This document shows positions 1 through 47,954 of a DNA stretch of 47,954 nucleotides, piece after piece. The stretch lies in assembly GCA_016935315.1 (NCBI GenBank), contig JAFGRD010000136.1:1-47954 (forward strand), read 5' to 3'. The notes beneath the pieces are model-generated. The model was not told the DNA's origin. It did not search any database and saw only the letters and a list, made by a program, of their open reading frames with translations. This stretch comes from Pirellulales bacterium (lineage in GTDB: Bacteria; Planctomycetota; Planctomycetia; Pirellulales; Thermoguttaceae). Each line of letters opens with the position of its first letter. Within the stretch, counting starts at the first letter, position 1. A program made the translations under genes and the position numbers.

Positions 1-83
1 AACACGGCGAAAACTACGGCAAATAGGCATCACGCTCACCCAGTTGAAACGATGCTGCTGGGACTCGACTTAGCGTTGTAGTA

Positions 84-3000
84 CTAGCGTTCCCATTGCT
101 TGAAGCGTTCAACGGCCAGCAGCACGTCGTTGCGGCGTTTTTCGAAGACGGCGAACAGGGCGATGATCGCGGCGCCCAGCAAGATGCAGCAGGTCCAGAA
201 GATCCAGATTTGCCCTTGCTCGAGGGCTGCGTAGACGATCATCCGCACGATCACCACCGAGAGGAACGTGACGCCGAGGTACAAGAACGCCCGTACCCGC
301 AACAGCACGCCCGCCAACACGCCGGCCACTGAAAGCCCGATCAGCACCAGCGGCAGCAGGATCGATTGCTCGTAGATTCCCCGCATGAACTCGGTCGTGG
401 ACGAGACGTAGATCACGGCCAGGGCCAGGTATCGCAGGCCCGTGCGTTGGGCCTCGCTGAGCCGCCCGCGGTCGAGGTGTTCGGCCACCAGCACGGCTAG
501 GGCGATCGGGATCAGCCAGAGCTGTGGATGCCGGAAGAAGTCGATTCCCATCTCGTGCCACGCGACCCAGAGCCCCGTGTTGCCGGCCACGATCGCCAGC
601 ACGCCCAGCCCCAACGACCGGCGGCTGACGGCTATGTAGCCGTAGAACAGACCCATTAGGAACCAGAGAACGGGCGTGCGGCCGATCAGGGCCAAGGGCC
701 AGCTCGGATCGGGCATAAACCAGAAGGCCACCGCCGGCGCCAGCGGCAGCAGCAGGGCCGTTCGTCGCAGCGGCTCGGAGAGCACGGGCATCTTGCGCCG
801 CTGGAACCACTCGCTCAGCCCGGCCCCGCCAAAGGCCACCGCCATCACGATCAGCATCCAGAACTGCCGCACCAGCCCCCGCGTGAACAGCCAGGGCATC
901 GTCAGCCAGATGTGCAGGCCGATCAAGGCCGCCAGCACTTCGGCCGCGTAGACGTACAGCGCCCGCTGCCGGTCGCCCCCTTGCAGCGGGTCCCAATCGG
1001 GACGCACCGCGAAAGCGATGCACCCGGCCGCCAGGGCCGCCAGGCCGACCGCTACTACGCCAATCGCCGACCAGTGCATGGGTACACCTTCGGCCGGGTC
1101 GAACCGCAGGACCTCTTGCCCCAGCACCAGGACCAGCATCGTCGCCGCCAAGGCGCCGAAGGCGGGCGTCATCCGCCGGCCGGCAGCCGCCCACTCGCTG
1201 GTCGCGGAGAGCACCCGTCCGAGTACGAAGCTTGCTACCAGAGTCATCGCCACCGCCGCCACCATCACGATCACGCTGCGATGCAACCAGGGGGCTCGCT
1301 GCGGGACCAGCCACGCGAAGCCGATTTCGCTGAGCAACACGAATCCAAGCCCTAAGGCGGCCTGTTGCCAATCCTGCCGCCATGGCTGTCTACTGCGCCC
1401 CGCGACCAGCACCGCCGCGGCCATCAACAACACGGCGGCCAGCGGCCCCGCGGCCTGTCCGACCGGCCAACCGAGTGTTTGATGGAACACGGCGGCGAAG
1501 CGATCGTCCAGCGAGATCCATGCGCTGAGCACGACCGCGGGCGCGGCCACGGCGGCCGTCGCCGCCGCGAACCCGTGGGCCGGCCAGCGCCGGCTTTCTT
1601 CGGGAATCCGCAGCGCCCGCCAGGCCTCCTTCATCCGGGGCAGGAGTTCCTCCAGCACAGCGGTCACCAGCACAAATCCGGCCAGCTCGACGCTCGCCGC
1701 GAAGCAGAGGTGGCGAGGGTCCAGCTCCCGGGCACAGAGCCCCATGCCAACGGCCGAGAGCCCCAACAGGTAGAGTCCCGGCAGCGTAAAGCGGGATGAG
1801 CGGTCCCAGAGGCAAACCGCCGCCGCGGCGGCCGTGGCGGCCAAGGCAATCCAGTCCAGCCGGTCAATCGCGACTCGCGGCACTTCGATCAGATCGCAGA
1901 CCACACTCAGCGCCACGACCACGGCAACCGTACCGGCCGCGACTCCGGCCGCCAGGTGGGCAAACGGCAACGGGCGGCCGTCGACCTGCACGTGGGGCAC
2001 GGCCTCTCGGCGCACCAGCGACAACAGCGACCAGACGACCGAGCCCGCCGCCAGGCAGAGCACGTTGGTGTGGACGAAACCGGCCAGCGTCAACGGCTTC
2101 TGCCAGGCCAGCCACGCGATCACGCCGGCAGTGTTCAATAGCAGTCCGGAGAAAAAGACATAGGCGGGCTGACGCCGCCAGACGGCCACCGCGCCAGCCA
2201 TCAGGCTAACACCGAGAATCACCCCGCCGGACCACCAAGGCTTCTGCGGATCGCCCGTCGCGTGGAGCACGGCCAGCGCGAGCGCGGCCGCGCCGATGGC
2301 GGTCACCCAGCCCTGCACCAACGGGCCGGGCAACAGGTGGCCGCCAGCCTCCGTGGGCAAGAAGATGTTGCCGTCGTCCCGGGCAGGAAGCCGCAGCCGC
2401 TTGCCCAGGATTCCCAGAGCCAGCACGACCAGGCCGACCAAAGTCCAGGCGATGCAAAGCGTATGGTATTCGGCCCACGGGACATCGGCAGCCCGGCCGC
2501 CGAGTTGGCCCGCGCGGCAAGCGGCCAGCACGCCGGCCCCCAGCCCCAGCCCGACCACGACGTGCAGCAGTTCGCCAGGCAGCGTCCGCCACAGATACCA
2601 ACCGGCGGCGGCCACCGCCAGCAACAACGCCAGCCAGCCCGGAGCCTCGGCCAGACGGGCCATAGCCTCGGGCAGCGAGCCGGGCGTGTGGACCAGCCAG
2701 ACCACCGGGGCGACCAGCAGCACGATGTTGCCGATCTGCGGCAACGTGATTTGCGCGGCCAGCAGGGGGCTCTGGCCAAGGGTAAACTCGTGAAGCTGAT
2801 ACAGTCGGCGGCGGACCGCCAGCCAGACCAACCCCACGCCGGCCGAGGCGATCACGTTGGCCTGCACCAGCCGCAGCCACCAATCGGCGAGGCTGTCGGT
2901 TCGGCGGTGGAAGTACCAGACGACCAACGATGCAGCCAGATTCACACCGAACGCGGCCGAGAAGGCCCAGCCCTCGCGGCGCCGCCACACGGCCATGGTG

Positions 3001-6000
3001 GCTCCGGCGGCGCTGGCCGTGGCGATGGCCCCGGCGGCCCAGAGCAGTTCCTGGTAGCTCTCGTGCAGCCAGGCGGCCTTCAGCCCCAGCAGCACGGCCA
3101 GGATGCCGGCGATGCGAACCCAAACGGCGGCCGCGCGGATCAGGGCCTGCGGTGGTCCCTGGGCGTCGGGCAACGTCCGCACCGAGGCGACCCACCAGGT
3201 CGCCGAGACGATGAACCATGCATAGGCCGCCCAGCCGAGCATCAGCGTGCGATAGCCCCACAGCGGCCATCCCCAACGCACGCACAGCCACTGGACGGTG
3301 CAGGCCAGCAGCCCCAGTACGGTCATGCCCGTCAGCCCGACCACTTGCGGCGGCAGCCGGCGGCCCAACTGGAGTTGCCGAAATACGTACGCTGCTGCCA
3401 GCAAGACCAGGGCGATCCAGCCGATGGGCCTGCCCGCCGCCGCGGTCCATGCTTGCGACGGCGGCCCCAGCGGCTGCAACAGAGTCAGGCCGGCCAGGGC
3501 GGGCACGATCAGCAGCACGTTGCCGGCGGCGGCCATGGCGAGCTGCACGCGCATCAACACGCGGGCCAAGCCCGTCTCGGGATCCTCTCGCCAGATGTCC
3601 AACCAGCTTCGAACCGCCAGCCAGCCGCCGGCCCAAACGGCTGCGGTGATCGTGGCCAGTTGGATCAGCGTGACAGACTCCTGGATCCTGAACAGCCGGG
3701 CGCCGGTCGTGACGCTCAGGGCATAGCCCAGCGTGACGATCATCTCGGCGACCAACCCCGCCGAAAAGGCGTAGGCGGCCGAGCGCTCGCGCAGGGCGAA
3801 GCCGACCAGCCCCGCCAGGACCAGGGCCAACGGCAACAGGTAGGAGACGCTGGGGCCGATTCGGTCGAAAAACGACGAAGCAGCCGGGCCGGCCGGCGCG
3901 ATGCCGCCAAATTGCAGGATCGCCGCCGCCAGCGTCACGGCCAGAACGACGGCGGCGGTGGTGGCCAGCAGTGTCGCCCGGGCGGTGCTCGGTCCTTCGG
4001 GGCCCACGTCCAGGTGGGCGCCCATCCGGCGCGCCAAGGCCAGCAGGTGTTTCCGCCCCCAGATGGCCGTGGCACAGCCGACAAAACAGAACGCCGATCC
4101 CCAGCGCAGCGCGGAAGCGACCGACTGATGATGGGTGCCGAGACCGCCAGCGATCAGACCGGGTACCGTAGCGGCCAACAACAGGCTGCTGGTCATCGAG
4201 ATTCGCCAACGATACCAAAGCGTCGCTGCCATCACGGCCGCCATTACTGCCAGCACCATCCACGCGCCACCGCCGACGGCCGCATGTTGCAGGCTCAGGG
4301 TGGCTGTGGCAGCGCTGCCCGGCAGCAACTCCTCCCGGATGCCCGGCAACAGGAACCAGCCGACCGACAGCAACAGGCCGCAGACAACGGCGTGGCGAAC
4401 GATCCGATCGACCGAGGGGCCATGGGGCTCCAGCAGGACTCGTGCCACGCGATGGTTGCGCAGCACGATCCGCGCCGCCATCCATCCCAGACAGAAGGCC
4501 CCCAGGACGATTCCATAGGCCTGGAGGCTGTAGGGGTGAAGCAGATCCTCGAGGGCGCCGGAAACCCAATCGCGGCCCTTCAACCAGGCCGTGGTTGCCG
4601 TGACGGCGGCCATGGCCAGCATCGCCTGGTGGGCGGAAAAAAGCAGTAGGTGGCGATGCCGCCAGGCGATCACCAGCCAGATCGCCGCGAGCCAGAATAG
4701 GCACAGCGCCAGCGACCAGGTGCTTTGCAGTTTCGCAAACGGCAGCACCGGCAGAACCAGCACTGACGAGAGCAGGGCCGTTTCGCTCAGCGGCTTGACG
4801 AACACCCGGCCGGTCATGTCGTCGGCCTTGGGCGCCAGCAGCGCCAACGGGTGTCGAGGAGGAGCAGACTGGATCGACGCCTCGGATCCGGCCTCCGTTC
4901 GGCTCCCAGGCCAGAGGTCCAGCACGATCGCGGCCGCAACGGCCAACGTCGAATGGGCCAGCAGCGCAACCAACCACGGCTGGTCGACCAGCTCAGCGTA
5001 GTTAAGCGCCAAGGTGTGCCCCAGCCCGGCCAGGAGGATCATCGAGCCCGCCCAGGTCCGCTCCGGCGAGCGATATCCCCAGGCCAAGAGCAGGTACAGC
5101 GTGGCCAGCAGTATCGCCGTCAGCGCCGGCCAGGGCGACGGAGATTCAGCGATGGCAGCGCGGTCGAACCAGACGGTGGCCAGACCGAGCGCCAGCGCCG
5201 CCGGAGCCACGATCTCGGCCACCTGCCGCAGCGGGACGCGATACCGGTCGATCAGCGACGGGGACCTCAGGACGCGGAGATCGGCCTGCCATGGTGCGCC
5301 CGGGGCGTGGCCGCAGCGCGCGCCCAGTACTGCCGCGATCGCACCCATCGCCAGGGCTTCTGCAGCCAGCAACGTTGCCCACGCCGGGCCGACGTGACCC
5401 GACTGCCACCACAGCAGCCACAGGGAACCGGCGGTCAGCAACCCGAGACCGAGATAGCTCAACTCGGCGCGGCGCCATCGGGCGACCAGCATCAGGCTAC
5501 CGGTGCCGTACAGGGCGTAGAGAATCGTCGCCCGTAAGGCGTCGGCCCCGCCGCTTCGCAGCCCGTGGAAGGTCACCAGCATCAGGCCCACCACCGCCAT
5601 CACGCCGCAGCCGACGGCGTAGACCAGGCCGTCTCGCCGCCGGCCGTGCCGGGCGAGCCACTCGGCGGCCAGCCCCAAGACGACAAACAGCCCGCCCAGG
5701 GCTGTGCCGCTGCTGGCGTCGATCAACAACCGCAACATCTGCCGACCGCCGGATTGCAGCGGCAGATCGTTGTAGATCATGTGGAAGCCGGTCAGGTAGA
5801 CGATGATTCCGCAGGCGATCGCTCCCGCGTGCAAAGCGTACAGGCGGTAGCGGAAGGCGGCCAGCAGCAGCGCCACCGCGTTGAGCGTGCCGACCAGGAG
5901 AATCCACAACGGGTGCGGCCAAGCCATGGCCAACGCCGCCAGCATGGCGACCATGCCCAGCAACGCAACGGTCGTGCCGGCCACGTGAAAAGCGCCCAGC

Positions 6001-7415
6001 CTGTCGTCGCGGCGGGTGCCGACGACGACGGTCAGCCCGGCGGCCAGGATCGGCAAACCGGCCAGGGCCAACGGCATCGACAACCGATCGATCGCCACGG
6101 CGGCGTCACCCGCCTTGGCAAACGACAGCCCCAACGCGACGGCCGTGGCAAAGGCGGCCGTGCCGAGCAACGTGAACAGGGCCGCAACCTGCTCGGCACC
6201 CAATCGCTTCTCTGGCGAAAGCCGATACAGATAACCCCCGACCGCAACCGCGAAGCACGCCACCGTGAGGCATCCGACCACCACGAACAACGCCGGGGCC
6301 GAATCGGCGCCAATCCAACGGTGCACGACCAGCACGCCGGCCGAGCTGGCCAGCACGCCGAACACTTGCAGCCAACGCCCCTCCGGCACCAGCACCTGGG
6401 CGGCCAGGCCGATCAGCCACGCAAACAGCCCCAGCGCGATCAACTCCATGGCAAACGCGGAGAGTCGCCACGGGCCGGCCATGGCCAGGAAGTCCAACGG
6501 CACCAGCAGCGTGGCGATGACCAGCAGGCCGCGGCTGGTCGATTCCAGCTTCCAGCGATGATGGGCGTAGAGCCCCACGCCGAACACGGCCGACGAAATG
6601 GCGGCGAATATGAGGAACTGGAAATAGGGAATGTGCTTCAACGTTTCGCGCAGACTAACCACCAGCGCCACCGAGGAGCCGACGATCAACAGCCCGCCGA
6701 TCAACTCGCCCCAGCGGATGTTCCGCTCTTCCATGAACCCGGCCATCAACTCTGCCCAAGATCGTCTGGGCGCCGGCGGTTCAGGCGGCGGTTGCGGTAT
6801 TGGCGCGGTGGCAGTCGCCCGGGGCACAGGTGACACCGCTTGCGGCTGCGTAGGGGCCTTTGGCTGCTCGCCGACCTTCGGTTTGAGGGCAACCTGTGGC
6901 CTCGCTGCGACCCGCGGCTCAGTCGGCGTGATTGGCCGCGCCGCAGCCAGCGGTTTCTCCTCGACGATCTCCGCGACAACGAATCCGTCTTTGGGCTCGG
7001 TTGCCGGCCGCAAAGTGGGAGCGACGGGAGCGACCGCAGCGGCCTGCGCGTCCGGTGCCGGCGGCTGAAGCAGCCGTTGGCGATAGCGGTCGACCCGGGC
7101 CAGCAGATTCTGGACGACTTCGGCCTTCAGCGCGCCGGTCTCGCGAAACCGATGTAGCTGGCGGTAGAGGGCCTCGAGATCGGACAACTCGACGGCCAGC
7201 GGGCCGCGCAGATCCCGGCCGCACCACTGACAGCGATCCTCGGTACTGAGCGTCCTCTGTCTGCAGAAGCAGCATCGCTGCCAATCTTCACCGCGTTGCG
7301 GCTTCGGTGTTCCCCGCAGGACGCGGATCAGGCGGGCGACCAGCGCCCAGATGGCGTGGCCGACTAACGTTACCACTACCAGAATCACCGCCCCCCAGAG
7401 AATCACATCGCCCAT
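84..7415 (-). CDS. Giant polytopic membrane protein with N-terminal zinc ribbon
   Basis: About 2443 residues. I do not recognise a named family with assigned function. Residues 1-30 form one membrane segment. A treble-clef or zinc-ribbon-like cysteine set follows (C48, C49, C51 and C62, C65), then a short helical segment and a long Pro/Ala-rich linker (roughly 120-225). The remaining 2200 residues are an almost unbroken series of hydrophobic segments, well over 50 predicted helices, separated by short basic or proline-containing loops. The same pattern recurs (helix pairs with W/R-rich loops), so internal duplication is plausible. I chose the ATG at 7415 rather than the in-frame ATG at 7541 because AGGAG lies about 8 bases upstream and the protein then begins directly with a membrane segment. 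It stands alone, facing away from the redox operon. It could be an envelope scaffold or transporter; function unknown. Confidence 0.8.
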   Translation of the reverse strand: MGDVILWGAVILVVVTLVGHAIWALVARLIRVLRGTPKPQRGEDWQRCCFCRQRTLSTEDRCQWCGRDLRGPLAVELSDLEALYRQLHRFRETGALKAEVVQNLLARVDRYRQRLLQPPAPDAQAAAVAPVAPTLRPATEPKDGFVVAEIVEEKPLAAARPITPTEPRVAARPQVALKPKVGEQPKAPTQPQAVSPVPRATATAPIPQPPPEPPAPRRSWAELMAGFMEERNIRWGELIGGLLIVGSSVALVVSLRETLKHIPYFQFLIFAAISSAVFGVGLYAHHRWKLESTSRGLLVIATLLVPLDFLAMAGPWRLSAFAMELIALGLFAWLIGLAAQVLVPEGRWLQVFGVLASSAGVLVVHRWIGADSAPALFVVVGCLTVACFAVAVGGYLYRLSPEKRLGAEQVAALFTLLGTAAFATAVALGLSFAKAGDAAVAIDRLSMPLALAGLPILAAGLTVVVGTRRDDRLGAFHVAGTTVALLGMVAMLAALAMAWPHPLWILLVGTLNAVALLLAAFRYRLYALHAGAIACGIIVYLTGFHMIYNDLPLQSGGRQMLRLLIDASSGTALGGLFVVLGLAAEWLARHGRRRDGLVYAVGCGVMAVVGLMLVTFHGLRSGGADALRATILYALYGTGSLMLVARWRRAELSYLGLGLLTAGSLWLLWWQSGHVGPAWATLLAAEALAMGAIAAVLGARCGHAPGAPWQADLRVLRSPSLIDRYRVPLRQVAEIVAPAALALGLATVWFDRAAIAESPSPWPALTAILLATLYLLLAWGYRSPERTWAGSMILLAGLGHTLALNYAELVDQPWLVALLAHSTLAVAAAIVLDLWPGSRTEAGSEASIQSAPPRHPLALLAPKADDMTGRVFVKPLSETALLSSVLVLPVLPFAKLQSTWSLALCLFWLAAIWLVIAWRHRHLLLFSAHQAMLAMAAVTATTAWLKGRDWVSGALEDLLHPYSLQAYGIVLGAFCLGWMAARIVLRNHRVARVLLEPHGPSVDRIVRHAVVCGLLLSVGWFLLPGIREELLPGSAATATLSLQHAAVGGGAWMVLAVMAAVMAATLWYRWRISMTSSLLLAATVPGLIAGGLGTHHQSVASALRWGSAFCFVGCATAIWGRKHLLALARRMGAHLDVGPEGPSTARATLLATTAAVVLAVTLAAAILQFGGIAPAGPAASSFFDRIGPSVSYLLPLALVLAGLVGFALRERSAAYAFSAGLVAEMIVTLGYALSVTTGARLFRIQESVTLIQLATITAAVWAGGWLAVRSWLDIWREDPETGLARVLMRVQLAMAAAGNVLLIVPALAGLTLLQPLGPPSQAWTAAAGRPIGWIALVLLAAAYVFRQLQLGRRLPPQVVGLTGMTVLGLLACTVQWLCVRWGWPLWGYRTLMLGWAAYAWFIVSATWWVASVRTLPDAQGPPQALIRAAAVWVRIAGILAVLLGLKAAWLHESYQELLWAAGAIATASAAGATMAVWRRREGWAFSAAFGVNLAASLVVWYFHRRTDSLADWWLRLVQANVIASAGVGLVWLAVRRRLYQLHEFTLGQSPLLAAQITLPQIGNIVLLVAPVVWLVHTPGSLPEAMARLAEAPGWLALLLAVAAAGWYLWRTLPGELLHVVVGLGLGAGVLAACRAGQLGGRAADVPWAEYHTLCIAWTLVGLVVLALGILGKRLRLPARDDGNIFLPTEAGGHLLPGPLVQGWVTAIGAAALALAVLHATGDPQKPWWSGGVILGVSLMAGAVAVWRRQPAYVFFSGLLLNTAGVIAWLAWQKPLTLAGFVHTNVLCLAAGSVVWSLLSLVRREAVPHVQVDGRPLPFAHLAAGVAAGTVAVVVALSVVCDLIEVPRVAIDRLDWIALAATAAAAAVCLWDRSSRFTLPGLYLLGLSAVGMGLCARELDPRHLCFAASVELAGFVLVTAVLEELLPRMKEAWRALRIPEESRRWPAHGFAAATAAVAAPAVVLSAWISLDDRFAAVFHQTLGWPVGQAAGPLAAVLLMAAAVLVAGRSRQPWRQDWQQAALGLGFVLLSEIGFAWLVPQRAPWLHRSVIVMVAAVAMTLVASFVLGRVLSATSEWAAAGRRMTPAFGALAATMLVLVLGQEVLRFDPAEGVPMHWSAIGVVAVGLAALAAGCIAFAVRPDWDPLQGGDRQRALYVYAAEVLAALIGLHIWLTMPWLFTRGLVRQFWMLIVMAVAFGGAGLSEWFQRRKMPVLSEPLRRTALLLPLAPAVAFWFMPDPSWPLALIGRTPVLWFLMGLFYGYIAVSRRSLGLGVLAIVAGNTGLWVAWHEMGIDFFRHPQLWLIPIALAVLVAEHLDRGRLSEAQRTGLRYLALAVIYVSSTTEFMRGIYEQSILLPLVLIGLSVAGVLAGVLLRVRAFLYLGVTFLSVVIVRMIVYAALEQGQIWIFWTCCILLGAAIIALFAVFEKRRNDVLLAVERFKQWER

Positions 7416-7909
7416 GGCCGAGGCTCCTGTATTCAGTCTCTCTGAGGAACACTGGCTCCCGGGGCGCGGCGATACAACGCGCCGGCCAGAGACCGGGTCG
7501 TCGCCCCATCGGCTTCCCGGCGATCGAGACTGCCGAGGCAAGTCGCAAGTCGTTGGTTAAGCTTACGTTAAGCAATGGCAAGGGGGGAATCACGCGGCGC
7601 CTGTCCGGGGCGGCGGTCGGAAAGGCAGCGGCGAGGGTGGAACGATGCCCCCGATGGCTTGCGTCGACAAACCAAGAAAAATCCTTAAAAAAGACAGGGT
7701 GGATCCGCACGCATCGTCTTGCCAAACCAGGCAGGCTGGACTTCAGGAACTGCCGCCGCTGGCCGCCGGCTCCCGGCGCCCTAATTGCCTTGACAACAAC
7801 GCTTTCGGTCGGCTAGCATGAAACTGCTGCGGCTATGTGCTTGCCCGCCAGCCAACCGTCCCATTTGCCTTCTTTGTTCCTTGCCACAGACAGCCGAAGG
7901 AGTGTTCGC
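7416..7909. other. Intergenic region between divergent genes
   Basis: 494 bases without a supported gene. It carries the divergent control regions for the giant membrane protein and the redox operon. Visible items are the promoter-like element at 7790-7819, and around 7556-7573 two copies of GTTAAGC spaced 11 bases apart, which also form a partly palindromic GCTTACGTTAAGC. No good promoter for the reverse gene was recognised. Confidence 0.5.
7790..7819 (+). promoter_or_regulatory. Candidate sigma-70-type promoter of the AKR/cytochrome operon
   Basis: A perfect TTGACA at 7790-7795 is followed after 18 bases by TAGCAT (7814-7819), a 4/6 match to the -10 consensus. A start near 7826 would give a leader of about 85 bases before the first AKR gene at 7910. 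The match is by eye; planctomycete promoter preferences are not well enough known to me to be firmer. Confidence 0.4.
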
Positions 7910-9016
7910 ATGTCAGAGAAAGTGACTCGTCGGGAATTCGTCCGCGATAGTGCGGTGGCCGCTGCCTCCGTGGCGGCCGGGCTTACCGCCACGTACACCG
8001 TGGCTACCGGCAATCCCGCTCAGGCCGACACTAGCGCGATCCTGAACTACAACGCCGACATGGAGTACCGCCGCTGCGGCAAGACCGACTGGATGACCTC
8101 TGCCGTCTGTCTGGGCGGACACTGGAAGCGGGTCAACACGGTCGTGCCGGGCCTGTTCGACGGGCGCAGTTGGCTCAGCGCCAAGCTGGACAGCACCGAC
8201 TTCGAGCAGAACCGCTACGACGTGGTCACTCGCTGCATCGAGCGCGGAATCAACTACATCGACGCTTGCACCAGCCAGGAAGTCATCATGTACGCCAAGG
8301 CCCTGAAAGGCCGCCGCGACAAAATGCACTTGGGCTACTCCTGGTATCAGAACGAGGTTCGTAACGGGGCCTGGCGAACGGTCGAGAAGCTGAAGGAGAG
8401 CTTTAACAACGGCTTGAAGGAGGCCGGGCTGGAATACGTCGATCTATGGCGAATCACCATGCACGAGCAGAGCAGCCGCCATAGCCAGGCCGAGGTCGAG
8501 CAGACAATGAAGGCCTTGGAGTGGGCCAAGAAGGAGGGCCGGGCACGTTTCACCGGCATCTCTTCGCACGACCGCCCGCACATCAAAATGATGATCGAGA
8601 CCTACCCCGAAGCGCTCGACGTCATCGTAACGCCCTACACGGCCAAGACGAAGGTGATCGAGGACGAGACCGGGCTGTGGGCGGCGATGAAGAAGCTCGA
8701 TGTGGGCTGGTTCGGCATCAAGCCTTTCGCCAGCAACTCGCTGTTTAGGGGAACCAGCGCGCCGGACGACCCGAACTTCGACGAGGACAACCGGCTGGCC
8801 CGCCTGGCCATCCGCTACATCCTCTGCAACCCGGCGATCACGGCTCCGATTCCCGGCATGATCACGCCCCAACAGGTCGACAACGTGGCCCTGGCCGTCA
8901 AGGAGCGCCGCGCACTGGACGTGGAAGAGAAGGCCGAGTTGGATCGGGCCATGGACCGCGCCTGGGCCAACATGCCTTACCACTATCGGTGGCTGAAGGA
9001 CTGGGAATACGTTTAG
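7910..9016 (+). CDS. Tat-exported aldo/keto-reductase-fold protein (paralogue 1)
   Basis: 368 residues. The N terminus MSEKVTRREFVRDSA carries a twin-arginine motif (R7-R8), followed by an Ala-rich hydrophobic stretch and an AQA cleavage site near residue 39, so export to the periplasm in folded form is expected. The rest follows the AKR barrel: the R-x-G-x-T-x-x-x-S opening, the INYIDAC strand, ALKGRRDK, YVDLW, GRARFTGISSH and a late IPGM segment. The Asp of the catalytic tetrad is present (YIDAC). The usual Tyr after it is missing, the ATK lysine is replaced in HLGYS, and His sits two residues late (LWRITMH). The ATG at 7910 has GAAGGAG upstream; longer in-frame starts would bury the Tat motif. 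It is the first gene of a likely seven-gene operon. Ordinary NADPH-dependent carbonyl reduction is doubtful. Confidence 0.85.
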   Translation: MSEKVTRREFVRDSAVAAASVAAGLTATYTVATGNPAQADTSAILNYNADMEYRRCGKTDWMTSAVCLGGHWKRVNTVVPGLFDGRSWLSAKLDSTDFEQNRYDVVTRCIERGINYIDACTSQEVIMYAKALKGRRDKMHLGYSWYQNEVRNGAWRTVEKLKESFNNGLKEAGLEYVDLWRITMHEQSSRHSQAEVEQTMKALEWAKKEGRARFTGISSHDRPHIKMMIETYPEALDVIVTPYTAKTKVIEDETGLWAAMKKLDVGWFGIKPFASNSLFRGTSAPDDPNFDEDNRLARLAIRYILCNPAITAPIPGMITPQQVDNVALAVKERRALDVEEKAELDRAMDRAWANMPYHYRWLKDWEYV

Positions 9017-9052
9017 TGGAGCTGTCCTGGCAGGCGGGCTTGGAGCAAACGC

Positions 9053-9087
9053 TGCGCGTGGGCAGGCGATGGGCCTGCCCATGTGCG
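9053..9087 (+). other. Long intercistronic hairpin between AKR paralogues 1 and 2
   Basis: TGGGCAGGC (9059-9067) and GCCTGCCCA (9073-9081) are perfect inverted arms around a 5-base loop. The pairing extends outward to 9053 and 9087 with three G-U pairs, giving about 15 base pairs. No T-run follows, so a classical terminator is unlikely. An mRNA processing or stabilising structure, or a REP-like element, fits better. Confidence 0.6.
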
Positions 9088-9131
9088 CAGAGAGGATCGC
9101 CGTGGAACCAGAACGACGGGAGGATCTGACC

Positions 9132-10235
9132 GTGGAAAGCAAGGTGACGCGTCGGCAATTCGTTCGCGACGGTGCCGCGGCAGCGGCCGGCATCGCCGCC
9201 GCCGTGACCGGCGCCAGGATCGTCGCCGCTGGCAACCCGGCCAACGAGGATACCGGCAAGATCCTCAACTACAACGGCGACATGGAATACCGCCGCTGTG
9301 GCCGGACCGGGCTGATGATCTCGGCCGTTTCGCTGGGCGGACACTGGAAGCGGGTCGACAAGATGATCGGCGGCGAGGAAGTGCCTGGCTGGATGACCAT
9401 GAAAATCGGCCGGCCCGAGTTCCAGCAGAACCGCCTCGAAGTGGTTAATCGCTGCATCCAGCGCGGAATCAACTACGTTGACGCCTGTTGTCGCGAGGAG
9501 ATTCTGGCCTACGCCCGGGCGCTGAAAGGCCGCCGCGAGGCCATGTATTTCGGCTACTCCTGGCACATCAAGGAATCGCGATTCCCCGAGTGGCGCTCGG
9601 CCGCACGGTTGCAGCAGGGGTTGGACGAAGGCATGAAGGAGGCCGGACTGGAATACGTCGATCTGTGGCGAATCAGCCTGCTGACGGCCAGCGAGCGACA
9701 TACGGCCGCCGAGGTCGAGGAGGCCATGGCCGCGCTGGATTGGGCCAAGCAGAGCGGCCGTGCCCGATTCACCGGCATCTCCTCCCACAGCCGGCCGCAC
9801 ATCCGGCAGATCATCGAGCAGTATCCCGAGCAGCTCGACGCCGTCCTCACGCCCTACACGGCCAAGACCACCGTCGTCGACGACGAGACGGGCCTTTGGG
9901 CGGCGATCAAGAAGCACGATGTGGGCTGGTTCGGCATCAAGCCGTTTGCCAGCAACTCGATTTTCCAGGGCGACAGCTCCCGTGACAGCCCCCACTTCGA
10001 ACGGGATAACCGCATCGCCCGGCTGACGCTCCGATACATTCTCTGCAACGCGGTGATCACGGCCCCGATTCCCGGCATGATCTCCACGCAGCAAGTGGAC
10101 AACATCGCGCTGGCGGTCAAGGAGCACCGAGAGCTGGACGTTGGCGAGAAGGCCGAGCTGGATCAAGCGATGGAGCGGGCCTGGGCCAACTTGCCGCCGA
10201 AGTACCAGTGGCTGAGAGATTGGCAGTACGTCTAG
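9132..10235 (+). CDS. Tat-exported aldo/keto-reductase-fold protein (paralogue 2)
   Basis: 367 residues, closely related to the preceding gene (near-identical C-terminal block ending DW-Q/E-YV), so the two are a tandem duplication. Twin-arginine signal in VTRRQFVRDGAAAAAG. I chose the GTG at 9132, not the ATGs at 9069 or 9081: GGGAGG lies 8 bases upstream, and the start then matches paralogue 1 (VESKVTRRQF against MSEKVTRREF). AKR features match paralogue 1 (YVDACC, ALKGRRE, YVDLW, ARFTGISSH). Here the tetrad is even poorer: no Tyr after the Asp, YFGYS in place of the Lys strand, and ISLLTAS where the His should be. Exported, probably cofactor-altered or non-enzymatic; role presumably tied to the cytochrome and ferredoxin downstream. 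Confidence 0.85.
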   Translation: MESKVTRRQFVRDGAAAAAGIAAAVTGARIVAAGNPANEDTGKILNYNGDMEYRRCGRTGLMISAVSLGGHWKRVDKMIGGEEVPGWMTMKIGRPEFQQNRLEVVNRCIQRGINYVDACCREEILAYARALKGRREAMYFGYSWHIKESRFPEWRSAARLQQGLDEGMKEAGLEYVDLWRISLLTASERHTAAEVEEAMAALDWAKQSGRARFTGISSHSRPHIRQIIEQYPEQLDAVLTPYTAKTTVVDDETGLWAAIKKHDVGWFGIKPFASNSIFQGDSSRDSPHFERDNRIARLTLRYILCNAVITAPIPGMISTQQVDNIALAVKEHRELDVGEKAELDQAMERAWANLPPKYQWLRDWQYV

Positions 10236-10262
10236 ACATCCAAGTAGACGAAAGGAACCGGA

Positions 10263-10940
10263 ATGAGACATAGCGTTTGGGTGGTGTTGGCATCCTTGAG
10301 TCTGGCCGCCGTAGTCTACACCGCCGATCTGCTCGACGGGCCGGGCCTCTCCCCAACGGGTCTGGCCCGGGCCGCCGAGGAGGATCTGGGGAATTCGGGT
10401 GGGCCGCCGCCGCTGGTGATCGACAAAGGCGCGCCCCTGTTGCTCGGCGACGCGCCCGAGGAAGACCCCTTCGCCGTTCCTTCCGGCCCCGTGGCGGACA
10501 ACCTGGCGTGCCATTGTTGCCACATGAACTACGAAGAGGAGCCGTTCGCCGTGGCGCACGCCAAGACCAACGTGGGCTGCGTGAAATGTCACGGCCAATC
10601 GTACGCGCACCGCGACGACGAGGACAACATCACGCCGCCGGAGGTGATGTTCCCGCCGGATAAGATTGAGGCCAATTGCCAAACCTGTCACGATACTCAT
10701 GATGCCCCGGCCGCCAAGGTAATCGCCTTGTGGAAAGAGCGCTGCCCAGAGAAGGCCAATCCCGAGGATCTGCTCTGCACTGATTGCCACGGCGAGCATC
10801 GGTTGAAGATCCGCACCGTTCGTTGGAACAAAGAGACCCGGGAACTGATCATCCGGAAGGTCGGGGAAGAGGCCGACACCGTTTCGCGGCCGCCCGCCAA
10901 GGAGCCGGCGAAGACCGCGATGAACGAGCCGGGTAAGTAG
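10263..10940 (+). CDS. Tetraheme cytochrome c (cytochrome c3/NapC-NrfH-like haem domain)
   Basis: 225 residues. An N-terminal hydrophobic segment (about 4-20) serves as signal or anchor, with a possible ARA cleavage near residue 37. Four CxxCH haem-binding motifs are visible: CHCCH (83-87), CVKCH (106-110), CQTCH (139-143) and CTDCH (172-176). Extra histidines around them (MNYEEEPFAVAH, HDTH, GEHR) could be distal ligands. AAAGGAA precedes the ATG. The C-terminal tail is charged and low in complexity. It lies 27 bases after AKR paralogue 2 and 15 before the ferredoxin gene, so it most likely shuttles electrons in the periplasm between that ferredoxin and an exported partner. No close named family recognised. 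Confidence 0.88.
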   Translation: MRHSVWVVLASLSLAAVVYTADLLDGPGLSPTGLARAAEEDLGNSGGPPPLVIDKGAPLLLGDAPEEDPFAVPSGPVADNLACHCCHMNYEEEPFAVAHAKTNVGCVKCHGQSYAHRDDEDNITPPEVMFPPDKIEANCQTCHDTHDAPAAKVIALWKERCPEKANPEDLLCTDCHGEHRLKIRTVRWNKETRELIIRKVGEEADTVSRPPAKEPAKTAMNEPGK

Positions 10941-10955
10941 CACGGACTGCCTGCC

Positions 10956-11828
10956 ATGATCTACGCCTGCCTGGTCGACACCACCCGATGCATCGGCTGC
11001 CGCGCGTGCCAAGTTGCCTGCAAACAATCGAACGGACTGAAGGCCGAGAAGACGAAGTTCTACGCCGCCAGCGGCGGCTATCAGAACCCACCCAAGTTTT
11101 CGCCCTATACGCGCACGATCGTCACCTTCCACGAGCTGGCGGACGGGGGCAAGCCGAAGTGGGTCTTTGTCAAACGCCAGTGCATGCATTGCAGCGAGAT
11201 GCCGTGTGCCGACGTTTGCGCGCCGCAAGTCTTCCGGCGGACGCCCACCGGGGCGGTGGCCTGCGATTCGGCCAAGTGTATCGGCTGCGCCGCTTGTGTC
11301 GACGCATGTCCCTTCGGGGTGCCGGCGATCGACTACTGGGACGTGGACACACCGCACATGCGCAAGTGCACCTTCTGCCTGGAACGCTGCGCGACTCCGA
11401 TTGAACGGCTCCAGGTCAACGGCAGGCCGCTTACTGGCGCGGCCTTGGCCCGCCACCGGGCCAGCTTCCACACGCCGGCCTGTGTGAAGGCCTGTCCGAC
11501 CGGGGCCTTGACTTTCGGCCCGCGCCCGCGGCTGCTTAGCGAAGCCCACCGCCGGATCGCCGCCGCGCCAGCGCAATACGTCGACCACGTTTACGGCGAA
11601 AAGGAGCTCGGTGGTTTGGGTTGGCTATACCTGGCCACCGTGCCGTTCGAGCAGTTGGGGCTCCCCACCCGGTTCGTGCCCCGTGCCGATTTCCAGGGCA
11701 TGGGGGCCGTGCGGCGGACCCGCGGCTGGCTCGCTTCGCTCGGCGGCGCCTTCGGCGCAGTTCTAGCCGGCTGCGGCTGGTTCTTCCGGCGCCGCGATGA
11801 GATACGCAGCTTGCACGAAAACAGGTGA
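10956..11828 (+). CDS. Membrane-anchored four-cluster ferredoxin (FdnH/HybA/NrfC family)
   Basis: 290 residues. Four cysteine groups typical of the DmsB/FdnH family: C12-C15-C18-C22, C76-C79-C84-C88, C108-C111-C114-C118, and C138-C141 with C176-C180 (ACVKACPTGAL), enough for four [4Fe-4S] clusters. A single hydrophobic segment near 252-272 is followed by RRRDE, which by the positive-inside rule places the cluster domain in the periplasm, as in formate dehydrogenase FdnH. It has no signal of its own, and no molybdoenzyme or quinol-oxidising membrane subunit is encoded nearby. In FdnH-type systems the partner carries the Tat signal; here the only Tat signals are on the AKR proteins. Role inferred: electron transfer between cytochrome c or the membrane pool and the AKR proteins. 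Confidence 0.88.
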   Translation: MIYACLVDTTRCIGCRACQVACKQSNGLKAEKTKFYAASGGYQNPPKFSPYTRTIVTFHELADGGKPKWVFVKRQCMHCSEMPCADVCAPQVFRRTPTGAVACDSAKCIGCAACVDACPFGVPAIDYWDVDTPHMRKCTFCLERCATPIERLQVNGRPLTGAALARHRASFHTPACVKACPTGALTFGPRPRLLSEAHRRIAAAPAQYVDHVYGEKELGGLGWLYLATVPFEQLGLPTRFVPRADFQGMGAVRRTRGWLASLGGAFGAVLAGCGWFFRRRDEIRSLHENR

Positions 11829-11947
11829 GATGGTACGTTGGTTCGATGCACGGGAGCCACGCGGATCACATGCTTGCTCGCGGGGGTTTCGTGCCTTGTG
11901 TCCCGCCCGACGCGTTCTTTTGCGAGTCCCAAGAGGAGAAACCAAGC

Positions 11948-13012
11948 ATGTCGAAACCACAAGTCACGCGGCGCCAGTTCGTCCGCGATAGTGCCGGTGT
12001 GGCGGCGGCCGCGGCGGCCGGTGCCACGGTGGCCGGCATGGGGGCCGAGGCATCGGGGGCCCCGGATGCGACGAAGACCCGCAGCTACAACGAAAACATG
12101 GAGTATCGCCGCCTGGGGCGCACCAATCTGATGATCTCGGCGGTGAGCATCGGCGGACACTGGAAGAAGATTCCTCACGGCTACCGCACCCCCGACTTCA
12201 AGAAGAACCGCCGCGAGGTGCTGGCCGCTTGCATGGACCACGGCATCAACTACATCGACGCCTGCTGGGACTCCGAAGTGATTACGTATGGCGAAGCGAT
12301 CCAAGGCCGCCGCGACGACCTTTTCTTCGGATTGTCCTTCGGCGCTCATGAGAGTCGCTTTCCCGATTGGGCCCGATCCGTCAAGACGATGAAGGAGGGG
12401 TTCGAGATGGGGCTGAAGGCGGGCGGTCTGGACCATGTCGACCTGTGGCGGATCACCATGCACGAGCAGACCAGCGCCCGCAACACGCCGCAGGAGATCG
12501 AGATTGCCATCGAAGTATTGGACTGGGCGAAGAAGACGGGCAAGGCTCGTTTTACCGGCGTTTCCAGCCACGACCGCCCCTGGATCACCGAGGCGGTGGC
12601 CAGGTATCCGCAGCTCGAGGTGATCGTGACGCCCTACACGGCCAAGACCAAGGCGAAGCCGGAAGGGAGCATGTTCGACGCCCTGAAGAAGCACGACGTC
12701 GGCATGATCGGCATCAAGCCGTTTGCCAGCGGGGCCGTCTTCAAGTCGCAGGGTCAGCCCGACTCGGAAACCAAGCAGGAAGACGACGAGATCGCCCGAA
12801 TGGTCCTCCGCTACGTGCTCTGTTGCGACGTGCTCACCGCGGCCATCCCGGGCCTGATCACCATCGACCAGGTGAAGAACGCCGCGGCCGCCGTGAAGCA
12901 GCCCCGCGAGTTCACCGAGGCCGAGGCCGCACGCTACGAAGAGCTCACCAAGGACATGTGGGACCGCCTGCCCCGCGATTATGGCTGGTTGCGCGACTGG
13001 GAATGGGTCTGA
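11948..13012 (+). CDS. Tat-exported aldo/keto-reductase-fold protein (paralogue 3)
   Basis: 354 residues, a more diverged relative of paralogues 1 and 2. Tat motif in QVTRRQFVRDSAG followed by an Ala-rich segment. I chose the ATG at 11948 because AAGAGGAGAA stands 7 bases upstream; the frame is open back to 11825 but that part looks non-coding. AKR hallmarks: MEYRRLGRTNLMIS, INYIDACW, AIQGRRDD, DHVDLWRITMHEQ, GKARFTGVSSHDRP, IPGLI. The tetrad Asp is kept; Tyr and Lys are not at their usual places (FFGLS replaces the ATK strand) and His is displaced to MHE. The stop codon lies one base before the start of the ACT gene, implying translational coupling. Confidence 0.85.
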   Translation: MSKPQVTRRQFVRDSAGVAAAAAAGATVAGMGAEASGAPDATKTRSYNENMEYRRLGRTNLMISAVSIGGHWKKIPHGYRTPDFKKNRREVLAACMDHGINYIDACWDSEVITYGEAIQGRRDDLFFGLSFGAHESRFPDWARSVKTMKEGFEMGLKAGGLDHVDLWRITMHEQTSARNTPQEIEIAIEVLDWAKKTGKARFTGVSSHDRPWITEAVARYPQLEVIVTPYTAKTKAKPEGSMFDALKKHDVGMIGIKPFASGAVFKSQGQPDSETKQEDDEIARMVLRYVLCCDVLTAAIPGLITIDQVKNAAAAVKQPREFTEAEAARYEELTKDMWDRLPRDYGWLRDWEWV

Positions 13013-13013
13013 C

Positions 13014-13601
13014 ATGCCTGCACACGAACACGTCTACGTCCTCAACGTGATGTCGGACGATCACCCGGGCATCGTGGCGGCGGTCACCGGCGCGGTCGAG
13101 TCGCTCGGTGGCAATATTGACGCGTGCAGCCAGACCGTGCTGGGGGGCTACTTCACGCTGATCATGATCGTCAGCGTGCCCGAGCACATCGATCCCGACG
13201 ACTTGGCCGCGCGGGTGCGGAAGTCCGAGTCGTCGACCGCGGAGTACCAGGTGCTCGCGCGCCCAGCGTTGTCCGCCGTCCATTTCGAGCCCGCCGAATC
13301 CACCGATCGGTTCGTGATCACCGCCTTCGGCCGGGATCAGCCGGGCATTGTCCGCCGATTCAGCCAGTACCTGGCCGGCAAAGACATCAACATCGTCGAT
13401 CTCTACGGCGACCATTCCGGCGACGACTTCGTGCTCATCGGGCAGGTGGAGGTGCCCAACCGCTGGGATATCCGCATGCTGCAGGCCGATTTGGAGCAGA
13501 TGGGCGAGGAGCTCGGGTTCGCGGTGAAGCTGCAACACGAAAACGTGTTCGTTGCCACCAACCAGTTGCGGCTGACCCCATCGCCGCAAGCACGAGGCTG
13601 A
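13014..13601 (+). CDS. Two-ACT-domain protein (GcvR/UPF0237-like)
   Basis: 195 residues made of two ACT domains: the first about 5-80 (VYVLNVMSDDHPGIVAAVTGAVESLGGNI pattern), the second about 98-175 (FVITAFGRDQPGIVRRFSQYLAGKDINI pattern). Both contain the D-x-P-G-I-V ligand-binding turn typical of amino-acid-binding ACT domains. It resembles GcvR, a regulatory protein of the glycine cleavage system, and single-domain UPF0237 proteins, which are commonly encoded next to UPF0210 genes, as here (3-base gap). The ATG at 13014 follows the previous stop after one base. Likely an amino-acid sensor or partner of the next protein; ligand unknown. Confidence 0.85.
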   Translation: MPAHEHVYVLNVMSDDHPGIVAAVTGAVESLGGNIDACSQTVLGGYFTLIMIVSVPEHIDPDDLAARVRKSESSTAEYQVLARPALSAVHFEPAESTDRFVITAFGRDQPGIVRRFSQYLAGKDINIVDLYGDHSGDDFVLIGQVEVPNRWDIRMLQADLEQMGEELGFAVKLQHENVFVATNQLRLTPSPQARG

Positions 13602-13604
13602 TCT

Positions 13605-14978
13605 ATGCTGCGCACTGACGAAATCCTCTCGACCATCGAAATGCTGCACGCCGAGCACCTCGACGTGCGAACCGTGACGCTGGCACTGAACCTGGACGAC
13701 TGTGCCGCCCCAAGCGCCGACCACCTCTGCAAGAAGCTGCGCCAGAAGATTCTTTCCCGGGCGCACCGGCTGGTCGAAGTCTGCGACCGCGTGGGAGCCA
13801 AGTACGGCATCCCCGTGACCAACAAGCGCCTGGCGATCTCGCCGGCCGCCACGATCCTTGCCGGGCACGGCCGCACGGCCGCCGTGCAAGTGGCCAAGAT
13901 GCTCGATCAGGCCGCGGCCGATTGCGGCGTGGATTTCGTCGGTGGGTTCACGGCGCTGGTCCACAAGGGAATCACGCCCGCCGACGACATCGTCATCAAG
14001 TCGCTGCCCGAGGTGCTTGCCCAAACCGAGCGCGTCTGTGCCTCGGTTAACGTGGCCTCCCGCAGGGCGGGCATCAACATGGACGCCGTCCATCAGATGG
14101 GACACATCCTGATCGGCATCTCCGAGGCTACCGCCGACCGCCGGGGTTTCGGTTGTGCCAAGCTGGTCGTCTTCGCGAATATCCCCGAGGACAATCCGTT
14201 CATGGCCGGGGCCTACATGGGCTCCGGCGAGCCGGAAGCCACCGTCAACATCGGCGTCTCCGGTCCCGGCGTGGTCGGCAGCGCGCTGAAACGCCGACTG
14301 GCAAGGGACGAAAACCTCACGCTCGGCGATTTGGCGGAGGAGATCAAGATCACCAGCTTCCGCGTTACGCGCGTGGGCGAACTGATCGGGCGCGAGGTGG
14401 CCGCGGAGCTGGGGCTGGCCTTCGGCATCGTCGACCTCTCGCTGGCCCCGACGCCCGAGGTGGGCGACAGCATCGGCGAGATCCTCAAGACCTTGGGGAT
14501 CCAGCGCGTGGGGGCCCCGGGCTCGACGGCCGCAGTGGCGATGCTCAACGACGCGGTGAAGAAGGGCGGCCTGTTCGCCTCCAGCAGCGTCGGTGGCCTC
14601 AGCGGCGCGTTCATCCCCGTCAGCGAAGACGCCACGCTGGCCGATGCCGTCGGCAAGGGCCACCTGGTGCTGGAGAAGCTCGAAGCGATGACCAGCGTTT
14701 GCTCGGTCGGGCTGGACATGATCGCCATCCCCGGCGACACCCCGCCCGAAACCGTGGCCGCCATCATCGCCGACGAAATGGCCATCGGCGTGATCAACGA
14801 CAAGACGACGGCCGTCCGGCTCATCCCGGTGCCGGGGGCCAAGGCAGGCGATCTGGTCGACTTCGGCGGGCTGTTCGGCTCGATGCCGGTGATCGAGGTT
14901 CGCAACGCCGGCGCCAGCGAGCAGTTCGTCCACTTCGGCGGCCGCATTCCCGCACCGATCCAGTCGCTACGGAATTGA
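13605..14978 (+). CDS. UPF0210/DUF711 PFL-like family protein
   Basis: 457 residues, the usual length of the family. The start MLRTDEILSTIEMLHAEHLDVRTVTLALNL and blocks such as VHQMGHILIGISE, NIGVSGPGVV, ITSFRVTRVGELIGREVA, IVDLSLAPTPEVGDSIGEIL and SSSVGGLSGAFIPVSED are characteristic. Members adopt a pyruvate-formate-lyase-like barrel but no biochemical function is established to my knowledge, and I see no glycyl-radical motif. The pairing with an ACT protein is conserved in many bacteria; the linkage to Tat-exported AKRs and a cytochrome is less expected. Last gene of the forward run. Confidence 0.88.
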   Translation: MLRTDEILSTIEMLHAEHLDVRTVTLALNLDDCAAPSADHLCKKLRQKILSRAHRLVEVCDRVGAKYGIPVTNKRLAISPAATILAGHGRTAAVQVAKMLDQAAADCGVDFVGGFTALVHKGITPADDIVIKSLPEVLAQTERVCASVNVASRRAGINMDAVHQMGHILIGISEATADRRGFGCAKLVVFANIPEDNPFMAGAYMGSGEPEATVNIGVSGPGVVGSALKRRLARDENLTLGDLAEEIKITSFRVTRVGELIGREVAAELGLAFGIVDLSLAPTPEVGDSIGEILKTLGIQRVGAPGSTAAVAMLNDAVKKGGLFASSSVGGLSGAFIPVSEDATLADAVGKGHLVLEKLEAMTSVCSVGLDMIAIPGDTPPETVAAIIADEMAIGVINDKTTAVRLIPVPGAKAGDLVDFGGLFGSMPVIEVRNAGASEQFVHFGGRIPAPIQSLRN

Positions 14979-15015
14979 GGGCTCGCAGCAGCCCGTCCGT
15001 GTTCGCGTGGCGAAC
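14979..15015 (+). terminator. Weak tandem hairpins after the UPF0210 gene
   Basis: GGGCT/AGCCC (14979-14983 and 14990-14994) and GTTCGC/GCGAAC (15001-15006 and 15010-15015, 3-base loop) follow the stop codon directly. No T-tract follows, so intrinsic termination is uncertain. The position between convergent genes makes some termination function likely. Confidence 0.3.
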
Positions 15016-15021
15016 GCTCAA

Positions 15022-15094
15022 GGCCGGCCAACAGGAGGCCAGGGAAAAGGAATTCCGCCGGGCCGCCCTTGCGCATCGACTGCGCTCACGTCAA
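15022..15094 (+). repeat. Dispersed 73-bp repeat, copy A
   Basis: This stretch aligns without gaps to 47881-47953: I count 52 of 73 identical bases, with the ends best conserved (first 20 and positions 41-60) and the middle diverged. Copy B has a perfect 12-bp inverted repeat in its first half; here the corresponding arms (15026-15037 and 15053-15064) are decayed to about 7 of 12. It lies between two convergent genes and just overlaps the stop codon of the M50 protease gene. Confidence 0.6.
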
Positions 15095-16011
15095 GGAAGA
15101 CCGCCAAGGATCGGCGTCGGCGTAAAGCCCAACACGAAGAACCCCAGCGTCAGCCAGCCGAGCACCGTGCGCATCACCCCCAGCCGCACGTTGTCGTTGG
15201 CCGTGGGCGGATGGATCGGCCCCATGAGCATCAACAACGCCAGCATCACGACCCAGTGCCAGAGGCCGAACCAGGCCACGGCCCCCACGATTGCCAGCAG
15301 CAGCAGCGATGCCACCCGATGGGCCTTCTGCCGCAACAGCCCGTAGAGCACGTGGCCGCCGTCGAGTTGGCCGATCGGCAACAGGTTGATCGAGGTGATC
15401 AGCAGCCCGACCCAACCGGCAAAGGCTATCGGATGTAGAATGATGTCTTTGCCCGGCGGCAGCGGCCCGTGCATGGCGTGCGCGATCCACTTAAACAGTA
15501 GCGGCTCCCCCAGCGAGATCCAGTGGGAACCCGAGGTCTCCACCGTGGAGTATTGCAGCCCGATGATGCAGAACAGCAGCGTGGGAACCAGGCCGGCCAG
15601 CGGGCCGGTGATGCCGATATCGAACAGCGCCCGGCGGTCCCCGCGACGGCTTTCCATGGCAATCACCGCGCCGAACGTGCCGATCGGAGGAAGCGGTGCG
15701 GGGATGAAATAAGGCAGACTCGCCTGAACCCGATAGCGGCGCGCCTGGAGAAAGTGCCCCATCTCGTGGAAGACGAGAATAGTCATCAGCGACAATGCGT
15801 ATGCCCAGCCACCAACCATCAGCGTGGTGCAGCACGTGGCCGCAAAGAGGACCAACGGCAGCGCTACCCGCCGACTGCGATGTCGCTCGGCCACGGGCGC
15901 AGCCGACAACAAGATCGGGGGCCCCGGAATCACCTCCACAACGGTCGCTTCGGGGATTGATACGATATCGCTGTCCGCCGGACTTGTTTCGCGGAAATCG
16001 TGCTGGCTCAT
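15091..16011 (-). CDS. Site-2 protease family intramembrane metalloprotease (M50)
   Basis: 306 residues. Zinc ligands H82 and H86 with catalytic E83 in FHEMGH, inside a hydrophobic segment; third ligand D217 in NLLPIGQLDGGH. The intervening block YFIPAP-L-PPIGTFGAVI and LFDIGITGPLAGL resembles the PDZ-less bacterial/EGY-type branch of the family. About 50 residues of soluble N terminus precede the first membrane segment. Members cleave membrane-anchored regulators or signal-peptide remnants; the substrate here is unknown and no anti-sigma factor is nearby. The ATG at 16011 directly follows a candidate promoter. Convergent with the UPF0210 gene. Confidence 0.92.
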   Translation of the reverse strand: MSQHDFRETSPADSDIVSIPEATVVEVIPGPPILLSAAPVAERHRSRRVALPLVLFAATCCTTLMVGGWAYALSLMTILVFHEMGHFLQARRYRVQASLPYFIPAPLPPIGTFGAVIAMESRRGDRRALFDIGITGPLAGLVPTLLFCIIGLQYSTVETSGSHWISLGEPLLFKWIAHAMHGPLPPGKDIILHPIAFAGWVGLLITSINLLPIGQLDGGHVLYGLLRQKAHRVASLLLLAIVGAVAWFGLWHWVVMLALLMLMGPIHPPTANDNVRLGVMRTVLGWLTLGFFVLGFTPTPILGGLP

Positions 16012-16022
16012 CAGTTACTGGC

Positions 16023-16050
16023 ATTCTAGCTTCCCGCTGCTTCCCGGCAA
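16023..16050 (-). promoter_or_regulatory. Candidate promoter of the M50 protease with internal direct repeat
   Basis: On the reverse strand TTGCCG (16050-16045) and TAGAAT (16028-16023) are spaced by 16 bases. The predicted start would leave a leader of only about 5 bases. The spacer and -35 region hold two copies of GCTTCCCG (plus-strand reading, 16029-16036 and 16039-16046) exactly 10 bases apart, one helical turn, a geometry seen in operators. Assigned by eye. Confidence 0.3.
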
Positions 16051-16126
16051 GGCCGAGGTGAATCGACCCGGTGTGGCACGTACATTCGGCGTAGGTGAAT
16101 TTCGGCCCAAGCGAGGGAGGGAATCC

Positions 16127-16873
16127 CTACTGCTTGACCAGCTCCACGCAGATTCCGCCGGCGCGCAACGCCCGGTGCATGCGGGTGAACCAGAGCTCCT
16201 TATGCCAGCGAAGACTCACGTCTTCACAGATCCGCGCCAGCTCCCGGCGGTTGTACGTGCGGCAGCACCACATCCGGCTGGTCATCGCCCCGGAGAAGTT
16301 GTCCTCGGTCGTCAGCAGCAGCATCCGGGCGCCGGGCATCATCACGCGGCTGAGTTCGGCCAAGCCGAACTGGGCGTCGGGCAGATGCTCCAGGACATAG
16401 CCGCAGGTGACACAGTCGAACGAGGCGTCGTCGAAGGGCAACTGGGTCAGATCGGCCACGACAAACCGCGGCCGCGCCGACTTCAGCCGATTCCGCGCCC
16501 GGCGAAGCATTTCGTGGGAAAGATCGAAGCAGGTCAGCTCGGCCTCGGGATCGGCGTACTTCAACAGATGCTTGGCGATTTGTCCGGCCCCGCTGCCGAC
16601 GTCGAGGATGTGGCGGCTGCCGTGCAGATCGAACTGGCGCTTCTGGATCAGCCGTTCGCCCAAGGTGGTGTGCAGCGAGAGCAGGCTGCACGTGGCCAGC
16701 ATGGCGCCTTGCGGGCCGTCGTAGACGTCGCGGACCTTTTCGCGATACTCCTCGAAGCTGACGCGCTTGATCAACCGATGTTCCAGCAGCCGATTCAAGA
16801 CATTCCGCTGCTTGCGCGCGCCGCGCATCCGGCTGCGGCGGGAGAGTCGGCGCTTGGTCACTCTGGGGAGCAT
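16127..16873 (-). CDS. Class I SAM-dependent methyltransferase
   Basis: 248 residues. A basic N terminus (about 1-37, many R/K) precedes a Rossmann methyltransferase domain: motif I ILDVGSGAGQ (D91-Q98), acidic residue after strand 2 (LTCFDLSHEM), motif for strand 4 FDCVTCGYVLEHLPD, and a post-core LSRVMMPGARMLLLT. This arrangement fits the Methyltransf_11/UbiE-like group; the substrate cannot be told. It lies 49 bases downstream of the BatA-like gene on the same strand and may be read from that operon. The basic N terminus could bind nucleic acid or phospholipid head groups. Confidence 0.85.
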   Translation of the reverse strand: MLPRVTKRRLSRRSRMRGARKQRNVLNRLLEHRLIKRVSFEEYREKVRDVYDGPQGAMLATCSLLSLHTTLGERLIQKRQFDLHGSRHILDVGSGAGQIAKHLLKYADPEAELTCFDLSHEMLRRARNRLKSARPRFVVADLTQLPFDDASFDCVTCGYVLEHLPDAQFGLAELSRVMMPGARMLLLTTEDNFSGAMTSRMWCCRTYNRRELARICEDVSLRWHKELWFTRMHRALRAGGICVELVKQ

Positions 16874-16922
16874 GGTCGCTTCCTGCCTCCGTGCCCTCGT
16901 GCCAGCGAGGGAACACTTGATT

Positions 16923-18902
16923 TCACAGATACACCCGGCGATTGTAGATATACCATTCCAGCAGCAATACGACTAGCCCCAGAAGCAGCAGCCACTTCCA
17001 GATTTCGCGCCGGGCGACCTCCCAGTCCGTTTGAGCCTCAACGGGGACCCAACCGATATCGATCTTCTCTTTGGGCCGGATTTCACTTTCGGCAGGGTCG
17101 AACAGGTTGACGGCAAAGCGGCGGAAGGTCTTCCCGTCCGATTGGACCTCGTAGACCCCCGACTCCGCAGTGCGGGTGAAGCTGAACTTGCCCGACCTGC
17201 CCTCACTGAGGCTAATCGCGTCACCACCCGGCGTAAGGACCCGAAGCTTTGCGCCTGGCGAGGGGGCCTCGATGACCACAGGCTGGGTGGGGCGGACGCT
17301 TTCGGATTTCATGGCTCCCCGACCACCCCCGAAATAGTCCAGCAAATTCAGCACGAACACGGGAAAGCTCTGTCGGCTGTGCCAGTTGGTGCCGACGTAG
17401 CGGGCGGTCGTGCCGTCTTCCTCGGTCTGCTCACCCAGCAGCACGAACCCCATCACGGCGTCCTCGAACCCTTCTCGCGGCGCGATGGCAAACATCGGCC
17501 CGGCGTCTGAATCAATCAGCACGGCACCGGACGCCGGCGGCCTCAGCGGCGTTCCCTCCAGCAGCAGCACGTCGCCCAAATCCATCCACTGCAACAGCGG
17601 ATGGCCCGTCTCGACGTCGATGATCACCGGGGCCTCGTGCAGCGGTTCGCTGGCCCAGCCGTCGACCGGTGGCAGGCTGCCGATCAAGAGCGTGTTGGCC
17701 TGCGGCATCTGTGGCGGCGCGCAACGATCGTAGATCACCAGGTCGTAGGCGCCGGCGGCCGCCCGATCGAGATATTCTCTCTTTTTGAGAAACTCGGGCG
17801 GCTCGATCGTGACTTCGGCGACGGTTTTCGTCAACTCGGTTTGCAGGCCGAATTCCAGCGGTTCGTCGCCGGTGGTGACCAGCAGCACCCGGGCCAGCCG
17901 GGGCGGATTGACCACCACGCAGGCCTCGTCGTCATCGGCCAGGTCGTCGTCGGTGCGGGCTTTGAGCTTCAACACGCCCGACTCGATCGCGCCCAGCGGA
18001 AACACCACGCTGCCTTCTTCGCCAGCGCCGATCTCCAACTCGCTGGCGTCGATCAGCTCGTCGTGCAACAGCAGATCGACCGACACCTGGACCGGTTGGT
18101 CGGCGAAGTTCTTCAGCCGGGCGAAGGCCTGGAACAGCTCGGGATTGCTCTCTCCACGTCGGACACTCAGGGCCATGATGCCCACGTTGGCGGCGTCGGG
18201 CAGGCCGATCGGCACGTAGGTCGGCTCGAGGTTGCCCAGCGAGAAGCTGGGCGGGGTGAACTGGCCGTCGCTGAGGACGTACAGGTCGGCCGGGAGGGCC
18301 TCGGCCACTTGGTAGTCGGTGTCGTCTTCGCTGCTGCGACCCGGGTTGGCCAGGCCCGAGGCAACGCGGAGCGCCTCGAGCAGGGAGGTCGATCGCTGCG
18401 TGGGCCGGATGCCGTGCAGCGCCCGGCGAAGCCGGTTGCGGTCGTCGGTGAACATCTGTTCGACCCGGGCGGAATCCGCGAAGCTGACGATCATCGCCAC
18501 GTCGCCGGACTTCATCTTCTCGATTAGCTCACCCACCTTGGCCTTGGCGTCGTCCAGCCGCGATGGTCCCACGTCGGTGGCGTTCATGCTGGCCGAGTTG
18601 TCGACCAGGAAGATGAAGCGGTCGCCGGTGAGTTGCCGGCCCTTCCAGCTCGGCTGCAACAGGGCCAGGATAACGATCAGCAACAACAGCAATTGCAGAA
18701 ACAACAACAGGTTCCGCCGCAGCCGCTGCCAAATGGAGTTGACGTGCAGGTCCTCGATCGAGCGGTGCCAGAGATAGGTGCTGGGCACCTCCAGCGGCTG
18801 GCGTTTCAGCTTCAGGAAGTACAGCAGGATCATGGCCGGCGGGATCGCCGCCACGATCGCCCATTGCCACCCGCTCAACATGCTGCCAAAGTCCGGCCAC
18901 AT
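16923..18902 (-). CDS. BatA-like membrane protein with VWA domain
   Basis: 659 residues. An aerotolerance-regulator N-terminal domain: hydrophobic helix 12-30, then LKRQPLEVPSTYLW, a second helix 62-83, then a VWA domain whose MIDAS motif is D101-N-S103-A-S105 with SDGQFTPP downstream. The middle is a long beta-rich extracytoplasmic region (about 300-600) and a final membrane helix ends in YIYNRRVYL. The start at 18902 overlaps the stop of the DUF58 gene by one base (TGATG), which indicates coupled translation; the frame is open further upstream but that is the DUF58 gene. It is the last member of the MoxR/DUF58/VWA set, usually linked to stress resistance or assembly of periplasmic complexes. 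Confidence 0.88.
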   Translation of the reverse strand: MWPDFGSMLSGWQWAIVAAIPPAMILLYFLKLKRQPLEVPSTYLWHRSIEDLHVNSIWQRLRRNLLLFLQLLLLLIVILALLQPSWKGRQLTGDRFIFLVDNSASMNATDVGPSRLDDAKAKVGELIEKMKSGDVAMIVSFADSARVEQMFTDDRNRLRRALHGIRPTQRSTSLLEALRVASGLANPGRSSEDDTDYQVAEALPADLYVLSDGQFTPPSFSLGNLEPTYVPIGLPDAANVGIMALSVRRGESNPELFQAFARLKNFADQPVQVSVDLLLHDELIDASELEIGAGEEGSVVFPLGAIESGVLKLKARTDDDLADDDEACVVVNPPRLARVLLVTTGDEPLEFGLQTELTKTVAEVTIEPPEFLKKREYLDRAAAGAYDLVIYDRCAPPQMPQANTLLIGSLPPVDGWASEPLHEAPVIIDVETGHPLLQWMDLGDVLLLEGTPLRPPASGAVLIDSDAGPMFAIAPREGFEDAVMGFVLLGEQTEEDGTTARYVGTNWHSRQSFPVFVLNLLDYFGGGRGAMKSESVRPTQPVVIEAPSPGAKLRVLTPGGDAISLSEGRSGKFSFTRTAESGVYEVQSDGKTFRRFAVNLFDPAESEIRPKEKIDIGWVPVEAQTDWEVARREIWKWLLLLGLVVLLLEWYIYNRRVYL

Positions 18903-19789
18903 CAGCGTACCAGCCCCCGTGTGCGAAGATACCCGGTGACTAGGTCTTCGACCGGCACCTCGTTGCGGGCCAACAGATATGCCATGCCCCGCCGCGTGCA
19001 GAATTCGCGGGCCGTATCGACGAACGCGGCCAGCGTGCGCTGGTAGCGCTTCATCAACGGGGCGCTGACGGTGATTTCGGCCAGGTCGCCGTCCTCGCAA
19101 TCGACCAGCCGCAAGTCGCCCTGGATCTCCGGGTCGATCTCCTCGGCCGAAAGCACCTGAACGACGTAGATGTCCATGTCCTGTGAAACGAGATATTTCA
19201 GGGCCGCCTCGTAGCCCGACTTGTCCATCAGGTCGCTGAGCAGCACGACGATGCCCTTGCCCGAGTTGCGCAGGCAGAAGTTCTTCACGCCTTCGGTCAA
19301 CGAGATCACCTGGCCGGGCTCGATCTGCTCGATATGGTCGAGCATTCGCCACATGCTCCGCCGACCGCGAAAAACGGGTGACGACTGGCCGGCCGGTTGG
19401 CCCAAGGTCTCGATCTTCACGCGATCACCCCGCACCAGGCCGATGAACCCCAGCGCGGCCGCCAGTTGCGCGGCGTATTGCAGCTTGGTGGGCTCGCCGA
19501 AATCCATCGAGGCGGTGGCGTCGATCAGGGCATAGAAGTGCAGGTCCTCTTCTTCGAGGAACATCTTGAGGAAGAGCTTCTCCAGCCGGGCGTAAGTGTT
19601 CCAGTCGACGAACCGCAGGTCGTCGCCCGGCACGTAGCTGCGGAAATCGGCGAACTCGACACTCTGTCCCTTGCGCGGGCTGCGGCGTTCGCCTTTCATC
19701 CGGCCACGGAAGATCTTCCGGCTGATCAGCTCCATGCGCTCCAGCCGTGCGAGCAGCTCGGGGCTCAGCAGTGTCGAGGTTTCAGGCAT
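18902..19789 (-). CDS. DUF58 domain protein (MoxR-associated, VWA-like)
   Basis: 295 residues. Typical DUF58 blocks: GRRSPRKGQSVEF-like segment at 35-47, FRSYVPGDDLRFVDWNTYARLEKLFLKMF (49-77), then a VWA-type DATAS (D90, T92, S94). It lacks transmembrane helices, as do the short members of this family. It normally works with a MoxR ATPase and membrane VWA proteins encoded nearby, as here. Unusually, about 200 bases separate it from moxR, and that gap holds a transposase remnant. No convincing ribosome-binding site precedes the ATG at 19789. Confidence 0.9.
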   Translation of the reverse strand: MPETSTLLSPELLARLERMELISRKIFRGRMKGERRSPRKGQSVEFADFRSYVPGDDLRFVDWNTYARLEKLFLKMFLEEEDLHFYALIDATASMDFGEPTKLQYAAQLAAALGFIGLVRGDRVKIETLGQPAGQSSPVFRGRRSMWRMLDHIEQIEPGQVISLTEGVKNFCLRNSGKGIVVLLSDLMDKSGYEAALKYLVSQDMDIYVVQVLSAEEIDPEIQGDLRLVDCEDGDLAEITVSAPLMKRYQRTLAAFVDTAREFCTRRGMAYLLARNEVPVEDLVTGYLRTRGLVR

Positions 19790-19870
19790 GGGGTCTGCTC
19801 GTCAACAGGAGTCTGCGCGGCAATGGGGTCTTACTCGGCAAGGACTGCCCCTGGAAACGACCCGATCTCT

Positions 19871-19993
19871 ACCAGCGAGCCTGTCTCCGGTTTGCTGAAT
19901 CGTGCCGGCGATGTATTCGTAGAGTCGCGGAGTCCAGTCGGGCATGATCATTGGTTTGCAGTTCCTGGTGCTGAAGATGACATGGCAGTTCAT
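19871..19993 (-). pseudogene. Truncated IS200/REP-associated tyrosine transposase remnant
   Basis: The reverse strand from 19993 reads MNCHVIFSTRNCKPMI, then PDWTPRLYEYIAGTIQQTG. This matches the N-terminal pattern of Y1 transposases (a V-I/V-F-S-T-K/R-N-R-x-P opening, then a R-L-x-x-Y-I/L-x-G stretch). About 41 codons look homologous; the reading then departs from the family and stops near 19802, without the expected HUH motif or catalytic tyrosine. Its ATG overlaps the moxR stop (ATGA). It fills most of the moxR-DUF58 gap and is probably a relic of an insertion. A chance match is possible since only about 40 residues support it. Confidence 0.55.
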
Positions 19994-20997
19994 GCACCCT
20001 CCTCTTTCTGGGGCACGCCTTCGAGCAATTCCAACAGCACCTGATCCGGCTCGATTCCTTCGGCTTGAGCCTCGAAGTTGACGATGATGCGGTGCCGCAT
20101 CGAGGGGAGGAACACGCGGCGGACATCCTCGAAGCTCACATTGTAACGGCCGTCCAGCAGGGCACGAACCTTGGCGGCCAGAGCCAGCGTCTGGGCGCCG
20201 CGCGGGCTGGAACCCCAGCGGATGTATTGGTTCGTGATCGGCAGCGCGAACGAGCCGTCCGGGTGCGTGGCCAGGGTCAGCCGCACGATGTAGTCTTGCA
20301 CGTGGGTGGCCAGAATCACTTCGCGGACCAGTTCCTGCCACCGGAGGATCTCGCCGCCGTCCATTACCTTGTCCGGCTCGACCACCTCGCCGCGGGTAGT
20401 CCGTTCCACGATCGTCGCAAGCTGCTCGCGGTCGGAGTAGCCGACCAACAGCTTGAAGAGGAAGCGGTCCAACTGGGCCTCGGGCAACGGGTACGTGCCT
20501 TCCTGCTCGATCGGGTTTTGCGTGGCCATCACTAGAAACGGCTGCGTCAGCGGGTAGCGCGTGCCGGCCACCGTCACCGTCCCCTCCTGCATCGTTTCCA
20601 GCATGGCCGACTGGGTCTTGGGCGTGGCCCGGTTGATCTCGTCGGCCAGGCAGATCTGGGTGAAGATCGGGCCTTTCTGGAACTCGAACACGCGCCTGCC
20701 GTCGGGCGTTTCCATCACCATGTTGGTGCCGAGGATATCGGCCGGCATCAGGTCGGGGGTGAACTGGATGCGGTTGAAGTCGAGGTCGAGCGCCTTGGCC
20801 AGCGTGCGGACCAGCAGCGTCTTTCCCAGACCCGGCACGCCTTCCAGAAGACAGTGCCCGCCAACGAACAGACAGGTCAACACGCCGTGGACGATCTCGT
20901 CGTGGCCCACGATGACCCGGCCGATTTGCTCGCGGACCGCCGCGTAGCGATCGACGAACTGCCGGGCCCGCTTCTCCATGGTTTCCGCTATGCTCAT
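19990..20997 (-). CDS. MoxR-family AAA+ ATPase
   Basis: 335 residues, standard length. Walker A GVPGLGKT (53-60), Walker B ICLADEINRA (D118, E119), the MoxR signature PADILGTN, sensor 1 MATQNPIEQEGTYPLPEAQLDRF-type region, and a C-terminal lid with SPRGAQTLALAAKV. MoxR ATPases are thought to act as chaperones that assemble or activate partners together with VWA proteins; here those partners are encoded on both sides. The start has AGGA shortly upstream. It lies 43 bases downstream of the dual-VWA gene. Confidence 0.95.
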   Translation of the reverse strand: MSIAETMEKRARQFVDRYAAVREQIGRVIVGHDEIVHGVLTCLFVGGHCLLEGVPGLGKTLLVRTLAKALDLDFNRIQFTPDLMPADILGTNMVMETPDGRRVFEFQKGPIFTQICLADEINRATPKTQSAMLETMQEGTVTVAGTRYPLTQPFLVMATQNPIEQEGTYPLPEAQLDRFLFKLLVGYSDREQLATIVERTTRGEVVEPDKVMDGGEILRWQELVREVILATHVQDYIVRLTLATHPDGSFALPITNQYIRWGSSPRGAQTLALAAKVRALLDGRYNVSFEDVRRVFLPSMRHRIIVNFEAQAEGIEPDQVLLELLEGVPQKEEGA

Positions 20998-21040
20998 AAG
21001 TGAATCCTGTTTAGTTGGAGAGTCACGAGTGGATGAGTCG

Positions 21041-24000
21041 TTACTTCTGATCGTGTCCCTTACGCCGGTCCCATACCTTTTCCTTGGCTCGCAAGAGGCG
21101 CTCCGTATAACCCTTTTCCTCGGCTTCCTCGGTCAGTTTTTCGCCCGGGCCCGCTCGGGGCTTGGCCGGGGGCGTCGGGCCGGCCGGTTTCTGCAGGGCT
21201 TCCAGGTCGGTGGCGGCTTCCGGGGGCGCCTCGAAGCGGGCGTCGGCCCTAAGCTGCTCGATCCGCCCGCTCACCTCGGCCTTGCGGCTGCGGAGTCGCT
21301 GCATGGTTTCGACCTCGGCCGGCTTCACGTCGCGTCCCAGCACGTGGGCGACCGCCCGCCCGACCAGCGGCGGAATCCAGAGCAGACTCACTTGCACGCG
21401 GCGGAAGAAGACATCAAAGAAGAACAGGCAACTGCCCAGCAAAACCACGTAGAACCAGACATCCTGGCTGCTGGTGGCCTTGGGCAGCTCGCCATGGCGG
21501 AAAGTGTCGACCTTCAGCATTCCATCGGGCAGTTTGTCTCCCGGATCGGACTTGATGACCTGGCCTGGCTTGCCTCCCGCGGGAACGCGCTCGGCCAGTT
21601 CGGCCATCAGCGCCTCGTTGGCGGCCCGGTCACGAAATTCGTCGGAATAGGGCACGTTGACGCCGGTCAGGATCGGGGCCTCGCCCTCGAGGCCATGTGT
21701 GATCGCCACGAAGTAGCTTCCCGCCGCACTGGCAGGAAACGCGCCCACGTAGCGCCCTGGGGCGGTCTGCCTCATTTCCAGCGGAATGCGTTGCAGGTCC
21801 GGGCCTTCGACCGCGCCGGCCATGTTCAGGAAGTTCAGGAACTTGCCTTCCTTGTCCAGTGCGGTGACGACCACCTGGACCTGCTCGCCTTCGACCTGCG
21901 TGGCCACGGTGAAGTTGGCTGATTCCCCGGTGGGCCGCATCGACCAGCGGACGACCTGGCCGAAAAGCTGGTCGAAGGCGGCCGAATCGGGCCACTGCTT
22001 GGTCCAGCGGGCGCCGGCGTCGGTGGTGAAGGCGACCGCCTTGCCCAGACCATAGGTCCAGCTTGCCAGAATCGTGCTGTTCCGCTCGCCGGCCGGTTGG
22101 GGCGAGACCAGGGCAACCTCGACCAAAGGGTTGTCTTTCTTGCTGGTAAGCACGAAGCCGTTGATCGGTGGCAGGGCGTCGATGCCGCCGATCATCTCAT
22201 GGGGGAAGTTGACCTGCACGTTCCACGGCATGTCTCTCTCGTAGACCAGCGGCCGGGCCACCCGCCGCACCTCGCGCTGATAAATCCGCGGCAGTGCCTT
22301 GGGGTTCTTGCAGGCGTAGTACTTGCCGCCGGCCGCCGAGGCGATGTTGGCCAGCAACCGGCTCTCGGCCGGGCCGTGGGCCCCGACGGCCACCGTGGAG
22401 ATCGTCACCTTGTCTTGGATCAAGGCATTGAGCACGCCGCGGCTCGGTGGCGAGGGATCGCCGTCGCTGATGATGATCATGTGCTTGACGGCCGCATCGG
22501 GAACCTTGCGGAAGCCCCGCAGCGCCATCTGCATCGAAGGATCGAACTGGGGCATGTCGCTGGGTGTCATCCGGCTGACGGCGGCCATCATCTTGTTCCG
22601 ATTGCCGCCCACCCGAGCCAGCCCCTGGCCCCACAGCCACTGGTCGGTGCCGCTCCATTGCAGCAGGCCACAGTAGTCGTGCTCGCCCAGGGTCTTGATG
22701 GCCTCCTGGGCGATCACTTTCTGCCAGTGGTTTCCCTGGCCAATTTCGCAGGCGTGCATGATCATCACCAACGCGCCTTTGGGCGCGACCTTGGCGCTTT
22801 TGATCTGGAAGTCGACCGGCATGGCCTTTTCCAGCTCGGTGTTGGACCAGCCGCCGGCGCCGAAGCTGCTCGGCCCGCCCAGCATCACCAGCCCCGCGCC
22901 CATCTGCTGGGTGTTGCGAACCAGCATTTCGATCTGCTCGTCGGTGAAGTGATAGACCTCGTCGCCTTCGCCGGTCGAGCGCGGCACGTTGGCCAGCACG
23001 ACCGTGTCGTAGGGCAGCAGATCGCCCGGCGTGGTGAACAACTGGCTGGTCGACTGCACGTCGACCTCCAGGTTCTGCTGGCGCAGCCGCTCGACCAACT
23101 GGTCGAACTCGCCCGGGTGCTCGCTGTCCTCGATCAGCAACACCTGCCCCTTGCCGCGAACGTGGGTGAACGCGGTTGCCCGGTTGTTCTGGGGCATCGT
23201 GTCGTCTTCGGGTTTGTCGGGGACAATCTTGGCTTCGTAGGTGTAGAAGTTGGGGCGATCGATGGTTTGGCGGATGGTGAACACCTTCTTGCCGGGCGGC
23301 AAGGTCACGCGTTCTTCGCTGAGCACCTCGGGCTCGCCGCCGGTCAATTGGGAAAGGACGAGCCGGCCGTGGATTTCGCCGCCGTCGGTGGCCGTGTTGG
23401 TGGCCACCACCTTCAGATCGAAAGCCTGTCCCTGGCGGATGTCGGTGGGAATGGCCAGCCGCTCGACCACGACTTCCGCCCGCGACTGGTAGTCGATCGG
23501 CACCACGTCGATTCCGATGCCGGCGCCGGCGGCCCGCTGGGCCTGTTCGGCCACGTCGCCGAGGTTCTGGTTGCCGTCGCTGACCAGGACGATCCGCTTG
23601 GCGGCGTCTTCGGGAAACGAGGCCTGGGCCAGCTTGATCGCCCCGGCCAGGTTGGTGTACTCGGGGTCCAAGAGGCTCTCGATCATCGGGGCAAGCTGCA
23701 CGTCGTCGTCGAACGGGGGGATTTCGATGGCCGCGTCGCGCCCGAAAACGATGACTCCCGCCCGATCGCCTTCGTTGTCTCGATGCTCCAGGATCTCGGC
23801 GTTGACGTACTCGATCATGGTTCGGCGCTGCTCGGCCGGGATGCTCAGCGATTGGTCCAGCAGGTAGATCACGGTGAGTCGATCGCTGATTCGCACCCAC
23901 TGCACGTCGGCCAAAGCCAGGATCAGCCCCAGCAGCACGACGGTGCGCAACACGTTGACGATCAACCAGCGAATGCGCCCCACCAGGGCGATGCTGCGCA

Positions 24001-24082
24001 CGCTCAGCCACCAGACCAGCGGCAACAATACCAACAGGGTCAGGTACCAGGGCGAGCCGAAAGATAGCTGGTAATCGAACAT
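21041..24082 (-). CDS. Large membrane protein: VWA, GATase-like and degenerate VWA domains
   Basis: 1013 residues. Two N-terminal helices (12-30 and 40-58), then a VWA domain with complete MIDAS D76-Q-S78-L-S80 and LVSDGNQN. Next come a beta-sandwich region (about 210-310) and a class I glutamine-amidotransferase-like domain (about 315-440, VLLIEDSEHPGEF to LGGPSSFGAGGW, no catalytic Cys/His evident). A second VWA-like domain (about 455-620) has its MIDAS replaced by MHACEIG but keeps IISDGDPS. The C-terminal part has another beta region, one helix near 890-910 and a charged, coiled tail. This resembles BatB/BatD-type or YegL-like membrane proteins of MoxR operons. It begins 7 bases after the NHL gene stop. 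Confidence 0.85.
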   Translation of the reverse strand: MFDYQLSFGSPWYLTLLVLLPLVWWLSVRSIALVGRIRWLIVNVLRTVVLLGLILALADVQWVRISDRLTVIYLLDQSLSIPAEQRRTMIEYVNAEILEHRDNEGDRAGVIVFGRDAAIEIPPFDDDVQLAPMIESLLDPEYTNLAGAIKLAQASFPEDAAKRIVLVSDGNQNLGDVAEQAQRAAGAGIGIDVVPIDYQSRAEVVVERLAIPTDIRQGQAFDLKVVATNTATDGGEIHGRLVLSQLTGGEPEVLSEERVTLPPGKKVFTIRQTIDRPNFYTYEAKIVPDKPEDDTMPQNNRATAFTHVRGKGQVLLIEDSEHPGEFDQLVERLRQQNLEVDVQSTSQLFTTPGDLLPYDTVVLANVPRSTGEGDEVYHFTDEQIEMLVRNTQQMGAGLVMLGGPSSFGAGGWSNTELEKAMPVDFQIKSAKVAPKGALVMIMHACEIGQGNHWQKVIAQEAIKTLGEHDYCGLLQWSGTDQWLWGQGLARVGGNRNKMMAAVSRMTPSDMPQFDPSMQMALRGFRKVPDAAVKHMIIISDGDPSPPSRGVLNALIQDKVTISTVAVGAHGPAESRLLANIASAAGGKYYACKNPKALPRIYQREVRRVARPLVYERDMPWNVQVNFPHEMIGGIDALPPINGFVLTSKKDNPLVEVALVSPQPAGERNSTILASWTYGLGKAVAFTTDAGARWTKQWPDSAAFDQLFGQVVRWSMRPTGESANFTVATQVEGEQVQVVVTALDKEGKFLNFLNMAGAVEGPDLQRIPLEMRQTAPGRYVGAFPASAAGSYFVAITHGLEGEAPILTGVNVPYSDEFRDRAANEALMAELAERVPAGGKPGQVIKSDPGDKLPDGMLKVDTFRHGELPKATSSQDVWFYVVLLGSCLFFFDVFFRRVQVSLLWIPPLVGRAVAHVLGRDVKPAEVETMQRLRSRKAEVSGRIEQLRADARFEAPPEAATDLEALQKPAGPTPPAKPRAGPGEKLTEEAEEKGYTERLLRAKEKVWDRRKGHDQK

Positions 24083-24089
24083 GGCCGGC

Positions 24090-25010
24090 TCACATACTCA
24101 CGCACTGTACCCGGTGATTGTTCGTATCCAACATGTAGACCCTCCCCCGGCTGTCGCGCGCCACGCCCCACGGGTTGTAGAGTTGCCCCCGGTCGCGGCC
24201 TTCGGTCCCCCAGCATCCCAGGGAGCGGCCGTCGCGCGTGAACTTCTGCACCCGGTGGTTGCCGTATTCACAGACATAGACGGTATCGCCGTCGCCGAGC
24301 ACCAGATCGTAAGGATAATAGAGCTTGCCCAGTTTGTCACCCTCGGAACCCCACGCCGTGAGGAGTTCGCCCTCGGTATTGAAGACCTGGACGCGGTGGT
24401 TGCAGGCGTCGGCCACCCAGATCTGATCCGCTTCGTCGACGGCCATGCTCTGCGGGAGGATGAACCGGCCCGGCTGGCTGCCGTGGCCTCCCCATTGCAT
24501 CAGGAACTTGCCTTCGGGCGAGAACTTCTGGATCCGGTCGTACTCGCCCTTCTCGGCCACGTAGTAGTTGCCTTGCGAATCCTGGACCGCGTCGGTCACC
24601 TGACCGAACTCGCCCGGCCGGTGGCCCAAGGTGCCGCCGATGCTCTTGAGTAGTTCGCCCTCGGGCGAGTAGACCAGGAGCCGATAGTAGTGTGTATCGG
24701 CCACCAGCACGTTGCCGTCGCGGCCGATCGAAAGCCCCGTCGGCTTGCCCGTCTCGTGGGCCGGCGTCCGCCAGCCGCGAAGGAACGTGCCCTTGGTGTC
24801 GAAGACCTGGATTCGGGCCGTCTTGTCGACCAGATAGACCTGGTCCCGGTCGTCGATGGCGATCGCGCGAGGCCGCTGCAACCGACCGTCTGAGATCCCC
24901 CGTCGTCCCCAGACTCCCTCGAGCCGGCCGAGATTGTGCGGATCCCTCGGCAAGCATCCGCTCATGAGAATCAGGGTAGCGCAGGAGATGGCGATCAGAG
25001 CCGATTTCAT
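24090..25010 (-). CDS. NHL-repeat lipoprotein (six-bladed beta-propeller)
   Basis: 306 residues. I chose the ATG at 25010 because it gives a clean lipoprotein signal: MKSALIAISCATLILMSGC with cysteine at 19; the frame stays open to 25304 but that part lacks coding character. Six NHL repeats follow, each with a pattern of P-x-x-[IL]-A, then [VI]-Y/W-V-x-D/E, N/Y-H/Y-R-[VIL]-[QL]-x-[FY] and G-W/C. Such propellers bind protein, RNA or polymer ligands; membrane-anchored periplasmic forms are plausible scaffold or sensor proteins. It is the first gene of the MoxR operon. No obvious Shine-Dalgarno sequence. Confidence 0.85.
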   Translation of the reverse strand: MKSALIAISCATLILMSGCLPRDPHNLGRLEGVWGRRGISDGRLQRPRAIAIDDRDQVYLVDKTARIQVFDTKGTFLRGWRTPAHETGKPTGLSIGRDGNVLVADTHYYRLLVYSPEGELLKSIGGTLGHRPGEFGQVTDAVQDSQGNYYVAEKGEYDRIQKFSPEGKFLMQWGGHGSQPGRFILPQSMAVDEADQIWVADACNHRVQVFNTEGELLTAWGSEGDKLGKLYYPYDLVLGDGDTVYVCEYGNHRVQKFTRDGRSLGCWGTEGRDRGQLYNPWGVARDSRGRVYMLDTNNHRVQCVSM

Positions 25011-25447
25011 GGCGGGGGTGAATATCGAGGTCCTGGGTTCAGCGTACCTATCGTGGCAGCGTTCCGTTTGCCGAAATCCTTCTTTGTTGACCTCTGCCCG
25101 GCCAATGCGCCGGTCGCCAGGATTGCCACGGGCCCACATCGATGTTCGCCTCTGTCCGCCACATCTTGGACAATGGGCCAACAATCTCGTTGCCGCGTCG
25201 GTACGACCGCCCAGCGGCCGCGTCCTCTTTGAGCCTACCCGGTTTTGTCCTTCAACACCAGAACGGCCGCCCAGCCCACCGGCCGGCACCGACCCACCAG
25301 ACACTCCCTCCGAAGGCTTCAGTCGGAAACCCGAAGTCGGCTGTCGGCAAGCGGTTCCGCCCCTCTCGGGTTGACGATTGGGCGCAAGATGGCATATAGT
25401 AAGATATTACGTCGATGGGGGCAGGCACGCAGAACTTGGGCCGGATT
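25011..25447. other. Divergent intergenic region
   Basis: 437 bases between the NHL lipoprotein gene and the YrdC-phosphatase gene. Apart from the forward promoter at 25371-25400, I see no RNA gene, repeat or convincing reverse-strand promoter. Short frames through here lack coding character. Confidence 0.45.
25371..25400 (+). promoter_or_regulatory. Candidate promoter of the YrdC-phosphatase/rpiB genes
   Basis: TTGACG (25371-25376), an 18-base spacer and TATAGT (25395-25400) match the sigma-70 consensus at 5/6 and 5/6. The expected start near 25407 leaves a 41-base leader before the ATG at 25448 but only about 8 bases before the alternative ATG at 25415, which favours the later start. Confidence 0.5.
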
Positions 25448-26569
25448 ATGCCACACGTGGTCATTGATGTCCGCAGCGCGGAAGACTGGCGCGACGTGGT
25501 CCATCGAGCGGTCCAGGCCCTGGTCGAGGGACGGTTGGTGGCGTTTCCCACCGAGACGGTCTACGGCCTGGCGGCCAGTGCCCTGGACGTCGCGGCGGTG
25601 GAGCGTCTGCTGGAAGTCAAGGGGCGCCCGGCCGACAACCCGTTGCCGTTGGCCATTCGCAGCGCCGACGAGGCCCGCGACTATGCCCCCGACATGAGCC
25701 CGCTGGCGCAGCGGCTCGCCCGGCGTTGCTGGCCCGGCCCGATCACCCTGATCGTCGACGATTCCCATCCCGAGAGCCTCGTTCGGCAGCTTCCTTCCGA
25801 GGTGCAGCGGGTCGTCTCGCCCGGGCAGACGGTGGGCCTGCGCGTGCCGGGCCACCCGGTAATTCTCGACGTGCTGCGGATGTTGGCCGGGCCGCTGACG
25901 CTGACCAGCGCCAATCGCTCCGGACAGCCCGACGCGGTCACCGCTGCCGAAGTGATTGACGCCTTGGGCGACGACGTGGCCCTGGTGCTGGACGACGGGC
26001 CTTGCCGGTTTGGGCAGCCGTCCTCGGTAGTCCGGGTGCAAGGCAAACGCTACGAGATGCTTCGCGTGGGCGTGGTGCCGGAAAAGACGCTGCAGCGGCT
26101 GTCCAGCATGCTGGTTCTGCTGGTCTGCACGGGAAACACCTGCCGCAGCCCGATGGCCGAGGCCCTCGCCCGCGATATCCTGGCGAAGCGATTGGGCTGC
26201 CGGATCGACGAGTTGGAGGATCGTGGCGTGATCGTCGTCTCGGCGGGGATTGCGGCCCTGATGGGTGGCCGGGCCAGCGCCGAAGCAGTCGAGGTGATGT
26301 CGCGGTTCGGGCTGGACATCGGCGCCCATGAAACCCAGCCGCTGACCGAGCCGCTGGTGCGTCATGCGGACGTCATCTACACGATGACCCGGGTACACCG
26401 TGAGGCGATCGTGGCCCAGTGGCCCGGGGCCGCCGAGCGGACCTGGTTGCTCTGCCAGAACGGTTCCGACGTCTCCGATCCGATCGGCGGGCCCGTCGAA
26501 CGTTACCAGGCGTGTGCCGATCAGATCCAGGCCGAGTTGAAGCCCCGACTCGAGACGCTGGATTTGTGA
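25448..26569 (+). CDS. Threonylcarbamoyl-AMP synthase (Sua5/YrdC) fused to low-molecular-weight protein phosphatase
   Basis: 373 residues in two domains. Residues 1-210: YrdC domain, with VAFPTETVYGLAASA (31-45), KGRPADNPLPLAI (58-70), RRCWPGPITLIV (92-103), LRVPGHP (131-137) and LTSANRSG (152-159); it makes threonylcarbamoyl-adenylate for the tRNA t6A modification. Residues 221-373: LMW-PTP domain with P-loop C227-T-G-N-T-C-R233-S and general acid D344 in SDP; it dephosphorylates phosphotyrosine or phosphoarginine. The short linker suggests a true fusion rather than a sequencing join. The start at 25448 was preferred for its match to YrdC N termini and the promoter position. It lies 25 bases before rpiB. 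Confidence 0.92.
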   Translation: MPHVVIDVRSAEDWRDVVHRAVQALVEGRLVAFPTETVYGLAASALDVAAVERLLEVKGRPADNPLPLAIRSADEARDYAPDMSPLAQRLARRCWPGPITLIVDDSHPESLVRQLPSEVQRVVSPGQTVGLRVPGHPVILDVLRMLAGPLTLTSANRSGQPDAVTAAEVIDALGDDVALVLDDGPCRFGQPSSVVRVQGKRYEMLRVGVVPEKTLQRLSSMLVLLVCTGNTCRSPMAEALARDILAKRLGCRIDELEDRGVIVVSAGIAALMGGRASAEAVEVMSRFGLDIGAHETQPLTEPLVRHADVIYTMTRVHREAIVAQWPGAAERTWLLCQNGSDVSDPIGGPVERYQACADQIQAELKPRLETLDL

Positions 26570-26594
26570 TGACCTGCAAAAAGGGGGCCAAGCG

Positions 26595-27062
26595 ATGCGG
26601 ATTTCCATTGGCACCGACCACCGGGGATACGAAATCCGATCCAAGCTGATTGAGCTGGTCGAACGGCTGGGCCACGAGGTCGAGGATGTGGGGGCATTCA
26701 CCGACGAGGCGAGCGACTATCCCGACTTGGCTGCCGAGGTCGCGGGGAAGGTCAGCCGCGGCGAGGTCGACCGGGGGATTTTGGTCTGCGGAACCGGGCT
26801 AGGGATGTGCATTGCGGCAAACAAGTTCCCCGGCGTTCGGGCGGCCCCGTGCCACGACGATTTGACGGCGGAAATGAGTCGCCGCCACAATGACTCGAAC
26901 ATCCTCTGCCTCTCGGCCGACCTGCTGGGGGGACGGCTGATCGATCGGATGGTCGAACTCTGGTTGGCGACCCCCTTCGAGGGCGGACGCCATGCCCGAC
27001 GCGTCGAGAAGATCCGTAATCTCGAACGGGCGATCGAGAAAGAACGGGGCCACGCTTCTTGA
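26595..27062 (+). CDS. rpiB: Ribose-5-phosphate isomerase B
   Basis: 155 residues, usual RpiB length. Signature elements: GTDHRGYEIR at the N terminus, C65-G-T67-G-L-G with the catalytic cysteine and phosphate loop, CIAANKFPGVRAA, and SRRHNDSNILCL with H98. It interconverts ribose-5-phosphate and ribulose-5-phosphate in the pentose phosphate pathway. The sequence is closer to RpiB than to the LacA/LacB galactose-6-phosphate isomerases, but the two share a fold. Co-directional with the preceding fusion gene. Confidence 0.93.
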   Translation: MRISIGTDHRGYEIRSKLIELVERLGHEVEDVGAFTDEASDYPDLAAEVAGKVSRGEVDRGILVCGTGLGMCIAANKFPGVRAAPCHDDLTAEMSRRHNDSNILCLSADLLGGRLIDRMVELWLATPFEGGRHARRVEKIRNLERAIEKERGHAS

Positions 27063-27319
27063 TGCTTCCGCCGCAAACGGTCAAGGCTGGCCAACCAACG
27101 GGGCTCGTGGCGAGGCCGAGTTTGCCAGTTCTTCCGATCGTGCCGTCGCCAGTTTGCGGTCGTAGCGGTTCGGGCCACAAAAAAGTCCAAGAACGCGGCG
27201 ACGGTGCGCGCCAATCGCTTGGAAATTCGCACGGTTCTTGTTAAAGTCGAACCTAAGGGCAGGACCCAGCCACAACTAGGACTATTCGTTGCAACTCATG
27301 ATGCAAGGGTAACCGTTCG

Positions 27320-27889
27320 ATGTTCCAGGCGCGCCGCCCTCAACCCGATGAAGTCGAGCAGTTGCTCCGCAATGCCGAGCTGCGCGACGAGTTGGAGCGT
27401 TACTTCGACGAGTCGATCAGTCGCGTGAACGTTCAGCACCTGACGCTGGCGGCGGAGAACGAGTTTCTCGCCTGCATGTTGGCCTGGGAACAGGCCCCCG
27501 TGCTGCCGATTTACCGGTGGTTCGAACCGGAATTGCGGCCGCCCCGGCCCGAGTCGCTCAACGACGAAGACCTGCACCAGATCCTCTGGGATCTGGTGCA
27601 AAAACTCTATGACAAGCGGATCGTGCTCGACTTCACCGACCACCTGACTGATCGCGACCTATACTGTCTGATCTTCCGCGACATCCTTCCCGCGCGAGAA
27701 AAGAAGCTTGACTGGCCCAACAACTACTTGCACTGGGACTGCACGGGCCCGAACAGCGATCCCGAAGTCTGGCTCCGCTACTACGCCACAGAGGAGGAGC
27801 GCCACGACTGGGCCGACACCTATCGCCAGCCGCTCCCGCCGGCTGCCCCGCCGCCCTATCCACGCAGCCTGCCCACAGAGCCCGCGTAA
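27320..27889 (+). CDS. Conserved-looking hypothetical protein
   Basis: 189 residues, not recognised. No signal peptide or membrane segment. The sequence is acidic and rich in Trp and Tyr (WEQAPVLPIYRWFEPEL, DLHQILWDLVQKLYDK, DRDLYCLIFRDILP, NNYLHWDC), ending in a Pro-rich tail. The arrangement suggests a soluble alpha-helical protein. A 257-base spacer separates it from rpiB, so it probably has its own promoter; none was clear. Coding use looks like that of its neighbours. Convergent with the STN-domain gene. Confidence 0.75.
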   Translation: MFQARRPQPDEVEQLLRNAELRDELERYFDESISRVNVQHLTLAAENEFLACMLAWEQAPVLPIYRWFEPELRPPRPESLNDEDLHQILWDLVQKLYDKRIVLDFTDHLTDRDLYCLIFRDILPAREKKLDWPNNYLHWDCTGPNSDPEVWLRYYATEEERHDWADTYRQPLPPAAPPPYPRSLPTEPA

Positions 27890-27908
27890 CCGCCCAACGC
27901 GTGCTCCG

Positions 27909-27935
27909 GCGCCACGGCGCAAGGTCGCCTGGCGC
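27909..27935. terminator. Possible bidirectional hairpin between convergent genes
   Basis: GCGCCA (27909-27914) pairs with TGGCGC (27930-27935), and inside it GGCG (27916-27919) pairs with CGCC (27926-27929) around a 6-base loop; one C is bulged. No T-run is present on either strand, so this is a weak candidate for terminating the two convergent genes. Confidence 0.35.
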
Positions 27936-27948
27936 AGCGCGGACATCG

Positions 27949-28965
27949 CTAGAAAAACCCTTTGGCACCCTGTCCTGCCGGGCCGTTGTTGAGCGGCTTG
28001 TTCTTCGCATCCGGGCTGGATCCGCCGAAGCCTCCGCCCATGCCCATGCCGCCCATACCCATGCCGCGCATGCCCGGCGAGAGTTGCGATCGGGGTTTCC
28101 TCGGCGGCTGTCCGTCACCGGCGTGCCTGGCCGCGATCTCGCGAATCTCCGCGAGCAACTCGGCGATCTCTCGGTGCACTGGATAGGTTTGCCGAACGAC
28201 GAGGATCTTGGCCGTGCCGAAGGTCCCGCCGCTGACGGTGCCCGCGCCGCCGACCTCATCCGAGGTGGCGGCATCCACCGTGGATGTGATCATATCGATC
28301 AGGCTGTCGTAGTCCTCCCAGGGCTGATCCCGCTCGTCGCGGTACGTCACCAAGTCGGCCACGTCGTAGAGTCGCGTTACCAGCATGCTCTCCGCTTCCT
28401 CTGGCGTGGTAATCAGCAACACCTCGTCGGCGATCGTCCAGGTCAGATCGAGGTCTCGCAGCATCAAGTGCAAGGCGGATTCCAGCGAGACGTTCTTCAA
28501 TGCCAGACTGACCGGTAGCGGCGCGGCCCGACGAGTCTCCTCGATCGCCCTGCGATCCAGCTCGATGGCCACGTCGTGCTGGTCCTTGAGGTATTCGACC
28601 ACGTCGGCAAGCGGCGTCTCGACGAACTCCAACTCGGTCTTCTCCAACAACGCCCTTTCGATCGCCGCGACGCCCGTAGGATCGTTGGCGCGGCCGCTCG
28701 TCGGCTTGGGGGCCTCGACCGCCTTGGCCACCTTGCGAGCCGCGGGCACCTTGGGCGCTGCCGGCTTCGCCGCGGACTTGGCACTCGGCAGCGGAGCGCT
28801 GAACGGGTCGGCGGCCTCCGCTCTTACAGCCGGCGGAGTCGCAGCCGCGTCGTCGGCAAATGGGTCGGCAGCCGAAACGCTCTGCGCCGCGTGCTGCCCA
28901 ATGGCCACGAGCATGGCCGCCAGGGCCAATCCGGAAGAGATCCAAACGAGTCTGCCAGACATCAT
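27949..28965 (-). CDS. Secreted STN-domain-like protein with Gly/Met-rich tail
   Basis: 338 residues. Signal peptide about 1-32 (LVWISSGLALAAMLVAIG, then SVSA). An Ala/Pro/Lys-rich linker leads to a domain near 105-220 resembling the secretin/TonB short N-terminal domain: ALLEKTELEFVETPLADVVEYL, then VSLALKNVSLESALHLML and DLTWTIADEVLLITT. A second part contains YDVADLV and DSLIDMITSTV, followed by RQTYPVHREIAELL, as in N-domains of secretins. No secretin pore domain follows; instead the tail is Gly/Met-rich (MGMGGMGMGGGFGG). The double ATG at 28965/28962 follows AGGAGAGG; I use the first. Likely a periplasmic adapter; role unknown. Confidence 0.75.
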   Translation of the reverse strand: MMSGRLVWISSGLALAAMLVAIGQHAAQSVSAADPFADDAAATPPAVRAEAADPFSAPLPSAKSAAKPAAPKVPAARKVAKAVEAPKPTSGRANDPTGVAAIERALLEKTELEFVETPLADVVEYLKDQHDVAIELDRRAIEETRRAAPLPVSLALKNVSLESALHLMLRDLDLTWTIADEVLLITTPEEAESMLVTRLYDVADLVTYRDERDQPWEDYDSLIDMITSTVDAATSDEVGGAGTVSGGTFGTAKILVVRQTYPVHREIAELLAEIREIAARHAGDGQPPRKPRSQLSPGMRGMGMGGMGMGGGFGGSSPDAKNKPLNNGPAGQGAKGFF

Positions 28966-29111
28966 CACCTCTCCTGCCTTGTTGGGGAAGAACCGGGGAA
29001 GAGCGCTTCTGGCCGGCAGCGGGGTTCCATGCCGCCGCCAGGCAACGCCGTGCATCTTACCCCCCAGACGAAGAAACTGCAGGCAATTCTCAGCCCAATT
29101 GGCGCCCCTGG

Positions 29112-29140
29112 TTGCCCCCCCGACGATCGACCACTACAAT
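29112..29140 (+). promoter_or_regulatory. Candidate promoter of the 732-residue secreted protein
   Basis: TTGCCC (29112-29117), a 17-base spacer and TACAAT (29135-29140) match the consensus at 4/6 and 5/6. A start near 29147 would put the tandem repeats at 29171-29251 in the transcribed leader of about 130 bases. The rest of the 28966-29277 gap, facing the divergent STN-domain gene, shows nothing further that I can name. Confidence 0.35.
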
Positions 29141-29170
29141 CGACGTATCTTCGCTTCGTGGGCTATTCTT

Positions 29171-29251
29171 CCCGTGTAGACGCAAATCTGCCCGTACCGA
29201 CGCCAATTCTCCCCGCACAAACACGAATCTACCCGTAGAAACGCCACGTCA
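29171..29251 (+). repeat. Four degenerate 20-bp tandem repeats in the leader
   Basis: Units start at 29171, 29191, 29212 and 29232, each opening with CCCG and following roughly CCCGTANNGACGCNAATCT; the second interval is 21 bases, the others 20. A partial fifth CCCG begins at 29252. The period is about two turns of the DNA helix. The array ends about 26 bases before the start codon, just before AAGGAGA. Too short, degenerate and spacer-less to be CRISPR. Confidence 0.6.
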
Positions 29252-29277
29252 CCCGATCCACTTAAGGAGACAGTTCC

Positions 29278-31476
29278 ATGGCACATCGGCACTTCGTACG
29301 TCATTGGGTCCTGTTCTTGATGATTGCCGCGGTCGCCCTGGGCGGTCTGCTGGCCGTCGAGCCGGTCCGGGCGGGCCAGCTCGAAGACCTCGGCACGTCG
29401 TTGAACCTCGTGCCCGACGACGCCGCGTTCTGCAGCACGATGCTCCGCAACCGCGAGCAGATCGAGGCCATCGGCGGCAGCCAGGCATGGTCAAAGCTGA
29501 AGTCGATGCCCTTTGTCCAGATGGGCCTGGCGTTGTACTACATGCAGGCTGCCAACCCCGAGAGCGTGCCCGGCCAGATTCAGACTGCCCTGAAGGACCC
29601 CGAGGTCCGCAAGCTGCTCGACCTGGCAGCCGACATGACCTCGGACGAGGTCTTCTGCTACGGCGATCAGAGCTTGGTGGGCGCGATGGAATTGATGCAG
29701 CAGATTGGCGGCGCGATGCGCTACGGGCCCGCGATCATGCAAATCAGCGGCAAGGCCAAGGGGATCAACGAGAACCAGCTCCAGGGGATGCTTTTGCTGT
29801 CCGCGCTGGCCGAGAACGTCGAGTTGATCAAAGCCCCGGATATGGTGATGGGATTCAAGGTCAGCAACACCGAACTGGCGACCGAGCAGTTGCTCAAGCT
29901 CGAGGCCTTGGCGACCGAGGCACTTGAGCAGGAGCCGCAGTTGCAGGGCCGCCTGAAGCGAGCCACGGTTGCCGGCCACGAATACCTGACGTTGACGCTC
30001 GACGGCTCGATGGTCCCGTGGGACGAGGTCCCCTTGGAGATGGCCAAGGAACTCGAGTCCAACGAAGGCGACCTCGACAAGGTGGTGGCTCGGCTGAAGC
30101 AGTCGAAGCTCGTGGTCGCGTTGGGCCTGCGCAAGGACTATCTGCTGCTGTCGATCGGCTCTTCGACCGACGCGTTGGCCCGGCTGGGAGAGAGCAAGCG
30201 GCTGGTCGACCGTCCGGAGATCCAGCGCCTTGAGAAGCACGCCGACCAGCGGCTGATCAGCGTCGCCTACGTCAGCCAGGCGATGATGGCCCGACTGGCC
30301 AGTAGTGACGAAGACGTCGACGATCTACTCGAGGCGGTCGACGAGGTGCTGCCGGCGGCCGAGTTGGAGCCGGAGATCGAGGCCCAGCTTCGCAAGGATG
30401 TCGCCGCCTTGGCCGAAGACGTCAAGGGCCTGATCCCCGAGCCCGGAGCGATCTCGGCCGTGAGCTTCCTGACCGATCAGGGCATCGAGGGCTACCAGTA
30501 CAACTTCGGCGACCACTCGCAGTGGGATGGCACGAAGCCCTTGGGGATGCTGTCGCACGTCGGCGGCAATCCGTTCCTGGCCATGGTGGCCCGGGCGCAG
30601 GACTCGCCCGAAGACTACGACCTGGTGGTCAAATGGCTGAAAGTGGCCTACGGCTACGTGGAGAAGCTCGCCCTGAAGGAGATGAGTGAGCGTGAGCGCC
30701 AGCAGTTCGAGAAGGCCGTCACGCTGATCGGTCCGCTGCTGGAGCGCGCCGACAAGGCCAACCGTGAGCTGCTGATTCCGGCCTTGGCCGACAGCCAAAT
30801 CGGGCTGGTGATCGACACCAAGCTGACCAGCAAACAGTTCGCTGAGGAATTACCGGCCACTGAGAAGCCCATGCCGATGCTCGAGCCGGCCGTGCTGATC
30901 GGCGTCAGTGATGCGAAGCTGCTGCGCCGGGCCTGCCGCGAGTATCACGAGATCGCCGACGCCCTGGTCAAGGCCATCCGCGAAATCGAGCCCGGCGCCA
31001 TCCCGGAGGAATTCGTCATTCCCGATGCGGAGGTCAGCGAAAGCGACGCGGGCACGGTCTTCAGCTACGCCTTGCCGGTCGAGTGGGGTGTGGACGAGCA
31101 GATCGTTCCCAATTTCGGGCTGTCGGAGTCGGTGGCCGTGTTGACGATCTCCCACGAACACACGCAGCGGCTGCTGGAAGCCACACCGCTGGCGGCGGGC
31201 GGCGTGCTGGCCGATCCCGACCGTCCGTTGGCCGTGGCCGCGGTGGTCAACTGGGCTGCCTTCATCGATGCCCTGACGCCGTGGGTCGATCTGGCGTTAA
31301 AGGCCGCTGCAGACGACGCCGGTGATGGGTTCAACCCGATGGCCGGCGTCGGCGCGCAGGTCCACACGGTGCTCGACGTGCTGAAGGTGTTGCGCACGAC
31401 AACCGCCGAGAGCTACATCGAGGACGATGCCATGGTGACCCACACGCTAAACGAGATCCACGACCTCGAAGAATAG
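29278..31476 (+). CDS. Secreted protein of unknown function
   Basis: 732 residues. Signal peptide about 1-32 (VLFLMIAAVALGGLLAVEPVRA), no later membrane segments. The mature part is acidic and mostly helical with recurring beta strands. It begins with LVPDDAAFCSTMLRNREQIEAI, reminiscent of DUF3352-type periplasmic proteins, but I would not assign it. Internal repetition is possible: several segments pair a K/R-x-L-V-V-A-L-G or A-V-L-T-I-S strand with an E-A/L-T helix. AAGGAGA lies 8 bases upstream of the ATG. A strong intrinsic terminator follows, so it is monocistronic. Divergent from the STN-domain protein, with which it may share regulation. Confidence 0.8.
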   Translation: MAHRHFVRHWVLFLMIAAVALGGLLAVEPVRAGQLEDLGTSLNLVPDDAAFCSTMLRNREQIEAIGGSQAWSKLKSMPFVQMGLALYYMQAANPESVPGQIQTALKDPEVRKLLDLAADMTSDEVFCYGDQSLVGAMELMQQIGGAMRYGPAIMQISGKAKGINENQLQGMLLLSALAENVELIKAPDMVMGFKVSNTELATEQLLKLEALATEALEQEPQLQGRLKRATVAGHEYLTLTLDGSMVPWDEVPLEMAKELESNEGDLDKVVARLKQSKLVVALGLRKDYLLLSIGSSTDALARLGESKRLVDRPEIQRLEKHADQRLISVAYVSQAMMARLASSDEDVDDLLEAVDEVLPAAELEPEIEAQLRKDVAALAEDVKGLIPEPGAISAVSFLTDQGIEGYQYNFGDHSQWDGTKPLGMLSHVGGNPFLAMVARAQDSPEDYDLVVKWLKVAYGYVEKLALKEMSERERQQFEKAVTLIGPLLERADKANRELLIPALADSQIGLVIDTKLTSKQFAEELPATEKPMPMLEPAVLIGVSDAKLLRRACREYHEIADALVKAIREIEPGAIPEEFVIPDAEVSESDAGTVFSYALPVEWGVDEQIVPNFGLSESVAVLTISHEHTQRLLEATPLAAGGVLADPDRPLAVAAVVNWAAFIDALTPWVDLALKAAADDAGDGFNPMAGVGAQVHTVLDVLKVLRTTTAESYIEDDAMVTHTLNEIHDLEE

Positions 31477-31516
31477 GCCAGGGGCCGGGCGCCCAACAAG
31501 TCGGGTAGACACGATC

Positions 31517-31543
31517 GAGGAAGGCCGCGCGGCGGCCTTCCTC
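31517..31543 (+). terminator. Intrinsic terminator
   Basis: GAGGAAGGCCGC and GCGGCCTTCCTC form a perfect 12-bp stem with a 3-base loop, followed by a T-rich stretch (ATTTCATTATTTCATTTCATT). It closes the transcript of the 732-residue secreted protein. Confidence 0.85.
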
Positions 31544-31585
31544 ATTTCATTATTTCATTTCATTGCACCCGGTCTGAAAGACGAG

Positions 31586-31921
31586 CTACGGCTGGGCCTT
31601 CCTGGCCGCGGCCCACTGCATCTCCATGGCCCGCGCCAGTGCCTCCTCGGCCTCCTGCATGCGGCCTGCCTTTTGGCAGACGATGCTCTTGGCCATGAAG
31701 CTGAACGGGTCCTCGGGATCCAACTCGCAGACCTTCTGCGCGTGTTCGACGGCTTCGTCATGCCGCTCCAGTGCACCGTAGCAGACACTCAGCCCTGCGT
31801 GGGCCAAGACAAAACCGGGCTCTTGACCGATCAACTCCTCGAGCTTGCCGACGGCCTCGTCGAGCTTGTCTGCCTCCTTCAACTCGATCGCCGCGTCAAA
31901 TATCTCATCAGCACTGGACAT
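31586..31921 (-). CDS. Small TPR-repeat protein
   Basis: 111 residues. Helical tetratricopeptide-like repeats cover nearly the whole chain: SSADEIFDAAIELKEADKLDEAVGKL, GFVLAHAGLSVCYGALERHDEAVEHAQKV and PFSFMAKSIVCQKAGRMQEAEEALARA patterns. No signal or membrane segment, so it is probably a cytoplasmic adapter. I chose the ATG at 31921 because GGAG lies 9 bases upstream; ATGs at 31936 and 31966 lack such a site. Partner unknown; stands alone. Confidence 0.8.
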   Translation of the reverse strand: MSSADEIFDAAIELKEADKLDEAVGKLEELIGQEPGFVLAHAGLSVCYGALERHDEAVEHAQKVCELDPEDPFSFMAKSIVCQKAGRMQEAEEALARAMEMQWAAARKAQP

Positions 31922-32167
31922 TTCAAATGACTCCATCGGGGAATTGGGCAACTTCGAGGAACACAACGGGACATTGATCTTTGCAGTTTACCGACCCCAC
32001 CCGCCGCAGACCATCCCCCTTACAGTGTGGTGTCATCGCCAGATTCGGGAAAACCGTTGCGGTCACTACATCCGGCTCAATGGGTAGCGCTTCGTCAGCC
32101 GATATCACGAGCAGGATATGTCGTGCCGGATCTTCGCCTGTCCTTCTCTTGCTTCGAGGTGCCCCCC

Positions 32168-33016
32168 GTGAGCGTCCACCCCCTGGCCTGCGTCCATCCC
32201 ACCGCTATGCTCGGCCCCGACGTCCAGATCGGCCCCTTTTGCGTGGTCGAGGCGGGTGTCACGATCGGCGACGGTTGCATCCTGGAAAACCGCGTGGTCA
32301 TCAAGCAAGGCACGACCTTGGGCAAGGAGAATCGTGTCTTCGAAGGGGTCGTGGTTGGCGGTTTGCCCCAGCACGCCCACATGCCGGAACGTCCCGGCGG
32401 CGTCCTGATCGGCTCCGGAAATACCATCCGCGAGAACGTCACGGTCCACCGCGCCATGCACGCCGGCGAGTTGACCACCATCGGCGACAACAATCTGCTG
32501 ATGGTAGCCGCCCACGTGGCCCACGACTGCCAGCTTGGCAGCAACACGATCATCACCAACAACGTGATGCTGGCGGGGCACGTCACCGTGGCCAATCGGG
32601 CGTATCTCTCCGGCGCCGTGGCCGTGCACCAGTTTTGCCGCGTCGGCACCATGGCCATGGTGGGTGGCCAGGCCCACATCAATCGCGACGTGCCCCCATA
32701 CGTCACCGTCGACGGGCTCAGCAGCCTGGTCGTCGGGCTGAACCAGGTCGGCCTGCGCAGGGCGGGCTTGGACGCGGACACGATTCGCGAACTGAAGGCC
32801 GCCTATCGGGTGATCTATCGCAGCGGCCTGACCTGGAGCGAGATGCTCAAAAGGCTGAAGGTCCGGTTCGTCGAGGGTCACGCGGCCGAGTTTTATCGGT
32901 TCTGTTCGGCGACCGAGCGCGGCATTACGCCCGAACGCCGCTTGCCGCCGGACGCCACGATCAAGCTCCGCCGCGACACCGAGCCCGAATCGCAGCCGCA
33001 AGTCAAGGTGGGGTAG
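32168..33016 (+). CDS. lpxA: Acyl-ACP--UDP-N-acetylglucosamine O-acyltransferase (LpxA)
   Basis: 282 residues. Left-handed beta-helix hexapeptide repeats (IHP/VHP-type turns, IGPF, IGDG, LGKENRV) carry the LpxA hallmarks: NTIRENVTVHRA, the catalytic histidine in AAHVAHDC, HQFCRVG, and GLNQVGLRRAG leading into the C-terminal helical domain. It adds the first 3-hydroxyacyl chain to UDP-GlcNAc, the first committed step of lipid A synthesis, in the cytoplasm. I chose the GTG at 32168: it starts at SVHPLACVHP, matching the family, with GAGGTG 6 bases upstream. The other lpx genes are not here. Confidence 0.92.
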   Translation: MSVHPLACVHPTAMLGPDVQIGPFCVVEAGVTIGDGCILENRVVIKQGTTLGKENRVFEGVVVGGLPQHAHMPERPGGVLIGSGNTIRENVTVHRAMHAGELTTIGDNNLLMVAAHVAHDCQLGSNTIITNNVMLAGHVTVANRAYLSGAVAVHQFCRVGTMAMVGGQAHINRDVPPYVTVDGLSSLVVGLNQVGLRRAGLDADTIRELKAAYRVIYRSGLTWSEMLKRLKVRFVEGHAAEFYRFCSATERGITPERRLPPDATIKLRRDTEPESQPQVKVG

Positions 33017-33043
33017 CACGGCTGCACGCTTCGGCAGCCCGTG
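33017..33043 (+). terminator. Hairpin directly after lpxA
   Basis: CACGGCTGC (33017-33025) pairs with GCAGCCCGTG (33034-33043) with one bulged C and an 8-base loop, immediately after the stop codon. No strong T-run follows, so termination efficiency is uncertain. Confidence 0.45.
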
Positions 33044-33195
33044 GATTGGCTCCACTCGATTGTGTCCAACGTTTGCGTTCGCGCTGCGCACGCGACCTCG
33101 TGCATGCCGCTTCGCACAACGTCTGTCCGCGCAAACGATACCTCTGCCCACACTCACGGACAGCCGACTTGACACCACCTGACTCGGGCAAACAC

Positions 33196-33238
33196 TTGAC
33201 ACCGCTTGGCGCAGGCGAATAATGAGTGCCAGGCACTC
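33196..33238 (+). promoter_or_regulatory. Candidate promoter with operator-like palindrome upstream of the CoA gene cluster
   Basis: TTGACA (33196-33201), a 16-base spacer and AATAAT (33218-33223) match the consensus at 6/6 and 5/6. The -10 is followed at once by GAGTGCC-A-GGCACTC (33224-33238), a perfect 7-bp inverted repeat that would cover the transcription start near 33230, a classic repressor position. CTTGACACC also occurs 27 bases upstream (33168-33176). Confidence 0.5.
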
Positions 33239-33296
33239 GTGCCTTTGTCGGTGGTTCTCCGAATACCTTCCCGCACAAAACCACCTCGACCGAGAA

Positions 33297-35390
33297 ATGA
33301 TCCACTACCGTGTATCCGACGCAGTCTGCGTGCTGCAATTGGACAGCCCGCCGCTGAACACAATCAGCCTTGCTGTGCTCGACGAGCTGGTTGCGTCAAT
33401 CGGCCGGGCGGATTCAGATGCGGTGGTGCGAGCCATCGTGTTGACCGGCGGCACGGACCATTTCAGCGCGGGCGCCGATCTGGGCATGTTTCGGGGAATC
33501 GCCTTGGTCGAGGATGCCGCCGAGATCTCGCGGCGGTTCCAGGACGCGTTCCAGGTCGTCGAGGACTGCGGCAAGCCGGTTGTCGCGGCGGTCGCCGGCC
33601 GCGTGATGGGCGGGGCACTCGAGTTGGCCATGGCCTGCCACTTCCGCGTCTGTACGGCGGAATCGACGTTCAGCTTCCCCGAAGTCAGTCTGGGCCTGAA
33701 TCCCGGGGCCGGTGCAACGCAGCGGTTGCCGAGGCTGATCGGCGTGCAAGCCGCCCTGAAGATGCTCATGACGGCCGAGACGGTCGATGCCGAGTGTGCG
33801 CTCGAGCTCGGGCTGGTCGACGCGATTTGCCCAAGCGACGATCTGATCGAAGCAGCTCGGCGCCTGGTCTCAGCGGCGCACGGGCCGGCACTCGCGCCGG
33901 CACCGCGGAGAACTGCGAAGCACGTCGAGAAGATCGAAAACGCCGCCGCCAACCGGGCCGCCTACGACGAGGCACAACAACGGCTGCAGAAGACGCGGCC
34001 GGAAATCATCGCTCCGCAGGAGATACTCGAAGCGGTTCGCTGCGGTGTGGAGGAATCCTGCCAGGCGGGCCTGCGGAAAGAGCGGGAGGCATTCGCGCGG
34101 TGCCTGAACACGCCGGCTGCACAGAACAAGATCTACTTGTTCTTCGCCACGCGTCAAACGGCCAAGGTTCCCCAGCTTGCCGACGTGCGGCCCGTCGAAA
34201 TCGGCAAAGCGGCGGTGGTCGGCATGGGCACGATGGGCACGGGCATCGTCCACGCGTTGATCGTTGCCGGCGTGCCCGTGGTCGCGTGCGACCAGAGCGA
34301 GGCGGCGCTGGCCAAGGGGCTCGACCGCATCCGAAGCTCGTTGCAGAAGCGCATCGCGCAGGGCAAGCTTTCGCCCGAGCTATCCAAGCGCATGCTGGAG
34401 TTGGTCTCGACCACGACCGACCGCGGACGGCTCGCCGGCGCCGAGTTGGTGATCGAATCGGTTTTCGAGGACGTCGGCGTGAAGCGAAGCGTGATCGGCG
34501 AAATCGAGGCGGTCTGCGGCCCGGAGCCAATCATCGCCTCGAACACGTCGACCATTTCGCTCGAGCAGTTGGCCGAGGGGATGCAGCATATCGAGCGGCT
34601 CTGTGGCATGCACTTTTTCAACCCGGCCCATCGTATGCCGCTGGTCGAGATCATCCAGGCGCCGGAAACCTCGCCCGGCGTGCTGGCCACGGGGCTGCAA
34701 TTCGCCAAACGTTTGCGGAAGACGCCGGTATTGGTCAACAACCGCGAGGGTTTCCTGGTCAATCGCATTTTCATCCCGTACCTGAAAGAGGCATTTTGGC
34801 TGCTGCAAGACGGCGCAGAGCCCGTCGCAATCGATGCGGCCGCGGTCGAGTTCGGCTTTCCCATGGGCCCGCTAGCCCTGATCGACATGGCGGGGCTCGA
34901 TATTCTGGTCCACACCGACCGCGTGCTCAGCCGTGCGTTTCCCCGCCACGGGCACGTCTCGCCCATCGCCGTGCGCCTGGTGGAGCAGGGCCACCTCGGC
35001 CAGAAGACCGGCTCGGGAGTTTACAAGTACGAGCGGGGCGATTATGCTCCACTTCAGAGCGACGTTGCCGGGCAGATTATCGCCGACGTGCAGCGCGTCG
35101 CGGGCCGCTCGCCCGGTCCACTCGACCGGGACGAGATCACGCAGCGGCTCGTCTTGCGCATGGTCAGCGAAGCGTTCTACGTGATGGAAGAGGGTGTCGT
35201 CGGGCGGGAGTCGGACCTCGACGCAGCCATGGCGCTAGGGACCGGCTTTCCGGGTTTTCGCGGCGGCCTGCTCCGCTACGCCCGCCAGTTGGGGCTCGAC
35301 ACGGTCCGCGACCGGCTGGAGGAGTTGGCCGCGCGGCTCGGGCAGCGATTTGCGCCGTGTGATCGATTGCGAGAGATGAAAGGAACTTGA
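33297..35390 (+). CDS. Fused enoyl-CoA hydratase / 3-hydroxyacyl-CoA dehydrogenase (FadB/FadJ-like)
   Basis: 697 residues, close to FadJ length. N-terminal crotonase domain (about 1-185): oxyanion-hole regions SAGADL and GRVMGGALEL, with both catalytic acids in place (E109 and E129 in FPEVSLG). A helical linker leads to an NAD-binding Rossmann fold, VVGMGTMG (G309, G311, G314), catalytic H439 in MHFFNPAHRMPLVEII, and the C-terminal HCDH domains. It hydrates an enoyl-CoA and oxidises the 3-hydroxyacyl-CoA. I chose the ATG at 33297: the ATG at 33222 falls inside the -10 element, so it could not be on that transcript. It heads the forward CoA block and overlaps the ribosome-binding region of the next gene. 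Confidence 0.92.
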   Translation: MIHYRVSDAVCVLQLDSPPLNTISLAVLDELVASIGRADSDAVVRAIVLTGGTDHFSAGADLGMFRGIALVEDAAEISRRFQDAFQVVEDCGKPVVAAVAGRVMGGALELAMACHFRVCTAESTFSFPEVSLGLNPGAGATQRLPRLIGVQAALKMLMTAETVDAECALELGLVDAICPSDDLIEAARRLVSAAHGPALAPAPRRTAKHVEKIENAAANRAAYDEAQQRLQKTRPEIIAPQEILEAVRCGVEESCQAGLRKEREAFARCLNTPAAQNKIYLFFATRQTAKVPQLADVRPVEIGKAAVVGMGTMGTGIVHALIVAGVPVVACDQSEAALAKGLDRIRSSLQKRIAQGKLSPELSKRMLELVSTTTDRGRLAGAELVIESVFEDVGVKRSVIGEIEAVCGPEPIIASNTSTISLEQLAEGMQHIERLCGMHFFNPAHRMPLVEIIQAPETSPGVLATGLQFAKRLRKTPVLVNNREGFLVNRIFIPYLKEAFWLLQDGAEPVAIDAAAVEFGFPMGPLALIDMAGLDILVHTDRVLSRAFPRHGHVSPIAVRLVEQGHLGQKTGSGVYKYERGDYAPLQSDVAGQIIADVQRVAGRSPGPLDRDEITQRLVLRMVSEAFYVMEEGVVGRESDLDAAMALGTGFPGFRGGLLRYARQLGLDTVRDRLEELAARLGQRFAPCDRLREMKGT

Positions 35391-35392
35391 AT

Positions 35393-36622
35393 ATGTCGTC
35401 CGCCACTGAACGGAGAGACTTTGAAGCGACCAAGAAGATGAAGGGCGTAATGGGGAAGTACTTCATGGAGCTGACCCAGGGTCCCCAGCAGGGCCGGAAG
35501 ACGGCCTGGTGCACCAGCGTGGGGCCGGCCGAGTTGCTTCGTGCCCTGGGGTATAACGTCTACTTTCCCGAAAACCACGGGGCGATGCTCGGTGCCACCC
35601 GCATGGCCACCGACCTGATTCCCCTGGCCAACGCCCGCGGCTTCTCGCCCGACATCTGCTCCTACCTGACCAGCGACATCGGTTCGTACCTCAAGGGCGA
35701 GAGCCCGCTGCAGAAGATGAAGATGCCCGGGCCGCCGAAGGCCGACGTCCTGGTGTTCAACACGAATCAGTGTCGCGACGTGAAGGACTGGTTCCAGTTT
35801 TACGGCCGCGAGTGGAACGTGCCCTGCGTGGGCATCCACACGCCCCGAGCGATCGGCGAGTTGGACGATTCGTTGATCGACCACGTGGCGCAGCAGACCG
35901 AGGCGCTGGTCGAGCCGTTGGAAAAGGCGGCCGGCACGAAGTTGGATATCGACAAGCTCCGCGAAACCATCGCCCTTTCCAAGCAGTGCACCGACCTATG
36001 GAAGACCGTCTTGGAGGCGGCGGCCAACGTGCCCTCGCCGCTGACCTTTTTTGACGGCACAATCCAAATGGGGCCGGCCGTCGTCTTGCGGGGCCACCAG
36101 GACGCCGTCGACTACTACCGGCTCCTGTTGGACGAGCTCAAGCAGCGTGCGGCCGACGGCGTCGCGGCGGTCGAGGGCGAGCGATTCCGCGTTTACTGGG
36201 AAGGCATGCCCATCTGGGGCAAGCTCAGCAGCCTCTCCGGCCAGTTCACCGAGCTGAGAACGTGCGTGGCGGCTTCCACCTACTGCAACAGTTGGGTGTT
36301 CGAGGCGCTCGATCCGTCCGATCCTTTCCGAAGCATGGCCCGGGCGTATTCGAGCATCTTCATCTGCCGCAGCGAGGAATTCAAGGAGCAGTACATCCAG
36401 CAGATGGTCGAGCACTTCAGAATCGACGGCATCCTCTACCACGACGCCAAGACCTGCCCGAACAACTCGAACAACCGCTACGAGATGCCGGAGCGGCTGC
36501 GGCAGAAGCTGGGCAAGCCCTACCTGGTCGTCAACGGCGACCTGAACGACCTGCGGCTCTACAGCGAGGAGCAAACCCGCACGAACATCGAGGCCTTCGT
36601 CGAGCAACTCGCGGAGGAGTAG
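35393..36622 (+). CDS. 2-hydroxyacyl-CoA dehydratase / benzoyl-CoA reductase family subunit (HgdB/BcrB-like)
   Basis: 409 residues. Matches the COG1775 fold: AWCTSVGPAELLRALGYNVYFPENHGAMLGA pattern near 38-68, FSPDICSYLTSDIGSYL (84-100), VFNTNQC, and HDAKTCPNNSNNRY near 350-363. Candidate ligands for the active [4Fe-4S] cluster are C40, C89 and C355. Members receive one low-potential electron from an ATP-driven activator and either reduce an aromatic ring or eliminate water from a 2-hydroxyacyl-CoA. Known enzymes of both groups normally have two such subunits; only one is encoded here, so it may be a homodimer. AAAGGAA overlaps the end of the previous gene. The PENHGA wording looks nearer benzoyl-CoA reductase than glutaryl enzymes, by recollection. 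Confidence 0.88.
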   Translation: MSSATERRDFEATKKMKGVMGKYFMELTQGPQQGRKTAWCTSVGPAELLRALGYNVYFPENHGAMLGATRMATDLIPLANARGFSPDICSYLTSDIGSYLKGESPLQKMKMPGPPKADVLVFNTNQCRDVKDWFQFYGREWNVPCVGIHTPRAIGELDDSLIDHVAQQTEALVEPLEKAAGTKLDIDKLRETIALSKQCTDLWKTVLEAAANVPSPLTFFDGTIQMGPAVVLRGHQDAVDYYRLLLDELKQRAADGVAAVEGERFRVYWEGMPIWGKLSSLSGQFTELRTCVAASTYCNSWVFEALDPSDPFRSMARAYSSIFICRSEEFKEQYIQQMVEHFRIDGILYHDAKTCPNNSNNRYEMPERLRQKLGKPYLVVNGDLNDLRLYSEEQTRTNIEAFVEQLAEE

Positions 36623-36634
36623 GAGCCCCAAGGG

Positions 36635-37417
36635 ATGCACTACTTCTGTGGCATAGACATCGGGGCTTCCGCGGCCAAACTGGTCCTGCTGGACGAGAAC
36701 CAACAAGTCGTCGCCCGGACAATCCACCATTCGGGCGTCGACTATGCCCAAACGGCCGACCACTGCTTGGCCGACGCGCTCTCGGCTGCGGGTGTTACGA
36801 GACAACAGATCGCCGCCTCGCTATCGACCGGCTACGGCCGCGACAACGTGCCCTGGGTCGGCGGCAAGATTACTGAAATCGCCTGCCACGGCAAGGGAGC
36901 CTTCTTTCACTTTCGCCGGGCGATCACGGTAATCGATATCGGCGCGCAGGACAGCAAGGTCATCCATCTCGACAACCGGGGCCGTCGCACGAGCTTCAAG
37001 ATGAATCGCAAGTGCGCCGCCGGCACCGGCGCCTTCCTCGAAGAGATCGCCTTGCGGCTGAACCGGCCGGTGGCCGAGTTGAACGACCTGGCCGAGCGCT
37101 CGACCAGGGAGGTGTCGCTGGGCAGCTTCTGCACGGTCTTCGCCGCCACGGAGATCCTGGCGAAGATCCGCGCGGGCGAGCAGGTCGAGGACATCGTCAA
37201 GGGAGCCTTTCGCTCGGTCGTCAAGCGGATCGTCGAAATGGATACGTTGGTGGGTGATCTGGTCATGACCGGCGGGGTGGCGGCGCATAACCGCTACCTG
37301 GCCACGCTGGCCGAAGAGGCGTTCGGGACGCATGCCCACATGCCTCCCGACCCGCAGCACGTCGGGGCATTCGGGGCCGCGCTGTTCGCGTTGGAAAGGC
37401 ATGAACAAGGAGAATAG
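36635..37417 (+). CDS. ATP-dependent activator of the dehydratase/reductase (HgdC/BcrA/BadF family)
   Basis: 260 residues. ASKHA-fold ATPase: phosphate-1 motif FCGIDIGASAAKLVLLD, phosphate-2 region VIDIGAQDSKVI, and adenosine motif VMTGGVAAHNRYL. The bridging [4Fe-4S] cluster ligands are present: C127 in NRKCAAGTGAF and C166 in GSFCTVFA, the same numbering as I recall for the glutaryl-type activator HgdC. Two ATP are hydrolysed per electron delivered to the dehydratase/reductase. The gene follows the subunit gene after 12 bases, and only one activator is present (class I benzoyl-CoA reductases have two related subunits). A good ribosome-binding site precedes the ATG. Confidence 0.93.
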   Translation: MHYFCGIDIGASAAKLVLLDENQQVVARTIHHSGVDYAQTADHCLADALSAAGVTRQQIAASLSTGYGRDNVPWVGGKITEIACHGKGAFFHFRRAITVIDIGAQDSKVIHLDNRGRRTSFKMNRKCAAGTGAFLEEIALRLNRPVAELNDLAERSTREVSLGSFCTVFAATEILAKIRAGEQVEDIVKGAFRSVVKRIVEMDTLVGDLVMTGGVAAHNRYLATLAEEAFGTHAHMPPDPQHVGAFGAALFALERHEQGE

Positions 37418-37419
37418 CC

Positions 37420-38340
37420 GTGCAGATTACCAGTCCGCCCGCGCCGCTGACCGACAACCTCTGGATGCTCGGCAGCGCCGCCTATCCGTTGTATCTGTTT
37501 CAAGACGGAAACGAAGCCGCGATTGTCGAAGGCGGCACCGGAGCCATGGGGCCGCTGCTGGCACAACAGCTTGACGACCTGGGAATCGCCCCGGAGACCG
37601 TCAACCAGGTGATCGTCACCCACGCCCATCCCGACCACGTGATGGCCGTGCCCAAGTTTCGGGAGATGTTTCCCGGCGTGAGCGTCTCGGCCTCGCAAGC
37701 GGCGGCCGGCACACTTTCCATCGAGAAGGCGCTCGCGTTCTTTGGCAAGATGGATCAGGCATTGACCGGCGCGCTGCTTAACGCCGGCGTCATCACCGAA
37801 GCCCATCGCCCCGAGCCGCTGGCCGAGAACCGGATCGCCATCGATCGCACGCTCCAGGAAGGCGACACGATCCGGATCGGGCGCGTCGAACTGGACGTAC
37901 TCGAAACGCCGGGCCACAGCGACTGCAGTCTGAGCTTCCGCCAGACCGATGCGGGCGTGCTGGTCGTCTCCGACGCCACCGGCTACTACCTGCCCGAGCA
38001 GAACGAGTGGTGGCCCAACTATTTCACCGGCTATGGGGTGTATCTGGATTCGATGCGGCGACTGGCCGAGCTGGACGCCGAGGTACTTTGCCTCAGTCAC
38101 AATGCGGCCATCCAGGGCGGCGACGCCGTGAAAGCCTATTTCGAGGCCGCCATCGCCGCGACCGAACAGTACCATCGCCGAATCATCGAGCAGACCCGAG
38201 CCGGCAAGCCGGCCCGGGAGATCGCCGAGCAGCTCGGCAGCAGAATCTACGAAAAGAAGCCGCTGCTGCCGCTGGATTTCTTCCAGAAGAACTGCGCCTT
38301 GCTGGTGAAGATATCGCTGCAACACGAAGGGATCGAGTAG
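37420..38340 (+). CDS. Metallo-beta-lactamase-fold hydrolase
   Basis: 306 residues. Metal motif THAHPDHV (H68, H70, D72, H73), further ligands in ETPGHSDC and LCLSHNA, so a dinuclear metal site is expected. It resembles the glyoxalase II/thioesterase-like and lactonase-like branch; a C-terminal helical part (about 235-306) is long for a plain hydrolase. In this cluster a CoA-thioester hydrolase, ring-opening lactonase or quality-control role is plausible. The GTG start at 37420 has AAGGAGAA 5 bases upstream and lies 2 bases after the activator stop codon, so it is co-translated. Confidence 0.85.
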   Translation: MQITSPPAPLTDNLWMLGSAAYPLYLFQDGNEAAIVEGGTGAMGPLLAQQLDDLGIAPETVNQVIVTHAHPDHVMAVPKFREMFPGVSVSASQAAAGTLSIEKALAFFGKMDQALTGALLNAGVITEAHRPEPLAENRIAIDRTLQEGDTIRIGRVELDVLETPGHSDCSLSFRQTDAGVLVVSDATGYYLPEQNEWWPNYFTGYGVYLDSMRRLAELDAEVLCLSHNAAIQGGDAVKAYFEAAIAATEQYHRRIIEQTRAGKPAREIAEQLGSRIYEKKPLLPLDFFQKNCALLVKISLQHEGIE

Positions 38341-38350
38341 GAGCCATCCG

Positions 38351-39352
38351 ATGACCCGCTCACGCATTCTGGGAACCGGCCACTATCTGCCGCCGAAGGT
38401 GGTCACCAACTTCGACGTGATGGAGATGATGGAGACCACCGACGAGTTCATCGTCGAGCGGACCGGTGTTCACCAGCGGCGCCACGCCGAGCCCGACGTC
38501 GCCGCCACCGACCTGGGCGTGGCGGCCTGCCGGGCGGCGGTCGAAGATGCCGGGCTGAGCATGGACCAGATCGATCTGCTGATTATGAACACCATCACGC
38601 CCGACCACGCCGATCCCGGCTGTGCCTTCTTCCTGCAAGGAAAGCTCGGCCTGCCCGGCATCGCGGTCATCGACATCCGCCAGCAGTGCGCCGGCTTGAT
38701 CTACGGGCTGTCGATCGCCGACCATTTCGTCCGGGCGGGCACCTATCGCCACGTGCTGATCGCGTGTGCCGAAACGCTCTCGAAGCGGATCGACGGCTCG
38801 TACGACGGCCGCAACATCGCGATCCTGTTGGGCGATGGGGCGGGGGCCGTGGTCGTGGGGCCCGCCGAAGACGACCGGCCCGGCATCCTCTCCACTCTAT
38901 TGCACGCCGACGGCAGCCAGGCCAAGGCCCTTTACACGGCCGCGCCCGGCAGCGGGCTGGGCCGCCTGGAGCACCTTACCCAGGACGACATCGACCAGGG
39001 GCGGATCCACTTCCGCATGGACGGCAAGGCCGTCTTCCAAAGCGGCGTGGCCCGAATGTCCGAGGCGGTGTTCGAGTCGCTCAAGGTCAACGGCCTTGCG
39101 CTGGAAGAGATCGACGTGCTGGTACCCCACCAGGCCAACCTGCGGATGCTCGAAGCGATTATCCAGCAGGTGGGAATTCCGCAGGAGAAGGTCTTCGTCA
39201 ACGTCGAGCACTACGGCAACATGGCTTCGGCCTGCCTGCCGATCGCGGTGGACCAGGCCCGGCGGTCCGGCGTGATCCGGCCCGGCCAGCTCGTGATGCT
39301 GGTGGCGTTCGGGTCGGGATTCGTCTGGGGCTCGGCGCTGCTGCGTATGTAA
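38351..39352 (+). CDS. 3-oxoacyl-ACP synthase III-type condensing enzyme (FabH-like)
   Basis: 333 residues. Thiolase-superfamily KAS III with the full catalytic triad: C113 in IRQQCAGLIYGL, H260 in VPHQANLRMLEAI and N290 in HYGNMASACLP. The start ILGTGHYLPPKVVTN and the DEFIVERTGVHQRR block are typical. It could extend an acyl-CoA with malonyl-ACP, act as an acyl-transfer enzyme, or carry out a CoA-dependent C-C bond reaction. Being the fifth gene of the block, 10 bases after the MBL gene, it is probably specific to the pathway and not the housekeeping FabH; that rests on context only. Confidence 0.9.
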   Translation: MTRSRILGTGHYLPPKVVTNFDVMEMMETTDEFIVERTGVHQRRHAEPDVAATDLGVAACRAAVEDAGLSMDQIDLLIMNTITPDHADPGCAFFLQGKLGLPGIAVIDIRQQCAGLIYGLSIADHFVRAGTYRHVLIACAETLSKRIDGSYDGRNIAILLGDGAGAVVVGPAEDDRPGILSTLLHADGSQAKALYTAAPGSGLGRLEHLTQDDIDQGRIHFRMDGKAVFQSGVARMSEAVFESLKVNGLALEEIDVLVPHQANLRMLEAIIQQVGIPQEKVFVNVEHYGNMASACLPIAVDQARRSGVIRPGQLVMLVAFGSGFVWGSALLRM

Positions 39353-39375
39353 CGGCGCAGGGCTTGACCATCACA

Positions 39376-40944
39376 TCATGTCTTTCCTTCCGGCTTGTCG
39401 CGGAACGCCAGGGCGAAGAACGCCAGCAGCACGAACGCGGCGCCGGACGGCCAGAGCCAGATTGGGGCCCAGTCGCACGATTGGGCCCGCAGCCAGTCCT
39501 TGCGGGTAAGCTCGGCCGCGATTTCCACTCCCTCGCGCGGCTGCTGCTTCAGGCTAGTGATCTTGTTGAACACCTTGACCATGTCCGCCCGCGAGTAGAC
39601 CAGCCCGTCCACCTCCAGCCCTGCATCGGGAATCGCCTCGACTTCGGCCGGCGTGAGCTTCCCGTCCCGGTTCGTGTCGAGTTGCTGGGCCAGATCGAGC
39701 GACGGCTTTGCTTCCTCTTCCGGCTTGCCGTAGATGAGATCGTTGACGGTGGCGTTGAGGTCCAGGTACTGCCACAGCGAGCTGGCGTCGGGATCGTCCC
39801 AGCGCGGCAGCTTGGCGTCGGCGACTGGCTTATCGTCTTCGGCATCGACGGCCGGCATGGCGGTCACCTCGGCTGGGAACCGTCCCATCATGAACCCGGC
39901 GCCCTGGGCCCCCAGGAAGTAACCCACGCCCAGCAGCAGGAATGCCAGCAGGCTCTGCGCACTCGACTTCAACTCGGCCGGCGCCCGGCGGTCCACCCAC
40001 ATGTATGCGCCGACGTAGAAGAAGCTATAGCAGGAACCATGCAGGATCAGGCCGATCAGGGCGGAAGAGAACTCGGGGCACGCGAAACACAAGTAGCGAA
40101 CAGCCCAGGCCAGCATGCCGATCATCAGCACGCGCTTCAGCCCCAGCTTGGCCACGAACCAGGGCATGCTGAACATGAAGATGATCTCAGCAAACTGGTT
40201 CAGCGACGTCAGCCCCAGCGGCGACGGGTAACCCCGCTGCTGCAACATCGGCACCATCAGCACGAAGAAGTACCCGCACGCCGGAATGCTGAACAGGAAC
40301 ACGCAGACAATGAAGACCAGGAACGACCGCTCCTTCAACAGCTTCAACGCGCTGAGGCCGAACACGTCGCCCCCGGCTTCCGCACCCTTCGGCGGCGTGT
40401 TGGGAAGGGTCAGGGCGTACAAGGCCAGGATGATGCCGCCGACCCCCCCTTGATACAGGAAGTACGGCTGTGCCGCTCCACCCAGAAAGACCTGGGCGAA
40501 CAAAACGGCCACAATCCATCCGATCGTCCCCAGCACGGCAATCCGCGGAAATCGGTCCGGGTCGGGAATGTGCCGAAACGCCACGGAATTGGCCAACGCG
40601 ATGGTCGGCATGAACGCTAAGCCGTTGAGCAACATCAGGACCATCATCGGCAGGAACGTGGTCTGGTAGCCCGCCGCGATCAGACACGCGCCGCCCAACA
40701 GGTGCAGCACGGCAAGCACCTTCTGGGCCGCAAAGAACCGGTCCGCGATCAGTCCCACGAACAACGGCGAGATAATCGCGCCGATGGCCGCCACGGCCCC
40801 CAGCCAGCCGATCTGCGACGGCTTGAAACCCACGTTGGCCGCGTAGCCGGTGATGGCCACTCCCCAACTGCCCCAGACGAAGAACTCCAAGAACATCAGC
40901 GCCGAAAGACGGGTACGCACCAGCGGGGGATGACCGGACTGCAT
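39376..40944 (-). CDS. MFS permease (nucleoside:H+ symporter-like) with EF-hand insertion
   Basis: 522 residues. About 12 membrane helices with NHS/NupG-like features (MFLEFFVWGSWGVAITGY, GLIADRFFAAQ, GTIGWIVA, GAYMWVDRRAPAELKSSAQ). Between the last two helices is a hydrophilic insertion (about 360-488) with a canonical EF-hand calcium loop, DTNRDGKLTPAE at 423-434. By alternate-helix topology that insertion should face the periplasm. GAAGGAG lies 6 bases before the ATG. It converges on the KAS III gene with a 23-base gap. Substrate unknown: the family is named for nucleosides, but the linkage to a CoA ligase suggests a carboxylic acid or aromatic compound. Confidence 0.85.
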   Translation of the reverse strand: MQSGHPPLVRTRLSALMFLEFFVWGSWGVAITGYAANVGFKPSQIGWLGAVAAIGAIISPLFVGLIADRFFAAQKVLAVLHLLGGACLIAAGYQTTFLPMMVLMLLNGLAFMPTIALANSVAFRHIPDPDRFPRIAVLGTIGWIVAVLFAQVFLGGAAQPYFLYQGGVGGIILALYALTLPNTPPKGAEAGGDVFGLSALKLLKERSFLVFIVCVFLFSIPACGYFFVLMVPMLQQRGYPSPLGLTSLNQFAEIIFMFSMPWFVAKLGLKRVLMIGMLAWAVRYLCFACPEFSSALIGLILHGSCYSFFYVGAYMWVDRRAPAELKSSAQSLLAFLLLGVGYFLGAQGAGFMMGRFPAEVTAMPAVDAEDDKPVADAKLPRWDDPDASSLWQYLDLNATVNDLIYGKPEEEAKPSLDLAQQLDTNRDGKLTPAEVEAIPDAGLEVDGLVYSRADMVKVFNKITSLKQQPREGVEIAAELTRKDWLRAQSCDWAPIWLWPSGAAFVLLAFFALAFRDKPEGKT

Positions 40945-41033
40945 CGCTTACTCCTTCACCAAGGGACGCGTGTGTCGGCGGCGCCACCTCGGCCCGGGCG
41001 GGCGACCAGCGGCGGCACATACAGGGAGCCGCG

Positions 41034-41039
41034 ATTATA
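41034..41039 (-). promoter_or_regulatory. Possible -10 element for the MFS gene
   Basis: The reverse strand has a perfect TATAAT here, about 90 bases upstream of the MFS start. The -35 region at 17 bases (TTTCGC) is a poor match. Together with the hairpin just upstream it suggests the permease can be transcribed separately from the ligase. Confidence 0.3.
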
Positions 41040-41048
41040 AGCCATAGC

Positions 41049-41095
41049 GCCGGACGGCGAAAGCCCCCGAGAGCCACCCGCCTTTCGCCGCCGGC
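41049..41095 (-). terminator. Long hairpin downstream of the CoA-ligase gene
   Basis: GCCGGACGGCGAAAG (41049-41063) pairs with CTTTCGCCGCCGGC (41082-41095) with one bulged base and an 18-base loop: about 14 pairs. It lies 22 bases after the ligase stop. No T-run follows, so it may be a Rho-type or processing structure. Confidence 0.5.
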
Positions 41096-41117
41096 AAGGT
41101 TGCCCTGGTTTGCCCCG

Positions 41118-42689
41118 TCAGGCCAACGGCTCGGACGCCGCCATCTCGCGGAGCTTGTACCGTTTGATCTTGCCCGTGGCCGTCTTGGGCAAGTCCTCGA
41201 CGAAGACCACCGACCGTGGGTACTTGTGCGGGGCCGTGTGCTTCCTGACGAAATCCTGCAGCTCGCGAGCCAGCTCCGGCGAGCCGTGGTGCCCGTCCTT
41301 CAGCACCACGTACGCCCGGGGCTTGATCAGCCCGTCCCGGTCGGCCGTGCCCACCACGCCGCTTTCCAGCACGGCGGGGTGCTGCTGCAGAAGGCCTTCC
41401 ACGTCGGCCGGCCAGACCGCCTGGCCGCTGACCTTCATCATGTCGTCGGTGCGGCCGGCATACCAGTAGTAGCCGTCTTCGTCGACCAGGAACTTGTCGT
41501 GCGTGTTGATCCATTCGCCGCAGAAGGTCCGCTTGGTCTGCTCGTGCTTGTTCCAATAGCCGTCGGCGATGCTGTCGCCCTTGATCATCAACGTGCCCAC
41601 CTGGCGCGGCGGCAGCTCGTGGCCGTCGTCGTCGACGATTCTGGCCTCGTAGCCAGGCACGACCTGTCCGGTGCTTCCCGCGCGGGCCTTGCCGGGGCGG
41701 TTCGAGATGAAGATGTGTAGAATCTCCGTCGAGCCGATGCCGTCGAGAATCTCCACACCAAAACGCTCCAGCCATTTCTCGTAAAGATGCTTCGGCAACG
41801 GCTCCCCGGCCGAGACGCACATCCGCACCCGGCCCAGGCTCGTGCGGCCGGTCTTTTCGGCCAAGTGCAGCGTGGCAGCGTAGCTGGTCGGTACGCTGTA
41901 GAAGACGGTCGGCTGATACTTGTCGACCACGTCGAACACGGCGTCGGGCGTGGGCCGGCCGGGCAACAGGATCGTGGTGCCGCCCGTGCGCAACGGAAAG
42001 TACAGCCCGTTGCCCAAGCCGTAGGCGAAGAACAGCTTGGCCACCGAGAACGATACGTCCGACTCCCTCAGCTCGATCGTCCGCTTGGCATACAGATCGG
42101 CTTCCACAATCATGTCGTGATGCAGGTGGATGGCCCCCTTGGGGAAACCGGTCGTGCCCGAACTGTAGAGCCAGAACGCCGCGTCGTCCTTGCTCGTGTC
42201 GACCGCCGCCAACGACGGCGAGGCGTCCTGCACAACGCGATCAAAGTTCAGACAGCCCTCGGCCTGCCCGCCGACCACGATGACGTGCTCCAGGTATCTC
42301 AACTCCTCGCGGACGGCCGTGATCCGCTCGAGCATCGACTCATGGACCACCAGCACCCGCGCCCGGCTGTCGCTGAGCAGATACTCGTAGTCCTTCGGCG
42401 ACAGAATCGTGTTCATCGGCACGGCCACGGCGCCGATTTTCATGGCCCCGAAGAAAGCGAACACCCACTCGGGCCCATCGGGCAGCAGAATGGCCACGCG
42501 CTGTTCCATGCGAATGCCCAGGCCCCGAAGCGCGTTGCCCAGGCGGTTCACCCCCTCTTGAAGCTCGCGATACGTGACGGTGTCTTCACCGCAAAGGATG
42601 GCCGGCTTCTCGCCGTGCCCCTTGCTCACGTTTGCGTCGACCAGCACTGCCGCCGCGTTGAGTCGTTCCGGAAGTTCCAAGGCCGGCAT
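41118..42689 (-). CDS. Benzoate-CoA-ligase family acyl-CoA synthetase
   Basis: 523 residues, ANL superfamily. P-loop YSSGTTGFPKG (175-185), A5 region LDGIGSTEILHIFISN, hinge region YWYAGRTDDMMKVSGQAVWP, and catalytic lysine K507 in LPKTATGKIKRYKLRE. The GSTEILHIF and TGQVVPGYEARIVDDDG wording is typical of the benzoate/4-hydroxybenzoate-CoA ligase family. It forms acyl-AMP then acyl-CoA, probably from an aromatic acid. I chose the ATG at 42689: GAAGGAG lies 9 bases upstream and the in-frame extension to 42731 adds nothing family-like. With the forward block it can supply the CoA thioester that the radical reductase needs. Confidence 0.9.
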   Translation of the reverse strand: MPALELPERLNAAAVLVDANVSKGHGEKPAILCGEDTVTYRELQEGVNRLGNALRGLGIRMEQRVAILLPDGPEWVFAFFGAMKIGAVAVPMNTILSPKDYEYLLSDSRARVLVVHESMLERITAVREELRYLEHVIVVGGQAEGCLNFDRVVQDASPSLAAVDTSKDDAAFWLYSSGTTGFPKGAIHLHHDMIVEADLYAKRTIELRESDVSFSVAKLFFAYGLGNGLYFPLRTGGTTILLPGRPTPDAVFDVVDKYQPTVFYSVPTSYAATLHLAEKTGRTSLGRVRMCVSAGEPLPKHLYEKWLERFGVEILDGIGSTEILHIFISNRPGKARAGSTGQVVPGYEARIVDDDGHELPPRQVGTLMIKGDSIADGYWNKHEQTKRTFCGEWINTHDKFLVDEDGYYWYAGRTDDMMKVSGQAVWPADVEGLLQQHPAVLESGVVGTADRDGLIKPRAYVVLKDGHHGSPELARELQDFVRKHTAPHKYPRSVVFVEDLPKTATGKIKRYKLREMAASEPLA

Positions 42690-42754
42690 CTCCAGGTACT
42701 CCTTCGCAGGTTTCAGGCACGCAGGGCCCATTCTAATCCGCCCCTAAGACCCGG

Positions 42755-44041
42755 TCAAGAACCGCCGCCCAGCGAGAACAAGTGCGAGCGGGTCCGCAAA
42801 TACACCACGCCGCCGGAAACCGCCGGAGTGGCGAAGCTCGGCTCCCCGAGAGGCGCGCGCGCCAGCAACTCGAACCGGTCCGACGCGGCCAGGACGACCA
42901 CGTCGCCGTTCTTGGCGATGCAGAACAGTCGATCACCGACGCGCACCGGCGAGCCGTAGAACTCGCCACCGACCCGCCGGCGCCAGATCTCCTCGCCGGT
43001 CGTTAGGTCTCGCCAGGCGACCACCCCGTCGTCGCACCAGAGCAACAGCCGGCCGTCGCAAACCAGCGGCGTGGGCACTAGCGGAACCGATCTGGTGACG
43101 TCGTAGACCAGCGCCGGCGGCTGGCCGTCGGTCGAGTCGGGCCGCACGGCCACGCAGCGCTCGCCCCGGGTCCCGTGGCCGTACGTGGCGATTACCAGGC
43201 CCGCCGCCGCCACGGGCGAACCCACGCAGCGGTCCGTAAACACGTCGTCGAGCTCCCAGTTCACCTTGCCCGTGGCCGGATCGATCGCCGTGATGCCATG
43301 GCCCGTGCTGGTGAAGATCAACTCGTCGCGGCCGTCGTCGCGCCGCCGCAGACAGGGAGTCGAATAGGCGGCTAAGGCGGAGCGGCGCGGGACCTGCCAG
43401 CGGGTTTCGCCCGTGTTGCGGTCCACGCCGATCAGGAAGCTCCTGCCCACGGCACCCTCCGGATCCTCCCGGCCGAGGATCTTCGCCAGGAGCTTCAGAT
43501 CCTCCTGCTCGTTGGCCAGCACCACGAGATTCCCAACCAGAATCGGCGAGGTGCCGCTGCCGTGCGGGCCGACGAACGGCCCCAGATCGCGGCGCCACCG
43601 TGGCCGGCCGTCGAGATCCAGCGCCAACAGCACGACCTCTTCCGGCGTGGTCCACGTGACCACTACGCCGCCGGCGTCCACGGCCGGCGTGGCCGTGGCG
43701 AAACTGTTGTCGCGATGGTGACGGTAGGTGCGCGACGGATCGTCGCGCCGCCAGACGGTCCGCCCGTCGGCCGCGCCGAGACAGAGGATCGTCCGCCGGG
43801 CCGTCTGGGGATCGCCGCAGGTCAGATACACGCGATCGCCCCAAACCACCGGCGAGCCGTGGCCGGCACCCGGTAGCTCGACCTTCCAGTTGTAGTCTGC
43901 GTCGGTCCACGGCACGCCGATCGTCGGCGCCTCGCCGGCGCCGGCCCCGCTCAGGCCGCGAAAACGAGTCCACTGGTCGGCCGGGGCGGCCGTCGCAAAT
44001 CCGAGCAAGGTGAAAGCCACGATAGACCATGAACCGCGCAT
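42755..44041 (-). CDS. Secreted PQQ-like (WD40-type) beta-propeller protein
   Basis: 428 residues. Signal peptide about 1-20 (SWSIVAFTLLGFATAAPA). Repeats of the PQQ/outer-membrane BamB-like propeller: GSPVVWGDRVYLTCG, ILCLGAADGRTVWRRD, PAVDAGGVVVTWTT, LLALDLDGRPRWRRD and others, ending near GGVVYLRTRSHLFSL. It begins WTRFRGLSGAG, a common opening of planctomycete propellers of this sort. No haem-binding motif, so not a quinohaemoprotein dehydrogenase as far as can be seen. The ATG at 44041 has AAGGAGAA upstream. It precedes the ligase gene by 65 bases on the same strand and may be the first gene of that transcript. Confidence 0.85.
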   Translation of the reverse strand: MRGSWSIVAFTLLGFATAAPADQWTRFRGLSGAGAGEAPTIGVPWTDADYNWKVELPGAGHGSPVVWGDRVYLTCGDPQTARRTILCLGAADGRTVWRRDDPSRTYRHHRDNSFATATPAVDAGGVVVTWTTPEEVVLLALDLDGRPRWRRDLGPFVGPHGSGTSPILVGNLVVLANEQEDLKLLAKILGREDPEGAVGRSFLIGVDRNTGETRWQVPRRSALAAYSTPCLRRRDDGRDELIFTSTGHGITAIDPATGKVNWELDDVFTDRCVGSPVAAAGLVIATYGHGTRGERCVAVRPDSTDGQPPALVYDVTRSVPLVPTPLVCDGRLLLWCDDGVVAWRDLTTGEEIWRRRVGGEFYGSPVRVGDRLFCIAKNGDVVVLAASDRFELLARAPLGEPSFATPAVSGGVVYLRTRSHLFSLGGGS

Positions 44042-44331
44042 TACCGGTTTCTCCTTTCTTGTGCTTGCGCCGCCTTTCGACCTGGAAGAATGCCCCACCT
44101 GTCTTTTTCACAAGCCCCCAGAAGCCTATCACGTTTCACATCGCGAGTGAAGTCCCGGCGGTATCTTGGCGGCCGAGTGCAACAAGGCGTTTCTTGGAGG
44201 CGTACGGTCTCACATGATCCATGACAACGACCAAGTGGCGGCGCGGGTGGTGCCGCAACAGTTGCTGGAGGAGATCGATTACCTCGGTCGAGGCGGTTGG
44301 CTTTTGCACAGCGATGAGCTAAAGTTCTGGC

Positions 44332-45126
44332 ATGCTGCCCCGTCCCGAAATCAGTTTCCAGCGGACCCCTGTTACGCTCATCATCGCGGCGGTCGTCGTC
44401 GCGTTGGAGGTGGTCTGCACGTTCGACGAGTTTCAGCACCCCGACGACGCCGGGCGGCGGCTGATGTACTACAACGACTACCTCGGCCTTCTTCCGCGGC
44501 TTTGGGCCGGCCAGCTTTGGCGACCGTTTACCTCGACGCTGATGCACGGCGGCCCGCTGCACGCCGGCTTCAACGTTTACGTCCTGCTGATCTTCGGCCC
44601 GGCGCTGGAACACCGTCTTGGATCGTACCGCATGCTGGGATTGATCGTGCTGCTGGGCTACGTGTCGATGATGCCCGAGTACGTCATCGGCAGCTTCAGC
44701 CGCGAAGAACCGATCATGATCGTCGGCCTTTCCGGAATCGTCTACGGGCTGTTCGGCATCTTGTGGATCGGCCGGCGTTGGCACCCGGATCTGGCGGCCG
44801 TTTGCAGCGATCAGACCGTGCGAGTGCTCCTGGGCTGGTTCGTGCTCTGCATTGTCTTGACCTACGCCAACGTCATGAGCGTGGCGAACATCGCCCATGG
44901 TGCCGGATTCGGGTTCGGCGTCCTGTACGGCCTGGCCTTCTTCGACGTCCGTCATCGTGTCCGCTGGGCCGTCTTGGCGACCGTGGCCAGCCTGCTGGTC
45001 CTGGCCACGCTGTTCGGGTTTCCCGGACATCGGGGATACGAGCACGTCAAGAACGGTGGACGGCTGTGGTGGAGCCGGGCCGGCGTGCAGGAGCCGGAAA
45101 GCCCGCTGGACAGCCGTTTCTGCTGA
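44332..45126 (+). CDS. Rhomboid-family intramembrane serine protease
   Basis: 264 residues, about six membrane segments. Catalytic S134 in VGLSGIVYGLFG and H189 in ANIAHGAGFGFG; loop and helix-2 features in MHGGPLHAGFNVYVL. Only a rhomboid fold has this pairing. No cytoplasmic extension is evident. An in-frame stop at 44320-44322 rules out earlier starts, so the ATG at 44332 is the only candidate, though its Shine-Dalgarno is weak. The 290 bases upstream form a divergent region with the propeller gene; a different frame from 44214 looks partly coding-like. Substrates unknown. Confidence 0.88.
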   Translation: MLPRPEISFQRTPVTLIIAAVVVALEVVCTFDEFQHPDDAGRRLMYYNDYLGLLPRLWAGQLWRPFTSTLMHGGPLHAGFNVYVLLIFGPALEHRLGSYRMLGLIVLLGYVSMMPEYVIGSFSREEPIMIVGLSGIVYGLFGILWIGRRWHPDLAAVCSDQTVRVLLGWFVLCIVLTYANVMSVANIAHGAGFGFGVLYGLAFFDVRHRVRWAVLATVASLLVLATLFGFPGHRGYEHVKNGGRLWWSRAGVQEPESPLDSRFC

Positions 45127-45178
45127 AATGCCCTCGACTCGCCGCGAGACGGAAGTCTGCCTGGACTTCGGTCGCCCC

Positions 45179-45439
45179 CTACGACTTCTCCAAGAACTCC
45201 TTCAGCAGGTTTGCCAGCAGCGTCGGATTGTCGCTCTGCACGATGTGCTGCACCCGGTCCTTGGGCACTTTGAGACTCTCCAAGGTCGTAGCCACCCGCT
45301 TCCAGAGCCGGACCCGCGATTTCCCTTCGGCCAAAAACAGGTCGGTTACCAGATCACCCAATCGCTGCATCAGGATGGCGTTCTGGTTGCGGTAATAGTC
45401 GCGGATCACACGCTGTTGGTAGGCAGATCGTTTGGCCAT
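45179..45439 (-). CDS. Small conserved-looking hypothetical protein
   Basis: 86 residues, highly basic and helical (AYQQRVIRDYYRNQNAILMQRLGDLVTDLFLAEGK). No signal or membrane segment. Sequence shape suggests a soluble helical or nucleic-acid-binding protein; I recall similar small proteins in planctomycetes but can give no function. The ATG at 45439 is preferred; a TTG nine codons earlier lacks a ribosome-binding site. Convergent with the rhomboid gene, 52 bases apart. Confidence 0.7.
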   Translation of the reverse strand: MAKRSAYQQRVIRDYYRNQNAILMQRLGDLVTDLFLAEGKSRVRLWKRVATTLESLKVPKDRVQHIVQSDNPTLLANLLKEFLEKS

Positions 45440-45523
45440 CGTGTCGCTCGGGCTGTCGTTTTTCAAGGGTAAAGCCTTCGGGGGGTCTTCATTGCTGACC
45501 AGGCTTGCGCAGACATTGAAACG

Positions 45524-46768
45524 CTAATCATACAAGAAGACCTCCACTTCGGCACCGGGTGGGCTGCCTTCGCTGTCGGGCGGGACGAGCACGAAACCGT
45601 CGGCTCGGGTGGTCGAGGAGAGGACCGACGCCCCGCCGATGGCCAGCGGCTCCGCCCAGCCTTCGGCCAACCGCACCCGCACATACTCCGTCCGTCCGAT
45701 GGTCGAGACGATCTTCCGCCTCAGCGGCGCCACGACCCGGCGATAGGGCCAATCCGCTGATCGCCCGCCGAGTACGCGGATCGCGGGGCCGGCAAAGAAA
45801 TCGTACGTGCACAGACACGAAACCGGGTTGCCCGGCAAGAGGAACACCAGCCGCTGCCGCAGTCGCCCGATGCCCATCGGGCTGCCGGGCCGCATGGCGA
45901 TGCCGTGGAACGGCAACTCGCCGTGCTCGGCTACCAGCGATGGGGCGTAGTCCTCCTGCCCCACGCTCGATCCCCCGGAGAGCAGCACCATGTCGCACTC
46001 GGCCCGCAGCGCCTCGAGGATAGCCTCGGGATCGTCGGGCACAATACCGGGCGTGATCGGCCGGCCGCCGTCCCGCGCCACCAACGCCGCGAGCATCGGC
46101 CCGTTGGAATCGACAATTCTGTTCGGCTCCGCCGGCGATCCGGCCGGCAACAACTCGTTTCCGGTCGTCACGATCCGCACCTGCGGCCGGCGCACCACGG
46201 CCACCCGGCCACATCCGATCGAGGCCAGCACGCCGACATCCTGCGGCCTGAGCACGCGGCCGGCCGGCAACACCGCGGCTCCGGCGGCGATGTCTTCGCC
46301 GAGCCGCCCGACGTGCTTTCCCGGCGAGACGTCGTCCTGGGCGAGGATGCGCTGTCGCTGGATTTCCACGACTTCGGCCGGCAGCACGGCATCGGCACCG
46401 TTTGGCAGCGGGGCGCCGGTCATGATCCGCACGGCCTGACCCGGACCGACCGCCGCGTCGAATGGCCGGCCCGGCATCGACTGGCCGATCACCGCCAACG
46501 CCAGCCGGTTGTAGGGCGACGCGCCCATGGTGTCGGCCGCCCGCACGGCAAAGCCGTCCATCATCGAGCGGGCAAACGACGGCACGTCGACGCGGCTGGT
46601 CACGTCGGCGGCCAGGACGCGACCGACCGCTTCGGCCAGCGGCACGGTTTCTTCATTTAGCCGGTGGGTGTGCCCGTCGAGCCACTTCAGCGCATCGGCC
46701 ACCGTGGCTCGCCGGGCGAAGCCCCGCATACGGACGTCGCGTTGTCGTGGGTCGAACGCATCAGCCAT
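45524..46768 (-). CDS. moeA: Molybdopterin molybdotransferase
   Basis: 414 residues, standard MoeA length. Domain signatures: FARSMMDGFAVRAAD, AVRIMTGAPLPNGADAVLPAEVV, IVTTGNELLPAGS, LLSGGSSVGQEDY (molybdopterin/molybdate site) and LPGNPVSCLCTYDFF. It inserts molybdate into adenylylated molybdopterin. No other cofactor gene or molybdoenzyme is in the window, so its client lies elsewhere. The ATG at 46768 sits 11 bases after the esterase stop. The reverse frame stays open far upstream, but that overlaps the esterase gene and is not coding. Confidence 0.93.
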   Translation of the reverse strand: MADAFDPRQRDVRMRGFARRATVADALKWLDGHTHRLNEETVPLAEAVGRVLAADVTSRVDVPSFARSMMDGFAVRAADTMGASPYNRLALAVIGQSMPGRPFDAAVGPGQAVRIMTGAPLPNGADAVLPAEVVEIQRQRILAQDDVSPGKHVGRLGEDIAAGAAVLPAGRVLRPQDVGVLASIGCGRVAVVRRPQVRIVTTGNELLPAGSPAEPNRIVDSNGPMLAALVARDGGRPITPGIVPDDPEAILEALRAECDMVLLSGGSSVGQEDYAPSLVAEHGELPFHGIAMRPGSPMGIGRLRQRLVFLLPGNPVSCLCTYDFFAGPAIRVLGGRSADWPYRRVVAPLRRKIVSTIGRTEYVRVRLAEGWAEPLAIGGASVLSSTTRADGFVLVPPDSEGSPPGAEVEVFLYD

Positions 46769-46779
46769 GGAGACACCGC

Positions 46780-47751
46780 TTACTCCCGTCGCCCTTGGGG
46801 GATCGCTGCGGCGGAGATCTCGACTTGCTGGCCGCGGAGGTGCTTGTCGAGAAACCGGCGCACGCGGCCGGTCAGCTCCAGGCTGCGGAAACCGCCGTGG
46901 CCGCCGCCGGTGATCGTAATGAAGGTCACATCGACGCCGGCCTTTTCGAGCAGGTCGGCCAGACGGACCGACTGGTTGTGCGGCACCAGCGGGTCCTGGT
47001 CGCCGTGGACGATCAGGAACGGCGGATCGTCTTGTGAGACGTAAGTGGTGGGCGAGGCGCTGCGAGCGGCTTCCTTCGCCTCCTGCACCGGGCCGCCGAC
47101 CAGCCTCGACTCGGGCGAGTTGGGGGAGTCGTGATCCATGCGGCTGGGGTATTTGCCCATGGTTAGCATGTCGCTGGGACCGAAGTAATCGACCACGCAG
47201 GTCACCCGGCTGCCCTGGTCGATGTGCTCGCCCAGTTCGCCTTCCAGGGGCTTCACACCGCCGGAAGTGCCCAGCATGGCCACCAGGTGACCGCCCGCCG
47301 AACTGCCCCAGACACCGATCCGTTTCGGGTCGAGGTTGTGTTGTTGGGCATGGGCGCGGATCCAGCGAAGAGCGGCCTTGCAATCGTGGATTTGGGCGGG
47401 CCAAACGGCTTCGTCGGTGAGCCGATAAGCCACCGACACGCCCGCGTAGCGGCCCGAGGCGACCAGCGTGGCCAGGTTGCCCAATCCGCTGCTCTTGTTG
47501 CCGGCCCGCCAGGCACCACCGTGGATCCAAACGACCACGGGCAACGGTCCGTCGCCGATAGGCTTGTCGGGCAGATAGAGGTCGAGCTTCTGCTGCGGGT
47601 TGTCGGTGTCGGCATAGGGGACGTCGAACTCGGCACGAACGCCGACGGGCACTCGGGGCCGATCGGCGGGCCGTCTGTCCTGCGCCATGGAGACTCTCGG
47701 CAGTGCGGACATCGCCAACGACAACGGGAGAAGGTATTGCGTCGCGTTCAT
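46780..47751 (-). CDS. Secreted alpha/beta hydrolase (BD-FAE/esterase-lipase type)
   Basis: 323 residues. Signal peptide about 1-23 (YLLPLSLAMSALPRVSMA). Esterase features: oxyanion-hole WIHGGAW (H77, G78, G79), nucleophile elbow GSSAGG (S151), acid residue D251 or D253 in HGDQDP, and catalytic H285 in GGGHGGF. Such proteins act on acetylated or feruloylated polysaccharides in many planctomycetes. The ATG at 47751 has AAGGAA 6 bases upstream; longer in-frame starts lack one. Probably cotranscribed with moeA, though no functional link is apparent. Confidence 0.9.
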   Translation of the reverse strand: MNATQYLLPLSLAMSALPRVSMAQDRRPADRPRVPVGVRAEFDVPYADTDNPQQKLDLYLPDKPIGDGPLPVVVWIHGGAWRAGNKSSGLGNLATLVASGRYAGVSVAYRLTDEAVWPAQIHDCKAALRWIRAHAQQHNLDPKRIGVWGSSAGGHLVAMLGTSGGVKPLEGELGEHIDQGSRVTCVVDYFGPSDMLTMGKYPSRMDHDSPNSPESRLVGGPVQEAKEAARSASPTTYVSQDDPPFLIVHGDQDPLVPHNQSVRLADLLEKAGVDVTFITITGGGHGGFRSLELTGRVRRFLDKHLRGQQVEISAAAIPQGRRE

Positions 47752-47880
47752 CGATGGTTCCTTGCGTGGAAGCGTGTGCGTCGGATTCGGGCAAAGCCGC
47801 GTGACAGGGGTTGCCGGTCGTGGCCGCATGCACGGGGGCGTTGGGAAGTCCCTATTGATATCTGCACTGCGAATGATCCA

Positions 47881-47954
47881 GGCCGACCAACGGGAGGCCG
47901 GAAAAATCGGGCTCCCGTTGGTCGCCCTCGCGCATTGACTGTGCAAGCGTCAAT
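47881..47954 (+). repeat. Dispersed 73-bp repeat, copy B, with long inverted repeat
   Basis: It aligns ungapped to 15022-15094 (52/73 identical by hand count). GACCAACGGGAG (47885-47896) and CTCCCGTTGGTC (47912-47923) are perfect 12-bp inverted arms around a 15-base loop, so the DNA or RNA can form a strong hairpin. The end of the window may cut the element. It lies upstream of the esterase gene. Confidence 0.6.

Follow-up and report, generated by a model that had tools for sequence, protein, structure and literature searches.

A conserved gene cluster with a single HadB-type dehydratase subunit in Planctomycetota and Verrucomicrobiota, a possible aryl-CoA side-chain module

The DNA analysed here (the window; 47,954 nucleotides from a Pirellulales bacterium) carries a CoA-dependent gene cluster whose conserved unit consists of six enzyme genes, FadJ, HGD, ACT, MBL, KAS III and LIG. 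By sequence and fold comparison its predicted radical enzyme, HGD, is of the (R)-2-hydroxyacyl-CoA dehydratase type and nearer to HadB than to the benzoyl-CoA reductases. We tentatively propose, as a reading with a fair amount against it, that the cluster may be an anaerobic C6-C3/C6-C1 aryl-CoA side-chain module acting on aryllactyl-CoA, cinnamoyl-CoA, aroylacetyl-CoA and aroyl-CoA.

Results

Gene content and conservation of the cluster

Seven intact open reading frames, with translations checked, lie in two facing blocks spanning positions 33222-42731, and profile searches matched the families that a first-pass annotation had named for them:

33222..35390, plus strand: FadJ-type enoyl-CoA hydratase/3-hydroxyacyl-CoA dehydrogenase fusion; likely start ATG 33297
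35387..36622, plus strand: HGD, single HadB-type 2-hydroxyacyl-CoA dehydratase subunit (PF06050, 230 bits); likely start ATG 35393
36635..37417, plus strand: ACT, ATP-dependent acyl-CoA dehydratase activase (TIGR00241, 213 bits)
37420..38340, plus strand: MBL metallo-hydrolase, with PqsE as nearest solved relative
38351..39352, plus strand: KAS III, an additional FabH-type enzyme, not the housekeeping one, placed with PqsD in a tree
39376..40944, minus strand: MFS transporter (Nuc_H_symport), outside the conserved unit
41118..42731, minus strand: LIG, benzoate-CoA ligase family enzyme (TIGR02262, 619 bits)

The two likely starts come from comparison with orthologues. Catalytic motifs are present in the window's genes and are kept in the orthologues, as seen in the six commonest variants of each motif.

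The one-strand order FadJ-HGD-ACT-MBL-KAS is found in 15 of the 40 loci of the window's HGD clade, many of which are cut by contig ends, and such collinear loci occur in both Planctomycetota and Verrucomicrobiota. Among the assessable clade loci, an orthologue of FadJ is present in 26 of 35, ACT in 34 of 37, MBL in 27 of 36 and KAS III in 19 of 33; LIG is linked in 17 of 27. The first-pass annotation had named genes kept without their linkage as evidence against a common function, and this pattern is seen in part, since LIG is often unlinked yet present in 27 of 29 clade genomes. Across 60 related genomes (the window's own included), HGD occurs at 71% or more in ten, with matches of 26-34% in three more. 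MBL is found in exactly the same ten genomes, LIG in the same ten plus one other (G022), and KAS at 73% or more in seven of the ten and in none of the remaining 50.

Several clade loci have no MBL or no KAS near HGD, and 9 of 29 clade genomes lack KAS altogether. The local gaps, together with a transporter that is a chance neighbour, are what one would expect of adjacent genes without a common pathway, but gene order is kept across two phyla and presence and absence are matched in the 60 relatives. The linkage is far above chance, and with the co-occurrence counts it refutes this reading, to which we assign next to no probability.

The transporter had been annotated as the cluster's own permease, an assignment that has to be withdrawn: it had no match in any of 77 loci (tblastn, E ≤ 1e-5), although many of these are short and one (L001) stops before the window's copy. 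The conserved unit is therefore six genes rather than seven, and the permease is a chance neighbour. The transporter also carries an EF-hand-like stretch, noted on reading its sequence.

HGD resembles HadB and lacks a detected partner

When HGD was compared by sequence with solved structures, HadB, the subunit of (R)-2-hydroxyisocaproyl-CoA dehydratase that binds the substrate, ranked first with 236 bits, followed by MbdO (160), BzdO (121) and DCCP (41). Foldseek likewise placed HadB first (3o3m_A; TM 0.90, rmsd 2.0), and the fold is also common to MbdO and BzdO. Residues C91, C129 and C357 are invariant in 37 aligned sequences and align with cysteines of HadB, MbdO and BzdO, so counterparts of the three cysteines that ligate the catalytic [4Fe-4S] cluster are present; for BzdO, an excerpt of PMC11971306 gives these ligands as Cys95, Cys128 and Cys380. 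Two further cysteines, C42 and C300, are invariant, as are S44 and E62 (in all 37), the equivalents of Ser37 and Glu55 in HadB. At the position of Ser37 there is no serine in MbdO but one in BzdO, and both have the glutamate; the serine of HGD does not, therefore, exclude a reductase.

HGD stays under the cut-offs of four narrower profiles: the NCBIfam HadB equivalog (222 of 750 bits), the benzoyl-CoA reductase subunits BcrB (144.8 of 486.55) and BzdO (88.4 of 448.6), and the double-cubane cluster protein NF040772 (62.4 of 350). The broad label given earlier, benzoyl-CoA reductase/2-hydroxyacyl-CoA dehydratase, stands as a family and is sharpened towards HadB.

No gene for a second HGD-D (beta) subunit was found in the window's own genome, which is 95% complete and holds one PF06050 gene. 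A single PF06050 gene over the cut-off is also the case in 13 of 29 clade genomes; the other 16 have more HGD-D genes, so that a partner encoded elsewhere is possible there. HGD probably works without the usual second subunit, presumably as a homodimer.

A dearomatising benzoate pathway of the benzoyl-CoA reductase type would suit the benzoate-type ligase, the activase (best match MbdQ, 1 bit above HgdC), the HGD-D fold shared with MbdO and BzdO, and the serine of BzdO at the Ser37 position. The reductase scores, however, are far below their cut-offs (145 of 487 and 88 of 449), and the window's genome yielded no second HGD-D gene. The ring-cleavage hydrolase Oah (TIGR03200) was not found in that genome either, which makes ring catabolism unlikely there. 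Among 26 clade genomes Oah exceeds its cut-off in one, with one more weak match at 86 bits. We regard this pathway as very improbable.

Neighbours of related HGD genes

In the more distant HGD clade 2, a PanE-type reductase is found in 16 of 22 loci (three checked by HMM). The locus L036 contains Ldh_2, LarA and a class III CoA-transferase, and in the loci L027 and L028 GlcD/GlcF-like genes adjoin the cluster. The PanE, LarA and GlcDEF genes are confined to particular lineages and absent from the window. Together with Ldh_2 they are 2-hydroxyacid enzymes without aromatic bias and as such consistent with a module for aliphatic 2-hydroxyacids (lactate, 2-hydroxyglutarate, branched chain) in the fermentation of amino acids or deoxysugars, as is the use of 2-hydroxyisocaproyl-CoA by HadB, the best-scoring characterised relative. 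Against this, benzoyl-CoA pathway genes lie no further than about 9 kb from HGD in five clade-2 loci from different phyla: BcrA and 4-hydroxybenzoyl-CoA reductase (L041), Had (L045), BzdO (L047), Had/Oah/Dch (L049) and BcrB (L051). Furthermore, LIG is well above the benzoate-ligase cut-off with benzoate-type motifs in 18 of 18 sequences, and KAS groups with PqsD. An aliphatic role appears improbable to us.

The accompanying enzymes

The cluster contains one activase. ACT exceeds the TIGR00241 cut-off of 125.4 bits, its solved relatives are MbdQ (179 bits), HgdC (178) and HadI (172), and the motif NRKCAAGTG is present in 51 of 51 aligned sequences. FadJ combines the Pfam domains ECH_1, 3HCDH_N and 3HCDH and has both crotonase glutamates, which are kept in the orthologue variants; it scores 537 bits against the NCBIfam FadJ profile, below the 869-bit equivalog cut-off, and AtMFP2 (2wtb) is its nearest solved relative. 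The HxHxDH metal site of MBL is found in 28 of 28 aligned sequences, and its match to PqsE, a 2-aminobenzoylacetyl-CoA thioesterase, reaches 71 bits against 45 for the next other entry, a low absolute similarity. KAS III has the Cys-His-Asn triad, also kept in the orthologue variants. In a tree with one PqsD, on a long branch, its clade joins PqsD with support of 100/98 and leaves out E. coli FabH and the 12 FabH-like sequences. LIG passes the 375-bit cut-off of TIGR02262, and its best solved matches are anthranilate-CoA ligase (4wv3, 492 bits) and benzoate-CoA ligase (2v7b, 490 bits). At sites where these two differ its motifs, with small variants among the 18 sequences, follow the benzoate enzyme.

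That LIG, KAS and MBL find their best solved matches in anthranilate-/benzoate-CoA ligase, PqsD and PqsE, with the KAS clade joining PqsD, raises the alternative of a synthesis like that of PQS. LIG would make an aroyl-CoA (benzoyl-CoA), KAS would extend it with malonyl-CoA to aroylacetyl-CoA, FadJ in reverse would give a 3-hydroxy acid or cinnamoyl-CoA, HGD would hydrate or reduce further, and MBL would free a small aromatic product. Since no Oah was found in the window's genome, ATP spent by LIG on benzoate must serve some other end, which this scheme would supply. On the other hand, FadJ-type enzymes and the thiolase near HGD in L009, L020 and L034 are typical of β-oxidation (thiolase-family genes also stand near HGD in four clade-2 loci), and PheA in 35 of 40 genomes, the window's own included, makes phenylalanine synthesis through the cluster unneeded. 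Characterised dehydratases, moreover, run towards the enoyl-CoA, according to the excerpt of PMC11971306. We consider such a synthesis rather unlikely.

Discussion

The chemistry suggested by the first-pass annotation, namely CoA activation, ATP-driven radical chemistry, hydration and oxidation and a C-C bond step, is supported for the cluster, and our preferred reading arranges it around an aryl-CoA side chain. LIG would charge an aromatic acid with CoA, a step that an ADP-forming acyl-CoA synthetase may take over in other lineages. ACT would activate HGD with ATP and one low-potential electron, and HGD, probably a homodimer lacking the usual second subunit, would carry out a radical α,β-dehydration of an (R)-2-hydroxyacyl-CoA, most likely (R)-3-aryllactyl-CoA to cinnamoyl-CoA. 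FadJ would hydrate and oxidise cinnamoyl-CoA to aroylacetyl-CoA, KAS III (a thiolase in some loci) would act at the C-C bond that separates aroylacetyl-CoA from aroyl-CoA, and MBL may serve as the thioesterase that releases the acid. Families, motifs, fold, linkage, co-occurrence and the single HGD-D gene of the window's genome are read from sequence; from them we infer aryllactate, derived from aromatic amino acids, as substrate, the step order and the role of MBL, with a slight preference for the catabolic direction. In favour of the reading we count the linkage and co-occurrence, the likeness of HGD to HadB, the single HGD-D gene, the 2-hydroxyacid and benzoyl-CoA neighbours of related HGD genes, the benzoate-family LIG, the PqsD-grouping KAS, the PqsE-like MBL and the thiolase-family genes near HGD. 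Condensation by a KAS III normally releases CO2, which suits the synthetic direction better and speaks against breakdown. The top solved match of LIG, the anthranilate ligase by 2 bits, also counts against the reading, as do the long PqsD branch, the place of the benzoyl-CoA neighbours in the more distant HGD clade and the clade loci that lack MBL or KAS.

If the side-chain reading is true, aromatic amino acids or aryl-lactates would be linked to benzoyl-CoA by a widespread, uncharacterised anaerobic route. The radical dehydratase would also prove able to do without a second cluster subunit, a point that matters for the path of the ATP-driven electron to the substrate. Planctomycetes and verrucomicrobia, many of which presumably come from anoxic lakes, sediments and digesters, as the sample names in record titles suggest, would gain a defined, testable aromatic metabolism. 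The reading also raises the question of why a KAS III of the decarboxylating type occupies the place expected for a thiolase. A wider proposal, which we consider doubtful, is that a one-gene homodimeric 2-hydroxyacyl-CoA dehydratase family in bacteria and archaea opens an anaerobic route, until now a postulate, that leads from aromatic amino acids (aryllactate) through cinnamoyl-CoA and aroylacetyl-CoA to benzoyl-CoA, with a PqsD-type KAS III replacing thiolase in planctomycetes and verrucomicrobia.

Comparison with known systems

Set beside known systems, the cluster is probably known chemistry in a new variant, with an unusual one-gene radical enzyme. It shares with HadBC and FldBC and their activases the HadB fold, the three cluster cysteines, the Ser37/Glu55 equivalents and a dedicated ATP-dependent activase adjoining, but differs in the extra invariant C42 and C300, in the pairing with FadJ, KAS III and a benzoate-type ligase, and in a genome where no second HGD-D subunit was detected. 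With the class I benzoyl-CoA reductases (Bcr, Bzd, Mbd) it has the superfamily and activase type in common, and in L041, L047 and L051 bcr/bzd genes stand no more than about 9 kb from a clade-2 HGD; unlike these reductases it has one HGD-D gene where two are expected, misses the BcrB and BzdO cut-offs, and comes from a genome in which Oah was not found. The aroyl-CoA ligase, the PqsD-grouping KAS III and the PqsE-like MBL recall PqsA-PqsD-PqsE of Pseudomonas quinolone synthesis, whereas the LIG motifs are benzoate-type where they differ from anthranilate ligase; we know of no counterpart of FadJ, HGD or ACT in the PQS pathway. A further parallel on paper is the hypothetical sequence for a benzene degrader excerpted from PMC13416013, which leads from phenylpyruvate through 2-hydroxy-3-phenylpropanoyl-CoA, cinnamoyl-CoA and 3-oxo-3-phenylpropanoyl-CoA to benzoyl-CoA: the steps are the same, but the dehydratase is left unassigned in that excerpt, whereas here a conserved cluster holds these enzyme types.

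A conserved six-gene unit

The genome of the window (7.1 Mb in 172 contigs, 95% complete) carries the seven genes on two facing strands as the first-pass annotation described them. They lie between two flanking groups:

32027-33016, + strand: LpxA-like gene, upstream of the unit
33222-35390, + strand: FadJ, hydratase/dehydrogenase fusion
35387-36622, + strand: HGD, single HadB-type subunit
36635-37417, + strand: ACT, activase
37420-38340, + strand: MBL, metallo-hydrolase
38351-39352, + strand: KAS, KAS III
39376-40944, - strand: Nuc_H_symport MFS permease
41118-42731, - strand: LIG, benzoate-type CoA ligase
downstream of the unit: PQQ/beta-propeller and MoeA genes

One pattern scan of genome contigs with HGD yielded 62 loci, which were divided into clade 1 (40 loci, HGD identity 69-83%: L002-L035, L040, L056, L058, L061-L063) and clade 2 (22 loci, 57-67%). 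A tree built from the window HGD and those of 36 of the 62 loci, 37 in all, unites 21 clade-1 rows in a single group (support 97/99), and the nearest relatives of the window HGD are Planctomycetota HGDs, including those of Pirellulaceae and Planctomycetaceae. By record title, clade 1 is mostly Planctomycetota and Verrucomicrobia, with L033 (filed under Fibrobacterota), L004 (Nealsonbacteria) and L022 (uncultured) in addition; clade 2 spans Acidobacteria, Proteobacteria, Desulfobacterales, Bacteroidetes, Thermoplasmata, Lokiarchaeota and others, with one planctomycete (L052). The clade-1 HGDs of L033, whose record is titled Chitinispirillaceae, and L004 may reflect misbinning or transfer.

A clade-1 locus was taken as assessable if the gene was present or the contig long enough, and under this rule, which favours hits, FadJ was found in 26 of 35 loci (identity limit 45%), ACT in 34 of 37 (55%), MBL in 27 of 36 (45%), KAS in 19 of 33 (60%) and LIG in 17 of 27 (60%). 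The order FadJ-HGD-ACT-MBL-KAS recurs in 15 of the 40 loci. LIG is convergent and follows KAS in Planctomycetota (e.g. L013 and L058) and in the verrucomicrobial L015, and is the co-directional first gene of the cluster in L022, L027, L028, L032 and L063. The permease had no match in 77 loci, so that the linkage proposed for all seven genes holds for six of them but not for the permease. By reading of the sequence, the C-terminal part of the latter contains an EF-hand-like stretch, DTNRDGKLTPAE.

The genes also occur together at the genome level, in counts that are not independent since the genomes are related: among 60 related genomes, including that of the window, HGD is present at 71% identity or more in 10 (three further genomes have 26-34% matches only), MBL in exactly these 10 and no other (E<=1e-20), LIG at 69% or more in these 10 and G022 (E<=1e-100), and KAS at 73% or more in 7 of these 10 alone, the matches in the remaining 50 (E<=1e-60) being 35-40% identical. 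Across the 29 clade-1 genomes reached through the loci, 27 have LIG (26 at 69% or more, one at 58%) and 20 have KAS at 67% or more, frequently on a contig other than that of HGD. In a draw of 392 genomes from the phylum, HGD was found in 17 (E<=1e-120), four of them, including that of the window, above 70% identity and the rest at 48-63%. That the six genes form a real conserved unit is close to certain.

Directly 5' of the cluster, 11 clade-1 loci (L005, L013, L020, L023, L025, L026, L031, L033, L056, L058 and L061) have a zinc-type MDR dehydrogenase of about 322 residues (family match checked on L020). Three Verrucomicrobia loci have a small hotdog-type thioesterase 3' of KAS (4HBT_2 match on the L030 copy):

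L024:15542-15952, hotdog-type thioesterase
L029:17561-17992, hotdog-type thioesterase, about 2 kb after KAS
L030:14982-15464, hotdog-type thioesterase

Elsewhere in the window, at 7835-14978, three aldo/keto reductase genes lie on one strand with cytochrome c3-like, ferredoxin-like, ACT-domain and DUF711 genes, possibly a redox cluster.

HGD resembles the substrate-binding subunit of a dehydratase

By profile and fold HGD goes with HadB, the subunit that binds the substrate in (R)-2-hydroxyisocaproyl-CoA dehydratase. The bit score is 236 against HadB, compared to 160 for MbdO and 121 for BzdO, both from benzoyl-CoA reductases, and 41 for the double-cubane cluster protein (DCCP). An AlphaFold2 model (pLDDT 88.7) matches 3o3m_A with a TM-score of 0.90 and an r.m.s.d. 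of 2.0; the TM-scores are 0.84-0.87 for MbdO/BzdO, 0.75-0.77 for DCCP and 0.69-0.70 for HadC. The cluster cysteines C91, C129 and C357, the equivalents of HadB Ser37 and Glu55, as well as C42 and C300, are invariant in 37 aligned HGDs. The HadB-type serine is missing from MbdO; because BzdO has it, however, this residue is no proof against a reductase, and we lowered our estimate for dehydratase chemistry slightly on that account. A class I benzoyl-CoA reductase is disfavoured, since the scores fall under the cut-offs for these enzymes, the genome has one PF06050 gene, and the ring-cleavage hydrolase Oah was not found in it. We consider 2-hydroxyacyl-CoA dehydration moderately probable as the chemistry of HGD. 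In a comparison of ACT with solved proteins, 23 of the 28 rows were TAL-effector repeat matches, which were taken as chance and dropped.

A probable aromatic 2-hydroxyacid substrate

Enzymes of 2-hydroxyacids are encoded close to HGD. Besides the ketopantoate-reductase-type PanE proteins of clade 2 described below, L036 encodes Ldh_2, a LarA racemase and a class III CoA-transferase; LarA and the CoA-transferase recur near HGD in L037, L038 and L057 (by clustering). GlcD- and GlcF-like genes immediately precede or follow the cluster in the verrucomicrobial L028 and L027, with L028 scores below the cut-offs (GlcD 458 of 568 bits, GlcF 290 of 333). Aromatic-CoA genes lie within a range of about 9 kb of HGD in five loci, all of clade 2: BcrA (790 over 578) and the alpha subunit of 4-hydroxybenzoyl-CoA reductase (1297 over 995) in L041, BcrB (687 over 487) in L051, BzdO (373 of 449, truncated by the contig end) in L047, Had (441 over 339) in L045, and Had (432 over 339), Dch (243 of 293) and an Oah fragment (216 of 464) in L049. 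A compact module of activase, HGD, ADP-forming acyl-CoA synthetase and PanE-type reductase is seen in bacteria and archaea (L041, L043, L046, L047 and L049; PanE is not in L043), and in L041, L047 and L049 it lies no more than about 9 kb from genes of the benzoyl-CoA pathway.

LIG itself scores above the benzoate-ligase family cut-off. Among solved proteins it matches an anthranilate-CoA ligase (492 bits) and a benzoate-CoA ligase (490) best, and its motifs AYGLGN, SAGE and GSTExLHIF are of the benzoate type wherever the two ligases differ. In L026, from a genome without LIG, an ADP-forming acyl-CoA synthetase cluster protein follows HGD-ACT, as in clade 2 (family HMM-checked on L043). Strict alternation of LIG and this synthetase was only partly borne out: L026 fits, while L033 (no LIG in the genome, no synthetase gene seen in the locus) and L009 (both present, LIG at 58%) do not. 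Taken together, the 2-hydroxyacid and aromatic-CoA neighbours, LIG and the synthetase exchange fit best with an aromatic 2-hydroxyacid, i.e. an aryllactate, as the putative substrate. We regard an aromatic substrate as likely.

Direction of the pathway

KAS is distinct from the housekeeping FabH, as the genome has another (on contig C105), 37% identical. Its identity is 47% with PqsD and 42% with E. coli FabH. In a tree, 20 KAS rows share a group with PqsD (support 100/98), although PqsD is a long branch, and stand apart from E. coli FabH and 12 FabH-like rows; the nearest solved relative of MBL is PqsE. These affinities speak for aroyl-CoA/aroylacetyl-CoA chemistry and, alone, would indicate synthesis. 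Synthesis is opposed by the presence of FadJ in the unit and by L009, L020 and L034, where a thiolase-family gene lies close to HGD-ACT-MBL (HMM on L020, others by clustering) and whose genomes (G063, G068 and G081) yielded no KAS of the PqsD-grouping type. The same thiolase cluster occurs near HGD in L048, L054, L055 and L059. Beside the thiolase, a protein of 695-696 residues in L009 and L020 (693 in L034) had been considered a dehydrogenase on weak FadJ similarity only; this was dropped, and for the L020 copy neither Pfam (1e-8) nor NCBIfam (1e-20) gave a match.

Of 17 clade-2 genomes, 9 have Oah above its cut-off, five a weaker or partial match and three none; of 26 clade-1 genomes, 1 has it above the cut-off, and this is not the genome of the window. 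Weak matches were not counted, as they also appear in 5 of 14 control genomes. Clade 2 can thus feed benzoyl-CoA to ring reduction; in clade 1 aroyl-CoA or aroate is more likely an end or starting point of the predicted route. A benzoate-to-phenylalanine bypass is unneeded, since 35 of the 40 genomes have prephenate dehydratase, the exceptions being G015, G079, G086, G089 and G098. Overall, we prefer the catabolic direction over synthesis only slightly. The whole reading, an aryl-CoA side-chain module leading over aryllactyl-CoA, cinnamoyl-CoA and aroylacetyl-CoA to aroyl-CoA, is put forward tentatively.

A one-gene enzyme compared with known systems

A study on a benzene degrader gives the route phenylpyruvate, phenyllactyl-CoA, cinnamoyl-CoA, 3-oxo-3-phenylpropanoyl-CoA, benzoyl-CoA as a hypothesis, with the dehydratase unassigned (PMC13416013). 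Another paper outlines the dehydratase/reductase family, gives the BzdO cluster ligands and describes DCCP as homodimeric (PMC11971306). Our literature search, covering few subscription journals, found no paper on this cluster, on a 2-hydroxyacyl-CoA dehydratase in Planctomycetes or on a single-subunit form.

Could a second subunit be encoded elsewhere? An ORF at 31981-33222 (+ strand) was rejected, as it has no family match and an Arg/Pro-rich translation, the real gene there being the LpxA-like acyltransferase. A single PF06050 gene above the cut-off is present in 13 of the 29 clade-1 genomes; the other 16 have further HGD-D (PF06050) genes, so a partner encoded elsewhere is possible there. 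In distant loci, a protein of about 315 residues taken as a second HGD is instead a PanE/ApbA reductase (by sequence, with HMMs on L041, L045 and L049), which had clustered with HGD because PanE-HGD fusions joined them. By clustering and reading, such a reductase is near HGD in 16 of 22 clade-2 loci (HMM-confirmed in the same three). The fusions, in four clade-2 loci near an intact HGD (HMM on L045), carry a second HGD domain 39-41% identical to that of the window:

L045:806-3109, PanE-HGD fusion
L051:4784-7114, PanE-HGD fusion
L054:6897-9173, PanE-HGD fusion
L055:6698-9196, PanE-HGD fusion

The four fused domains stand together on a long branch of the HGD tree and have lost C129 (4/4), C91 (3/4) and C357 (3/4). 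With a paralogue that has mostly lost the cluster in the role of partner, the ancestral enzyme may have been a homodimer, each protein pairing with another copy of itself.

The unit contains a one-gene radical enzyme of HadB type, which would work like a 2-hydroxyacyl-CoA dehydratase with beta-oxidation-like partners. Each known dehydratase or class I reductase contains two HGD-D subunits. Because one PF06050 gene was found in the genome of the window, the enzyme is not classed here as a canonical member of the 2-hydroxyacyl-CoA dehydratases.
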